Positions 1-64,000 of a stretch of 64,000 nt of DNA are shown in pieces (the stretch's first letter is position 1; each line of letters opens with the position of its first letter). The notes under the pieces are model-generated. The model was not told where the DNA came from. It searched no databases and was given only the letters and a program-made list of their open reading frames with translations. The position numbers were made by a program, and so were the translations under genes. The stretch comes from Nothopassalora personata (Eukaryota > Ascomycota > Dothideomycetes > Mycosphaerellales > Mycosphaerellaceae): NCBI GenBank assembly GCA_033816765.1, contig CM066296.1, positions 1,798,001 to 1,862,000 of the forward strand. Direction: 5' to 3'.

Positions 1-189
1 AATGTCCGGCTTACTTTAAGGTGATTAACACGTGTCCGTAAGATCTAGCCTCTAGCGTATAGAGGTTCTTATACAGTAGTGCTAGCATGTAGCATAACTA
101 TGCTCCTACTAATATAATATAGCTTACTAGGCATCGTAGGAGAGCACGGTAACTAGTACTGTTAACGATCCACGACTTTTAGAAGAAGA

Positions 190-2000
190 TAGGTGTTAAG
201 GCTACTCGTATTAAGGCTTATTATAACGGTAATCTCCTAGTTAAAGTAAAGGACGTACATAATGCGAAGGCTGCTTCTACTATGCCGGAGAGACTATAAT
301 ATAACTAAGCTAAGCGCACTATTCGCATACTCTAGACATACGGTTGTAACGAGCGATATTAGCGCGTACGTAAGGACGATATAATAGGCTAGATACTATC
401 CTTCCTTATAGTAGATCTAACTACTCTTAACTAGTTTCGTAACTACCCTAAGTGTCTATACTTCGACGGTACCTTTCGGACGAATAGCTACTATAAGGAC
501 CTCGTCGATATATATAGCATCACCGGTATAGGTACTACAATCGCGCTCGGCAACTGTCTTATAAATAGTAAGGAGCAGTCTAACTATAAAGAACTACTAA
601 GCTAGATCCGCGATATCGTACTACTTCCGCCTAAGCGTCCAGTACTCGGACAGGGTAAAGAAGACCTCCGTCCGCCTACAATTACGATAGTAGACATAAA
701 GTGTATTATCTCTAACCGCGAGGAGGCATTTCTAAACGTATGTAACGTAGTATTCCCCGAGCTATACTCTATTGTATGTAAATAGCATCTAGCGAAGGAT
801 CTCGTTACTAAACTACGCACTCTAAAGGGCGAGGAATAGTAGTAGGTGTACGACGACGAGAAGAAAGAATAGGTAGAGTCCGAGAGCTACTAGCAGTTTA
901 TGCGTATGTTCTTCTATACTATCTATACTACTAATAAAGTAGACTTCGAATCGTGTCGCTATAAGATAGAATAGACCTATCCGTAGGTAACGAGATATAT
1001 AAACAACAACTAGTAGAAGTATAAGAAGCGTTTTACTAATACCTAGACGAATAGGGTGCTCTACTTCGGTAAGAAAACATTATCGTTATACGAAGGATGC
1101 TATGCGAGGGTAAAGGATTAGCTATATAACTCCTCGCGACACGATATCTATTCGCTGTTCGAGTCTATTATTAACTACTAGTAGGCGTAGAACCGTGTTA
1201 ATCGTTAGACGATTGCACGAGACCTTAGCACTATGCCTATATAGATAGTTAACAAGTTCTAGTCTAGCGTACGAAGAACTATTTACCGATATCCCCTAGT
1301 CGAGTCTTATAAGTTATAGAAGCGTACGAAGGAGTTACGTGCGCGTATAGAGGATAAAGAAGGTAGAGCGCTTACTAAACCGCACTCTACGATTATATAC
1401 GATTACGCCGAGTGCTAGTACGACGATTACCTCGTAGTAAGTAAGGGTAGGCCCTACTTACACTTCTTTATAATATTGGACGAGATAGGCGGCGATTCGA
1501 AGGGTTATCTACTACCTAGGCATTACTATTTATATTACTAGATTTATAGAGTACGCGCTCTAAAGCCTTAACCGTTACTACTGTAAGAGCCTATAGTAGG
1601 TAGACGTAGCAATCTTACGCCGCGGAAACGTGCTAGTAAATAGTTAACTACTCGTACAAAGACACGCAAAGAGCTATCTAATAAGAACTATAAGATACGT
1701 AGGAAACGAGTATAGCGTCGCGTAGTGTTAGGGGCTAAAGACGAGCTAGAAGTCGATATGCCTACTCTAACGTAGAAGGAGCTTCGTACGAAGGCGCTAG
1801 ACGGTATATCGTATAGCTACCGCGGTCCATGTAAAAACCACTAGTATACGTGCTTTAAGAAGTAAAGGAAGTGCGGTGAATAGTATTACCCTAGTAGACA
1901 ATGCCCTAACTACCCGTCTAACGACACGAGCAATAAGGAAAACGAAGAGCTAACTACCGTAGCGATAGTTAATACGGAAGTCGTGGCTATAAGACAACAG
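190..2000 (+). pseudogene. MULE transposase remnant (RIPped)
   Basis: In the frame containing position 606, codons 459-485 read YFDGTFRTN. This matches the segment with the first catalytic Asp of MULE transposases, and it is followed by ITGIGTTIALGNC, the usual 'G.T' strand. Around 660-800 the pattern D-x-K...FLNVCNVVFPE...C-x2-H (TAG at the Trp/Gln position) fits the second catalytic Asp block. Around 1060-1200 comes the FGKKT...YEGCYARVKD...SSRHDI segment that fits the conserved 'FG..T.R.EG.HA.LK..L..S..DL' block of the family. A basic tail and a Cys-containing stretch (1800-1920) follow. Tens of in-frame stops make it non-functional. The family call is from motif recognition only. Confidence 0.6.
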
Positions 2001-2923
2001 TTAGTATAAGTAGAAGAGAGGTTAAGATTATAGTAGGAGTAACTCCTTCATATATAACGAGCGTAGTAGGCATAAGTGTATACGTTACAAAACCCTTAGT
2101 ATATAATAATACACGCTATATAGCCAATTGCCTAGGAATATAGGTAGTATAGACCTTAATAGTATAGCTAGGGCTATGCTTAATCCTAGTATTATAGGTA
2201 CGTTTAGAGGTAATAGTATCACTTCGCGCTACCGGCGCTAGGTCCGCCGTCGCACGAGGTACACGTACGTACTAATATCCCGCCGAGGCAGTAGTATTAT
2301 GCTAGTAATCGTCTATTGTAGTGATTAGAGCGCGTTCTAAGCGCGAATATTCGCGTTAAGGTCGCAACTTAAAGGAGTTCTTAGGCCTCTTATTAGCCGA
2401 TAGATCTAGGGCCGGATTTGAGCGATTTAGAAGTGTGTTAGGAGTTTTATAAGGGGTATTAACGTCGCATTGCGACCGTAGAAGCTAGGTGTGTAATCCT
2501 ATACTTCGCGAATTTTCGTAACATAACGCATCGTAGTATAATGTTTATATTACATAAGCTTTATCTCCTAATGATTCTACGTCGAATGCGCTATCGCATG
2601 TTTTTGTCGGACGTGTTGCGAGGTTAATATAACCTTCGAGGCAAAATCTATGTTCTACTACTATAGTGTTAGACCCTAATTCTTCGTAAGGCTATAAGCA
2701 ATGTAGGGTCGCGCTTTCGCCGAACATTCTTCGTAGCGACATCCACCTTACTGTTACGACTGCATAACACGACATAAGCGACGATATTATAATTTATTAT
2801 ATGTCGCATTAGCTCGGCGAGCAAAATGAACCATATATCGTGTGTTTTAAGCGACTGGCTAATTACATGCAGCGTAGCGATACAGATCGTCGCGAATTTA
2901 AGGGGAAAAGAGGTGTGGCTAGT

Positions 2924-2952
2924 GGGTGTGTCCGGCCGTAGGGTGTGTCCGG
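2924..2952. repeat. Tandem GGGTGTGTCCGG pair
   Basis: The 12-mer occurs at 2924-2935 and again at 2941-2952, separated by CCGTA-like sequence. It marks the change from CG-containing MULE sequence to much more AT-rich DNA and may be part of the element's terminal repeat. TGTCCGG also occurs at 3-9 in the same orientation. Confidence 0.4.
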
Positions 2953-3808
2953 TTTAGCAATTTCCACCTATAGATACTAGACATATAAGGTTAGGAGCTA
3001 AGGAATTTTAAGCTTAGCTTAAAAAGCGCGAAGATAAAATCCTTTGGCCTCTAAGCAGCTTACTTAGCTTATACAATTTTAGATAAGTAGGTAAATTTAT
3101 ATTAAATATAATACGCTATATCTTCTTTTACCTAGTATAGATAATAGACTATGTTAGTATATCGATCTTAAAAGGTTGTCTTTATACTATAATCTCTTCT
3201 AAAGCTATTATTCTTACTTTATAATACTATCTTAGAATACTATAGTAATATAGATAACCTATTCTATTTTAGTTGTTATAATCTAGTGTAATTAGGCTTA
3301 CAATTAGGCTTAAATCCTAAGATCTATTTACTACTAAGTAGTTACGTAACTAGATTAGTTATTTTATTATATCTATTCTTTTTAAGTATATATAGTCTAA
3401 GATAGATATACATAGTATACTATCTACTATAAACCGGTTCTTTAACTAATTAATATATAAGCCTAAGTAATTAAATAATTTAACTAGCTAATTAGCTTAT
3501 TAATTAATACCTATAATGCGTTAGTTATAAGCCTAATAAGTGCTTACTAATTTACTACGTGTATTTAGACTCTTTAAAGTAGACTTTATATTATTATAAA
3601 CTAAACTAATACAATATTATCTTATTCTTTCTAATTAGCTATTATATATCCTAGTATAGTATATCCTAGTAGATCTACGTAGAAACTTCTACTAGAGAAC
3701 CTATTTAATCTAATATAGCTAGTACTAATACATTTAGTATACTAGTACTACTAGTAGGTACTATTATCCTTAAGAGCTATAACTAATAGGATAAATTTAA
3801 CTATTAAT
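2953..3808. other. AT-rich RIPped sequence, target of gypsy-1
   Basis: No gene is visible. The composition is very TA-rich and CG-poor, unlike the MULE before it and gypsy-1 after it. It is continuous with 12479-12987 once gypsy-1 is removed, so it is probably the 5' part of the old copia-type element whose integrase lies at 20.1-21.1 kb. A stretch at about 3471-3525 matches the reverse complement of about 21735-21789 imperfectly. Confidence 0.4.
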
Positions 3809-3813
3809 TAGAG

Positions 3814-4195
3814 TGTTACGGTCTAAGCGCGATGGGCCTAAGGCTCCCCCGCGCTAGCACGTAACGACATTAGGATCCGTGTCTCGTAACATAGTTCCCC
3901 TATATAGAGGATCTGTTGCTCCCTCGATAGACACTATAGACCCTTTAGATCTGTAGGATCTATAGACAGACACTATAGATCTAGATAATGTATTCTTTAT
4001 ATTTAGGAACGTAGCGAAATGCCCTATAGCTTTCGAAGCGTTTAACTTATGTTACAACCTTACTAATTAGAATACACCTATTCTCATTAGTTATTGCCTA
4101 CCTCCTATACCTTGTCTAGTACTCTCTAAAGAAGCCCGATCTACGTAACAGATTATCTCCTTCTATAGTTAGCCTACCTACGGAGGTTTATAACA
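3814..4195 (+). repeat. Gypsy-1 5' LTR
   Basis: It begins TGTTACGGTC and ends TTTATAACA. The copy at 12092-12473 has the same length. The two differ by scattered transitions (for example GATGGGCC against GATAGGCC) because RIP hit each copy independently. Confidence 0.9.
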
Positions 4196-4208
4196 CTTTA
4201 AATGCCCT
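4196..4208 (+). promoter_or_regulatory. Gypsy-1 putative primer-binding/priming region
   Basis: CTTTAAATGCCCT follows directly after the 5' LTR. Gypsy-2 has CTTTAAACGCCCT at the equivalent place, differing by one C/T. Conservation of this position fits a primer site. It does not start with the usual TGG of a tRNA primer site, so the priming mode is unknown. Confidence 0.4.
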
Positions 4209-4279
4209 AAGGATAAGTACTTTATAGACAAGTAACGGAAGGGGAACTCCCGCCCCTAGTAAGGTAGGAGGCAGCCGCC

Positions 4280-5200
4280 TAAGACCTAAGAATCCCGATA
4301 AGATAATTACGTCCGACGACGACGAAGCTAACGACGCTAAGGAAGAAACTAACTTTAAGGTAGCTAAACTAGACTTCTACTTTAGAGACCGAAGCAAGCT
4401 CGACGACTAGCTTAACTAGATAGACATATATATCTTATTCTATAAGAAGTTAGAGGCGGACTAGCGCACGCTGTTTGCCGTTACCTTTCTTAGGGGACGA
4501 GCCTAATACTAGATAAAGCTATATCTTAGGGGCTATCTCGACAGTCGTATAACTAAGGATAAGATCGGAATGTTTAGAAGCTATTCGATCTTTAAGAGAG
4601 AGCTTAAGAAGCTCTTTAGAATTTCTAACGAACAAAACACGGCTATCCGAGAGATTAAAGGAATAACTTAGAAAACTTCAGCAGCCGAGTACGCTACTAA
4701 GTTTAAGAAATACTCGATTATTACGGGATAGAACGACAAATCCTTAGTAGATACATTTAGAGAGGGACTTAAGGACTCCGTTAAGGCCGAGCTTATACGC
4801 TATAGCGGTAGGTAAGACACGCTTAACGACTTAATATAGGCAGCGATTCACCTAGACGACTAGCTATACGAGCTGTACTAGGGAAAGCGGTATACGAGGA
4901 ACCTAGGGAAATCCTTCCGACCTAGTAACAATAGGATCGGATATAGTAGAAGAAACACTAACACTCGGGACCTAGACGCAATAGACTAGGAGAGAACCTT
5001 TAATAACACCGAGCGAGGGAAACTACTAAAGAGACAAGGAAGAAAGGGACCTCCTAACCGAAAGAGTTTCAAAGGAAGTATTACCTACTATACCTATAGT
5101 AAGGAAGGCTATATAGCGAAGAACTACCGCGGAAAGAAAAATATAGTACGCCGCGAGCAATTCAATATAATGCAATAAGGAACTAGTAAACTCGAGAGCA
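4280..5200 (+). pseudogene. Gypsy-1 Gag remnant with a mutated zinc knuckle
   Basis: From about 4370 the frame reads like a retrotransposon Gag capsid (DYFRDRSKLDD, AAEYATKFKKYS, DTFREGLKDSVKAELIRY). The CCHC zinc knuckle is at 5086-5127 but all four ligands are now tyrosine codons: Y-x2-Y-x4-Y-x4-Y where C-x2-C-x4-H-x4-C is expected. TGY to TAY (Cys to Tyr) and CAY to TAY (His to Tyr) are the changes RIP makes. It cannot bind zinc and has many stops. Confidence 0.8.
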
Positions 5201-5209
5201 GTGTTAGAC

Positions 5210-7130
5210 TACTAGGTAGTACCGACTATACTCGAGGAGTAGAGGAGAGGGTCGACGAAAGCGACACACCCCTCCTAGACCTCTCTTAAGGGCGAGGAGG
5301 ATACTATAGTTATATAAACTAACTACGATAGTTTAGAAAGACATACCAGTTCAATGTAATCTAGATAAGGGACGCCTTAGAAAGCTAATAGGTGTCTAGG
5401 AATAAGAGGATCGAGACAGTACGATAACGATTAAAGGATATAATCGAGGCTATTACGGCGACCGAACCTACGGTCCAGCTCTAAGAATAGCTCGATAATA
5501 CGTTACTTGCCCTCGAAAACCTTATAGACACTATATCTATACGTACGGAGGTACGTAACGAAATCTAAGAAGTAGTAAACTAGCTAGAGAACTAAGTAGA
5601 CACCCTAGTAGAGAGGCTCGATCTATAAGAAAGAACACTTAGCATAATAAACACTACCTAACGTCTAGAAACGACCGTAGAGATCGACGAGGCGATAACG
5701 GTCAAACAAGCGGAATAGATGATCCTAGAGAAACTAGAATAGGACCTCTTAGACATCGAGATAAACGAGATACTCGTAAATAATCCTTAGGAACGCCTCT
5801 CGTTAGTACGAGACTAACTCTAGAAGGCAACCGAAGGGGTTAGCGAGTTGCTACTAGTAACGAGAAGCACAGCACTAGAGGACTCCCTCTAAGTAACCTA
5901 CGGGGGACTCGCCTTACGGTGTATATACATTACGATATAACTTAATAAACTCGAGAATAAAACTAGGACGTTTAGAACTACGACACATAGCTATACCTTA
6001 GATTAACTACGACAATTTAAAATGACCTAACGGAACATTCTAATACTACAACTCTAGGGAGAATAGGAGGGACTCCCCCGCGAGGTTATAGAGGACATCT
6101 ACGACTAGAGGGATAATCTTCTAACCGAGCTAGAAATGCGGATCTCTTAGATAAACGAGGAAAACGCACTAGGACGCCTATATTGTATAAAGAACTACCT
6201 ATACTACGCTATAGGCCGGTTAGATATAATTATAACCTAGGTAGAGGAAAGCCGAGTAGCGATAAGGAAGCTTAAGGATACTTACGACTAGCTACGTAGC
6301 CGACGGTGTTACATTATCCGCTAGATCGAGCGATAGCACTATATAATGTAACATAAAGATGCCCTAAGAACATTTAGAATAATAGTAAGAAGAGTTAACT
6401 ACGAGATCGATCGCGATACTCAAAATAGTTACGGAGCCCTTTATTAACGTTTCTATTACTAAGACTCGTGTTAAACCTATTACTCTGCTAAGGAAGGCGT
6501 AGGGTATTTTCTATAGTAACCGTAAGGAACCCTAGGAGCGACATATAGGTAGAATGCTACGCTCCGAGAAATAGATATCGACGAATCCTACTACGACGAT
6601 AGAGACAATAAAGAAAACTAGGACCCCGAGTAGAGCGGATCGTAGTTACTACGACTATAGGAAGAAAATTAAGATACTACCGGGCTAGACACTATCGAAG
6701 AAAGCGAGGATACCGGAGAAGAGTTAGAAGAAGAAGACTCCTCCGAAGAAGAGAGTAGCGAATCTAAGGACGACAATAACATAGTACTTACATTTACGAT
6801 CGACGTACCTAAAGAAGTATACGACCTACTAGTATATATTACGAGACGGAACGAAGAAGTCTTTCTAAGGATATAAGGAAAACGACACCTACATCTAGTA
6901 GAGTTCGATAAGATGCTCGACACTATACGACATATAGTTTAGAGACATCTACGGATTATAGAAGTTAAAGACTTCTACCGAGTAGTCTAGGAGCGACTAC
7001 CGGTAGGCAGTTAGATAATCTACGGAGGATACATTACATCGTCGGGACTTATAGTCCTAGATTTACTACGATAAGCCGTATAATATATAAAGGCTCTCTA
7101 CTTACAATTATAAAGGATCTAGGAACGTAA
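5210..7130 (+). pseudogene. Gypsy-1 Gag-Pol linker region: coiled-coil-like, then acidic
   Basis: About 1.9 kb lies between the zinc knuckle and the protease. At 5450-5900 the plus frame is rich in L, E, I, T and R in heptad-like order, suggesting coiled coil. At 6590-6790 it turns strongly acidic (runs of E, D and S). I do not recognise a family. It is long for a Gag-Pol junction and may be a large Gag C-terminal extension or a separate ORF. Confidence 0.4.
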
Positions 7131-7319
7131 CTAATAAAATGCATAGACACTAAGTGCTTCGCTATAGGTTTAAGCCGAAGCCTTACGACACGAAATGTAA
7201 CATTCTACCCGGCATTTGGGAAAAGGATCGACTCCTTAGGAATAAGCGACTAAAAGGAGTTATATAGCATATAATAAGCTTAAGCATTAATAGTAGTCTT
7301 CCGAATAACAGTAATCGTT

Positions 7320-10300
7320 AATAGTTATAGGACTAGAGTTATAATTAACTCCGGAGCGAGCGGGAACTTTACCTCCGAAGCATTTATAAGAACTAAAGGG
7401 ATCGTAACCTAATAGAAGAACGAAGGTTATAAACTAATCGCGGTAGACGGATTAGCCTTACCTAGCGTAGAACGAGAGACGATACCGTTACTACTAGTAA
7501 TCTAACGGTACTACGAGGAAATTATCTTAGATGTTACTAACATAGCTAGTTATAAGATCGTACTAGGTATACCTTAGTTAAGAAAGTATAATCTAGCTAT
7601 CGACTAGAGAAGAGGAGTACTTACATTTAAGCAATGCGATTGCATTATCGACATTAATCCTACGTAGCGGTAGCGTTCGCTAGTAGATAAGGTAAAGAGA
7701 CAGCTTAATCGAATAGAGCTTACGCCGACTAGAAGGATAGAAGAACTACCTTCGACCGGGATAGACACTAGCGTAGGGCCACCGGGTTATAAAGTCACTA
7801 GAAGTAATAGACTTAACGTACTATCGAAGGATACTAACATTTTAGAGTTAACTATCCCTAAGGAGTACCTTAAATAGAAGAGGCTCTTTAAAGAGGAAAA
7901 GGATAGAGACGCCTTACCTAAGCACTAACTATAGGATTATAAGATAAACATTTAGCTAGGGAAAGAGCCTCTATAGGGACCCCTATATCCAATGTCCGAA
8001 AAAGAGCTAACAACCCTACGAGAATAGCTAAAGGAGAGCCTAGCGAAAGGACGAATACGAAAATCGACCTTAAGGGTAGCATCTCTATATATGTTTATTC
8101 TAAAAGCAAACGGGAAACTACGACTCGTATAAGACTACCGAAAGTTGAACGAGATTACTATTAAGAACCGATATCTACTACCGAACATCGAAGAAGCATA
8201 GGATAGACTAACCGGATTCGACTAGTACACGAAGATTGATTTATAAGACGCCTTCTACACTATCCGTATAGTAGAAGGAGAAGAATAGAAAACCGCATTT
8301 AGGACTCGATACGGACTATACGAGTTCTTAGTTATGCCTTTTAGATTAACTAATGCACTAGCCGCATTCTAAGACCTAATTAACGAGACACTAAGAGAGC
8401 TACTAGACGTATGTGTTATTACCTATATCGACGATATCCTTATCTATATAAAAGGGACACTCTAGTAGCATATACGATAAGTCTAGGACGTACTTAAGCG
8501 ACTATCTAAAATAGGTTTTTAGACGGTACCGAAAAGATACGAGTTCTATAAGAAAGAAGTTAAATTCTTAGGATTTATTATTAGCACGACTAGAATCTAG
8601 ATCGACCTAGCTAATACATAGTCTATTAGAGAATAGCTAGAGCTAACATACGTTAAGGACGTACAATTATTCCTTAGCCTCGCTAACTATAACCGGAAAT
8701 TCATTAAGGACTATTCGAAGACATCGATACCTATAACGATGCTTACGAAGAAGGATACTAAATAGACATAGGGTAGCGCATAACGACTAGCATTCGAACA
8801 ACTAAAGGAATAATGCGCCTTAGCACTAACGCTTCGATTTTTCGACGGTACGAAGGAAGTCTAAATCGAAACGGACGCATTAGATATAGCTATTGGAGTA
8901 TACCTTACGTAAGAGTATAATAGGAAACGATACCTAGTAGCCTACTACTTAAGGAAACTATCACCCGCGGAACAAAACTACGACATCTATAATAAGGAAC
9001 TTCTCGCTATTGTCGCTACAATGTAGCACTAGAGAATATATACGGAAGGAGCACTTAAGCTAACGATTCTTTCTAATTATAAGAATCTCACTTACTTTAC
9101 TACGACTAAACTGCTAATAAGAAGATAGTACCGCTAGTCGGAACTGCTCGGTTAGTACAAGTTCGAAATCCGCTATACACCTAGTAAAGACAATAGTAGG
9201 GCTAACGCACTAAGCCAAAGAAGCAACTATATAGAAGGAAAAGAACTAGTGCAATAACAAATACTGAAGGCGAATCCTAATAGAAGCCTTAGTACTAACA
9301 TAAAGGAGTTTAACAACATAGTACGTGTTCTTTAAGACATAGAAGAACAATTCCTAATAGTATAGGGGAAATACTAGGTACCGAAGGACCGAGAAGAAGA
9401 ATGTATACGATAACATTATAACGGACTAACCTACGGGCACCCCGGAACATCTAAGACGGTAGAACTTATTTAGAGGAGCTTCGTATTCCCGTAGTTACGA
9501 TAGAAGGTACTACGATACATTAAACGATGCGAACACTATTAGAAAAACAAAGCCGCAAGACACGTAAAGTACGGCGAGATACAATTCTAGACACTACTAA
9601 TAAACCTATAGGACGAAGTTACAATAGACTTTATTACTAAGTTACCGACATCCTAGGATTAAACCATAGGACAACAATATAACATAATATTAGTTATAGT
9701 AGATCGACTTATAAAATACGCACACTTTATTCCTACATCTAAAACGTATAATATAGAGTAACTCGGACACCTCGTACTTGATCGACTTGTACAATACTAT
9801 AGATTCCTAAAGGTCTTTATTATAGATAGAGATAAGTTATTTACATCTAACTACTAGAAAACCTTAGTTTCCACGATCGGAATTAAACATAAACTGTCCA
9901 CTACCTACTATCCGTAAACTAATAGGCAAATAGAAAGAATAAATCAAACCCTAGAACAATATCTACGACACTATATTAACTATATATAGGACAATTAGGT
10001 TATACTCCTACCTATAGTATAGTTAGTACTAAATAACTATAAGTCCGAAATAACGGGCGAAACACCTTTCTTCGTAAACTACGGTAAGCATCCGAACCTG
10101 TTTAGCGAAGAAGCATTACATCTATAAGCTAAAAGGGCAATCGCAACTATAGAGGCAATAAGAACTATCTACGAAAACTTAACACGAAGGGTTAAGAGTA
10201 ACTAAGATAGAATTGCGACACTATATAATAAGAAACGATAAATAGCACCTTAGCTTAAGAAGGGGGATAAGGTCTATCTCCTTACAAAGAACCTTAAAAT

Positions 10301-10645
10301 AAGAAGAAAGACTAAGAAACTAGATTAGGTAAAAGTCGGATTATTTCTCGTTAAAGGAACACGAGGACCTATTAACTACCGACTACGGCTACCTAAGGAT
10401 GTAAGGATCTACCTAGTGTTCTACATATTACTATTAGAACCTACGGACGCCGAAACACCTTATTAGGAAACATTCTATTTTAAACCGGAAGTAGAAGACA
10501 AATTTGAGGTCGAAAGGATACTAAATAAGAAGGGTTAGCGATACCTTATTAAGTAGAAAGGATACGACGATTTAGAAAATACCTAGGAACTAAAGGCAAA
10601 CCTTACGAATTGCCGCTAGCTACTAAAAGATTTCTACTACCGCTA
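7320..10645 (+). pseudogene. Gypsy-1 Pol remnant (PR-RT-RH-IN-chromodomain)
   Basis: Protease: INSGASGNF near 7344-7370, where the catalytic Asp of D-S-G is Asn (AAC, 7347-7349), as expected from TG to TA in ATTGAC. RT: KANGKLRLV...DYRKLNEITIKNRY near 8105-8170, and the intact catalytic YIDD at 8424-8435. RNase H: IETDALDIAIGVYLT near 8865-8910. Integrase: NGLTYGHPGTSKT near 9420, TIDFITKLP near 9610, DRLIKYAHFIP near 9700. Chromodomain: EVERILNKKG...GYDDLENT at about 10507-10600. The frame ends near 10645. Many TAG/TAA codons interrupt it. Confidence 0.9.
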
Positions 10646-10738
10646 AGTAGCGGGAGCGCGCCGTTAATAGGTTCCGCTACTACACTATTAAGAAAACCCT
10701 AAAACCTATTATTAGCGAACCTATCTATAGCGCTCCGA

Positions 10739-10816
10739 GTCGTCCTATAGAGAGCGCCTTCACGCGGCGGACGACGTAAGTATCTTCGTTACGACGAAGA
10801 GAAACTAAGACTCTCT
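10739..10816 (+). ncRNA. Candidate HDV-like self-cleaving ribozyme at the 5' end of retroposon copy 1
   Basis: Numbering from the element's first base: P1 is GTCGTCC (1-7) with GGACGAC (31-37), seven perfect pairs. P3 is GCC (18-20) with GGC (28-30) around the 7-nt loop TTCACGC. P2 is AGAGAG (11-16) with CTCTCT (73-78). P4 is a 7-bp hairpin (45-51 with 56-62, loop TACG). The P4-P2 joining strand holds C67-T-A-A, matching the catalytic C-N-A-A of HDV-like ribozymes (C75 in HDV). P1.1 has only one good pair (C23-G38). P1 and P3 fall at nearly the same positions as in HDV. The predicted cleavage lies just before base 1. Folded by hand; activity untested. Confidence 0.65.
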
Positions 10817-11353
10817 CTCTCGAAAAATACAAGCCTACTCGACTCGAAACAAGAAAAGACAGGTCGGACGAACCGAACGAACGAGATACGCTCAAAATCT
10901 ACAAACAAGAACTCCGGAACTGCGAGAAGGGAAAGCGACGTACATAGCGTACACGTCGCTCGAACAACGAAGGCGCTGTCTACCTGTCGTCCCGGCAAAC
11001 CACGTAAACTGCCGGCTGGAACCAAGAGAGGCGTTTAGGGGCGCAAACCACGTATACTGCACGGCTGGAACCAAGAGAGGCCGAGGGGGGGACGACAGCG
11101 AGGCCACTGCGACCGAGGAGCTACACTCGAGACCGGAGAACGCGACTGGATTGAAACAGAGGCAACGGGTGTTTCTTGGGATTTTGCTCGGTGCGTACGG
11201 GTACGGCCGGCTTGGCTTTTTAAAACAAGAACGAGACACGGGCGCAAAACTTGTCTCGCCCGGGGCAAGGCGACAAACCGCAATTCTCGACAAGACACGA
11301 CTACCGGGTACGCGCGTACTACGCCGCAATATATTCGATTTACGGTTCGAATA

Positions 11354-11447
11354 GCGAGCGTTGCTCGCATCTTTTAAGGAGTTTTTACGTCCGGGGTACG
11401 ACGGGGCTTTTCTCCTTCTCTCAAATTTTGGTCTCGTTCTCGAGACC
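11354..11447 (+). other. 3' stem-loops of retroposon copy 1
   Basis: GCGAGC-GTT-GCTCGC at 11354-11368 and GGTCTCG-TTCT-CGAGACC at 11430-11447 are perfect hairpins within 150 nt of the 3' end. LINE-type reverse transcriptases often recognise a 3' stem-loop before a short terminal repeat, so these are candidate recognition structures. The same hairpins lie at 44226-44240 and 44302-44319 in copy 2. Confidence 0.5.
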
Positions 11448-11514
11448 CGTGTTGCATAGTCTTTGACTCAAATAGCACGTTAATGGAATAATCAATCAAT
11501 ATAGCGCTCCGAGT

Positions 11515-12015
11515 TAGAGGACTTAGAGCAAGACCGGAATTAGGTATAGGTTTGAGTAGTAAGCCCTACGCTACTAGCTCCCGATCCGCCGCTTCCTCCT
11601 CCTCGATCTCTCGCTCCTCGAGAGCACGACCCTCCTCTACCTTACGGTCAATAGCATCTAATTGCTTCCGAAGACGCATCTCCTTCGTATACGCCTCTAT
11701 TATTTTCGCTAAAGCCCCCGAAAGAGCCTCCTTCGCACGATCGAGATCGGCTAATAACTTCTTTCGCTAATCCCCGAGCTTTTTCCACTCTACCTTAGTT
11801 ACCTTCGCATCGTACCGCGCTACGTTACTAAGATAGTAATAAGAACACTTTCCGCACGAGATATACATACGGTATACTAGGTTATTCTTCGTACACCGAG
11901 AACAAGGCTTTATAACTTCTTCTCCGAGGCGATAGACGCGGTTTACGCGGTTCTTTCGCTTTTAAGTAGATAACGCGTCTAAGGGCAAGATAAGAGTAGG
12001 AAGAAGAGAAGACAT
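11515..12015 (-). pseudogene. Antisense accessory ORF of gypsy-1: Cys motif plus coiled coil
   Basis: Read from the ATG at 12015-12013 on the minus strand, the frame gives a basic segment, then PCSRCTKNNLVY...SCGKC...RYD. This is C-x2-C-x6-[C/Y]-x5-C-x2-C-x10-[C/Y], with the two Tyr probably RIPped Cys. A long charged coiled coil follows (RKKLLADLDRAKEALSGAL..., about 11560-11770). Only about three in-frame stops interrupt it, in the TAA/TAG class RIP creates. It runs opposite to pol, between the chromodomain and the 3' LTR, and a similar ORF sits at the same place in gypsy-2. It resembles a widespread class of fungal hypothetical proteins; function unknown. Confidence 0.6.
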
Positions 12016-12079
12016 CCTTACCTATAGATAAAGTAGGAAACGTTAAGGTTATAACTAGTCTCGGGACGAGACTAGGCCG

Positions 12080-12091
12080 GAAGGGGGATAG
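12080..12091 (+). promoter_or_regulatory. Gypsy-1 polypurine tract
   Basis: GAAGGGGGATAG lies directly upstream of the 3' LTR, the position and composition expected for the plus-strand primer. Confidence 0.7.
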
Positions 12092-12473
12092 TATTACGGT
12101 CTAAGCGCGATAGGCCTAAGGCTCCCCCGCGCTAGCACGTAACAACATTAGGATCCGTGTCTCGTAACATAGATCCCCTATATAGAGGATCTGTCGCTTC
12201 CTCGATAGACACTATAGACCCTTTAGATCTATAAGATCTATAGATAGACACTATAGATCTAGATAATGTATTCTTTATATTTAGGAACGTAGCAAAATGC
12301 CCTATAGCTTTTAAAGCGTTCAACTTATGTTATAACCTTACTAATTGGAATACACCTATTCTTATTAGTTATTACCTGCCTCCTATACTTTGTCTAGTAC
12401 TCTCTAAAGAAGCCCGATCTACGTAATAGACTATCTCCTTCTACAGTTAGCCTACCTACGGAGGTTTATAACA
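12092..12473 (+). repeat. Gypsy-1 3' LTR
   Basis: 382 bp, the partner of 3814-4195. It starts TATTACGG, the RIPped form of TGTTACGG, and is followed by the target duplication TAGAG. Confidence 0.9.
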
Positions 12474-12478
12474 TAGAG

Positions 12479-12982
12479 CTCTATACTAAATTTCTAAATG
12501 TATAGAAGTATATAGATCCTTACTAATTAGCTACTAAGCTAGTAGAACTAGTACATATATTCTTTAAGGATATCTAATTAGTATATACTATACTAGATGC
12601 TACGGCTATAGGTAGAGAGCTTATTAAGCTATAGTAGTTAAACGTAGATTATAGATAGCGGATGTATAACGTCTTTACTACTATAAGGTCTAAGGTAGTT
12701 ATCTACCTAATTAGAACTATAACTAAGCTAGGCTAAGAGCTTATATATAGTGAATCTATCCTTAGAGCTATGTACTTAGTACTAAAGAGGTAGTATAGAC
12801 TAGATAATATTCTATAAAAGAGATAACTTACACTTAAGCTATCTAGGTATTAAAAGAGATAAGCCTAAAGGATTAATAATTAATCCTTAGATTAGCTAGT
12901 AATATAAGGTAAGATACTTAACTATAACTATACTAAATATAATAATCTTAGTAGGCACTTTCTACTCGCTATATAGAAGTAG
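12479..12982 (+). pseudogene. RIPped fragment of the old copia-type element, middle part
   Basis: The piece lies between gypsy-1 and gypsy-2 and is AT-rich with dense stops. Joined across gypsy-2 it continues into 19998 onward, where a copia integrase is recognisable, so by position it would be gag or early pol. No domain can be named with confidence. Confidence 0.35.
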
Positions 12983-12987
12983 GTACC

Positions 12988-13391
12988 TATTAGGTTTAGT
13001 ATAACCTAATAATATTACAAGTTAAGAAGACAAGCTTAATCGGGTTTGTTCTCGGGCCGATAGGAAGTTAAGGGAGAGTAATAAAGCAGTAGCTGTCTTA
13101 TCTCGTAGAGACTAAGTAGTAGCAAGGTAGAGGTTAGGTAGTAGTATATTCTAAATAGTAATATTGAATAGTAAGTTAAACGCATCGAAACTATAAGGGA
13201 TTCTTAGCGTTCCTAAATATAAAGGAGATTTATAGATCTCGGTAATTAGTCTAATTAGTCTAAGCATAAGTAGTCTAATTAGTCTAAGCATAAGTAGTCT
13301 AATTGCCCTAAGTCTAAGCGCTTAGGTAGGATAAGTTACGTGCTCGTCTCGTTATCGTAATTCTAGGGTCTATAGGAATCATTCCGTAACA
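12988..13391 (-). repeat. Gypsy-2 3' LTR
   Basis: It ends GGAATCATTCCGTAACA on the plus strand (TGTTACGGAATGATTCC as the LTR start on the minus strand). A less damaged relative is the solo LTR at 42501-42883. Confidence 0.9.
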
Positions 13392-13406
13392 CTACCCCCT
13401 TTTTAG
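13392..13406 (-). promoter_or_regulatory. Gypsy-2 polypurine tract
   Basis: On the minus strand AAAAAGGGGGTAG lies directly upstream of the 3' LTR. Confidence 0.7.
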
Positions 13407-13464
13407 CCTAGCTTCGTCCCGAAGCTCTATAAGCCGTTATTCTTTCTTATAGTAATAGTTAACT

Positions 13465-14020
13465 ATGTCTTCTTCCTCCTATAAACGCCGTTAACGACTT
13501 ACTCTAGATACTAAAACCTCTAGTATTGAAATAGCTCTATATACGAATTGTTAGAAGTCTCGATCCTTAGGCGCGGTAGTAAAGTGTATCGTAGGTTCTC
13601 GGTCTAGGAAGTGTTCGGCCTATATTCGAAAAGGCTATAAGGATTACGACGTACGTCTTTCTCGTCCGGAGTAGGAATGTCTTCGCGATTCGCGCGATAA
13701 GCTTAAGCTAGAGCTTAAGAGGATTAAAGAGGAGGAGGTACGGCTAAAGATACATAAGATTCGTCTTCGGAAATAGCTACGCTTAGCTAAGCGTCGTACC
13801 GACGACGCCGTCGCTAAGGAGTTAGAGGAACTCGAGGAGGAAGAGGCGCGTGAGGAGCTAGCGTCTCTTAAGTAGGCGTCGGGGGTAGAGGTGTCGCCTT
13901 CGCTAGTTTCTTTCTCGGATATCCTAGAGATACCCGTAAACGACTAGGCGGCACTCTCTAGGGCGGAGTCCTAGGGTAATTCCATAGGGGTAGAAACTTA
14001 TTAGGGTACTTATTTTATAA
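13465..14020 (+). pseudogene. Antisense accessory ORF of gypsy-2: Cys motif plus coiled coil
   Basis: From the ATG at 13465 the plus strand reads MSSSSYKRR, then YTNC-stop-KSRSLGAVVKC...SRKCSAYIRKGYKDYD, which keeps most of the Cys spacing of the gypsy-1 antisense ORF. A strongly charged coiled coil follows (KLKLELKRIKEEEVRLK, then ELEELEEEEAREEL, about 13690-13870) and an acidic Ser-rich tail. In-frame stops are only TAA/TAG. Gypsy-2 runs on the minus strand, so the ORF is again antisense and sits between pol and the 3' LTR. The end is uncertain. Confidence 0.6.
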
Positions 14021-14044
14021 GTTATGTCCCTATTCCTATTAATC

Positions 14045-14118
14045 GGCTAGGTAGCTTAGTAGTAGAGCGTAAGCTATCTACACTCTTAAGGTCGTAGGTT
14101 CGATTCCTACCCTAGTCG
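14045..14118 (+). tRNA. tRNA-like cloverleaf inside gypsy-2 (probable RIPped tRNA pseudogene)
   Basis: Acceptor GGCTAGG (14045-14051) pairs with CCTAGTC (14111-14117) with one G-T pair, followed by G. The D arm is GCTT-AGTAGTA-GAGC (54-57 with 65-68). The variable loop is AGGTC. The T arm is perfect: GTAGG-TTCGATT-CCTAC (14094-14110). The anticodon arm is poor: TAAG pairs with CTTA around an 11-nt loop (9 if a C-T mismatch is allowed), so no anticodon can be assigned. T-arm and variable-loop sequence resemble eukaryotic tRNA-Lys. It lies between the antisense ORF and the chromodomain of gypsy-2. Confidence 0.6.
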
Positions 14119-14189
14119 CTCGTTAGCCGTAAGATCGATTATTATTAGTCTATCGGCGGACCCATTTGTATTATTGTCTAATCTTTTGC

Positions 14190-17100
14190 TAATATTTTCG
14201 TAGGTGTTGTTTTAGTTCCTAGGTATTTTCTAATTCGTCGTATCCTTTCTACTTAACGTGGTATTACTAACCCTTTTTATCTAGGAATTTTTTAACTTTG
14301 AATTCGTTTTCTACTTCTAGCTCAAAATAGAAGCTTTCTTAGTAAGGTGTTTTAGCGTCCGCGGGTTCTAACTTAGAGATGTAGAAGACTAGGTAGATTT
14401 TTGCGTTAGGTAGTAGCCGTAGACAGTAGTTAACTAGTCCTATAACTTTATCGATAAAAAATGGTCCGACCTTAACGTAATCTAGTTTCTTAGTCTATCT
14501 TCTTATTCTTAAGTTTTTTATAAGGAGATAGACCTTATCCCCCTCTTTTAGTAGAGGTGCTATTTTTCTTATGTCTTACCGTTATTAAGACAGTTTATAT
14601 TATGTATCTTCGATTGCCTTACGTGTTTCTTTATGTACTTCCTTAAGAGTATCCGTCGTTACGATTGCTCTTTCGGCTTATAGGTAGGATCTAGGTGTTC
14701 CGAATAGGTTAGGATCTTTCCTAAAGTTTATATAAAATAGTATCGTTAAAGTTATCTCTAATTTATAGTTGTTTAGTACAATCTGCGCTATTAGCAGTAA
14801 TAAAACCTAGTTGTCTTATACGTAGTTAATGTAGTGTCGTAGATATTGTTCTAGCGTTTAGTTTATCCTTTTAGTTTATCCGTCTGTCTCCGGATAATAT
14901 ACTATTAATAGCTTATGTTTAATTCCGATCGTTCCTATAAGCGTCTTCTAGTAGTTCGATATAAATAGTTTGTCTCTATCCGTTATAAACGCTTAAGGGA
15001 ATCCGTAGTATCGGATAAGTCTATCTAGTACGAGGTATCTAAGCTATTCTACATTGTATGTTTCTAATATAGGAATAAAGTGTACGTATTTTATAAGTCT
15101 ATTAACTATAACTAGTATTATGTTATATAGTTATTTCGTAACTTAATCCCTTAACGGTAGGAGTTTTGTAATAAAGTCTATTATAACTTCGTCCTATGGT
15201 TTCGTCGGTAGTGTTCTAAACTGTAGGTAACCGTATTTTGTATGTCTCGTAGCCTTGTTTCGTTAGTAGTGTACGTATTGTTTAATGTAGCGTAATACCT
15301 TAAGTCTCATTTATAGGAATAAGAAGCTACGTTATATTAGGTCTATTGTCTTTAAAGTTCTAGGGTATCTATAAGTTGGTCCGTCGTAATATTGTCGTAT
15401 ATATTCCTCGTCTCGATCCTTTAGTACTTAGTATTTTCCTTACGATATAGGGAATTGTTCGTCCTTATCGCCTAATATCCGTACGATGTTATTAAATTCT
15501 CTTATGTTAGTACTAAGACTTCCGTCGGGGTTCGTCTTTAGTATTTTATGTTGCACTAGTTCTTTTCCTTCTATATAGTTGCTTCTTCGGCTTAGCGCGT
15601 CGGCGCGGCTATTCTCTCGTCCTAGAGTATATTTAATTTTAAACTTATATTATCCTAGTAGCTCCGACTAGCGGGCTTGCCTTTGGGTAAGTTCTTTCGT
15701 CGTCGTAAAGTACGTAAGATTCTTATAGTTAGAAAGAATCGTTAACTTTAGTAGGCCCTCGACATATACTCTCTAATGTTATATAGTAGCAATAATAGCT
15801 AGAAGCTCTTTATTATAGATATCGTAGTTGTATTCCGCTATAGTTACTTTCCGGGAGTAATAGGCTACTAGGTGTCTCTACCTATCGTATATCTATATAA
15901 AATACGCGCCTATTGCTATATTAGACGCATCGGTCTCGATGTAGACTTCCTTACTACTATCGAATAGTCGAAGCGTAGGGGCTAAAGCGCATTATTCCTT
16001 AAGTTTCTTAAACGCTTTAATCTATTCCTTTCCCTATTTCTAGGTAACGTCTTTTCTCGTAAGTATCGTTATTAGTGCTACTGTCTTTACGTAGTCCTTA
16101 ATGAATTTCCGGTTGTAGTTCGCTAGTCTAAGGAATAATTATACGTCCTTAACTGTTTTTAGTTCTAGCTATTCTCTAATTAACTGTGTCTTCGTAGGGT
16201 CGATTGCTATCCCTATAGTACTAATAATAAAGCCTACGAATTTAACTTCTTTCTTATAGAATTCGCATTTCTCGGGTACTGGTTTAAATCCTAAACGCGT
16301 AAGTCGTTCGAATACGTCCTAGACTTATTTTATATAATTCTAAAGGGATCCTTTCGTATAGACTAATATGTCGTCTATATAAGCGATAACGTATACATCG
16401 AGTAGGTCTCTAAGTGTCTCGTTAATAAGGTCCTAATAGGATGCGGGTACGTTAGTTAATTCTATTAGTATAACTAAGAATTCGTAAAGTCCGTATCTTG
16501 TTCTAAAAGCGGTTTTCTATTCTTCTCCTTCCGCTATCCGTATAGCGTAGAAGGCATCTCGTAGGTTAATCTTCGTATACTAGTCTAATCCAGTTAATCT
16601 ATCTTATACTTCTTCGATGTTAGGTAGCGGGTATTAGTTCTTAATCGTAATCTCGTTTAACTTCCTATAGTCTTATACGAGTCGTAACTTCCCGTTTACT
16701 TTTAGAACGAACATATATAGAGTTCCTATACTTAAGGTAGATCTTCTTATCTATCCTTTAGCTAGCTTCTCCTTTAGCTATTCTCGTAGGGTCTATAGCT
16801 CTTTCTTAGACATTTAGTATAGGGGTCCCTATAGAGGCTCTTTCCCTAGCTAAATGTTTATCTTATAATCCTATAGTTAGTACTTAGGTAAGGTATCCTT
16901 ACCTCTTTCCTCTTTAAAGAGTCGCGACTACTTACGATACTCCTTAGGAATACTTAACTCTAAGATGTTAGTATTCTTCGATAGTGCGTTACTTTAATTA
17001 CTACTAGTAACTTCGTAACCCGGCGGCCCTACGCTAGTATCTATCCCGGTCAAAGGTAGTTCTTCTATCCTTCTAGTCGGCGTAAGCTATATCTCGTTTA

Positions 17101-17600
17101 GCTATTTCCTTACCTTATCTACTAGTAAACGCTACTACTACGTAGGCTAAATGTCGATAACGTAATCGCATTCCCTAAATGTAAGTACTCCTCTTCTCTA
17201 GTTGATAACTAGATTATGCTTTCTTAACTAAGGTATACCTAATACGATATTATAACTAGCTATGTCGGTAACATCTAAGATAATTTCCTCGTAGTACCGT
17301 TAGATAGCAAGTAGTAGCGGTATCGTCTCGCGCTCTATACTAGGTAATGATAATCCGTCTACCGCGATTAATTTATAACCCTCTTTCTTCTTATAGGTAG
17401 CGATCCTATGTCTTATAATAAATAATTCGGAGGTAAAGTTCCCGCTTACTCCGGAATCTATTATAGCATCTATCTTATACCCGTTAACGATAATCTTAGT
17501 TCAAAATACTATTATCGTTAGTAATGCTTAAGCCTTTTCTATATCGTATAACTCCCTTCGGTCGCTTATTCCTAGGGAGTTAATCCTTTTCCCTATTCGT
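14190..17600 (-). pseudogene. Gypsy-2 Pol remnant (PR-RT-RH-IN-chromodomain)
   Basis: The catalytic YIDDILVY is intact on the minus strand (YIDD codons at 16381-16370), in the same frame as RT sequence between 17000 and 16300. RNase H and integrase follow toward lower coordinates. The chromodomain at about 14310-14200 reads ENEFKVKKFLDKKG...KGYDELENT, close to that of gypsy-1. Stops are mostly TAG. Confidence 0.85.
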
Positions 17601-18599
17601 ATATAGAACGTCGTACTTCGTGTCTCGAGGCCTCCGCTTAAATCTAGCGCGGGCCTTTCTATATCCGCACCTTTATTTAGTAACATTCCTAGACCTTCTA
17701 CGTTTCTAAGTAGAGTGCGCGTACGTGTTACACTACGTTACGTAATTTATTTAATATAAATGTTCCTAACGGTATAAGGTATCCGGTTCCTATTATTCGG
17801 CTCCCTATCGGTAGTCGTTCTATAATAGCGGTTACTGAATTCTCGGTTGTTTCTATAAGTAGGTATCCCTAGGCTATGCCTCGTAGGGTATCGAGTGTCT
17901 TATTAAACTTAATAGAGTGTAGCATTCTTCGTCCGCCTATCTTAGGTAGAAATTCTTCGTGCCTTCTTTATAGGTGTACGATTATATTATATAATTTCTT
18001 AGGTACATTAATCGTAAAGGTTAGTTCTTTATTATTATCGTTAGTATCGCTCTCTTCTCCTTCGGAGGAATCTTCTTCGCTTAATCCTTCCGGATCCTAA
18101 TCTTCCTCGATAGTATCTAGCCCGGTAGTTTCTTAACTTTCTTCCTATAGTTCTAGTAACTACGATCCGTTCTATCCTAGGTCTTAGGTTTCTCTATCGC
18201 TTCTATTATCGTTAAAGTAGAATTCGTCGATGTCTACTTCTCGGAGCGTAGCGCTTTACCTATACGTTGCTCCTAGGGTTCCTCTTAGTTACTAAGGCTA
18301 ATACCCTACGCCTAATTTCGCGGCGTAGTAAACTTAATACGAGTCTTAGTAACAGAATCGCTAATAAAGGCTTCTATAACTATTTCGAGATTTAGATTCA
18401 ACCTCGTAATCGACTCTTCGTACTATTATATTAAACTGTTATAGTTGGTTCTTCGCATTAAATAGAATAACTACTATTTACTACCTATAGTATCCTCCTC
18501 GTCCTTCTAAGGGGTCTAGGAGAGACGTCGTGCTTCTATTACTAGCTCTCTCCCCTACTCTCCGAGTATAGTCGGTATCTCCTCGTAATCTAACGCTAC

Positions 18600-19570
18600 T
18601 CTTAGATTTACTAGTTCGGGGTTGTATTATGTTAAACTGTTCGCGGCGTACTATATTCTTACCGCGGTAGTCCCTTACTAGGTAGCTAGGTTTACTATAT
18701 CCGTAGTAAGTTCGTGTTTCTTTTGAACTCCGGGATGCTCTATTCCCGTTACTATTCCTAATCTTACGACCTTTCTTAGTAACGTCGAGCTCTATTAGCT
18801 ATAGTCCGTAGTATAGTTTGTCCCTAGGCTTATTATTATAGTTGTCGTAGAAGCCTCTATTACGGTTATCGTAGCCTAGTATATATCTAGCCTTTCCGGA
18901 TACCTTAGAGTCGTATCGTCGTTCTATAGCTCTCTCGTAGAGCTTATCGTTAAGATTAATCGTAACTCTAACGAGGTCGCCTAAGCTATCGATCTTCCGA
19001 CCGTCCCTTATTAACTCGTCCTTAATATGCTCCTTTAGTCCTCTTCGGTACATAACTTAAAGTGCTTCGTCGTCCTAATCGGTAAGTTACGCGTATTCCT
19101 AGAATTTAGTAGCATATTCGGTAGTAGATGTCTTCTAGGTTAAATGCTAAATAATACGAACGGTAGTAGCGATCTTATTAGAGATACTAAAGACGCTCTT
19201 TATAGCATACTTAAGATAGTTATATAACCTAAAGATTCCGTCGACATTGTCTTCTCCGTTACTATCTAGGTATTTCCTAAGGAATAGCTTAACCTAATGC
19301 TATGCTCGTCCTCTTAAGAAGGTAGTAGTAAAGATAGGCTTAAAGTTATTAGCTATAGAGTTAAATAAGAAGTATATATCTATCTAAGAGACCTAAGTGT
19401 CGAACTTGTCTCGGTCACTATAGTAGTATTCTAGCTTACTAACCTTAAGGGTGTCGTTGCCTATATAAGTAGCTAAGGCATTAATAGCATCGTTCGCGAT
19501 CTAAGGTCGTCGGGCTCTACTTACTTTACTAGGGGCGGGTATTCCCCGTTTACTCTATTGGTCTTCTATC
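18600..19570 (-). pseudogene. Gypsy-2 Gag remnant
   Basis: The longest open piece (19053-18799) reads MYRRGLKEHIKDELIRDG...LVRVTINLNDKLYERAIERR, which matches the Retrotrans_gag pattern (FREGLKDSVKAEL...AIHLDDQLYE in gypsy-1). A basic, Tyr- and Asn-rich region follows. The acidic stretch at 18,060-18,130 corresponds to the acidic linker of gypsy-1, but the linker is about 0.9 kb shorter here. Confidence 0.7.
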
Positions 19571-19574
19571 GTAG

Positions 19575-19587
19575 AGGGCGTTTAAAG
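19575..19587 (-). promoter_or_regulatory. Gypsy-2 putative primer-binding/priming region
   Basis: CTTTAAACGCCCT on the minus strand lies next to the 5' LTR, the counterpart of CTTTAAATGCCCT in gypsy-1. Confidence 0.4.
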
Positions 19588-19588
19588 C

Positions 19589-19992
19589 TATTAGGTTTAG
19601 TATAACCTAATAATATTGTAAGTTAAGAAGATAAGCTTAATCGGGTTTGTTCTTAGGCTAATAGGAAGTTAAGGGAGAGTAATAAAGTAGTAGCTATCTT
19701 GTCTCGTAGAGACTAAGTAGTAGTAAGGTAGAGGTTAGGTAGTAGTGTATTCTAAATAGTAATATTAAATAGTAAGTTAAACGTATCGAAACTATAAGGG
19801 ATTCTTAGCGTTCCTAAATACAAAGGAGATTTATAGATCTCGGTAATTAGTCTAATTAGTCTAAGCATAAGTAGTCTAATTAGTCTAAGCATAAGTAGTC
19901 TAATCGCCCTAAGTCTAAGCGCTTAGGTAGGATAAGTTACGTGCTCGTCTCGTTATCGTAATTCTAGGGTCCATAGGAATCATTCCGTAACA
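19589..19992 (-). repeat. Gypsy-2 5' LTR
   Basis: 404 bp, nearly the same as 12988-13391, and followed by the target duplication GTACC. Confidence 0.9.
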
Positions 19993-19997
19993 GTACC

Positions 19998-21960
19998 TAG
20001 TTACGGAGACTCTCTATATAATAAGTAGAAGCTTAACTAGGACTATCTAAGCTTACTAAGTAATATCTTAAGTAGATATACAATATTGTACTAACGTACT
20101 AATCTACCTTTATAATCTTTACTAATAAATTCTCTACTAAAGCAGAACTAGTAGAACCTACTAAGTAATAAGAGGACGGGTAAATAGATAAAACTCCTAT
20201 ATAGGGTAAAAAGAGTAACACACCTAAATTAACAAAAGTAGTCCGAAGATCCTATTTACTATCTATTATAGAGTATATAGTTTAGCTAAAGCCTATAAAG
20301 TAAAGAATAGAATATAGTCTATTAGATTAATTAGACTCTATAGTTATATAGCTATAGACTTAGCTAAATTTAAGCTACCTATAATAGTAACTAATAGCTA
20401 GTCTACTTCTATAATCTAGAGACCTATAGATACTTCTAGTTTACTACTAAAATGAGAACTAATAGTTAGTCCTATCTTACTTTAATAATCTATTAAGATT
20501 TATTAACTTTATAGAGCGTAGGATTATTTACTTCTATAGTAATAATACGTTAGCTATTAGTACAATCTTCTACTTAGTAATAAATAGTAATAATATTACT
20601 TAGTGACCTACTTTAGATTATAGTCTATAGTAGGATCTAGTAGAGACAGGTAGTACTCTTATTATTACTATAGTACGTACAATATAGATCTATACTAATA
20701 TACCTAAGAAGTTATAGCTAGAGTATATAGTAGTAGTATACTATATTCTCTAGAGATTACTAATCTTATTAAAAGAATAGAAAAAACTCTTCCAGTTAGT
20801 AATAGATTATATACTAAACGTTAAGTATATAGTAGTATATAGGTACCTAGCCTCTATATAGCCTAAATTAGTCTAGTAAGACTAAGAAGCTTAAGGAGCG
20901 AGTTTTTATTAGATGTCTAGTTAGGTACGACTCTACTAATATCTATTAAATATAGGATCTATCTAGAAATAGGATTATTAGGATAAAGAAAGTACTCTTT
21001 AAAAAGACTACGTTCTATAACCTATCTATATTAATAGTAGGATCTACTACGCCTATTAAAGATATAGTAATAGTAGAACCGGCTAAAGAGCCTAAATGAT
21101 ACTATAATCTATATATAGCTTACTACGAGATAGTATAGGCTAAGGGGGTAGAAGAGCTAGCTTATTAGTAGCCTATATACTAAAACCCTCGTAATTAGGT
21201 AGAAGAATAGGCCTAGCCTACCTATTAAAAATACACCTATTAGTAAAGGTTATACTAAACCTAATATCTACCTATCTACCTATCTACCTATCTACCTATC
21301 TACCTATCTACCTATCTACCTATCTACCTATCTACCTATCTACCTATCTACCTATCTACCTATCTACCTATCTTCCTATATACCTAGAGTAGCTAAGTTA
21401 TTCTTATTATACTAGTAACTTTAGTATATAACTATTCTATCTACTAGAAGATATATAAGGTTATAGGTTTAAGTTATAAGAGTAAAATCTATTATATCTA
21501 TTATTAGTCTACTTAAATATAAGTACTAAGAGAATATAGTATAATCTAAGTATAGTTAGACTATAGTCTATTAAATTTAAGGTATTAGCTACTAAGAGTT
21601 AGGTAACTTCAATTAGTAACCTATAATTATTTTATTTATAGTATTTTTAACTCTAAAAAATATATATAATTTACTATTTACTTTAAGTGTACCTAATAAA
21701 TAAACCTAAATTAAGTAATTCTAATTGATCTACTAGTAACGTGTTATAAGTATTAATTAGTTAGCTAATTATTTAGTTAAATTATTTAGATACTAGGTAT
21801 AGGTTCTCAGTCTCTAATAGGTAGTATAGGCTTAATCTATAAGCTTAAGGTAGACATTAGTTAGCTTAGTTAGATACTACGAGAGTATAGATAAGACGAA
21901 GGTAATATTAGAACGAGTATATATAGCCGTAAAGTTAAGAGATCTAATATAGTATTAAAC
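19998..21960 (+). mobile_element. Old copia-type element, integrase part and 3' end, RIPped
   Basis: Around 20,890-21,010 the plus frame reads KERVFIRCLVRYDSTNIYQIQ...NRIIRIKKVLF, the C-terminal integrase segment of Ty1/copia elements (usually 'GYDSTNIYRIW...NRVIR.RDV.F'). Upstream DNA (20,100-20,880) is consistent with the integrase core. No RT or RNase H is seen downstream, where an 8-bp tandem repeat and AT-rich DNA follow, so the element appears truncated or decayed beyond reading. Gypsy-1 and gypsy-2 both inserted into it. Confidence 0.55.
21269..21372. repeat. Tandem repeat (TACCTATC)13
   Basis: Thirteen perfect 8-bp units, downstream of the copia integrase remnant. Unit identity means it expanded after RIP or carries no RIP target: it contains no CA or TG. 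Confidence 0.9.
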
Positions 21961-22480
21961 AGGCCAAAAACCGAGTTTGTGAGAACCATGGCCAACTAGG
22001 CCACGGTCGTCGCCTATAAGATACGTACGTACCTATTCGGATCCACTCCACACTGCAAGGGACTTTCTGCCTGTCTGCAACGTTAGCCGTCTCTATTGGT
22101 CGTCAACTAAGCCCTACGTCGGTGAGGCAGTCAGTCTGACATCTTGGAACGGTAGAACTAGCGTCACTCGCTCCTTCAGGAGTATCATGCCTGCGCCCTG
22201 CGGCATCCTGTGTGGAAACCATGAACGGAGGATCGTAATCCCGATGGTACATTTGACCCAAACTTTTTGTGTCGACCATAATTCTCTCACAGTGTGTGGA
22301 CAAAGCGGAGCCGGAAATCAATTAGGAGGAATGTTTAGTTCTACCCCATGCACCCCCCCAGTGTGCGAAAATCAGCATGCAGATTTTCATTTTCTGCACC
22401 TGCCGGCACTTCCGACCCTTGGCAAGATATATGCAAGCGGCAGTGCCTGGTCTCTTCATGCTTCTTGTTGACCACCAAAT
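21961..22480. other. Start of the gene island; upstream region of the first gene
   Basis: Base composition changes abruptly near 21,960: CA and TG reappear and TA drops. I see no convincing gene here. Short open frames in both directions overlap each other and lack codon structure. Confidence 0.5.
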
Positions 22481-23269
22481 ATGGCGTCCGCTGTAATCCA
22501 TGAACTGCTGGGCACCGAACACTGCTGGCGACCGCGACAAGGCAGATATAGAAGACGACCTAGGCGAAATACTGGACCGGAGCCTGAACGAATTACGACG
22601 ACCGACCTTCCGCCTGTACCACAAATACCAGCAGATGTGAAGAACTCCTGCTCGCATGTCTTCGACTTTCCAATGCCTCCATCTGCGCCGGCTTCGCCAA
22701 CGTCGAAACGACCATCCATGCCACAACGTCAAACCATCGTGCTCAAGGCAGAGACTGATGATGAGGAAGGCCCGCCGCCACCATCAAGGGAACCTCAAAC
22801 AGCACCGGGACATGTCGTCTTTTGCAATCCTTGGCTGCAACATCGTCCTCTCATAAGTGGGGCGACAGATGCCATGTTCGGACCTCTGCTCGTACCCGAC
22901 GAAGCTTTGAAGTCAAAGTTCAGCGTCGACAGCTCTTGCTGGGGTGAAGAACATCGACACGACTCGTTGGCGCAACAAGAAGGTCCAATATCACCATTAA
23001 AGAGCCGCGCGTCCGACAATGTACAGTCATCAAGCGAGGTCTCCGCGAATGAAAGTCGGCACTATTCGCAGAGTCAAAGTGTTTCCTACGAGGTCGAGGA
23101 CGAGATCTTAAGCACAATGCAATCGTTGCTCACAATGCCACTGCCACCAGCGGAGCCCGAAGATCTATCTGCGCATAAGTCTCTGCCAGTTCTTGCTCCA
23201 GACAGGTCCGACTTCGTCAAAGGACTGGAATTTGTCATGTCTGGGGCGAACGCGGCTGCGCATGGCTGA
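22481..23269 (+). CDS. Hypothetical disordered Pro/Ser-rich protein
   Basis: A single open frame of 262 codons starts at an ATG in good context (AAATATGGCG). The protein begins MASAVIHELLGTEHCW, has a basic patch (about 17-30), then Pro-, Ser- and acid-rich low-complexity stretches (PPVPQIP, MPPSAPASP, DDEEGPPPP) and a C-terminal part with LSTMQSLLTMPLPP. No domain, signal peptide or membrane segment is seen. A second frame at 23459-23716 (reads MPRLDQLLLGPEHDRTALVQQ) has similar character and could be a further exon, but I could not find a clean intron to join them. Real gene likely; boundaries uncertain. Confidence 0.5.
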   Translation: MASAVIHELLGTEHCWRPRQGRYRRRPRRNTGPEPERITTTDLPPVPQIPADVKNSCSHVFDFPMPPSAPASPTSKRPSMPQRQTIVLKAETDDEEGPPPPSREPQTAPGHVVFCNPWLQHRPLISGATDAMFGPLLVPDEALKSKFSVDSSCWGEEHRHDSLAQQEGPISPLKSRASDNVQSSSEVSANESRHYSQSQSVSYEVEDEILSTMQSLLTMPLPPAEPEDLSAHKSLPVLAPDRSDFVKGLEFVMSGANAAAHG

Positions 23270-23820
23270 GGTTATCGCAATGGACCGAATCTCATATCGA
23301 AGATCGAGCCTTGATAGAGCTGCGGTGCAACTTATTAGCTCGGACAGATCTCTGAAGAGTGACGGTCGGTGTCATGACGGTCAATTTCCACAGTCATACG
23401 CGGCCCCTAGCTCTTCGCATCGGGATGGTAGCGACGGCACAGACCAGCAGACAGGCTTGATTTGCATCATGGCGCTCACTCAACCCTGCTTTGTTCGATG
23501 CCGCGACTTGACCAGCTATTGCTCGGGCCAGAGCACGATAGAACTGCGCTCGTCCAGCAACCGCCTGTACCAGTACAGGCTGTCCATCAGACTACACATA
23601 CGCAGGACGCTAAATCGCCGGCAGGCCAACTGACTCATGATCGTGCAGCTCGTCCTGCATTCATCAATCAACAATGCCCCCATCTGCCTCGGAGCAATGG
23701 AAACAGAGCGGCTTAAAACAAGGCAAAAGCCCTCTGGAATTGTGCTCTTCGTTATATTCATCTCTATCAAAGCCACTGTACCTCTTGCCATCCTGCCAGA
23801 CAACAACTACAATTGCAAGC
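23270..23820 (+). other. Possible extra exon or 3' region, then promoter of the SMP gene
   Basis: The interval holds several short overlapping frames. The most protein-like is 23459-23716 (Gln/His/Pro-rich), which may belong to the gene upstream. The last about 100 bp would be the promoter and leader of the SMP gene starting at 23821. Confidence 0.3.
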
Positions 23821-24025
23821 ATGCCAGACAAAGGTCAACTGAGCAAAGCCGATGCCTCTCGCATCCAAAGCAGCGAGGTTTGTTCCATGCCATACGTCTT
23901 CCGAGACAATGCTGAACCCATCTCAGGCCAAGTCCGCTAATGACCCTGGCTTTGCGGCTCGCGCTCAGGCTGCCGGTGATAAGAACGCCAACTCTGCCAA
24001 CCAGGGTGGTCAGAACAACTCCTAA
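23821..24025 (+). CDS. SMP-domain mini-protein, two exons, 51 aa
   Basis: Exon 1 is 23821-23877, a 49-bp intron GTTTGT...TCTCAG spans 23878-23926, and exon 2 is 23927-24025. The spliced product has 51 residues: MPDKGQLSKADASRIQSSE joined to AKSANDPGFAARAQAAGDKN and a short N/Q/S/G-rich tail. The 'L[ST]K.DASRIQS' and 'GFAARAQ.AGD.NA' blocks are the fungal form of the SMP (seed maturation protein, LEA-type) domain, linked in the family to desiccation and stress tolerance in spores. The intron is phase 0 and splits the two halves of the motif. Each exon is too short to stand out as an open frame. It is shorter than many relatives, which have a longer Gly/Gln/Asn tail. Confidence 0.8.
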
Positions 24026-24211
24026 GGCAACAAGAAGTGGTTGCTCCTGAGGAAGGACAATGATCGGTGGAAGAGCAAGTTGACGATTGGATCCACCAGG
24101 GTTTGAAGCTGTCGTGCAGTGGAGGAATAATGACTTCCGGGGTAACGATGGCAAGGAGGAGTATATTCATTCAACTATTTGCGGACCAACTCCTCGTTCT
24201 GACTATTGATT

Positions 24212-25377
24212 TTAGATCATATACTCAACCAACTTCCTCACTAAGTCCACACTCGCAGTATTCTCGGCACTCAGAACAGCCTGAAAGCAAGGGTCATTTA
24301 CCATCTTGTCGACGTTGCATGCCGCATAGTGTATGACAAGACCTTGGAGCTCACTTGATCCGATCACGCCTGCACAGTCTTTGCCATATGCATACTCGAA
24401 GAGCGTGGCGACATCGCCGACTCGCTCATCGTACAGCGTGAATCTGGTCAATGTTTCGTGCAGTCTTTGAATGGCAAGTGCCGCAAGACCATGAACTTGC
24501 CAAGCGCTGGCACATACGAAGATCCTTGCGTGAGTGAGGAACTCCAGGTTGTACTGTTCGTTTGGTGCAGTATTCGCTCGGGCGACGAATGGTGCTGGCC
24601 ATCGGTAGACTTCGTACTTGCGGTTGGTGAAAGCCGTCCATATTCTCGCCTCTACGTCTGCTTCTGAGACCATTGGAGCTGAATCATTCGATGACTTGGC
24701 CGCTTCTTCTTCTATTGATTGCTCTCGGGGGCGAAGAGTGAGATAGCCATCCGCTTCTGAGCCGGGTTCGTCGTCGAAGACAGCCTCCAGCTGTAGGCTC
24801 GCAGCTTGGCTCTTCTTCTTGCTGGTCTTCTTCTTGCTCATCTTAGTCTTGGCCTTCTGTGGTAGGGAGGCGGTTCGGGCAGCCCCAGGGTCTTCTTCAT
24901 TTGACGAAACCTCTGCGTTGTTATCCGGTCTTGTTTCATCGCCATCGATAGTTGTTGGCGGTGTGGACTGGACCTCGCTACTCGAGTCGTAGTCTCGGAC
25001 CCAGTCTGGGAGCTCCGCAACTAGGATGTGCCCGGCTGGGGTGTAGTCTCCAGTATATATGTACTCCACGACTCTAGCGAACGTGTCTTCTCTGGCATCT
25101 TCGAGAGCAATGGTCCGCGACCGTTCCCCAGTCCAGTCGTCGTCTGCCAGCTTGCGAAGGTGGGTGGAGAAGGCGTAAATCACACTTGGATGAAGGTAAA
25201 AGGTTTTCTTATTCGGGCCGACAAGGAAGAGATATGGCGGCGAGCTTGTGATACTGTGATCGTCAGCACGGTTGTTGCTCTATGATAGCAGACATACTCT
25301 TGCCAAGGAGACCACGAGCTCTCCTGCTTCGGCAAGACTTCCTGCCTGCTACGTGGGCTTGAGAAGTATGAACTCAT
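24212..25377 (-). CDS. BTB/POZ-domain protein 1, two exons, 373 aa
   Basis: Exon 1 is 25377-25298 and exon 2 is 25253-24212, with a 44-bp intron (GTATGT donor, ATCACAG acceptor, phase 2). The join reads ...SWSPWQ-D-ITSSPPYLFLVGPNKKTFYLH and keeps the frame; the total of 1122 nt is divisible by three. The BTB domain covers about residues 33-95 (LFLVGPNKKTFYLHPSVIYAFS...ARVVEYIYTGDY). A disordered middle follows with a Lys-rich, possibly nuclear-targeting segment (KTKMSKKKTSKKK), then a helical C-terminal half (LHETLTRFTLYDERVGDVATLFEYAY) shared with its neighbour. Fungal BTB proteins of this class are mostly uncharacterised; the domain mediates dimerisation or cullin-3 contact. It is convergent with the SMP gene, with 186 bp between stops. 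Confidence 0.8.
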
Positions 25378-25878
25378 GGTGATCTGCCGCTGCGGTGTCG
25401 CTAATATTCTGGCAGATCGTACAGTGATGAAAGCGGATGATTGCTTTTTGTACTTAATGGGTGACCTTGGGGCCGCCATCGAGCACTTTGATGCTAACTT
25501 CAAGTGTGAAAGGGGGTGCTACCGTGATTCTCACGTCTGCTCTTTTGCTCGCCATCGGTCCTCCTAGTCCGAGCTCGCTCTGAATTGCGGAATACAGTTA
25601 CGCCAAAAGCTCGTCAGGTAGCCCTAAAGATCAGCACATGCCAAATACCACGGCACGGGCACTGGAAGAAGCCAGCTGCGCCCGCCGTATGGCTTCAATA
25701 TGATGCTCAAATTCTAGACAAGTACCACGTCCGAAAGTCTCGCACAAGTTCATCGTGATGATCGCAGGTGATCGAGCTCATCGCAAGTTGATGGCGTAGG
25801 AGCAGTACATGAAGCTAACACACGGACCGCCTCGAGAGCAACACTCCCATAATATGCGAAAGCCATTCCATGGAACCG
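25378..25878. other. Spacer between the two BTB genes
   Basis: About 500 bp that must hold the promoter of BTB protein 1 and the 3' end of BTB protein 2. I see no further gene. Confidence 0.4.
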
Positions 25879-26790
25879 TCAGTCGAGCCTCCGCAATAGT
25901 CGCTCAAGGATGTCCAACAGCTTTGGGTCCTCCCTCCTCAGCATACTTTTAAACTCCTCGTTCGGGATGAGCTTCTCGACCTTGCAGCACAAGTATTCAT
26001 GCACAAGCGCTCGTAGCCCGTCAGCTTGCGTCACACTCTCATGCCTGCGTTGATAAGTATACTTGACTAGCGCTGCAATGTCTCCACAACGCTCATCGTG
26101 CAAGGTGAATTTGACGAGAGGTTCGTGCAGTTTGTACAACGCTAATGCCTGTAGATGTTCGATGTCGTACTGGAGCGCGAACGTATGCAGCTCGGCATGA
26201 CTGAGGAGTACTGGCGAAAAGTCCTCAGTCTTGTCTTTGTTTGGCCTCGCGACAGGTCGACCTTCCAGAGTGGCAGTGTCGAAATTCCTTGTCCTGAAGT
26301 CATGCCACATCCGCTGACTCCTCGTAAGCCAAGGAAGCCATAGTCTTGGTGGAGCGCGAGGCTTCTCGCTGCTGTTATCTTTGTGTCTTTCCGTCTCACT
26401 ACTGGTGGATTGCGACGGCGTTTTTATGCCGTTGAGTGTGGATTCGTCGTCGGTGGTGGACACCATCTCGTTGATGTTCCATGGGTCAGCAGCCGGATAG
26501 TCTCCGGTGTACATATATTCGACAAAGCGTGCAAAGGTATCCTCAGCGGTGCTGAGCAAGATAATGCCGCTGGATTTATGACATTCGCTGTATGTCGCTT
26601 TTGCCATGGGACGGGGAAAGTTGTACTGGTCTGTGAGTATCGGATGGATGAAGAACTCCTTCCTCTCTGGACCGACCACGAACTGGATCGGACTCCATTG
26701 TGACAGGCTGAGTACCATTAGGTATTGGCAATCTTGCGAGTATGAGAAATGTGGGACTTACATCTTGTAAGGTATTTTTGCTGCGCTCAT
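25879..26790 (-). CDS. BTB/POZ-domain protein 2, two exons, 285 aa
   Basis: Exon 1 is 26790-26762 (MSAAKIPYK plus two bases) and exon 2 is 26707-25879. The 54-bp intron has GTAAGT and TACTCAG borders and is phase 2. The join gives K-I-LSQWSPIQFVVGPERKEFFIH, the start of the BTB fold, which ends at ARFVEYMYTGDY (about residue 80). The C-terminal half (LHEPLVKFTLHDERCGDIAALVKYTY) aligns with the same part of BTB protein 1, and the intron sits at the same place and phase, so the two are tandem duplicates that have diverged strongly. The middle of its BTB domain is less canonical than in protein 1, and the disordered linker is much shorter (373 against 285 aa overall). Confidence 0.8.
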
Positions 26791-26972
26791 GGTAGCAGTT
26801 CTTGAAGTGCCTCGCCTTAGGGTAGAATGGCGGTCGCAAGGCGTTCAGACGGTTACTTGTCTTCTATAGTATGGTCTGAGTTTTGGCCTGTGAAAGACTG
26901 AGTTCGCGCCAATTCATCGTACGGAACGATTCTGTCCGTACTTGGCCCAGGTAAGTATGTCGATCCTTGACT

Positions 26973-28379
26973 CTACATCTGCTGAAGAGATTCCGGAGCT
27001 GGATGCGACCTCACCCATGGCGGTTCGGAGGCATCTGCTGCTCTGAGAGCCGTGATGCCAGTGCTTGTGTCATGCTTTCGCTTGCGTCCATACTGACCGT
27101 GCGTCAAGGACATTTGGACTTCGCTCTTCGCCGTGTCTATCATGAACCAAATAACCTCCAGATCAGTATATTCATGAACGGCAGATGTCTGAGCCCCAGT
27201 CCCATCTGCACTCTCGTGTGGAAGTGCCCACTTCAGCCATGCCCGTCCCGAGGATTCTCTATGCTTCATGGCGATGTTAGCCTGCTTCAGATAGAGCTGA
27301 CAGCAATAGCATGGCGGCTTGCTGCACCCGATGTATCGGTTATCCCGAGCGAATGACAATTCGCGCGATGCAAAATGCCTTGCCACAGCTGCTTCTGCGT
27401 GCACGAACGGCTTCTGCGGCTTCTTGAACCTCTCTCTGGTACCAGTGGCGGTGCTTAGCACACGTACTGCTTTCTCCATCGATGGTCTACGCAGTGTACA
27501 CACGCTTGACAGAAGCTTTTGTATGTCTTGCTCGATGGTCAAAGCTGGACAGTCCGACTTGAATTGTAAGCCTTGAACAGATCGCGATCGAAGATCCTTT
27601 TCGAACTCCGACGAGTATCTGACGTTAAAGTCGGCGGCTCTGTACCACGAACCTAAACGGCCGATCAAATGCCGTAGGTCACTCCAAGGAGTGGATATGT
27701 CATGCTCATCAGCTACTGCGTCCAAGATCCGACACTCTGTTGTTTTACGGAAGCTATAAGCTCGAGCACAGAACTCCTTGTGATCATCTGGCATCGAGAG
27801 TAGCTCGAGCAGGGCCTCGTTGAGGATATCATCTGTTCACGAGCTGTCAGTCCAAACATCTAGAGCCTGCAAGATAATGTACTGACATTCTTCAAGTTGG
27901 TCTTGCATTCTTTTAACCACGTTCTCCAACCGTTTGCGGTAGTTGTGTATCCTTTGTCGGCTTCTCTCTACAATGGTCTTGAATATGGCTTCGACTTTAC
28001 CATCTATCGAGCTGTTTTGGTCGTACAGCAAGCCAAGCACCCACTCAATGGTTTGAACGGCATCGGTCGTCTCATGGCTGTTGACCGCGACCCAAAACAC
28101 AGTTTCATGTTCCACAGTCCGTTGCACGCCAATCGCGACAACATCCTCCCCTGCCCTGCGGCACTGGCAGATGTAGCTCAGCTCGTCCAGAAATCGAGGC
28201 CAAGGTGGAACCTCCGAAGCAGTCCCTGACTTCCGGCGCTCAAAATTGACAGTCGATACGTTTTGTAGCAAGCAAACGACAACAAGTAGATTGTAGAATT
28301 CACTCATGCATGGAGCGTAGCCCTTCATCTTCATTCCGAATGAGAAGCATTGCAGACTGCAGCGGAAGAACGTTGTCAT
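26973..28379 (-). CDS. OTT_1508-like deaminase family protein, two exons, about 450 aa
   Basis: Exon 1 is 28379-27887 and exon 2 is 27832-26973. The proposed 54-bp intron has donor GTCAGT, acceptor GAACAG and a CTGAC branch site; it keeps the frame (...QLEE-Y-DILNEALLELL). The C-terminal half has VHAEAAVARHF (HAE about 309-311) and IGCSKPPCYCC (C-x2-C about 339-342), the zinc-binding H-A-E and P-C-x2-C signature of cytidine-deaminase-fold enzymes, in the form typical of the fungal OTT_1508-like family. The N-terminal half (FYNLLVVVCLLQ, RAGEDVVAIGV, a helical ERSRQRIHNYRKRLENV region) also fits. The substrate is unknown, and such proteins have been discussed in conflict or nucleic-acid-editing contexts (inference). 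The start could be the internal Met of MSEFYNLL. The donor is not the fungal consensus, so that join is the weakest point. Confidence 0.7.
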
Positions 28380-28525
28380 TTGTACCTGAGCTTCGCCCAG
28401 ATCCGGGGCGATGCAATCATGCAGGTACGGACGCTAGTAGAGCAATCCTGCAACCTCGTAGCCGCTAGTACCTAATGCCCAGGTGCTCGCATGCTTTCCT
28501 GCTTGCATCATGCCGAGCTTCCTTT

Positions 28526-29285
28526 TTACTTTTCTTGGTTCCCTTGAAAGGCTTTCTTTCCATTCACCATAATAGTCTGCTCGAACAGGTGGTCCCCCAC
28601 TCTTGTGACAGGCTGTTCTTGAACAAGCACCCCATGCTCCCTCGCATGCTCCAGTAGCCGCGACAGATAAAGACCAGGGATTACTACAGGACTGTTTGGT
28701 GCCCCTCCACGGGTCGCCTGTGCAGGTGGTGCACGAAACTGGGTCTCAGCAGACTCGGTGGAGCGAGGTGAACGAGGTGAACGAGGTGGAGTCAGAGGCT
28801 CATGAGGAAGACTCTGTTGCCAATGGTCAACGACAGGGTTGGCCTTGGTGGCACACTTCCAGATCGCGGTAGCGACCTGTGCCTTGGCGTTGGTACTTCC
28901 CGTGTGAATTGTCGCTCCGATCTTAATCATCAGGGCCTCGTATGTACTGCTCGTGCGCTGAGAGCCATCAATGCCTACGGCAGACGTTTTGAGGTCTGAC
29001 AATCGTGCCAGGCACTGCCCGTACTGAAGTTGAGAGAGTGCAGTATTCAGCGCGGCCTGTTCGAGGGACTGAGGTTAGTATTTGCTTGACTCTGCTCGAT
29101 GAAGCCGGACCTCGTACGTCAACGTCCTTGCCTTGCAAAGGTACCTGCGCGCTCCTGAACACAATTTCGGCCATGATGCACTTGTAGAACATCTTTCCGA
29201 ACCAATAGTAACCATCTGCGTTGGGATAACCATCCGCTGCAGTCGCGGACTTGAAATCAGACTTGGAGTCGGGAGGGTCTTCCAT
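28526..29285 (-). CDS. Hypothetical protein, two exons, about 223 aa
   Basis: Exon 1 is 29285-29145 and exon 2 is 29056-28526. The 88-bp intron begins GTACCT, contains a perfect TACTAAC branch site and ends GAACAG; it is phase 0. The start ATG is in a GCCATGG context. The product begins MEDPPDSKSDFKSATAADGY, continues FGKMFYKCIMAEIVFRSAQ-AALNTALSQLQYGQCLARL and GATIHTGSTNAKAQVATAIWKC, has a Pro/Arg/Ser linker (PPRSPRSPRS) and a C-terminal helical part (LSRLLEHAREHGVLVQEQ). I do not recognise the family. It is fourth in a row of same-strand genes after the deaminase. An upstream exon is possible because the frame stays open above the ATG. Confidence 0.55.
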
Positions 29286-30134
29286 GGCAGAGGAAAAATC
29301 CTCATGTGGTGGCGCATCATACGCAGCATCGAAGGAAACCTCTGACTCCCTTATTGTGTATATTGCGACTGTTGAATTGAATGCCAGCTTGTAGGTATAA
29401 ACTCAGCCACATATATGTAGCTTGTTGCTCTCCCTTGCGCGTGGTGATGATGACATTGCGCCTTGCGCGAGGTCGCGACACGATGGTCGTGCCGACAACC
29501 TATCACCCCATCTGAACCACATTGTTCGACACCTGGATGCTGTGCGATTGACAGAGTCGGATTGCTCCCTCCATGATCGTGGGCAGAGTGGTGATCTGCA
29601 ACGTTCTAGGTTGTGTTGCTCTTCTGTAGCCGTGTTGAGGATAACACGCAACACACCAATGACGTTCAGAGCACAAGTATCCGAGCAATGTCGCGCCTTG
29701 AGGCACTCACGACGGATCCTGGACCGAGCCGAGAGTGGTAAATTGATTCTTGCATGAGATCTTACAGCGATACGTGCGGAATACAGTATTGACCTTCCAT
29801 GGTGTCGTGCAGCAGCTGAAATTGCCGTTCTGCATGACTGACGGATTGACGGCGTAGATGGCCGCACCAATGACAACTGTGACAAGCTTGGTGTGCTGCA
29901 GGGTGGCAGTGAGCTGTGCCAAATGTGACTTTAAAGGCAGGGCATCGAACCAAGGTCGGCGTGAAGATCATATGATGCTATCTTGCATTGATGGCTACTT
30001 CGAGACCAAGGGACTGCCGGCGGTTGACGTAGTCACAATTTCGCTGGGCCGTCTTCGAGCGTTGCAAAAGGTGCAGCGCCCCCGAGTTTCGTTCCAGAGG
30101 CATGTTGGTGTATGCTCAGCAGAGGGTTGGCAAG
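29286..30134. other. Divergent intergenic region
   Basis: About 850 bp between the minus-strand gene ending here and the plus-strand gene starting at 30135, presumably holding both promoters. Open frames on both strands overlap in shadow fashion; none shows a domain. Confidence 0.4.
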
Positions 30135-31004
30135 ATGACAATCATCGATGATGTGAGAGAAATGTCCACTAATGAGGTGAGTGAAAGCGTTCCCCGTTGT
30201 GCAAATTTGCTCAGACGTGGCAGGAAAAAGCTCGATTAATCAACAAAACACTGGAGGAGGTGAAGTCCATTGTTATGAATGATCCAGAGCTGGGTCTGTC
30301 AGTCAACTACTCGCGCAACCGGGATGACGCGCGCTTCGAGATGTTTGCCAAATACAAGGGCCCTGACAAGGCGACGCTATCCTTCCTGGGGGATCTCAAG
30401 GAAGGCAAGCTGGATTTCTGGAGCTGGGTGTGGGGCGACAAGCCAATGCCGTCGGGAAATGAAGACCCACTGGGCATCGTGGTCAAGAACTTCATGTGGG
30501 CGGCTGTTGCTAAGGACGATGACGGATAGTCTCGCCCTGTGCGTCGTGCCGCTTGAGTCGTGCTGTTCAAATTTCTCGAGTATCCAGGTCACAGGAACAC
30601 GCCCCGTCAAGCCGTTGCAAGACGTGCGAAGGCTAGCGGCTACTTCCTCAAGGAGCCACTTGAGGGTATCGAAGAGGCGATTGGTCACATGGAAGAGCAC
30701 GGCAGGCGATACATGCTTCTGGAGAGGGATCTCGGCGAAGGCGCATGTCTGATGCTTGGTGAAGACCTTTCAGAATCGCAGTGAGTGACACAAATCGCAA
30801 TTATGGGGCATGATGCTCACTGTCCACAGCTGGTTCAAGCTTCTGCCATTGAAAGATGGGCCCCGACGCAAATGGGCGCTTGAATACGTGGAGAAAGCAT
30901 TCCGTGGTCACGAAGAGACGGTCGCCTGGTGCAGGTCCTTCTGGCCTGGTCTTATCGAGGAGAAGCTGTTGGACATCGAGAAGCAGATGAATCCAGAGGC
31001 ATGA
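30135..31004 (+). pseudogene. Unknown multi-exon gene, possibly disrupted
   Basis: Three coding pieces share a frame. Piece 1 starts MTIIDD at 30135 and can be spliced (donor GTGAGT at 30177, or GTGAGA further upstream) to the AG at 30213-30214. Piece 2 (30215-30526) reads TWQEKARLINKTLEEVKSIV...DFWSWVWGDKP...GIVVKNFMWAAVAKDDDG. Piece 3 (about 30554-30780) reads VVLFKFLEYPGHRNTPRQAV...YMLLERDLGEGACLML. A clean 49-bp intron (GTGAGT...CCACAG, 30781-30829) then leads to HWFKLLPLKDGPRRKWALEYV...QMNPEA and a stop at 31002-31004. Between pieces 2 and 3 are TAG (30527-30529) and TGA with no good splice donor. Either an unusual intron or loss-of-function mutations are present. No family recognised. 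Confidence 0.5.
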
Positions 31005-31859
31005 AACTGGTGGTCGAAGTGATGCGTCAATGATGTTTGCATCGCTGTTGAAGGCAACTCGTCATCATGTGGTTCCTATAGCTTCCAAGGCAAGATTATT
31101 ATGTGACATGCCCTGATTGCGTGAGGTCAGATCACATTCGCGTAGCCAGCGGTAAGACCCTGAACTTCGGCGCTGGACAGGTCTGATCACCTGCACCCAG
31201 AGGTGATTTCGAAGCACCCCTCAGGCTGCATGCATCGTCCAAGGGTTTACGTTTGGGTGTTTTCACTTTTGTCATGGAGCTGCTGCTCAGAGTCCGTCGT
31301 GTCTTCCTCCTATTATTGTCCCCCCCCCCCCCCCCCGGGCCCCTCAGCGAGGCTCAGAGGCTGCGAATGACGAAGGCGCCTTAAATCGCACCAAGCACTC
31401 CGGGTACTCCTGTTCATACAGATCCTTCGAATCCCTCTTAATGCTCACAGACCGAGTCTTCATTTCCCTTGCTTCCTTATCGATTCCATATCTGCGCGAC
31501 AGCATCAACAAGCACCCGCCTAATAAGGCGGAGCATACTGATGAAGTACTTCGCATGGGGAGAAAGTCCTGCCACAAGGTCATGTCGCGTGCAAACTCCC
31601 TCAACGTCGTTGCCAAGGCACATCAACAGACAGCCATACACTAGCGTATCCTTCGTCTCAGCGAATCAAAAGCCTCTCACTGAGCCCCGCCAAGCAACCA
31701 CGATCCTTGGCCAAACCTCATGAAGTCATGGAAGCGGTTGTACGACATCACCACACAGCAATGTTGGTAAAGCCTCCTGCTTCCGCTTGCATCCTGTAGC
31801 CAAGTCCCCTGCAGCCGTGTCTTCTACACAAGTACTGTCACTTCACCCGCGTGCCCGCC
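31005..31859. other. Intergenic with a poly-C tract; possible small minus-strand ORF
   Basis: A run of 17 C lies at 31320-31336, followed by GGGCCCC. On the minus strand 31583-31344 an open frame reads MTLWQDFLPMRSTSSVCSALLGGCLLML... with one hydrophobic stretch, but its upstream context has a stop and no clear exon, so I do not annotate it as a gene. Confidence 0.4.
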
Positions 31860-32411
31860 ATGACTCCTCCCTTCCATCGCCTGCTGGCGTTTTACTCGAA
31901 CCGCAACCAAAACGATACACGAACGATCAGACTACAGGATTCACTGAGAGGAAACCTCGCACTAGGTCTGGACTTTCCGGTCGCGTTGGGGATTGCTGTT
32001 GGACGGCATTTGTTCTTGAAGAATACAGGCTTCTTCTCGCTGAACATACACGTTCCGTCTGTATCATGGAAGGAAACGCCGTTGCATGGTGTGAAAGTGG
32101 ACGAGAAGAAGGATTATACGCTGGGTGAAGTGATGGGCATGGCGAGGGAAAAGAAAGGGCTCTTTGGTGCTGTGGATGGAATGGGGCTTTGGTCGCTGGC
32201 TGCGGATGTCAAGACAGGATTGGTCACGGGCGAGGATATCGTGGACTTTCAGGAAGGAAGATTGTTTGAGAGGATCGAGAAGAGGAGGAAGGATAGAAGC
32301 CAGGTACTGCCGCTTTGGAGAGGAGGGCCGATCTCTGTAGCTGCGCATTCGTGGGTTGTCCCAAAGATGTTTGGGGTTGAAGTGTACAGAATGGACGGGA
32401 AGGGTGACTGA
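31860..32411 (+). CDS. Caleosin-like (peroxygenase family) protein, 183 aa
   Basis: Single exon. DSLRGNLALGLDFPVALGIAVGRHLFL (about 27-53) matches the 'DTYRGFR.LGFN...' hydrophobic segment of caleosins. SLNIHVPSVSW (about 60-70) matches the 'I..NIH..KHG' block. DYTLGEVMGMAREKKGLFGAVDGMGLWSLAADV and TGLVTGEDIVDFQEGRLFERIEKRR match the C-terminal 'LT..E....D..GW.A..FEW......G.V.KEDIR..YDGSLF' region. The usual N-terminal EF-hand is absent, so this is a short form or the N-terminal exon is lost. In the family the membrane segment targets lipid droplets or ER, and two His bind heme for fatty-acid peroxygenase activity. H50 and H64 are candidates here, but the second family motif is degraded. Confidence 0.65.
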   Translation: MTPPFHRLLAFYSNRNQNDTRTIRLQDSLRGNLALGLDFPVALGIAVGRHLFLKNTGFFSLNIHVPSVSWKETPLHGVKVDEKKDYTLGEVMGMAREKKGLFGAVDGMGLWSLAADVKTGLVTGEDIVDFQEGRLFERIEKRRKDRSQVLPLWRGGPISVAAHSWVVPKMFGVEVYRMDGKGD

Positions 32412-32639
32412 GGATTCCGACCATATCGGAGAGAACGATAACTTGGCCATGTTGGATGTTGGACAACCGCCGTGAGTCTATAGACATGGTGTGCACTTTG
32501 ATGCTCGCTCCAGGCAGTAGAATCGGACTATGTCTTCCAGTAGGCTTTCGAGAGAACCCGGGACTGCATCGTAAACGAAAGGCACAGCCCTTCTGAGAGA
32601 CCACCTTGAGACATGGGAAGCTGGCAAACCTTGAACTGT

Positions 32640-33014
32640 GGATGAAGCTTCACCACTACATCGACCAGGAACATACTCGATGCGAGCAGCCTGGAAGCTC
32701 GTCGATTTATCGAAGCATCACCCGCGTTGCGATCTAAAGAGGTGTCCGTGGGCGAGATCTGGCATCGAGCCGATCGCGTGATACACGAAGAGCATGTCGA
32801 CCCGTTCGAGCTTGCTGACCAGCTGTCGATGCTCTCCTCACAGCAGGCTCAACAAGTAACACCTGGTGTTAAAAAAACCAAACTGGATGCCGAGGACATC
32901 CGAAGGTTGAGTTCGGCACATGACTGGTACGCGGCCATCTCCGTGGGTGCTGCCAAGTACTACTTGACACAAAAAATTGGTATCGAGTCAGGGGTGGCTG
33001 TTCCCGACAGTTGA
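32640..33014 (+). other. Open frame of unknown status, possible 3' exon
   Basis: The frame is open from about 32640 to the TGA at 33012-33014 and reads protein-like (EARRFIEASPALRSKEVSVGEIWHRADRVIHEEHV... HDWYAAISVGAAKYYLTQ) but contains no ATG near its start. It could be the last exon of a gene whose upstream part lies in 32412-32640, or a decayed copy. No family recognised. Confidence 0.3.
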
Positions 33015-35189
33015 GTGGCCGAGGTGTTGATGCGCAGCCATGGGAGTTAAAGCTGTGGCCATGCGCAGCAACTGGATAAACAATATTGATCGCCTGCCTG
33101 TAGAGGCGATTCTCTCACAATCGGCCGGAACTAGTCAGCACATACGGCTGTACCCACCGATTCTGTGATGTGGCGACTCGCATCAAAAATCGCAGCGATT
33201 CGAGTGGTCTGCAGAAGTCTCTACTGAGCAGCCTTATCCCTGGTGGTAAAATTCCAATGCGGCCATCGCGTGGTTTGCCAGTTGACTGGAATGTGCAAAT
33301 TGTTTTCGATGATCGGGCTCGGCATGCCGATGTACCGGCCGGGCTTGAGGCCGAAAGCAAGCTCACGATTGTGTTATTGTTTCGCGTTAACGCGATTGGC
33401 TGACAGCAAAGCTTCCTACCAAAAGAGCAATTCTTCTGCTGGTTCCGTACCATCTTGACGCAGGGAGCAGTGGGGGAGGCGATTCCGGGAGGCTCAACTG
33501 TCTCCCGAGGCAACTGCACCCGTCCCGTGAACGTGGAGTTGGTAGAGCCACCTAGCGCGGGCTCGAGTTGAAAGTAGTGGCCCAAGATGGATGATATGCC
33601 GGAAGTCATCCTGCTTGAATAGCCCCCGCAAACAGAACGAGAACGACCCTCGTACGCAGACTCGAAGCCAAAATGGTTGCCGGCACCGAGGACCAACGCT
33701 TGTCTGTGAGTACACGCTACTGTGATGTTTCCTTTTGCCTTGGTTGCGAGACGCATGGAAGCTTCCACGACGGTAAGCCGAAGCTCTGAAGTTACCACGA
33801 AGAGCTTGCTGTGGGCACTCAAATGCTGCCGGGAGGTACAGAAGCTACTTTTGACCTCACTTATCCTCTTGGAGAGGTCTGCGGCACAAACGACTGGAAC
33901 AGGGAAAGTGCTCGAGCGACAACGAGAGACACACCACAAGTGCTGCACCTGACCTCCATTCGTCCACTCCGACATCCTCTGGCAGCAGATCGACCATTTC
34001 AAATCAACATCCACGACGACTGATACGCCTTCCTCGGAGAGCCTAGCCAGAAATCGGGCGCACCGCGGTCCGAAAGTGAATGGTCGCCTGGCTGCCGCAC
34101 CAGCAGCGCCGCTTAAAGGATCTAGCTGCTAGCTATTTAGACGGGTATTGCGGACTATACAAACCTTACGCTTGGGGCAAGACGACTTCTCGATCCGACG
34201 GATACTTTCCGAATTGCTCTCAAAACGCCCTGATGCTGAAGGGTCGTGTGGGTATGACGATCGAGGTCGTGGCCGTGGCAATGTCTGGTAGCGTTTGTCG
34301 CCTGAGAAGGTCAGCCAGCTAGCGCACAAAATCGATCTTCTCCGATTTCATAGGCGGCCGGAAGGAAAGTGAGACCTGATGTGGTATCGACGTCGCGGTT
34401 AGAGGAGTGCCTTTCGGAGCTAACCTGTCCGCCTTGAGATTTCGGGATCAACCGCGTGGTGTGTTGATGCGATCGGTACGTTCGGCCATCTTTGCCGGGA
34501 GCTGGATGCACATGGATGTTCAGACAACGGAGAGTGACCGATTACAATGCTCGATGTGCACAAGCATAGTCGTGGTGTTTGACGATGATGATAAGACGGT
34601 AATGTGGGGTGGTGAGGGTAGATTATTAGCAATAGCACCATGTCTAACTACTCATATCATTCCTTCCATCCATCAAAAAAAGGCTGTCGAAGCCGACAGC
34701 CTGCAGGCTGATTATTGTTGCGTCATCGTCGGCATCACAGCCTGGTTATGCAGCTGGTTTGTGTTTACAAGACCGCGCCGTAAAGCAAAGCGGCTACCCA
34801 CAATCGATAGTCCGTTGCCTCGTCGCTCCCCATGATTTCGACGCACCCATTGCTTGCGCGTTTGCCTCCCGTATACTGTGGGCGAGTGCTGCACATCGTC
34901 GGAGCACGTTTTTCTCCCACCCCACAAAAGTCATCCAGTAACGCCGTCATGTAACCCGTGGTATCTCTAAGAAATCGTCGCCTCATCCGGTACTCCCCCA
35001 TCCCAAGTCATAGTCGAACTTTTTACGCTCACTCAGTGGTATTGAAGAGCCCGATCAAGCCCGCGAGCTTGCGAAATATCTTTGTAACATGTCGCATCCT
35101 CTGCAGGAGGCAGGCAGAAAGAGATTCGATCCAGATCGTCAATATAGTACAGGAAGAATGGAAGGTCCGGTCACGCACGGGGGGTTGGA
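33015..35189. other. No confident gene; scattered short frames
   Basis: Several plus-strand pieces look protein-like but cannot be joined: 33140-33403 (STYGCTHRFCDVATRIKNR...), 33673-34022 (MVAGTEDQRLS...ELAVGTQMLPGGTEATFDLTYPLGEVCG..., with an in-frame TGA) and 34080-34322. They may be remnants of one or two decayed genes. A perfect 9-bp hairpin, AGGCTGTCG-AAGC-CGACAGCCT, lies at 34681-34702. Confidence 0.3.
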
Positions 35190-36517
35190 TCAGTCCGAAG
35201 CTGCGGCGTAGTTGAAGAAGTCCGAGTCATTCCAGTTTTGCTCAGCGGCAGGTGTCACTTGACCGCTGTTTTGGGCGGTGTTGGCCCCGCTGCCGAAACC
35301 GAGGTCGAAAGCATAGGCTGGATCGTCAAAGTGGCTCATGTCGCCGTAGCTGTCAAAGTCGAAATCGAGGGTTGCAGGTGCGCTCAGGGCAGACAATGGC
35401 TCCGACTTGATCTCTCCTTGGCTGCCCATCGGGAACTGTGTGAGCGTCTGGTTCAAGCCTTGAGGGCACGTCGGCGAGTTGCCGCTCGAGTCTCTCTTCT
35501 TGCCGTTGGGGTTGTAGCTGTATGATCCGGCTGTCATGCCAGGAGCCAGATGAGATGCGTAGCCGGCGAATTGTGGAATATCCAGAAGCTGTTGAGTCTC
35601 AGGCGGTAGCTTAGTGGTCAGTGGGTACATCGACTGCTCGTACGGGGTGGAGCCGGGTGTAGGCGACCCTGTGGATAGCCGTAGACCTTGTGGGAGATGT
35701 GCTGCATGGTGAGGGGACATGGGTTCCTGCTTCGGGGATGTCGCCTTTTGCACGGTCGCATCAGGTGACGGAGGCTGGCTGGCTCCGGTACTCCTCGCAT
35801 GCGATGCAGTTGGAGACGGTGATTGACCCGACGTGTGACGACCTTCGTTAACTGCAGTGGTCGTCGATTTCTGTTCTGGGGACTGCTGGTAGTGCGCGAA
35901 CTCGTGCGGAGATGCAATGGATGCAGATCGACCATGTGAGGCTGGTCGCATTTCTTGCGTAGGCGTCGATTGCTGGAAGGGCATCCCACTGAATGGCCCG
36001 CTCATAGCCTGCGGTGACATTGTCCCGGTGTAGCCTTGCTGCATCATCGGATTGAAACCAAATTGTTGGGCGTATTGATTATTCTGGTTGGCCTGGTAGA
36101 TGACCTGGTGTAGGTAATTCCTGACACCAATTTGGCCAGCAAGATAGCTATTCATGCGATCGCCGAAATTGGTGTTGAATGCGAAGTTTGGGTTCAGTGC
36201 GTTGATGCGTCTGAATTGCATCGGAAGGTCATCATCCTCTTCCTCGTACATCTCCTCGTTCATCACATCTTCCTCGCGAACACGAAGCGAACGACCGGTG
36301 CGCTTCTTGTGAATTTCTGATGCTCGTCGTGCTGATTCGACACGGGCTTCCAGGCTACGATCGCTTCGTCGAGATGCTGCAATGTAGGCCCTGGACATAT
36401 CGGTCAGTAGGTTACACCAGATGGAATCCGCTCGCGCTCGTACCTTTCTTGATTTTCCTCATGCGTCCGTTCGGTTCGAACGGGTCGAGTGACCGGCGGG
36501 GAGCGGATAGGAGGCAT
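35190..36517 (-). CDS. Conserved fungal Q/S/P-rich protein, two exons, 424 aa
   Basis: Exon 1 is 36517-36444 and exon 2 is 36390-35190. The 53-bp intron has GTACGA, a CTGAC branch and TGTCCAG. The spliced N-terminus reads MPPIRSPPVTRPVRTERTH, then ENQERAYIAASRRSDRSLEA, then a basic helix (ESARRASEIHKKRTGRSLRV) and an acidic patch (EEMYEEEDDDLP). I recall this block as strongly conserved across ascomycetes but cannot give a proven function. The rest is low-complexity (Q, S, P, N), and the C-terminus is acidic and aromatic (LDFDFDSYGDMSHFDD, WNDSDFFNY), like a transcription activation domain. A regulatory nuclear role is plausible inference. Confidence 0.8.
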
Positions 36518-37291
36518 GATGGTCTCGAGGGAGTGAAGTCGACTGACTGATCACGTCGAGCTGTGTAAGGTCAACATCCCGCGGGACTGGGGAAGTGTGT
36601 CACCGGGTTGCACGTTGAGATGGAGTGGATATATTCACCTTACAATTGACGGTCAACGACACTGGTTGCTTTCCAGTGGGGGTGAGAGCGTGGCCAAGGT
36701 ATCGCTGTTGGGCGTGCGGGGGCGCGTGAATCTCCCTGGAGAGTGGCGAGACGGTCCCGATGATTGCGATTTGCGGCTTCTGACGGAACAGCTGCCAGGT
36801 CTTCAGGTCGTCTGATAAGCAACGGTGATGTTGAAAGACCAAACTATACTGAACAGATAGCGGGCGTCTGGGTATAGCGGAGGAGGGAGGAGAACGCGGT
36901 GAGTAGCGTTGCTGAAGGAGAGAGAGATAAAGGCAGCGCGGCGGAGAGACTCGACGCGCCAACGCCTCCGTCGTTCGCAATCGAGCGGCTGGCGCAGTAG
37001 CTGCCAGGCTAATCCCACGCAGATGCCTATCACCCTGTCTGCTCCGCTTTTCACTTCCTCGTACAGGCAATAGCCGAGCGATTCAATCTTGTCCCGTCAC
37101 GGCGTGTACGCGAGCTCGCGACTTTTCTCCCGTCGCGCTGCTTTGTGATTGGCCACGCGGGGCAGAGTGGGACTCGGATAGACTCTAAGATCTGGTCCAC
37201 TACGGGCAACCCGGCAACCCGGCAACCCATCGTGCCATGCCGTGCCTCAGATCTCAACTCGGATGAGGCTATCCTGTTTGCGGTAGGATTA

Positions 37292-37322
<31 letters not shown>

Positions 37323-40300
37323 AGATTGCTGCTGCTGCTGCTGCTGTGTGCGCTGCCATTTTTGACTATGGGCAAAGCTCATCAGATCATAGTTCTATGG
37401 CTCGTGGTCTGCTGTCCGTCGAAGCAGAGAGCACCACCACGCAGAGCAAAGCCGATCCAATAGAAAGAACTATGAATGGCGATCTTCTTGACCCGTGTCA
37501 GCAGCACTGCTGAGCCACGCTGCTGGTAGACTATGTACATACATCGTACCCACCGGCCGCTTTGCTGTTGCACAGCGACCGCTGTCGTCGCTTCGCACAG
37601 ATGATGAGTGTTTCCCACGCGCGTGCGCTTGCGGTTAGAGGTCCACCTGTTGATCGTACCACGGCAAAGGACTGGGACAGTAGCGGCATTCAGTTGGGTT
37701 GCGCCACGGACAATGTGTGGTGGCGTAGGGGAACCCAGTTTCACTGGACACGGCTTCTGCACCGGACGACAAGCGCGATCGAGTCTCGATCCCGCTTTAC
37801 TCTGAACGGCTAGACGTGTGCAATGTCAGATTGGCTTTTTGGGACAGGGCAAAGATGTGCGTCCGACTTGAACACAGACTTTCGCCCTGATCTCATGCCG
37901 TCTTCAGGAATATCGCTGTCCGCCTGAGTTCTGCTGGATAGCTGATCGCCCCTGCGCTGGCCTTCAACCGGACCGCTATCTGCATCTGGTGGGCTACTTC
38001 TCCGCACAGTCCATGGAACAGCCTCGATTTGGAAGACCCACGCTTCCTTGACGAATCCAGAAGATGTCACTGCCGGGCAGACACAGAGAGAGAGAGCCTG
38101 AAATATCGGAATGGATGCGGCGGCATTCATCTACGGTAAGATGCGCCGAGGCTGCTGACCGCCAAGAAAGCGGTGGATGCTTCCCCATGGGAACTCGCAC
38201 TTCGAAGAGGACACCGGCATAATCGTTATCGTCAAGGCAACGGTACCATCCTGCACGCTTCATACATCCGCCACGGCCACGTTGTGCAGTCATTGTGGTC
38301 TGATAAGCGCTGAATGGGTGCTTGTGCATTCCGCGCTGACCTTGCGTGTGGAGCACCTATTTTCCCACGCCGCCCATGGCGAGGTACCCAGACACCCCTA
38401 TGGACCGCAATACCGCATGCTCGGGAGGCTGCTGAGCAGGAATCCATCTCTGAGCTGATACAGACACGCTGATATCCCCAACAGCTAGCTTCATGCAAGC
38501 TCGGACTCTGCCCCATGCGATGCCGGGACTTTTCATCGAATCAGTTTCGTTCATTCCATTTCAATCGATCTCTAACAGGCCCCTACAACCTTCCGGTCCT
38601 TGTGGGATTGGCTTTAGACGTTCTGGGTTTGGTATAGCAAGGCTTCATCCGGCACGCGCATTGCAACGAATATGGCTTGCATCCGAACTCACACGACTGC
38701 CTTGATGACCTGTATCACATACCAGGAACAGGCGCGTGGCGATTGTATCCACCCGATTGCATACGCGAAGTCTCATGCTGCTGCTGAGCATCTCACTTTT
38801 CTCATATGCTCGTACCAAGATCTCGGATGGAGGAGCTTCCAAGATGTATATATCCCGCAGACGTTCGCCCGGCGCCCGCTAGACTGAGGAACTCTTCGTG
38901 CCTGTATGAAGGAGCGGAGAGCCGAAATGGGTGATGTGCTTGGCATTCCGGCCCAACGATATCGACTCTTTCATTGGCTTCCACAATGCCATCAGCACTG
39001 CTGCACGAAGAGATGAGTGCAGCGTGTCGAAGGAGTAACAGAGTCGGCTGATAAGAGTCTTCTTTGCAATGATCCACCAACGAATCTTTGTCAACGCACG
39101 AACATGTCTCAAGTACGCACGCACAAGTGTCAAGTAAGTCCCTTACCGCATCCCCATCGCCCAATTCCACCAGAATCAGTTCCACGCTTCCAATCATGCG
39201 ATGCACATGACACCTCCCAAGGCATGTCCACCACCTGCAGGATCATCTCTAGCCCAACATCGCGCCATTCGCACATGAAGAACCGCACACCTCACATGAC
39301 CCAGCCCTTGTGGCCAGTAGCCCCACGACCCAGTTTCTCGAACCAGTCCCATCAGATGCTTACCAACACATGGCCGCTCTCCCATAGCACTAGCCAGTTT
39401 TCCACACCGTCGGTTTGTCCCCGCAGAACATAGAACATCTCGCACATGCTGTATGTGGGAGTCATGCAGGTACAGAACAGGGCATCCAAGCACCAAGCTA
39501 TGTATATCCCTCCCATGCACCATCTATTCCTCTCCACCCAGACGCCTTCACTGCCGTTGAGCAGGCATCGAGATCACGCTCACCAAGCAATCCATACATC
39601 CACCTGCCTGCCTGGAGCGTCCTGCCAGCCTGCAAGTTCGTTGAGGAAGCCTCCGCACCGGGGTCCAAGTTCCGTTGGAGGCAGGCGTTGCGATTACTAG
39701 CGTCTGAACGGATGCATGCTATGGCGTTCGCACGTGCTGAATGCTGTGGGACGTTTCACGAAGCCTTTGTGCCCAGTGCGGCGTGCCGGGTCCATGGTGG
39801 GGGATGCGAGGTGAGGCCAGATTTAGGTAGCCGTGATCCGGAGGCGGGATTGTGATCAGGGATCTCATGGAGGGTACTCGAAGGGCGGATTGGAGGAAGT
39901 TTGGTGGGATCGGCTGGTGTGATGGTTGCAGATGGTAGTGTTCATAGGAAGTTATAGGTGAAGTTGGTATAGTGGGGATCTGTGGAAGTGAGTGTGTAAT
40001 TGTGCTTTCACTCATTTGAATTCATGTCAAGGTTTGGCAGGGCGAGGCATGAAGAATGTGTCATCGTATCTGCGCGTGTTCCAAAGTGACGCTGTTGCGA
40101 GGATCATGCAGTCATTGCCAGACGGTGTTACTGGTCCAAGCTGCGGCGGTCTCGTGTGTAATGGAAACGCTCATGTTCATACATCCAGGCTATCCTGATT
40201 CGCACCATTGAGGCGAAGGATATCTATGTCCCAGTCGAGATGTGCCTGCCGTTTGGGTAATGCGCCATGACTCCATCCCTTCCCAAGCTTTTCAGCGAGG

Positions 40301-40404
40301 ACCGTCTGGCATAGTGCTTCAATAGCCTGATATCGAGGTGACCTCGTCAAAGCCGATCCTCTCTTGCTGGATCTGCAACTGATGACTGCTCTTCATCCAC
40401 ACGT
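36518..40404. other. 3.9-kb stretch without a convincing gene
   Basis: The first few hundred bases upstream of 36517 would be promoter of the Q/S/P-rich gene. The rest holds three CGGCAACC-type units at about 37204-37228, (CAT)n at 37294-37322 and (GCT)n at 37328-37346. Many 60-150 codon frames occur on both strands but overlap each other and are rich in His, Cys, Ser and Pro, with no domain. No tRNA was seen. Confidence 0.5.
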
Positions 40405-40964
40405 CTAAAATCCCCGACCACGTCCCCTTCCTCTGCCCCGTCCTCGGCCTCCACCACGAAGTCCACCCCGTCCGCCTCTCATGGCACCCGGACCACCACT
40501 CTTGTCTTGCTCCTTCCGCGCCTTGTTCTTCGGCTTCGGCGTATCGTCAATCAAGAGTGTGTCCAGCGGTAACGAGTCCGGAAGAATGTAATATCTGATT
40601 TCGCTGCCGCGGATGGAGATGTGGTCGAGGCTGATTTGCGAGCCGCCTTTCGGGGTCATCTTGGCGTTGCGGAGGTTGGTGTTCATCTGCGGCGAGACGG
40701 AGGCGATTGTGCCTTGGACGATGGTGCCTGCGGTGGAGCGTCAGGTGGTGTTGAGGGAGGGCGGTGGTTGGATGCAATATTGGACTTACCCGTCTTCAGC
40801 TCGATGGTGACGGTCTCGTTGGTGCACTTCATCAAGAACCTACCCATCGCCGGTCAGCCAGGCTCGACCGAGTGTAGCCTTTGAGCGTGTCGTTCAGCAT
40901 GCATATACCATACAATACTGTGCTTGCTTCGCCGTGGGAGATGCGCTTACCTGACGAGCTTCAT
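40405..40964 (-). CDS. SMD1: Small nuclear ribonucleoprotein SmD1, three exons, 128 aa
   Basis: Exons are 40964-40951 (MKLV plus AG), 40839-40790 and 40727-40405. The introns (111 and 62 bp) have GTAAGC/GGGTAG and GTAAGT/CCGCAG borders, and the total of 387 nt is in frame. The product reads [80 protein letters not shown] and ends in a GR-repeat tail ([14 protein letters not shown]). Both Sm motifs are present, and the RG tail is the usual site of arginine dimethylation. SmD1 is part of the heptameric Sm ring of spliceosomal U snRNPs. It is the gene nearest the right border of the island. Confidence 0.97.
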
Positions 40965-41220
40965 GTTGGCGGTGGGCGCGTCGTTTCGCGAGGAGATGGC
41001 CGGTGTGCGGGTCTTGTGTGTTGGTGCTGACGACGCGGTGATATGAGTCGAATTGTGTGAGTTGGCGCAATATTTGTTTAATCAGTCAATGAATGTTTCT
41101 TCCCATCAACGCGAAGTCGTCGCAAAGTCTGTTTGCACTTAGAGCTAGCTGGTCCGTGCTGGATTTTGATGTTGCTTAGAACTACCTCCTACTTACCTCA
41201 GTAAACTCAGACTCGCCGCA
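40965..41220. other. SmD1 upstream region and right border of the gene island
   Basis: This is the promoter and leader of SmD1. Normal composition ends near 41,220, after which CA and TG become rare. Confidence 0.5.
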
Positions 41221-42495
41221 GGAATTGGCTTTGGCTTCGCCTAGCGCACGCGCTAGGCTCGCTTAAGCTCGCTTTAGCTTCGTTAAGCACGGTTCTGCAC
41301 CGTTTAGCTAATTAGAGGGCTAGGAGCGCTAATTCGCGTAGCGAGTCTAAGAGCAAATAGGGCTATTTTAGTATATACGAATTTAGCCCTATGTATAAAC
41401 AAGCACTATTATATTCGAAGGCATATATCTCTATTACTATGTTACTCTATCGCCTTAATAACTACTATATTTAATAGCGTACGCTTAGCACTTTTAATTA
41501 AATTAATAATAGCGTCGTCTACTTAATATAATTACCTATAATCGCCGTCTACGCGGTACTAGTCCTTACTATACGCCTTCGAAGATATAGAGTTAGAAGA
41601 ATCGTTAGACAAGTACTCCGATACCGATAATAACGCCCCTAATAGCGACAAAGAGGAGGACTATATTAGATTCCCTCCGGTTATACTATAAAGTCTATAC
41701 GCGCCGCGTACTACGGAGCCTACGCGGGTATAGTAACCTAGAGTAAGGAGGAGGTATATACGACGGTAGGACGATAATATATCTACGTAGGAGAAGCTAT
41801 AATCTATCGTTAATCTCCTACGAAGCTATAATTAGAGTCTATATAAGTTCCTAAAGGCCTAGGTCGGAATAGTAGCCGGCACTTCAAGCTATAGCGTAGT
41901 ACTTACGTTAAAGAACTATACTACGATCCTAGCTCGTCGGACTGTATTACGTCGCTCTATTAAACACTAGTCGCTTAACGCCGTATTATACGGACGAGGT
42001 TCTTAATATAACTAGATACCTACATCTTATACAATCGCTAAACTTAATAACCTCGCGTAATATTATCCTTTTAGTACCTTTAAGTTAACCGGCGGTACTA
42101 ACATCGACAGTTTAAATAATATAGACTACGTAGTAGTATATAAGATTATTAAAACTAGTACTCTAGCCTAGTACTAAATGTTACTGCATTTTATAAGTAA
42201 TTTTCAATTATACTAGACGAGCTAGTTTCGAAGCGATATATTAGATTGATCCGTACAATAGCGTATGTTCTTCGTTACGGTATCGGTATTATACTCGAGG
42301 ATAGCTAAACGATCTAACACCTTCTATTCGCTCGTGTCTATATATCTATAAGGATCTAGTACAAAGCGACGGTATATAGACGTTTTATATAGACTAGGCA
42401 TCTATTAGAGCTATACTACTAGTAATCGCTTATTAAATAGCGTTATAGAGTATAGTAAGGTACGTAGGACGAGTCTATTACTATACGTAATAGTA
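41221..42495 (+). pseudogene. RIPped repeat, 5' part of the DUF6589-type element
   Basis: It starts with a GC-rich stretch containing ACCGTTTAGCTAATTAG (about 41302-41318), the reverse of a motif repeated at 47.5 and 60.6-60.9 kb. From about 41570 a plus frame reads acidic sequence (EDIELEESLDKYSDTDNNA, then EEDYIRFPPVIL) with RIP stops. I infer that it continues, past two later insertions, into the DUF6589-like region at 44.4 kb. Confidence 0.4.
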
Positions 42496-42500
42496 CGTTG

Positions 42501-42883
42501 TGTTATTGTCTCGTTCCATGGCTAGTCTCAAAAGAGAGATAAGTCAAGTCACGTGGCGGTATTATTCTTTGGAGAGGCTGAAGCAAGCTGAGCGAAGATG
42601 AATGATAGGAATAAGAGTTGTATTCCAATCAGTGAGATAGTAACATGAGTTGAACGCATTAGAACCATAAGGGTTTCTAGCGTTCCTAAATACAAAGGAG
42701 ATTCGTAGATCTCGGTGATCAGTCTGATCAGTCTGAGCATGAGCAGTCTGATCAGTCTGAGCATGAGCAGTCTGATCGCTCCAAGTCTGAGCGCTCAGGC
42801 AGGATGAGTCACGTGTTCGTCTTTGAGTCACGTGTTCGTCTTGTCATTATGATTCCAGGGTCCATGGGAATCATTCCGTAACA
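42501..42883 (-). mobile_element. Solo LTR of the gypsy-2 family, little affected by RIP
   Basis: It begins TGTTATTGTC and ends TTCCGTAACA, with the 5-bp target duplication CGTTG at 42496-42500 and 42884-42888. From about 42660 on it aligns with the gypsy-2 LTRs; where it has TCA, TGA and GCA they have TTA, TAA and GTA. There is no internal sequence, so recombination between LTRs probably removed it. It has two copies of GAGTCACGTGTTCGTCT (42803-42843), each with TGAGTCA (AP-1/Gcn4-type) overlapping CACGTG (E-box). Confidence 0.85.
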
Positions 42884-42994
42884 CGTTGTAGGCGTGCTAT
42901 TAAATAGCTACTACGTCTTTATAATACTTAATCGCTATTTTGCCTTATATCCGTATATATATACCTACCGATTTATATGCTCGCTACGCCTCTA

Positions 42995-43320
42995 TACGGT
43001 TTAGAACGCTTTACGACTACAATCGTCTACGAGCTATATAGCTAGCTTCGTACGGTTTAGAATGCTTTATAACTACGGCCTTCCTCGAGCTATAGCGTTA
43101 AGATACCGGTTCTAATAGACATATACTATTTAGAACGCTTTATAACTACGGCCTTCCTCGAGCTATAGCGTTAAGATGCTAGTTCTAATAGACATATACC
43201 GTTTAGGACGCTTTATTAGTATAGCTCCCTTAAGCTATATAGTAGGCCTTATATAATAGCGGCTATGTAAATAGATCTATATACTTTAGAACGCTTCGTA
43301 ACTATAGTCCTCTAGAGCCG
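42995..43320. repeat. Degenerate minisatellite, five units of about 56-84 bp
   Basis: Units begin with a CGGTTTAGAACGCTTTA-like block at about 42995, 43051, 43124, 43197 and 43281. Units 2 and 3 are nearly identical over 73 bp (…ACTACGGCCTTCCTCGAGC…). Confidence 0.7.
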
Positions 43321-43610
43321 CAAAGCTATTATTATATCGAGTCTATAGCTAATATCCGCGTTAGTAGATGTACCTCCGTACTATAGGCTATAACGAGTAG
43401 ACGGTACTTAACTACGATAACATAAACTTTAAGGATCCTACTCGCTACGAGGTATTAGGCTATAAGGTAAAGTAGCGTACTATAACTACTACTTAGGTCG
43501 TCTATTGTTCTACGATTCTAGCTTCTAGCCTAATATAAGATATATATACTCCGTCCGCTTCCCTCGATATAGATAACATCTATAATACGCCTAGGCTCTA
43601 GAATAATAGT

Positions 43611-43688
43611 GTCGTCCTATAGAGAGCGCCTTCACGCGGCGGACGACGTAAGTATCTTCGTTACGACGAAGAGAAACTAAGACTCTCT
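43611..43688 (+). ncRNA. Candidate HDV-like ribozyme at the 5' end of retroposon copy 2
   Basis: Same sequence and fold as 10739-10816. P1 is 43611-43617 with 43641-43647, and the candidate catalytic C is 43677. The target duplication ends at 43610, directly before the predicted cleavage site. Confidence 0.65.
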
Positions 43689-44372
43689 CTCTCGAAAAAT
43701 ACAAGCCTACTCGACTCGAAACAAGAAAAGACAGGTCGGACGAACCGAACGAACGAGATACGCTCAAAATCTACAAACAAGAACTCCGGAACTGCGAGAA
43801 GGGAAAGCGACGTACATAGCGTACACGTCGCTCGAACAACGAAGGCGCTGTCTACCTGTCGTCCCGGCAAACCACGTAAACTGCCGGCTGGAACCAAGAG
43901 AGGCGTTTAGGGGCGCAAACCACGTATACTGCACGGCTGGAACCAAGAGAGGCCGAGGGGGGGACGACAGCGAGGCCACTGCGACCGAGGAGCTACACTC
44001 GAGACCGGAGAACGCGACTGGATTGAAACAGAGGCAACGGGTGTTTCTTGGGATTTTGCTCGGTGCGTACGGGTACGGCCGGCTTGGCTTTTTAAAACAA
44101 GAACGAGACACGGGCGCAAAACTTGTCTCGCCCGGGGCAAGGCGACAAACCGCAATTCTCGACAAGACACGACTACCGGGTACGCGCGTACTACGCCGCA
44201 ATATATTCGATTTACGGTTCGAATAGCGAGCGTTGCTCGCATCTTTTAAGGAGTTTTTACGTCCGGGGTACGACGGGGCTTTTCTCCTTCTCTCAAATTT
44301 TGGTCTCGTTCTCGAGACCCGTGTTGCATAGTCTTTGACTCAAATAGCACGTTAATGGAATAATCAATCAAT
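43611..44372 (+). mobile_element. Ribozyme-headed non-LTR retroposon, copy 2
   Basis: Identical to 10739-11500 with a constant offset of 32,872 bp. It is flanked by the 13-bp target duplication CTAGAATAATAGT (43598-43610 and 44373-44385). It inserted into the RIPped DUF6589-type element and itself keeps normal CA/TG content. Both copies being full length to the same base at the 5' end is unusual for LINE-type retroposition, which often truncates, and fits a defined RNA 5' end. Confidence 0.85.
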
Positions 44373-44385
44373 CTAGAATAATAGT

Positions 44386-46020
44386 ATTAGGCGAGAGATA
44401 TTAAGAGCTATTATTACTAATACTATTACGGCTATCTACGATAAGCCGATTAACGAGATCCTAAAGCTCGAGGCGATCGTAAATCTAGAGACACCTTATA
44501 CCTATCTAGCGATACCTTAGCTAGATGTTCTCGCTAATACTAGACCGACGGATTATCTATAATATAGCTCTATACCCGAAGACGAAGGTACTACGGAAGG
44601 TAATATACGGGTGTACGATCGACTTATAAAGGTCAAATTAGGCTTTAAGTCTAATACGGACCTAACGTCCTCTAAGTAGGAGGTGTTCGGTACACGTCTT
44701 TAGCTCGTATATAGTAATTAGCTTACGTCGGAGCGCATTCGAGTAGCTAAAGTCTAGTAGAAGCATACCTAAGGTCGCTTTAACCGTAGAGAGTAGCTCC
44801 TTAGAGTACTAGCTTAGTTCTATATCTAGATAAATCTACTCTATACTATTGTCCGTACGTATTAGAATCCTCCCTCTCTAAATAAGCATTGTTATTATAC
44901 TATCTCTTCTAATTGTGCTACCTAGAATCGGTCTTAATATAGTCGTAAGAACATTAAGTATTACCTTATCGAGCCTCTAGTCCGGTATAGGTTTAACTCG
45001 CGGGTATTACTGTTATTCTATAAAGTACTAGAGCGTCGTAAGATCCTATTACCGGTCGGAGTTACTACTAATATGTCCGTAATTAATAGTAGCTAGCTTA
45101 ATAATAGTTTTGCATCCGTTAATAAAATACTACGGTCTAACTTAACTACCGCGATGTTTAACGAGATTATCGAGGATATACGACTAGAAGCTTTTACGCG
45201 TAACGTATAGGAAGGTAAGACTCCCTCTAGTATTGTTTATAAAGACATCGAATTCCGAACTATATGTCGGCTATTATAAGAGGTAGAGTTGCTTTTAACG
45301 ATACGGTATGCGGTTAAATATAGTAATATCGGTATACTAAGGCGTACGGTAGACCTATTAATTCCTATCTTCTTCGGAGTATCGTAGTATAACTACGGCC
45401 GCGAGATGTTATATTACCGGTAGCTTCTCTTAGATGCTATATATACGCCGGTGTTATAGCGATTAATACTAGTATCCGGTCTAGTAAACTAGAAAGGTAA
45501 AGCGATAACCTTTAAGCCTATTAACCTAAGTCTCGAAGACCTAAATAGAGGATGTAAAACCGAGCTTAATTGCTTTAAGAACTCGACCTATAATATAGAC
45601 ACAATCTTCGATCGTATTTATCGGTTAAATCGTTAGATCCGCTATCTCCGCGCTAATATCGAGTAAGAATTTAGTAATTATATACTAGACGATTATACCG
45701 TTCGAGATGCTCGCCTTAATATATTCGCTCGGGTAAAGATATTGTTTAATAGCGAGCTCGGGTCTATTTAAGGAACCTAGAGCCTATACGATCCTAAGTA
45801 GTATTATGACTCGTTTAACATTCGTAAAGAAGGTATATAGGTAGTAGGCTCGTGTATTACGGAGTTTAACTCGAGGCTAATTCGATATCTACTAGATACT
45901 ACTACGGGTAATATACTATCGGACTTTATTAATATTAAGGCGCCTAAGGCTATAGAGGACGTAGAGATTATAGACCTTACGTAGCTTAACGATTAGAAGA
46001 TAACGAAGTATATAAGATAA
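44386..46020 (+). pseudogene. DUF6589-type protein remnant (RIPped)
   Basis: At about 45350-45660 the frame reads LLIPIFFGVS..YNYGREMLYY, VSGLVN.KGKAITFKPINLS, EDLNRGCKTELNCFKNST and DTIFDRI. This matches the C-terminal region of DUF6589 proteins ('NYG.EML...LVN..G....F..ID...E..N...K......KNS..D'). DUF6589 proteins are common in fungal repeats and of unknown biochemical function. Stops are TAG/TAA. The family call is by memory of the motif. Confidence 0.5.
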
Positions 46021-46822
46021 TATATAAGATAAGAGATAAGATACAATATTAGCGGTACTAAGAAGAAGTTTATTATAGATAGAGACACTAAGTAGAGGAC
46101 ACCGAACACCGAATACCTACCTACCTACCTACTAATAAAACCTAGTAGAAGACACCCGACTATACCCTAACGATAAAGCCTTATAGAAAACAAAAAAGAT
46201 TAGATAGCTACCGGAGGAGCTATACCGCCGAAGCTACTACTACCTATACTACTACTAAAACTACTACCGAAACTACTACCGTTACCCCTGAAGGGGAGTC
46301 TCTTCTTAGCCGGAGTAATATTCTTAGACGCGGGACGACGACGAGGACTAGACTTTAACTTCTTCTTGCCCTTACAAGGACCGGGCTTATTAGGATAGTA
46401 GTAGCCCTTAGAGCGAAGGCGGTAGCGAGTATATAAGAAGCCGGTACGCTTAATCTAGTCTTTAGCTAGGTTAGAGAAGACCTAGTACTCGTATCCGTAG
46501 TCTAGATAATAGTTATACGACTATCTAGACTTAGACGCGTATAGTCGGCCGAGCTTAGTCTCTATAATAATACCGACGAGGCGCTAGTTCGTACGGCCGC
46601 GACGCTTAATATAGACGTCTAAGGTAGTATTAGTACATTGTAGTATATAGCGATAACTAGAATTAACTTACTACTGAGTACGTCTATAGACTACTACTTA
46701 CTATTAACTTAAGGCTCGCGGGTTAGAGGGTCGTAGCTACTAGGTAAGAATACCTAAGGGAGCCGGGGGTTGTCGGTAATATCGGTAGCTAGGCGCTACG
46801 CGAGGGTTATACTACCTTATAG
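46021..46822. other. RIPped sequence with a possible minus-strand ORF remnant
   Basis: TACC repeats lie near 46117-46134. On the minus strand about 46560-46270 a frame reads DYLDYGYEY...NLAKD..KRTGFLYTRYRLRSKGYYYPNKP followed by a Lys/Arg-rich tail, interrupted by TAG. Not recognised. Confidence 0.3.
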
Positions 46823-46948
<126 letters not shown>

Positions 46949-48259
46949 TTAGGCGAGGAGGAAGGCGGTACGACGGGCGCGCTACCGAGTAGAGAGACTA
47001 TAATTATATTAGTACGCTTATTACATTATAAAGTAATATGTCTTAACTTACGGAGGAGGGAGTACGCGAGGAGTAGGAGTAGGCCTTTAATAATGTTAGC
47101 TAATAGATATCGGACATAAGACATATTACGACTAACCGGCTAGCGGCGCTACTACTATACTAGTACTAACGACTACGGGAACCGAGCGGAAAGAAGGCGG
47201 GTATCTTAGCGGTAGAGTTAATAATTGACTTATATAGCTTACGGGTTAGGGTTAAGGCGTTAAAGGAGGCGGAGTCGTAGATTACTTACGGTTTAGAAGT
47301 AATATAAGTTAAGTAAAAGGATATAAGTTAAGTAAAAGAAAAGAGGAAGTAAAAGAAGAAAGAAGCGCGAAGATATACCTCGACCTTATAATAGCGGGAA
47401 GTATACTATTATCGATAGGAAAGCGCGAGTAATATAGAGCCTTATTTTAGGAGTGCTACGCTCTAGTTAGGTACCGTAGAGTAAAGGCGTCTCTCTTATA
47501 ATAGCATAGAGATGTATTATAAGAACGCGCGCGCTCTTATTAGCTAAACGGTACTAAATCGATATAAAGCGTACGGCTAGACCCTAGATTTTACGCTAAA
47601 CTTTATATACGTATATAAAGTAATAATACGATCCGCGCTATTATAGACTTAGCGCGCGTTCTTATTAGCTAAACGGTACTAAATTGTATTAAAGGATAAT
47701 AAACCCTTATAATATTAGTTATTAAGGTGGAAGGTATAATAGTAGCTACCTACTACCTACGCGAGCTTCCTATATCGTAAGTAGGCTTCCCTACTATAGC
47801 CTTAAGCTCCTTATATACGTCCTATTCGACCGACTAGCTATCCCGTTACATAGAGCGTAAAGTCCGCACTTTTCCTCTTCTAGTAATCCTTCTTCCCGGG
47901 CGGGTGTCGTATCTTCCTAGATACGTAACCTATCTACCGCCGAGCCGATTATAGACACTAGAAACTTCGACCTAAGTATAGCTAGCTAGGTAACCGCCCG
48001 CTCTAATAATATATCCTAGTAAGGCCGTATTTAATAATGCCTATTTAGAGACTATTAACTTTGCTAACTACCTTCTACGCGAGACACCTAAATTGTGCTC
48101 TAAGATAGGTTAGGCTATTAAGATTAGCCTTAACACCTACTAGGCGTTAAGAAGCGTAGGCTTATCCGTAAGGTATAGGAGTTAGAGGTAGTTTAGAATA
48201 CTATCGATAATATCTATATCTATAATACTAAGCTTAATATATACCGTTTATTTAAGTAC
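46949..48259. other. RIPped repeat DNA left of gypsy-3
   Basis: No gene recognised. Two direct copies of CTTATTAGCTAAACGGTACTAAAT occur at 47536-47559 and 47661-47684. Target duplication CTAG of gypsy-3 is at 48260-48263. Confidence 0.4.
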
Positions 48260-48263
48260 CTAG

Positions 48264-48634
48264 TATTAACGACTAATGGGTTGTGTTAACCTTAGGTTTA
48301 GAGGGGGTCCCTTAGGTCTAACTTACCCTAATTTTATTTAGGTTTAATTGGACATTTAGGTAAGCTAGTAGGACCTAGTATAGCTATTAAAGATATATAC
48401 TGCGTAGCTAAGCATTGTAAGCGTAGCATTAAGGCAACAATTTAATTTATACCTCTCGAGTAGAGGGCATAGAGGTTTAGGTCCGCTAATCTTCTTGTTT
48501 ATCTAGCTACTGCGCTTCTCGTCACGTGACCTAATTTCCCGGTCCCGGGACCGGCAAATACCCCTACTTACGTAAGCACCGCTCCATACTACCACAACTC
48601 GGACAGGCCTACATAGGGTAGTTAGTAGACATTA
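48264..48634 (+). repeat. Gypsy-3 5' LTR
   Basis: 371 bp. It contains the palindromes GTCACGTGAC (48521-48530) and CCGGTCCCGGGACCGG (48539-48554). Confidence 0.85.
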
Positions 48635-48697
48635 TTTTAGTGGTTAATGAGGGGCGGTGTTAAGTGTACACCCGGTGGCGTATTAGCATCTAGTTTA

Positions 48698-48850
48698 TAA
48701 GGTTAGAATTACAGTTTAAGGTCTAAGGTTCACGGTTAAGGTTATTACTTAAGGTTAAGGTTTAAGGTTAAGGTTTACGGTTAAGGTCGACTAAGGTCGA
48801 AAACACTTAAGGTCTAAGGTATTTAGTAACAATTACGGTCATAAGGTCCT
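48698..48850 (+). repeat. Degenerate TTAAGG-type array in the gypsy-3 leader
   Basis: About a dozen TTAAGG/CTAAGG/TTACGG units (for example GGTTAAGGTTTAAGGTTAAG) follow the 5' LTR. The unit resembles, but is not, the fungal telomere repeat TTAGGG. Confidence 0.6.
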
Positions 48851-48979
48851 GTTAAGTAACAACTAGTATTAGCACATTCTAAAGTAAGCACCACGTAACA
48901 ATAGATACGGCTACATTACTAGAAAAACTTAGTACCTTTACCGACATAGGTAGAGGCTACAAACAGCCTATAAACCCTA

Positions 48980-50200
48980 CGAAAATAGAAGGGGTCTATA
49001 GGGATTCTGTCCCTTATAAGGGGATAGAGGAATCGGAGGAAGGAGAAACACCTAAATCTAGTAAAGAAGGGAGAAGCGGAACTAGCGCCGCTAAATTAGG
49101 TATAGGTGTAGGAACGAATAGTACAATTGGAATAGATGCTATAACTGCCCTCTTTAGACGATTAGCAGTAGTAATAGAAAACGCTAGCCCTCGCTTTCTA
49201 CCTCTAGGAGGTACTAAGAATCCGTTCTTTAATGGCACTAATGCTACTAAGTTCTAGGAGCGATTTAGCGACCTAATAGACTAGTATCCGCCTCGGGCAT
49301 CCATTAAGAAGGATGATTTCTAGGGCAGGTTTAAGCGTAATTGCGAAACTACTATCCGACGCGTAGTTATAAGGCTACCTAGGTAGCTCTCTAACAAGGC
49401 ACGTTTTAGGAGGGCGTTCTTATTAGAGTTCTTAAGGTTTAACGCCTACTCGATGTTAGGGAGTCGGGAATATCTTAAGGAGATTATTAGGGCGTAGTAA
49501 GGTAAGAGGCCTAAAGAACAAGATGTAAAGGAATTTATCCGCCTATTTGTATCCTTAAGTAATCTAATTGAACCTAAGGATTTAGATAACAGCTCCCGGA
49601 GTCGCCTTCTCCTTTAGGGATTGCTAGAGGCAGTCGCAAAAGCGGTCTATAAGGCTTGCGGGCTTCACCTAAAGTAACCTAAGAAGTTTAGGGACTTTTA
49701 GAGGATTCTCGATAAAGCTACTAGTATCGTAGATAGTAAGGAGGGATAGAAAGCTATACATATAGATTTCCCTCTTACTTTACCTTAGCTACACCGCTTA
49801 GTCGTAAAGTAAATGCCGCGCCTTAAGCCTAAGATTAACACGCTTAAGAAGGCCACCTCTAGGACTGTTATTAATAATGACCTAATCTAGAAGGTAGCTA
49901 AAATAAGCATACGTGTATACTAGCGCGGTCGCGTCGCGGACGCGGGTACCTTCTACCCGAGCGAGAATTAACGCTCTATGTAACCGGAAAGGCACGACCT
50001 AGACACTAAACTGTAGGTTTACGCAATGTAGCGTCCCCTATCGTAGAATCGCAAATAGTCTAAAGCGATAGATAGTTGTTACTATAACTGTAGCAGTTCG
50101 AAGCACTAGGCTAGTAATTGTAGGGCGATAAGGTCCTTAATATCCCGGGGCTACGTATATTTCGCCCCGAATAACTAGTGGTATCTAGGGAAAGAAGGCG
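48980..50200 (+). pseudogene. Gypsy-3 Gag remnant
   Basis: The frame near 49215-49620 reads FFNGTNATKF.ERFSDLID, YPPRASIKKDDF.GRFKRNC and RRAFLLEFLRFNAYSMLGSR with RIP stops, a capsid-like pattern. A zinc-knuckle-like stretch (C-YYN-C-SSSKH..ASN-C) is at about 50086-50130. Confidence 0.6.
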
Positions 50201-51379
50201 ATCCACGTCCTACTAAGTTCAACTTTCGGAGGGACTATAGTAAACCGAAACTGCTCTATATGCTCCCTCTACTCGAAGAACATTATAGGCCGATCGAGTT
50301 TAACAACTAGTATGAGATTCCCGTACTACGTAAGTAATAGATAGGTAGGGACTACACTAGGGTAATAAAGGTCACGCCTCCTAATTATTCTAAGCCCCCT
50401 CCTAACTTTAGGCATTTAATGGAGTATAGCCCTTAGGACGCACGGTCTAGCTAAACGAAGAAGGCTGCTAGTATATATTAGGTCTCATTCGGAGAAAGTG
50501 AAGTAGAGTAGGCGGTCGACTTAGGCGAACTTAACGAGGTATCTACCTATCCTATATAGTCTAACAAAGTGAAAGGGAAGGCACCCGTAGGCATTCTAAA
50601 GAATCCGTATCCGAGGACCCGGTCCTTAGCCTAGGATCTACGAGCCCGAGCTAAGGCTACTAAGAAAGTTCGCCTACAATTAGAATAGGAGATCCGGTAA
50701 GCTAAGATTGACTAGTAGGAGGTTAAAATGATTAACGAAGTTAGTGCTTAAATGAGCGAAACTCAATCATTAGCTAAATCTAGGGTAACCCTAGGAAGGG
50801 GAAATGATGCCTAAGTAAATAGATTAGGGAACGATACTAATAAAGGACTGCCTAAGGATATGCCTATTAGTCCCGTGAACGCCCCCTTCGCATAAAGGAA
50901 GCGTATATAGAATGCTAAGACTATAAGGATTAATAACTACGTCCGACAATATAGTTTAGCTAGTAATAGTCCGGTTATAAAGGAAGAGGGTATTATCTAC
51001 TAGATTAATTAGATCCTCTAGATAACGTTTCCTAATGTGAACGCCTAAGATTAGTTTCGATATAGTCGCTAGTTCGAGGCTACCCTCTTTAGCCGCGTTA
51101 CTAACACCCCCGCTCTTTAGGAGAAGCTCGCTATAGTGCGACGTCTTATAGGAAAGGACCCTAAGGTTCGTACTAGATAAGTAGTCACTTATAAAGATGA
51201 ACCTAAGTATAATAAGGAGGTCTTCTGCGAAGATAGTTAGGTCTAGTATGTCGGAGTGTATTTAACTATGCTTTACTCTAAGGGTGCGGTCCCTACTACT
51301 AAGCTATATAAGGACGTTAAGAAAATCGGGCTCTCTAGTGTTCTTAACAACTTTGCTATAGTCCCTAGTCCTTAGGTAG

Positions 51380-54300
51380 TAGCGGAGTTTAGGATAAACA
51401 AGAACTAGATTAGGTGCCTAATTAATAAGGGTTCCGAGGTAAATATCATCGGCTAGAGGAACGCTTATAGGTTTAGGTTACTAGTAATGTCGAGTACTTA
51501 GCTTGCCTTTCGAGGTGCTAGAGGGCGGGCCTAGTTTAAAGGTGTTATAGGCAATTTGGATGTTTAGGTATTTAGGGTTTACTACTAAGTGGACATGTTT
51601 ATCTCCTCGGATCTAAACTCACTAACAATCCTAGGACGTCCGTAGGCCCGTAAGGTACGGCTCACTGCCCGTAACTGCGATAATAGTTTATAGGAGGAGA
51701 CTATTACTAGCCGTAAAGATGAAAGTGTCATATTTACTACCCTAGTTAGCTCGGACAGGTGTAAGACCCTTTAAGAACTGTTAAAAGCGTCGGGAAATAG
51801 AAGGGTAGGTTGAGTTACGGCGCTTAACCTACCGACTTGCTAAAGCCGGATTTAATAAAATCGGTAAGGTTCTCGTACTATCTCGGAGAAACCTCGGACT
51901 TTAATTTACCGGCCCCGGGACCGGTAAATAGCTATAGTAAGGAAAACGGATACGACTACGATACGACGCATCTATAGGAACCCGGCAAGGCTCTAACGCC
52001 TAGTAACCATTTAGCTCACTTATTAGGATTGCTTAGGACTGCTAGAATAAAGGAACGAGTTATAGAAATTGGAATAGGCGCGTTCGAGGGAGATTCTATT
52101 ACTAACGTTTATTTAGTTTAAGGGGATTAGCCCTCCGAGATCCTAAGGCAATCTATATTAAATGCTTAGGCACGGAAGCAATAAGTAGGCTAACATATAG
52201 CTAACATTAGGATGCCGTAGGTCTTTACGATGTATAAGCGTAAGGCGGATAAGAAGAAGCTAGTAGACGCGAGCGTTTACGAACGCCTAGAATCACGAGT
52301 TAAGGGAGATATAGAATGGAAGCGTAGGGCACTATACCTAGAATCTAAGATGCCTAAAGGACAAGGACCGTTCGATAGGAAGTACTTAACTAAGAAATTC
52401 TCAAGTATTAAGCGAGGTAGCCGGATTACGCTAGAACGACTTACCTTAATTCAGGTTAGCATTAAGCTATTACTAATGGAGCGGGCCTTATTCGATAAGA
52501 TGCTCTATAACCGGGAGGCAGTCCTCGCTTAGGATTTTAGTTATATAAGGCAAATTAGGCACGACGTTATGCCACCTTAGAAGATTAACACGGTCCCTTA
52601 TAGGCTATAGTAGGCACGCCCTATCCGGTTGTACCTAAGTCTTAGGGTAATTGTTAAACGCATAATTAGAGCCCGGATTAAGAACAACATCCTAGAATAC
52701 TTATAAGGGGCATATTCTAATAGCTAGTTCCTAGTCGTAAAGAAGGTTAATACCTCTAGAAGCGATGTGCTATATTGGTTAATTAACTTAGCTATACTCC
52801 TAAATAAGGTTACTATACGCGATACTAACATTCCACCGGACACGGATAGCTTCTTAGAGGATTTTGCCGGGTGCCGAGTCGCTTCGCTTATAGACCTGTT
52901 TTTAGGTTATAATTAGATCACTTTAGATAAGTCCTACCGGGACTTAATAGCCTTTATAACCCCTCTTAGTCTAGTACGTAACACGACTCTACCTTAAGGA
53001 GCTACCAATTTAGTTACTTAGTTCGTGCGTACGGTAACAAAGACTCTACTTGATTATATCTTGCATCGAGCGAAGCCGTTTCTCGATAACATCGGTATTA
53101 AGGGACTAACTAAGGACTATAGGAATGCCGAGGTAGAGCCTAGGTTAAGGAAATAGGTCGTTAAGCATATCGTTTCCCTAGATCTAGTTCTTACTAACCT
53201 GGAAAGAGCTAGTGCGGTAGTTACTAGAGGCAAATCCTAATAGTTATACGAAAAGCTTAAGATTGTTAAGTACGTTACTAGCCCGGATGGTCGCTATCCT
53301 AACCTAAAGGTTGTAGCTAAGATCCTAGATTAGCCTACGCCTACCTGTATTAAGGAGGTCCGTACCTATGTAGGGCTATGTATGTACTTCCGGATATAGA
53401 TTCCCTAGTTCGTTATTATCGCTCGACTAATGTATAAGCTACTAAAGAAGGACGCCGAATTCACCTAGATAGAAAATAAGCAGTTCTTAAAAGAAGAGGT
53501 TACTAGATATCTTATGTAGGCTCTAGCCTTAGTTACCCTCTACTACTTACCTAGTGCTAGGTCTATCTTTATCTCAGTTAATGCTAGCGGCACTAGATAG
53601 GGATGTATCGTTTCTTAAGAATTAATGGACGGTACCCAACGGCGTTACCCGGTGCGGTATAAGAGCGGAATCTAGAACGCGTTAGAATCTAGATATAACG
53701 CTAGTAAGCGGGAATGCCTTAGGGTCCTTAAGGGGCTTAAGAAGATCTAGAGATATATTACTAGCGTTGATTTTATCCTTAAGGTTAATACTAAGACACT
53801 TATATAGCAGCTTAACCGGCCGGCTTCGGACCTACCAAACTCGGCAATAGCCCGGTAGGTCGCATAGATTAGGTTGTTTACGTTCGAGGTAAAGCACGTT
53901 ACGGGGACTAGACATACTAGCCTAGATGCCCTATCTCGTAGGCCCTCTACACCTTAGGAACCTAGGGAAGCTAACGAAGACGAAGTCGACTAGATGATTA
54001 ATAATAAGCTGTTCGGGTACCCGGAGCCGGTTGACACCTATCTAGTTAAAATCTAGAAAACACGACATCTCGGGGACTAATATTCTAAGGGCTCTTAGCA
54101 TCTTACTTAGGTTATAGAAACTAGGACCCGGCCTAATAGTGTTACCCGTACTAAGTACCGGCGGCTAGTAAAGAAAAGCGTTAACTTCTTTATCCGAGAC
54201 TAATTACTGTTCTTCTAGAAGCGCCGAGGAGTACCGTTGTAACTTGTAATTAACGATAATAAGGCTTAGAAGGAGATCGTTATAGAGTGCTATAAGAGAC

Positions 54301-55620
54301 ACGGTTACCGTAGCGCTAAGGTCGTATACAACCTTATTTCCGATCGGTATTACTAGGACGGGTGCTTCGCCGATGTCTCTACGTAGGTTCAAAGTTATAC
54401 TCCTTATAGGTTTTGCGAAGGCAACTAGCGCGCTAGTAAGCTTCACTTATCGAGCCCTTAGGTTATTAGTAAGAAGTAGTACTCGGACCCCGTCTAGGTA
54501 CATAAAAATAGATACCTTCTAGTTACGCGCGAAGCACTTAGTAACTAGATCGAGGCTAGAGTAATAAGGGCACCTCCTAGCTCTAAGACGGTCACTAAGT
54601 TTCTATACGAAGATATCTTCTATAGGCACGGCTACTATGTTAAAATTGTGCTTAATAACGCTACGGTTTATACGGCTAAGGTTAAGCGGTTACTCGTAGG
54701 ACTTAGTGTCCGAAGGATCCGAATATTACCGTACTATCCGTAGTCTAATGCTCTAGTCGAGGTTAGGCACCGTCCGATTCTTATAGCGTTAGTAAAGCTC
54801 ATAAGGAACACATACCGCGGATGGGAGCAATAGGTACCCGCTGTGTTATAGGCTAATAGGACCACGACCTGTCGTACTACTAGAATGACGCTAGCTTAGG
54901 TCCTATATAGCTATCGCACGATTCTACCAATTAAGGTTAAGTACCTGACGTAGGCGAATTACTAATAGGGATCGGTAAGAACGACTAAGGACCTACTTAC
55001 TATACGTGCGCGTTAACTCTAGGCTCGAGACCTTAGTTTAGAAGAGCTACATGCTCGAAGGAAGCGACTAAGAGAACTTAGTAAGGACTACTTTAATTCT
55101 TACCGGAATGTTAACATTGTTAGTTTCTAGAGGGGCGACCTTATTATAAGATTCGACAAACTATATAAGGATGACTTCTTACGCAAGATCGGTTACCGAT
55201 AGTAAGGTCCATATCGGGTGTCTAGTGTCTCTAGGGAATTTAGTACCTATATTCTTAAGGAACTTAATAGTACGCTAATAAAGGGTGTTTAGGCACGGGA
55301 AAACCTTAAGCTAGTTCTAGAGCTTCGCCCGGATAACATAGGAGTACTAGGCCTAGATAATGGGATCGATCTCGTAATAGGGGAGGGAGAAGTCGCTAAT
55401 AGCGAAGATAGTAGTAATTCGAACGAGATTGAACCTATCGCCGACGAAGACATACTACCTATAGGAGTTAACGAAAGGGGATCGTATCCTAAACCGGAAT
55501 CTAAGAAGCTATAGGTTAGGCCTTATAACCTTTCTATAGCCGAAATTTCACAGTTTAGTAGGATCGAGGCTAAGAACTAATTAGTTAGTAATAGCGTACG
55601 GAGTTTACTTCCACTAGGTA
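51380..55620 (+). pseudogene. Gypsy-3 Pol remnant (PR-RT-RH-IN)
   Basis: Protease-like CLINKGSEVNIIG is at 51415-51453 (expected D replaced by N) and SSDLNSLTILGRP at about 51605. RT: FAGCRVASLIDLFLGYN.ITLDKSYRDL and LVRNTTLP.GATN (52,860-53,010), then KPFLDNIGIKGL near 53,075. RNase H: SISVNASGTR.GCI near 53,570 and FEVKHVTGTRHTSLDALSRR near 53,885-53,945. Integrase: RHGYRSAKVVYNLISDRYY near 54,300, DIFYRHGYYVKIVLNNATVY near 54,620 and LPYYPQSNALVEVRHRPI near 54,730. Stops are abundant. Confidence 0.8.
51904..51929. repeat. 26-bp palindrome in gypsy-3, internal copy 1
   Basis: ATTTACCGG...CCGGTAAAT around a CCCCGGGA core. It separates the protease segment from the RT segment. Confidence 0.7.
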
Positions 55621-55721
55621 TGTGTTGCACATGCCCTTTAGTTTATTAAGCCGATTCGGTTATCTAGACTTTACTTTATAGGGTGTTCTTACCTTAGTTA
55701 GACCTTAGTTAGTAGAGTTAC

Positions 55722-55747
55722 ATTTACCGGTCCCGGGACTGGTAAAT
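55722..55747. repeat. 26-bp palindrome in gypsy-3, internal copy 2
   Basis: Near-perfect copy of the LTR palindrome (ATTTACCGGTCC...TGGTAAAT). It lies between the end of integrase and the third ORF region. The reverse complement of the adjoining DNA (GTCACGTAATCC next to it) resembles the LTR order GTCACGTGACCTAAT-palindrome, so part of an LTR promoter seems to be present in inverted orientation. Confidence 0.6.
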
Positions 55748-55899
55748 TGGATTACGTGACAGCGTAGCATGCCCCTACCGAATGCTTACCTAGGTGGTTA
55801 CTAGCACTAGTTTTCGGTTACATGTAGGGTTATCGAACCTTTAGTGTAACCTTAATAGTACTGCTCTTACTACTTATAAGACCGGTCTCGGCGCTACCA

Positions 55900-58800
55900 C
55901 CTTATAACGGTTATAGGGACATACGCTAAGAGGCATACTTAAGCGTAGCTCTCTACCTACTACTTCCTCTCTTTTTCTTTAAACACTAACACTATTACTA
56001 GAGCTACTAACACACATTAGACGGTTCTTTAGCCTCTCTCTCTTTACGACCTTAACCTTCTTTAAAGCCCCTACCCCGACACTAAGCTTTTAAAGCTTAC
56101 TAATACTCTAGAGTAGCACTACGAGATAGCTAGCTCTTACGATCTTACTACTAGCGAATCCTAGTTATTATAGCTTTAGCTAGTCTATCGTTACGCCCGG
56201 CTAGCTCGAGTATAGCGCTTACTAGTACTATTACTAGGCTTACCCGCCTACCTTAGACCTTGTTCGAGTCCCTTCGCCTACCGGACAACGTTAAGCATAT
56301 CCTTACTAACACGAATACGCCGAAGTCCGCCGCTAGTGTTATGTTCCGAGAGCTTAGTCCTTAGAAGCGGGTTAAGGTATTAAAGGACTTCTATAAGGGC
56401 TTCGAGAAGGTGTTCGAAGACTACTCCGTCTAGGTTAACCTGTTTTTCGAGGAAGTTAAGAGCGGCATAGGCAAGAGCTACTAGGATAAATTCCTTAGTA
56501 ATAAGAAGCTCGATGTCTTATTTCCTATCGTCGGTAAGATTCGTAAGACCGGTTTAGAGATTCGTAACCGAGAGAAGACTCTTCGAGCTACGCTTACCCG
56601 CTACTAGCTATAGTAGATAGACAACAAGATTCTTAATCGACGCGTTATCTCCGAGCTTTATAGTACTAACAGCGGGCGCCGCTAGTTTACGGCCTTCATT
56701 AATAAGTACCTAGACTATAGTAGGGCTATTAGTAGAATTTAGAGGGCATTAATCTAGCGTATAAGGATCGGCCGTAAGGGCATAGATCGTAAGCGAATTC
56801 TAGAGCCTAGTAATCTTACCCGGTGCGATAGGGAGGCTAAAGCACGTAGTATTAATCCGTAGTCGGCTAAGAGTAGGGAGATTATTAGAAGATACCGCCT
56901 AGCCGTCTATAAGGATAGCCTTCTATACTTTATAGAGGGTACTATTACTAAGAAGTCCGCGTCCCTAGAGGACAGTATAGATTAACCTAGACTATCTAGC
57001 TAGCAATAGCCTTAGCTACGTTAGCTACTACCGGGTAGTAAAGGTAAAGGACGTATAAAGAGTACTACGCTAACTCTACTAGCCTCTACCTAGCCTATAG
57101 TCCTATCGAGAGGCGGTTGCAAGTCGAGTCGACTTAAGTAGCTCCGTATAGGCGAGAGTATAGGTAAGGGCATAACTGCGCCTACTTAATCCTCGCCTAA
57201 CCGAACGCTAGACGGCGTACCTATCGCGAAGGCAGTCCGCTAGGTACACCGGTTAGTACCCTACGATCTACTTCGGCCCTAACTAAGAATAGTAATCCGA
57301 TACTTACTATATTACCTTCGGCTATAATTAGGGATGTATTAGTCTTTAAAGATTAGATCCTATAAGAAGACGAGGGCCTCCGGATTAAGCGCGCTAACTG
57401 CACCTACAATAAGCGGTACTATAGCATTAAGTTTAGAAACTCGATTAATGTAGATAGCATTAACTAGCTACCTAAGTACCGGATAGCGGGCCTTAAGATG
57501 CTCGAATATGCTATCTCGGACGTTCTTAAGAGGGATAGTAAGGTTAGCGCTATAATGTGCGATTAGTATATTCGAGATTTCTACTATAAGGCCCTCCACT
57601 TCGTTACGAATCCCGGTATTACCGCTAATACCCTATGTAAGCGCGCGCTTAAGGTCTAAGACTAGCTCTTTAAAGGTAAGAGTTTTTCAGCTATTAAGGT
57701 AAAGAATAGGTCGTAGTTTCGCCCTAATAAGCGTAGTTAGAAGACTATTAACCCGCTTAGCTACCTCTACGTTCGAGGCAAAGTCGGCACTACGAGTAGC
57801 ATCGTTACGTATGCTAACTATAACTAGATCCTCGATAAATTTAGTATCGATAAAGCTAACTAAGCCGATCTTAATAGTACCGGTACCTACATTAATAGCA
57901 ACATGCTATACTAGTATAATAACGCTAAACTAGCGCCGCGGGTTAAAACAGTTAGAGAGATAATAAGTCGAGAATTCGACTTATACCGATAGCACCTACG
58001 AGAATTGAATAAGGTTAGTAACGGCGGCGTCTACTAGAACAATAGTATTCTCTAAGCTAATAGATTATACGACAAGACCCCGGGCTATAGCTCTTATAAG
58101 TAGCTCTACACCCTTAACACTATACTCGGTTTATCTCCTTCCCTAGGCCTACGATTTTTAGCTTTAATAGGGCTTATTAGGGGGGTAACGCGAACACTAT
58201 AGTGTAGTATGCTAGGGTCGACTTAAACCTCGAAATTGAAAACTACTAGACTAGTAACCGGCTTAATATGCTATACTCTCTTAACTTAGAGGGCACTAGT
58301 AGGCCGGAGTTTTTACACGGTTTTTATAAGTAAGGGAATGCTAGAGAGTTTATCTAGTAGTGCTAGACTAATGACTATATAGAAGACGGCCGATTTAAGC
58401 GTTTCTTCTCGGTTAGGATCTAGAATTACCTAAGTAAGAATAGCATTAGCTGGTTTAGAGAGGACCTAAGCGCTAGGCAAATACGGGTAACTACTATAGG
58501 CGTTCCAATAAGGTAGGCCGCACATAAGAGGACACTACGTTAGATTAACCCTTACTTTATCGAGATCCGCGACGATAACTATCTTAAACTCTGGAGAAGC
58601 TAGAGCATGCACTAGGTAATAGACCTCTATCGTAACTTTAAGACGCTAAGTAAGAGCGCTGTAGGGTTTAAGTATCGACGCCTAGTACCCGGCTATCCTT
58701 TTCCTACGGCCGTACACCTTAGTAGCATTAGCCCTCTATCCGATGCCCTAGCGGGTTTAAAGTCTTAGAACGATAACGAAGTCATCCTTAATGCTAGAAG

Positions 58801-59300
58801 GTAGCTTAATGCTACGGTCCGCCTAGACTCGGAGCTCTTCTATAAGAAGATGCATAATTAGCGCGTCCGAGCTATGAAATTAATAGACAAGTAGCTTAGC
58901 TTAGTTACTACTCTCGAGCAGATGTGCTTTATAAGCGAAGGGCGTAATAAGAGCTTCTTCCGCAACTACTATAGGAACTTTACTAGCTAGCTACTTAGGG
59001 ACGCGTCTAGTAAGACTAGTGTTAGCTACGACAACGAGTAGGTCTAGACAAAGGAGTTTTATAAGAATGACTAGAACTAAGTAGTTTGTACGGGTTTATA
59101 GGCTCCTAGTTTCTAGTTAATTTCCGGCTATAGCTATAGCCTATAGGATTCTAGTTCTAACTCTAGTTCTAATTCTAGTTCTAATTCTAGTTCTAATTCT
59201 AGTTCTAATTCTAGTTCTAATTCTAGTTCTAATTCTAGTTCTAATTCTAGTTCTAATTCTAGTTCTAATTCTAGTTCTAATTCTTCGGGTACAGGTGCTT
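55900..59300 (+). pseudogene. Gypsy-3 third ORF region, unknown
   Basis: From about 56340 a plus frame can be read past RIP stops: LSP.KRVKVLKDFYKGFEK, DKFLSNKKLDVLFPIVGKIR, RKGIDRKRILEPSNLTRCDR, then at 57,330-57,640 VFKD.IL.EDEGLRIKRANC and DFYYKALHFVTNPGITANTL. It ends in a Ser/Asn repeat encoded by the 12-bp tandem array at 59149-59284. No family recognised. It lies where env-like or accessory genes sit in some gypsy elements; nothing in it looks like an envelope protein. Confidence 0.45.
59149..59284. repeat. 12-bp tandem repeat (TTCTAGTTCTAA)n, about 11 units
   Basis: Period-12 array. In the plus frame of the third ORF region it encodes a Ser/Asn repeat. Units are almost identical. Confidence 0.9.
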
Positions 59301-59756
59301 CTAGTCCTTAGATCTTACTTGTTTCTTATAGTTACTTATCTTCCCTTAACTTACTTTCTAGTTACGCGGTGGACTCGTCTTTAGATTTATTAGGTTACTA
59401 GTACTAACGCTCACTTGTCTTATAAATAGCGTTCACGTTATTCGACTATCTAGCCCGCTCGATTAATACTAACATAGCTATCTATTCCCTCGCCAGTTTT
59501 GTAGTATACGTTAGTACAGTACGACGGATGCGAGTCGCGGTTATTAACGTTATTATTACGGTCTCTATTAGAAGGATCCTTTCGATCTTTATAAACTGTC
59601 GCTAGTAGGCCCTAGGATTACCTAATATCTTATATATTAAGCTAAATAGTAGGGTGAGCTACTGCACTACTATAAGACTACCTTAGCTTATAGCGACTAA
59701 CTGCACTACCTGTGTTACCCGAGCTTACTGCTTTAGAACCTAAGGACAGGTTCGTA

Positions 59757-59769
59757 ATGGGGGAGGATA
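59757..59769 (+). promoter_or_regulatory. Gypsy-3 polypurine tract
   Basis: AATGGGGGAGGATA lies directly upstream of the 3' LTR. Confidence 0.75.
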
Positions 59770-60140
59770 TATTAACGACTAATGGGTTATATTAACCTTA
59801 GGTTTAGAGGGGGTCCCTTAGGTCTAACTTGCCCTAATTTCATTTAGGTTTAATTAGACATTTAGGTAAGCTAGTAGGACCTAGTATAGCTGTTAAAGAT
59901 ATATACTGCGTAGCTAAGTATTGTAAGCGTAGCATTAAGGTAACAATTCAATTTATACCTCTCGAGTAGAGGGTATAGGGGTTTAGGTCCGCTAATCTTC
60001 TTGTTTATCTAGCTACTGCGCTACTCGTCACGTGACCTGATTTCCCGGTCCCGGGACCGGCAAATACCCCTACTTACGTAAGTACCGCTCTATACCACTA
60101 CAACTCGGACAGGCCTACATAGGGTGGTTAGTAGACATTA
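59770..60140 (+). repeat. Gypsy-3 3' LTR
   Basis: 371 bp, partner of 48264-48634, with palindromes GTCACGTGAC (60027-60036) and CCGGTCCCGGGACCGG (60045-60060). Confidence 0.85.
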
Positions 60141-60365
60141 CTAGGCTACTACATCCGTAATTACTTTACGATAATACTACTACCCCGACGATAACTTTAC
60201 TAATATATAGCTACGTCCGTAAAGACCTTCGAGAAAATAGTACTACCCCGTCGACGACTTTAACTAATATACTACTACTATATAAGAAGTTTTAATAATA
60301 TAGCTTTACTCCGACACGAGTTACGTAACTACCGTACTTAGTAGGGCTTAGGCCTACACTATATT

Positions 60366-60521
60366 ACATTCCGCACTACTTTCTCGTCTAGTAGGATGTC
60401 TTTTAAGGGTAGCGTAGGTAGGATCTAGTTATAGCCGTCTATTATATTCCGTACGACTTTCTCGTCCGGTAGGATGTCTTTCGAAGGTAGCGTAGGTAGG
60501 ATCTAGTTATAGCCGTCTATA
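60366..60521. repeat. Two tandem units of about 78 bp
   Basis: Each unit contains CTTTCTCGTC then TAGGATGTCTTT and GGTAGCGTAGGTAGGATCTA. They differ mainly by transitions. Confidence 0.8.
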
Positions 60522-60583
60522 ATTGTTAGGGAGCGTCCGAGATATAGTTAATAATAGTTATTAGCGCCTTTAGTAAGGCGATA

Positions 60584-60960
60584 TTGTTAGCTAAACCGTA
60601 CCGGCTAATACTAAAGCGACTATAAGCAAATATAAGCAAGCGACGAGGCTACGCGACAATGAATATTGTACGGGAAAGAGGATATATTGTCGAAGATAGC
60701 GGGCCGAGCGGTATATACTAAGCGATATTATTAGCTAAACTGTATTAAACGGAGCTAAAGTAAATAAGCGAGCATAAGCAAGAGAGGTAGCGTTATAGCG
60801 ATAAGGTTACTCTTAATTTCGTAAGGCTACACGACGATGTAATATCTTATAGGAGAGAGGATGTCGTTATAGATATCGGGCCGAGCGGATTTACCCGAGC
60901 GCTCTTATTAGCTAAACCGTGCTAATCTATATTATAAAGGGTTCTAAACGGTATAAATAG
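60584..60960. repeat. Three degenerate direct repeats with a TTAGCTAAAC core
   Basis: Cores at about 60584, 60727 and 60903 (for example CTTATTAGCTAAACCGTGCTAAT), each followed by related CG-rich DNA containing GGGCCGAGCGG. They match motifs at 47.5 kb and, inverted, 41.3 kb. Confidence 0.65.
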
Positions 60961-62000
60961 GGTACATAAGCTAGCGCTGGATAGACCTAACACGACTATA
61001 GTATATAAAACGTATACGACATTACTATTTATCTTAACTATTAACACTAGATAGGGTATTAGTATACCGGTTACTCCTCCGCGCTCTCTATGATAGTATT
61101 CGCTTCCGACTAGATCTAGACACTACTACCTATAACATCTATATATTATCTAGTTTATCCTCTTTAATAACTACCCCGGTATTTATATTGCGCTCTATAA
61201 GCGGCTTTCGGCGCTTCCCTTTCGTTCGACTTAGTGTTTTCTTCCTAGGTGTACGAGCTATATCGACCTTACGCTTCGGTACACTAGATAACCGCCGACT
61301 TAGTATCGTAATAGCGGTAGTAGCTACGGGCGATAAGTTTAGTATATTAAGTAGCTATATATTATCGATTGCCCCGCCCTATAATTATAATTCTAGTAGT
61401 ATCCTCTATAACTCCGGTACTATAACCTAAGAGTCTAGAGCTGTAACCTAAGAGTATAGTACTAAGACCTATAAATCTAATACTATAATAGTAGGAGATG
61501 TTAATCTATCTACCTCGGGTACTATATTAGTAGGTACTTATAATACCTAGAGCTTAGTCTCGTCTAGTATAAAAGGATTTAGTATACCGCTAGTACTAAA
61601 TATAGTAACCTTCGGCGTAGTAATAGGAGACCTACAATTAGTAAGAAATGCATCCACTTCTCGACTAGTCTTCTTAGCAGAGAGGGTATAGTTAGTTACA
61701 CTTATAAGTAATGTCTATAATACTAGTAGTATCGAAACTTATACCGGCGGTAGTATACTTAACTTAGGCGTAATCGGTAAGTACTACGGATAGGTAGGCA
61801 ATCGATTTGTTAGATACGGTGTCGATATAGCACTAGTTATAATAGTAGAAGGTAACGCTATAGGACTAGTTAACACGAACGGTATATATATACCTCTTAC
61901 AAGACTATAGACCTACCGACTATTACCCCCGACTAGATTGTAGACTTACTAATTATTACCTTCTCGCTCTTACCGTAGCTTTAATATATTACGAGCCGTA
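60961..62000. other. RIPped sequence, no gene recognised
   Basis: An 80-codon plus-strand frame at 61188-61430 is open but shows no domain. By position the stretch would be 3' flanking or C-terminal sequence of the helicase gene read from the right. Confidence 0.3.
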
Positions 62001-64000
62001 ACTAGGATTAGATTATTATCCCTAGCCTCCTCCGTACGCCTTAACGACTAGGTAGCGTCCTTATCGTCCTAGTTTAACTCCTTATTATTAGTAGGTGTAG
62101 CCTTTCTAGCATTACGAATAGCTTTCCGTACCGCTATACGCTCTATAAGTATAGACTAGACGGTAGAGAACTACTACTTAAGTTAGGCTAGTAATGTTAA
62201 TTAATATATACCCTAGTACTTCTACTCAATAATACGAGGTACCTTCTCGTATAACCTATCGATTACTAGATTATCCTAACTACTCGAGGTATTTAGAGAC
62301 TTATATAACTTATCGTTATATAGCGTAACGATATCCTACCGGAGCCTATTAGATATAAATATATTAGGTAGTATAGAGAACATAGTATTAGGATGTAGCT
62401 CGGTAGCGTACCTATTAGCCTATTTATCGAGTACTACTAATACGATAGTAGAACGAGAACCTTTCCGTAGAGGTATAGGAATAACTAGTATAGGTAGTAA
62501 TTAGAATGTCGATAATAGGAATATATCCGGCGTATACGTATTATAGTATAGGCTTAGTAGTAACACGATACGCCTTTCCTCGCCCGGTAGTAGGCGTCCT
62601 TCTCTAAGAAAGTAGGGGAACCTACTACGATAGTAACTACTATTAATAATGTCTTACTAAACTAGAGGTAATAGCCTACGATTATACCTCTTATCTACTA
62701 TCTACTTTAGCTTATTATCCGGATTGAATAGCTCTACTTTAGACTCGGTACTAGCCTCGGAACTAGCCTCGGACCCTTCGCTTAAATTACCCTAGTTCGG
62801 TTAGATTATAGCGGCTATACCTATATAAGCTTTCTTACGATACGAAGGTACTTAATTTTTCTATACAGTCTTACGAGCCTTCTTTTATATAGCTATCTTA
62901 GCCTTAGGGTTATTAGTATCTATTATACCCGCTAGATCGATACTATTATAGTTAAAAGCCTAATACGGTAGATATATTATACTAATACTCGTCCGGCCCT
63001 TACTACAACTACTACGGCCGAGTCTCTACTAAATGTCGCTAACATCTATACTTATAGGGAACTTCTAATATATAACGATCTTAACACCCGGAATGTTAAC
63101 GCCTATACCTAATAAAGTAGTAGTAACGATAACCCTAATCCGAGAGTTCTCCTTTTTAAACTCGTTATATCGGAAGTTCTTATCCTATTCGGTAGTAACT
63201 AACGTAAAGGTTTATACGACATCAGCTATATAGTAACCGACACCTACGCGGTTACGATAATATCGATCTTGCAGTAGCGTATCCGCGGTTAGTTAGATTA
63301 AGGCTTCAGTAATAAAGGTCGTAGTAGTAGCGATAGTACTAATACTATCGATAAAAACGATAGCCTTATAGATTCGATTAGGTGTCGCTTTACCGTCTAT
63401 TATAGTATGCTCTAATAAGAACCTAAGTTAATACTACTAGTTAAGTTTACCCTTTAGAATCTATCGTAAGTAGATAGCTATATCTATACGATTAATAGAC
63501 GTTCGAATTACTTCGGTCTAGAATAGTAATAGACTAAGACACCGAAATCTAGCGTTCTAGAGAATATTCTCTTCCGTAGCCTTATCGAGTATAGTAGAAT
63601 AGGTAAACTAACATACCTCTTACAGTAGCTAGTCTCGTAGCTAGCCTAGTATCGCGAAGGTCGGTCTAAAATCCTTTTACTACCGAATAGTATAGCATTT
63701 ATCGATTACAACGAGTCTAATACGCGAGGTAAATCTCAAGTCCTTTAGTAACTTCCGAAAAGATACGGACGAGGCTTACTTAGGTCTAAGTAGTATATAA
63801 GTATATTAGCTATCGGCTATCTTCTATAATATTATTCGGTCCTCCAACTTAGTACCCTCTACTATTAAAATAGGACGCGTACTACTACTAAGCTAACGAA
63901 TATTACGTAACTACTTATCTCTAAGCTTAACTAACGGCACGATTTAAATAGTAACGCGATCTATAAGAATAATATACGTAGAGAATATTATGCTCTTACT
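62000..64000 (-). pseudogene. RecQ-type DNA helicase remnant, truncated by the window end
   Basis: Read on the minus strand from 64000 downward. RPILIVEGTKLEDRIIL (about 63,870) corresponds to the segment before motif II. LVVIDKCYTI (codons about 63,709-63,680) corresponds to the DE-C-H box (E to K, H to Y). FRPTFAILG.LRD follows. Then RIRVIVTTTLLGIGVNIPGV (about 63,150-63,090) and IS.DVSDI.QRLGR (about 63,055-63,010) match helicase motifs V and VI of RecQ proteins. A basic tail follows near 62,900. TAG/TAA stops occur at RIP positions. RecQ-like helicases are common in fungal subtelomeres and repeats. Confidence 0.65.

Follow-up and report, generated by a model that had tools for sequence, protein, structure and literature searches.

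The copies of a short fungal retroposon begin, time after time, at the same nucleotide, and the question that this locus raises is what sets that 5' end. The window (the whole 64,000-nt stretch of DNA analysed here) holds two identical copies of the element, with different target-site duplications (Table 1). In a search of the 54.5-Mb genome (40 contigs), the 40 matches that were scored, from 460 candidates, were all 100% identical over the 761 nt, and the first 24 nt of the element are matched exactly at 272 places. A query decayed at CpA in silico, intended for older copies, returned copies at 93% in its 40 scored matches (394 candidates). The preliminary description had placed a predicted cleavage site at the element boundary, and the two do coincide: among 32 copies, all chosen for matching from nt 1, the duplication ends exactly at nt 1 in 27 (12-14 nt in 26, 6 nt in one), stops 1 nt short in two, and is absent in three. 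The duplication of the window copy carries a 1-nt ambiguity, a G being next on both sides, which is settled by the other copies.

We found that a 78-nt HDV-like double pseudoknot starts at exactly nt 1 of the 761-nt retroposon, with P1, P2, P3, L3, P4 and C67 all lying where the preliminary description had drawn them. The best explanation, to which we give a probability of about 0.83, is that the element is headed by an HDV-like ribozyme; from this reading we infer cleavage, read-through transcription and dependence on a LINE.

Table 1. Features of the retroposon and its predicted ribozyme head, in window coordinates.
Feature	Position	Strand	Basis or remark
5' target-site duplication, TATAGCGCTCCGA	10726-10738	+	repeated at 11500-11512
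Non-autonomous retroposon, 761 nt	10739-11499	+	genome matches, target-site duplications
Predicted HDV-like ribozyme head, 78 nt	10739-10816	+	descriptor, covariation, core conservation, sub-threshold Rfam matches
P1 5' strand, GTCGTCC	10739-10745	+	predicted cleavage just before 10739
P2 5' strand, AGAGAG	10749-10754	+	
P3 5' strand, GCC	10756-10758	+	
L3 loop, TTCACGC (RNA UUCACGC)	10759-10765	+	core conservation
P3 3' strand, GGC	10766-10768	+	
P1 3' strand, GGACGAC	10769-10775	+	
J1/4, GTAAGTA; G38 pairs with C23 in P1.1	10776-10782	+	same sequence in 34/51 heads
P4 hairpin	10783-10800	+	strands 10783-10789/10794-10800, UACG loop
Candidate catalytic C67, in J4/2 CUAA	10805	+	conservation
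P2 3' strand, CTCTCT	10811-10816	+	
3' end common to LINE, AATC-type tail	11445-11499	+	55-nt alignment with L051, L053 and L054
3' target-site duplication	11500-11512	+	repeat of 10726-10738
Second identical copy, own 14-nt duplication TCTAGAATAATAGT	43611-44371	+	window comparison, target-site duplication

The window copies have the helices of an HDV-like ribozyme, namely a P1 of 6-7 bp abutting the predicted cleavage site, a P3 adjoining P1, a P2 pseudoknot and a P4, together with an A and the candidate catalytic C in J4/2 and a C and a G in L3; many decayed relatives lack parts of this helical set. Four unpaired purines precede C67. Dimension ranges have been compiled for R2 ribozymes, in which J1/4 is 0-2 nt according to the available part of PMC3774820; the 7-nt J1/4 of the fungal head lies outside that range. 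The acknowledged weak point was P1.1, and it is indeed short: the window copy has C23-G38 as its sole canonical pair, and U occupies position 23 in 42 of 51 heads, which leaves P1.1 with one G-U. This may be less serious than it looked, because the accessible text of PMC4908430 allows P1.1 of one or two pairs in HDV-like ribozymes and because the fungal head resembles the CPEB3 ribozyme in L3 and J1/4. The CPEB3 consensus in Rfam has L3 UUCACGU, identical in the relative L072 and 6/7 in the window copy, and its J1/4 opens, on our reading of the alignment, with GU as in the fungal head. Further inside the element lie two tandem repeats of ~44 nt at 10990-11095 (AAACCACGTA.ACTG...GGCTGGAACCAAGAGAGGC), enclosed by a 10-bp stem, CTGTCGTCCC/GGGACGACAG, whose arms repeat the P1 strand sequences; this stem could compete with P1. 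The hairpin region 10975-11105 is not unusual in stability (z -0.43).

The specificity of the fold was gauged with a strict descriptor (P1 of 7 and P3 of 3 Watson-Crick pairs, P2 of 6, P4 of at least 5 bp, and CNA[AG] before the 3' strand of P2), which was set after the candidate had been seen. Its sole matches on either strand of the window fall at 10739 and 43611, where nt 1 of each copy lies. In dinucleotide shuffles there were 47 matches in 245,120,000 strand positions, or 1.9e-7 per position, from which 0.025 matches per window are expected. Over 642,762 strand-bases of loci, its other non-canonical matches are the heads of L064, L090, L103, L108 and L112, and it matches at nt 1 in 6 of 68 diverged loci. 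A G-U-tolerant version matches at nt 1 in 16 of 50 diverged heads; in the 64-kb scan it had no discriminating power, with 36 window matches vs ~32 expected. The head pattern gave no match in viral contigs. Single-sequence minimum-free-energy folding was discarded as a test of the head, since it cannot show pseudoknots: in the fold it returns, P2 does not form and C67 is taken up by a 3-bp extension of P4. Taken by itself, the nested part has an unremarkable stability (z -0.74), matched by 48 of 200 shuffles.

Covariance models gave a divided answer. HDV-type models, a check proposed in the preliminary description, match in full or partial register but with scores below threshold, and Rfam at its gathering cut-offs gives no ribozyme match in the window. 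The HDV-F-prausnitzii model (RF02682) begins at nt 1, at 19.9 bits in the window copy and 19.8 bits in L103 vs a cut-off of 44, and shares with the head its P1 length and the pattern of P3 and L3; its alignment keeps the register of the fold only in this 5' part, over P1, P3 and L3, and falls out of it in the 3' part. The CPEB3 ribozyme model (RF00622), which Rfam names as a mammalian ribozyme and which is no transposon head, aligns with L072 and keeps register all the way between P1 and the J4/2 C, C67, with L3 included, at 19.4 bits vs a cut-off of 35. HDV_ribozyme (RF00094) gave no match up to E 10, so that none of the three models reaches its gathering cut-off (19.4-19.9 bits vs 35-44). 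With E-values of 0.13-2.3, these scores come to about half of what the cut-offs demand. Unrelated families score similarly, CRISPR-DR32 with 21.9 bits in the scan that gave the 19.9-bit match and snoZ178 with 20 bits in the scan of relatives. Five of the seven relatives scanned (L064, L069, L071, L074 and L090) had no HDV-type match.

The comparison of heads began from 72 related loci (L055-L126), with exclusion-pattern searches reaching the diverged ones, and ended with 51 aligned by MAFFT: the window copy and 50 relatives, most of the sample coming from diverged relatives. Left out were L087-L089 and L091, which have no head match; L082, which reads CCAAG and so misses the J4/2 motif; L059, L062, L065, L076, L096 and L098, whose 5' ends are lost or replaced; the canonical L080; L108, a duplicate of L103; and nine loci sharing the duplicated insertion of L114. 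Nearly the same upstream flank is present at the heads of L102, L105-L107, L114, L115, L119, L121, L123 and L125, which are probably one insertion spread inside another repeat. The search patterns had partly fixed the core, one of them fixing J4/2 and the 3' strand of P2 and three fixing most of L3, and U68 and A69 were required at extraction, a requirement passed by 68 of 69 heads (all but L082). Position 67 is C in 47 heads, T in three and G in one, and it is C in 22 of the 26 heads where the search pattern had left it free. In L3, A24 and G26 are present in 51/51 heads and C25 in 48/51; in the seven heads with L3 free of the search pattern, the counts are 7/7, 7/7 and 4/7.

Across the 51 heads, 88.1% of cells in the proposed helices can pair, vs 40-58% in slid versions; P1 pairs 5-7 were excluded from the count because MAFFT shifts them. 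The covariation score is 0.275 vs 0.195 in shuffled alignments, with 0 of 500 shuffles reaching it, and the numbers of paired and of doubly changed cells likewise lie above all 500; two of the five measures fall within the shuffles (pairs with a double change, 441/500; pair types, 372/500), which themselves ignore the relatedness of the heads. RNAalifold gives no P1 on these heads and predicts only P4 and a shifted P3-like helix. Among individual pairs, 2-36 of P1 varies between U-A and C-G (10 of 51 rows) outside CpG/CpA decay contexts; 47-60 of P4 shows a double transversion, U-A/A-U (11 of 51 rows), for which decay gives no explanation; and 45-62 of P4 changes on both sides in the canonical lineage (C-G/U-A in 8 rows, 19 unpaired), again beyond what decay would give. 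The outermost P2 pair, 11-78, is G-C in 17 heads, G-U in 10, A-U in six and unpaired in 18, and its covariation is convincing in the canonical lineage only, where decay likewise fails to account for the A-U form. Changes at 3-35, 4-34 and 49-58 were discounted, because CpG decay that strikes the two strands can pass for compensation, and 46-61 of P4 was rejected, since CpA/TpG decay of C-A/T-G from an L072-like form yields T-A. The events are thus a handful, and inherited. Because the P2 core is nearly constant and the search patterns prescribed part of it, the case for the pseudoknot draws on one outer pair and on conservation. The check for covariation in P1 and P2 nevertheless came out in favour of the ribozyme, with few events, P1 changing on both sides at 2-36 and P2 at its outer pair in one lineage.

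Position, fold, core and the compensatory changes in P1, in P4 and, in one lineage, in the outer P2 pair thus all support the HDV-like reading, against which three others can be set. The head might not cleave at all but serve, as a conserved structured RNA or 5' UTR, in protein binding or RNA protection, with a transcription start at nt 1 setting the 5' end. Covariation in P1 and P4 is expected of any structured RNA, and the weak P1.1, the long J1/4 and the pairing of C67 in the minimum-free-energy fold all sit comfortably with such a role. This account fails to predict that P2, CUAA and the core of L3 keep the HDV register, or that HDV-type models appear, at the right register, among the weak Rfam matches; we consider it unlikely.

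Far less probable still is that the head acts as a promoter at the DNA level and that its fold is incidental. The trypanosomatid Pr77 gives this idea some precedent, being described as a promoter (PMC4748587, PMC8190864) and as a ribozyme (PMC4035085) in the available portions of these papers, and the families seen have kept the head at their 5' ends, but compensating changes in P1 and P4 would be unexpected of a promoter. A double role of the head, as ribozyme and promoter, may nonetheless apply. Equally hard to credit is a chance fold whose covariation stems from CpG/CpA decay on both strands and from common descent. Decay can indeed produce the changes at 3-35, 4-34, 49-58 and 46-61, and the G-U-tolerant descriptor is unspecific; against this stand the rarity of strict matches in shuffles and their placement exactly at nt 1, the double transversion at 47-60 and the change at 2-36 outside decay contexts. 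The HDV-like ribozyme therefore remains the preferred reading.

The machinery for mobility probably comes from a resident LINE, as suggested by a shared 3' end. Over its last 55 nt the element matches the 3' end of the LINE at 94.5% identity (L051 and L053) or 92.7% (L054), with no such match in L052, and a LINE-tail pattern excluding the retroposon's base at one site occurs at 13 places in the genome. L051 has an intact ORF of 1110 aa with endonuclease and RVT_1 domains. In the intact LINE (L051-L054), this 1110-aa ORF and one of 431 aa overlap. The LINE copies differ from each other just upstream of their common 5' part, unlike the short element with its precise 5' ends. A model of the head, run on the LINE of L051-L054, detected none there, its best hit (12.3 bits, E 1.9) lying outside the LINE.

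Transcription of a copy would come by read-through from a promoter upstream of the element, and the nascent RNA would fold into P1-P3-P1.1-P4 and P2. By analogy with HDV and R2, C67 would act as the general acid in a cut just before G1, freeing from the read-through transcript a product RNA that starts at nt 1, so that the ribozyme would set the 5' end. The LINE endonuclease/reverse transcriptase would then recognize the common 55-nt 3' end and AATC tail and make a new copy with a target duplication of 12-14 bp, the anatomy of which is seen in the genome. If this is true, a SINE-like element can manage without its own promoter, and the precise 5' ends of the copies are explained. Neither tRNA genes nor Pol III RNA families were found in the element (tRNA search; Rfam up to E 10), and it lacks the Pol III-type head (tRNA, 5S or 7SL) of a classical SINE; a B-box-like GGTTCGAAT, seen by eye at 11344-11352, ~600 nt from the 5' end, means that the 761-nt element may, formally, contain a Pol III promoter.

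The head is a part common to several short families with differing bodies. In BLAST comparison of 11 loci with nt 101-632 of the window copy, the body was matched only in L064, L085 and L086, and the 3' end of the element (beyond nt 706) is also matched in 16 of 22 loci of 911 nt, two of the 16 being near-canonical. By eye, family-B loci such as L056 and L057 have short stretches resembling the repeats at 10990-11095, and in L064 a target-site duplication, with one mismatch, adjoins nt 1. The evidence is evenly poised on whether these families constitute a class of short, dispersed fungal retroposons that share a transferable ribozyme head and a LINE-type 3' end and parasitize a head-less LINE, with the lone head of L074 possibly domesticated. 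L074 (G000:C9:1445112-1446022, minus strand) has an intact-looking head with similarity over only ~87 nt and no retroposon body. About 260 nt further downstream there is a host-like reading frame, at least 178 codons long and still open where the locus ends; from this arrangement a domesticated ribozyme is possible. Many of the decayed heads lie on one contig, at about 0.46-1.3 Mb (G000:C6).

Elements of this architecture are known from Drosophila and trypanosomatids. As described in the available text of PMC3414825, the R2 and R2/R1 hybrid SIDEs of Drosophila, whose cleavage was shown in vitro, are likewise short and non-autonomous, with a 5' HDV-like ribozyme and a LINE 3' end, and the R2/R1 hybrids have 14-bp target duplications, like the fungal 12-14 nt. 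They differ in residing in rDNA with a ribozyme derived from R2, whereas the fungal copies are dispersed and no head-bearing LINE was seen among the LINE copies examined. The fungal element has the parts of a SIDE (5' ribozyme, LINE 3' end and target-site duplications), the ribozyme being here a fold and not an activity. In trypanosomatids, NARTc/NARTco and SIDER carry ribozymes, and NARTc, RIME and SIDER are similarly short, with the ~77-nt HDV-like ribozyme Pr77 at their 5' ends; the LINEs of that system (L1Tc/ingi) carry Pr77 as well, to judge from the portion of PMC4035085 available, in contrast to the four copies of the fungal LINE. Theta ribozymes are the subject of PMC10879173, as far as its accessible part indicates.

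In view of these parallels the architecture itself is known, and the new points, as far as could be checked, are the fungal host, the dispersal and a head that was not seen in four copies of the probable mobilizing LINE. We know of no fungal case of a ribozyme-headed short element. A literature search of narrow reach likewise listed no title on a fungal HDV-like ribozyme, which weakly supports absence from print. If the reading is true, ribozyme-headed short retroposons extend to fungi, and the hundreds of near-identical natural copies, with the diverged families, offer test material for HDV-like ribozymes. The origin of the head becomes a question in its own right, as the LINE that is probably the mobilizing element was not seen to carry it.

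The repeats around the element, at window positions 1-20000 and 44400-64000, show a strong CpA/TpG depletion, as repeat-induced point mutation (RIP) would leave. Observed/expected ratios are 0.16-0.51 in AT-rich stretches, compared with 0.70 and 0.55 in the 761-nt retroposon, which is less depleted and perhaps too short to be a RIP target. A protein encoded in the window shares 76% identity with a Dothistroma septosporum protein, so the host is probably a member of the Mycosphaerellaceae. The window also contains a tRNA gene (14045-14118, plus strand).
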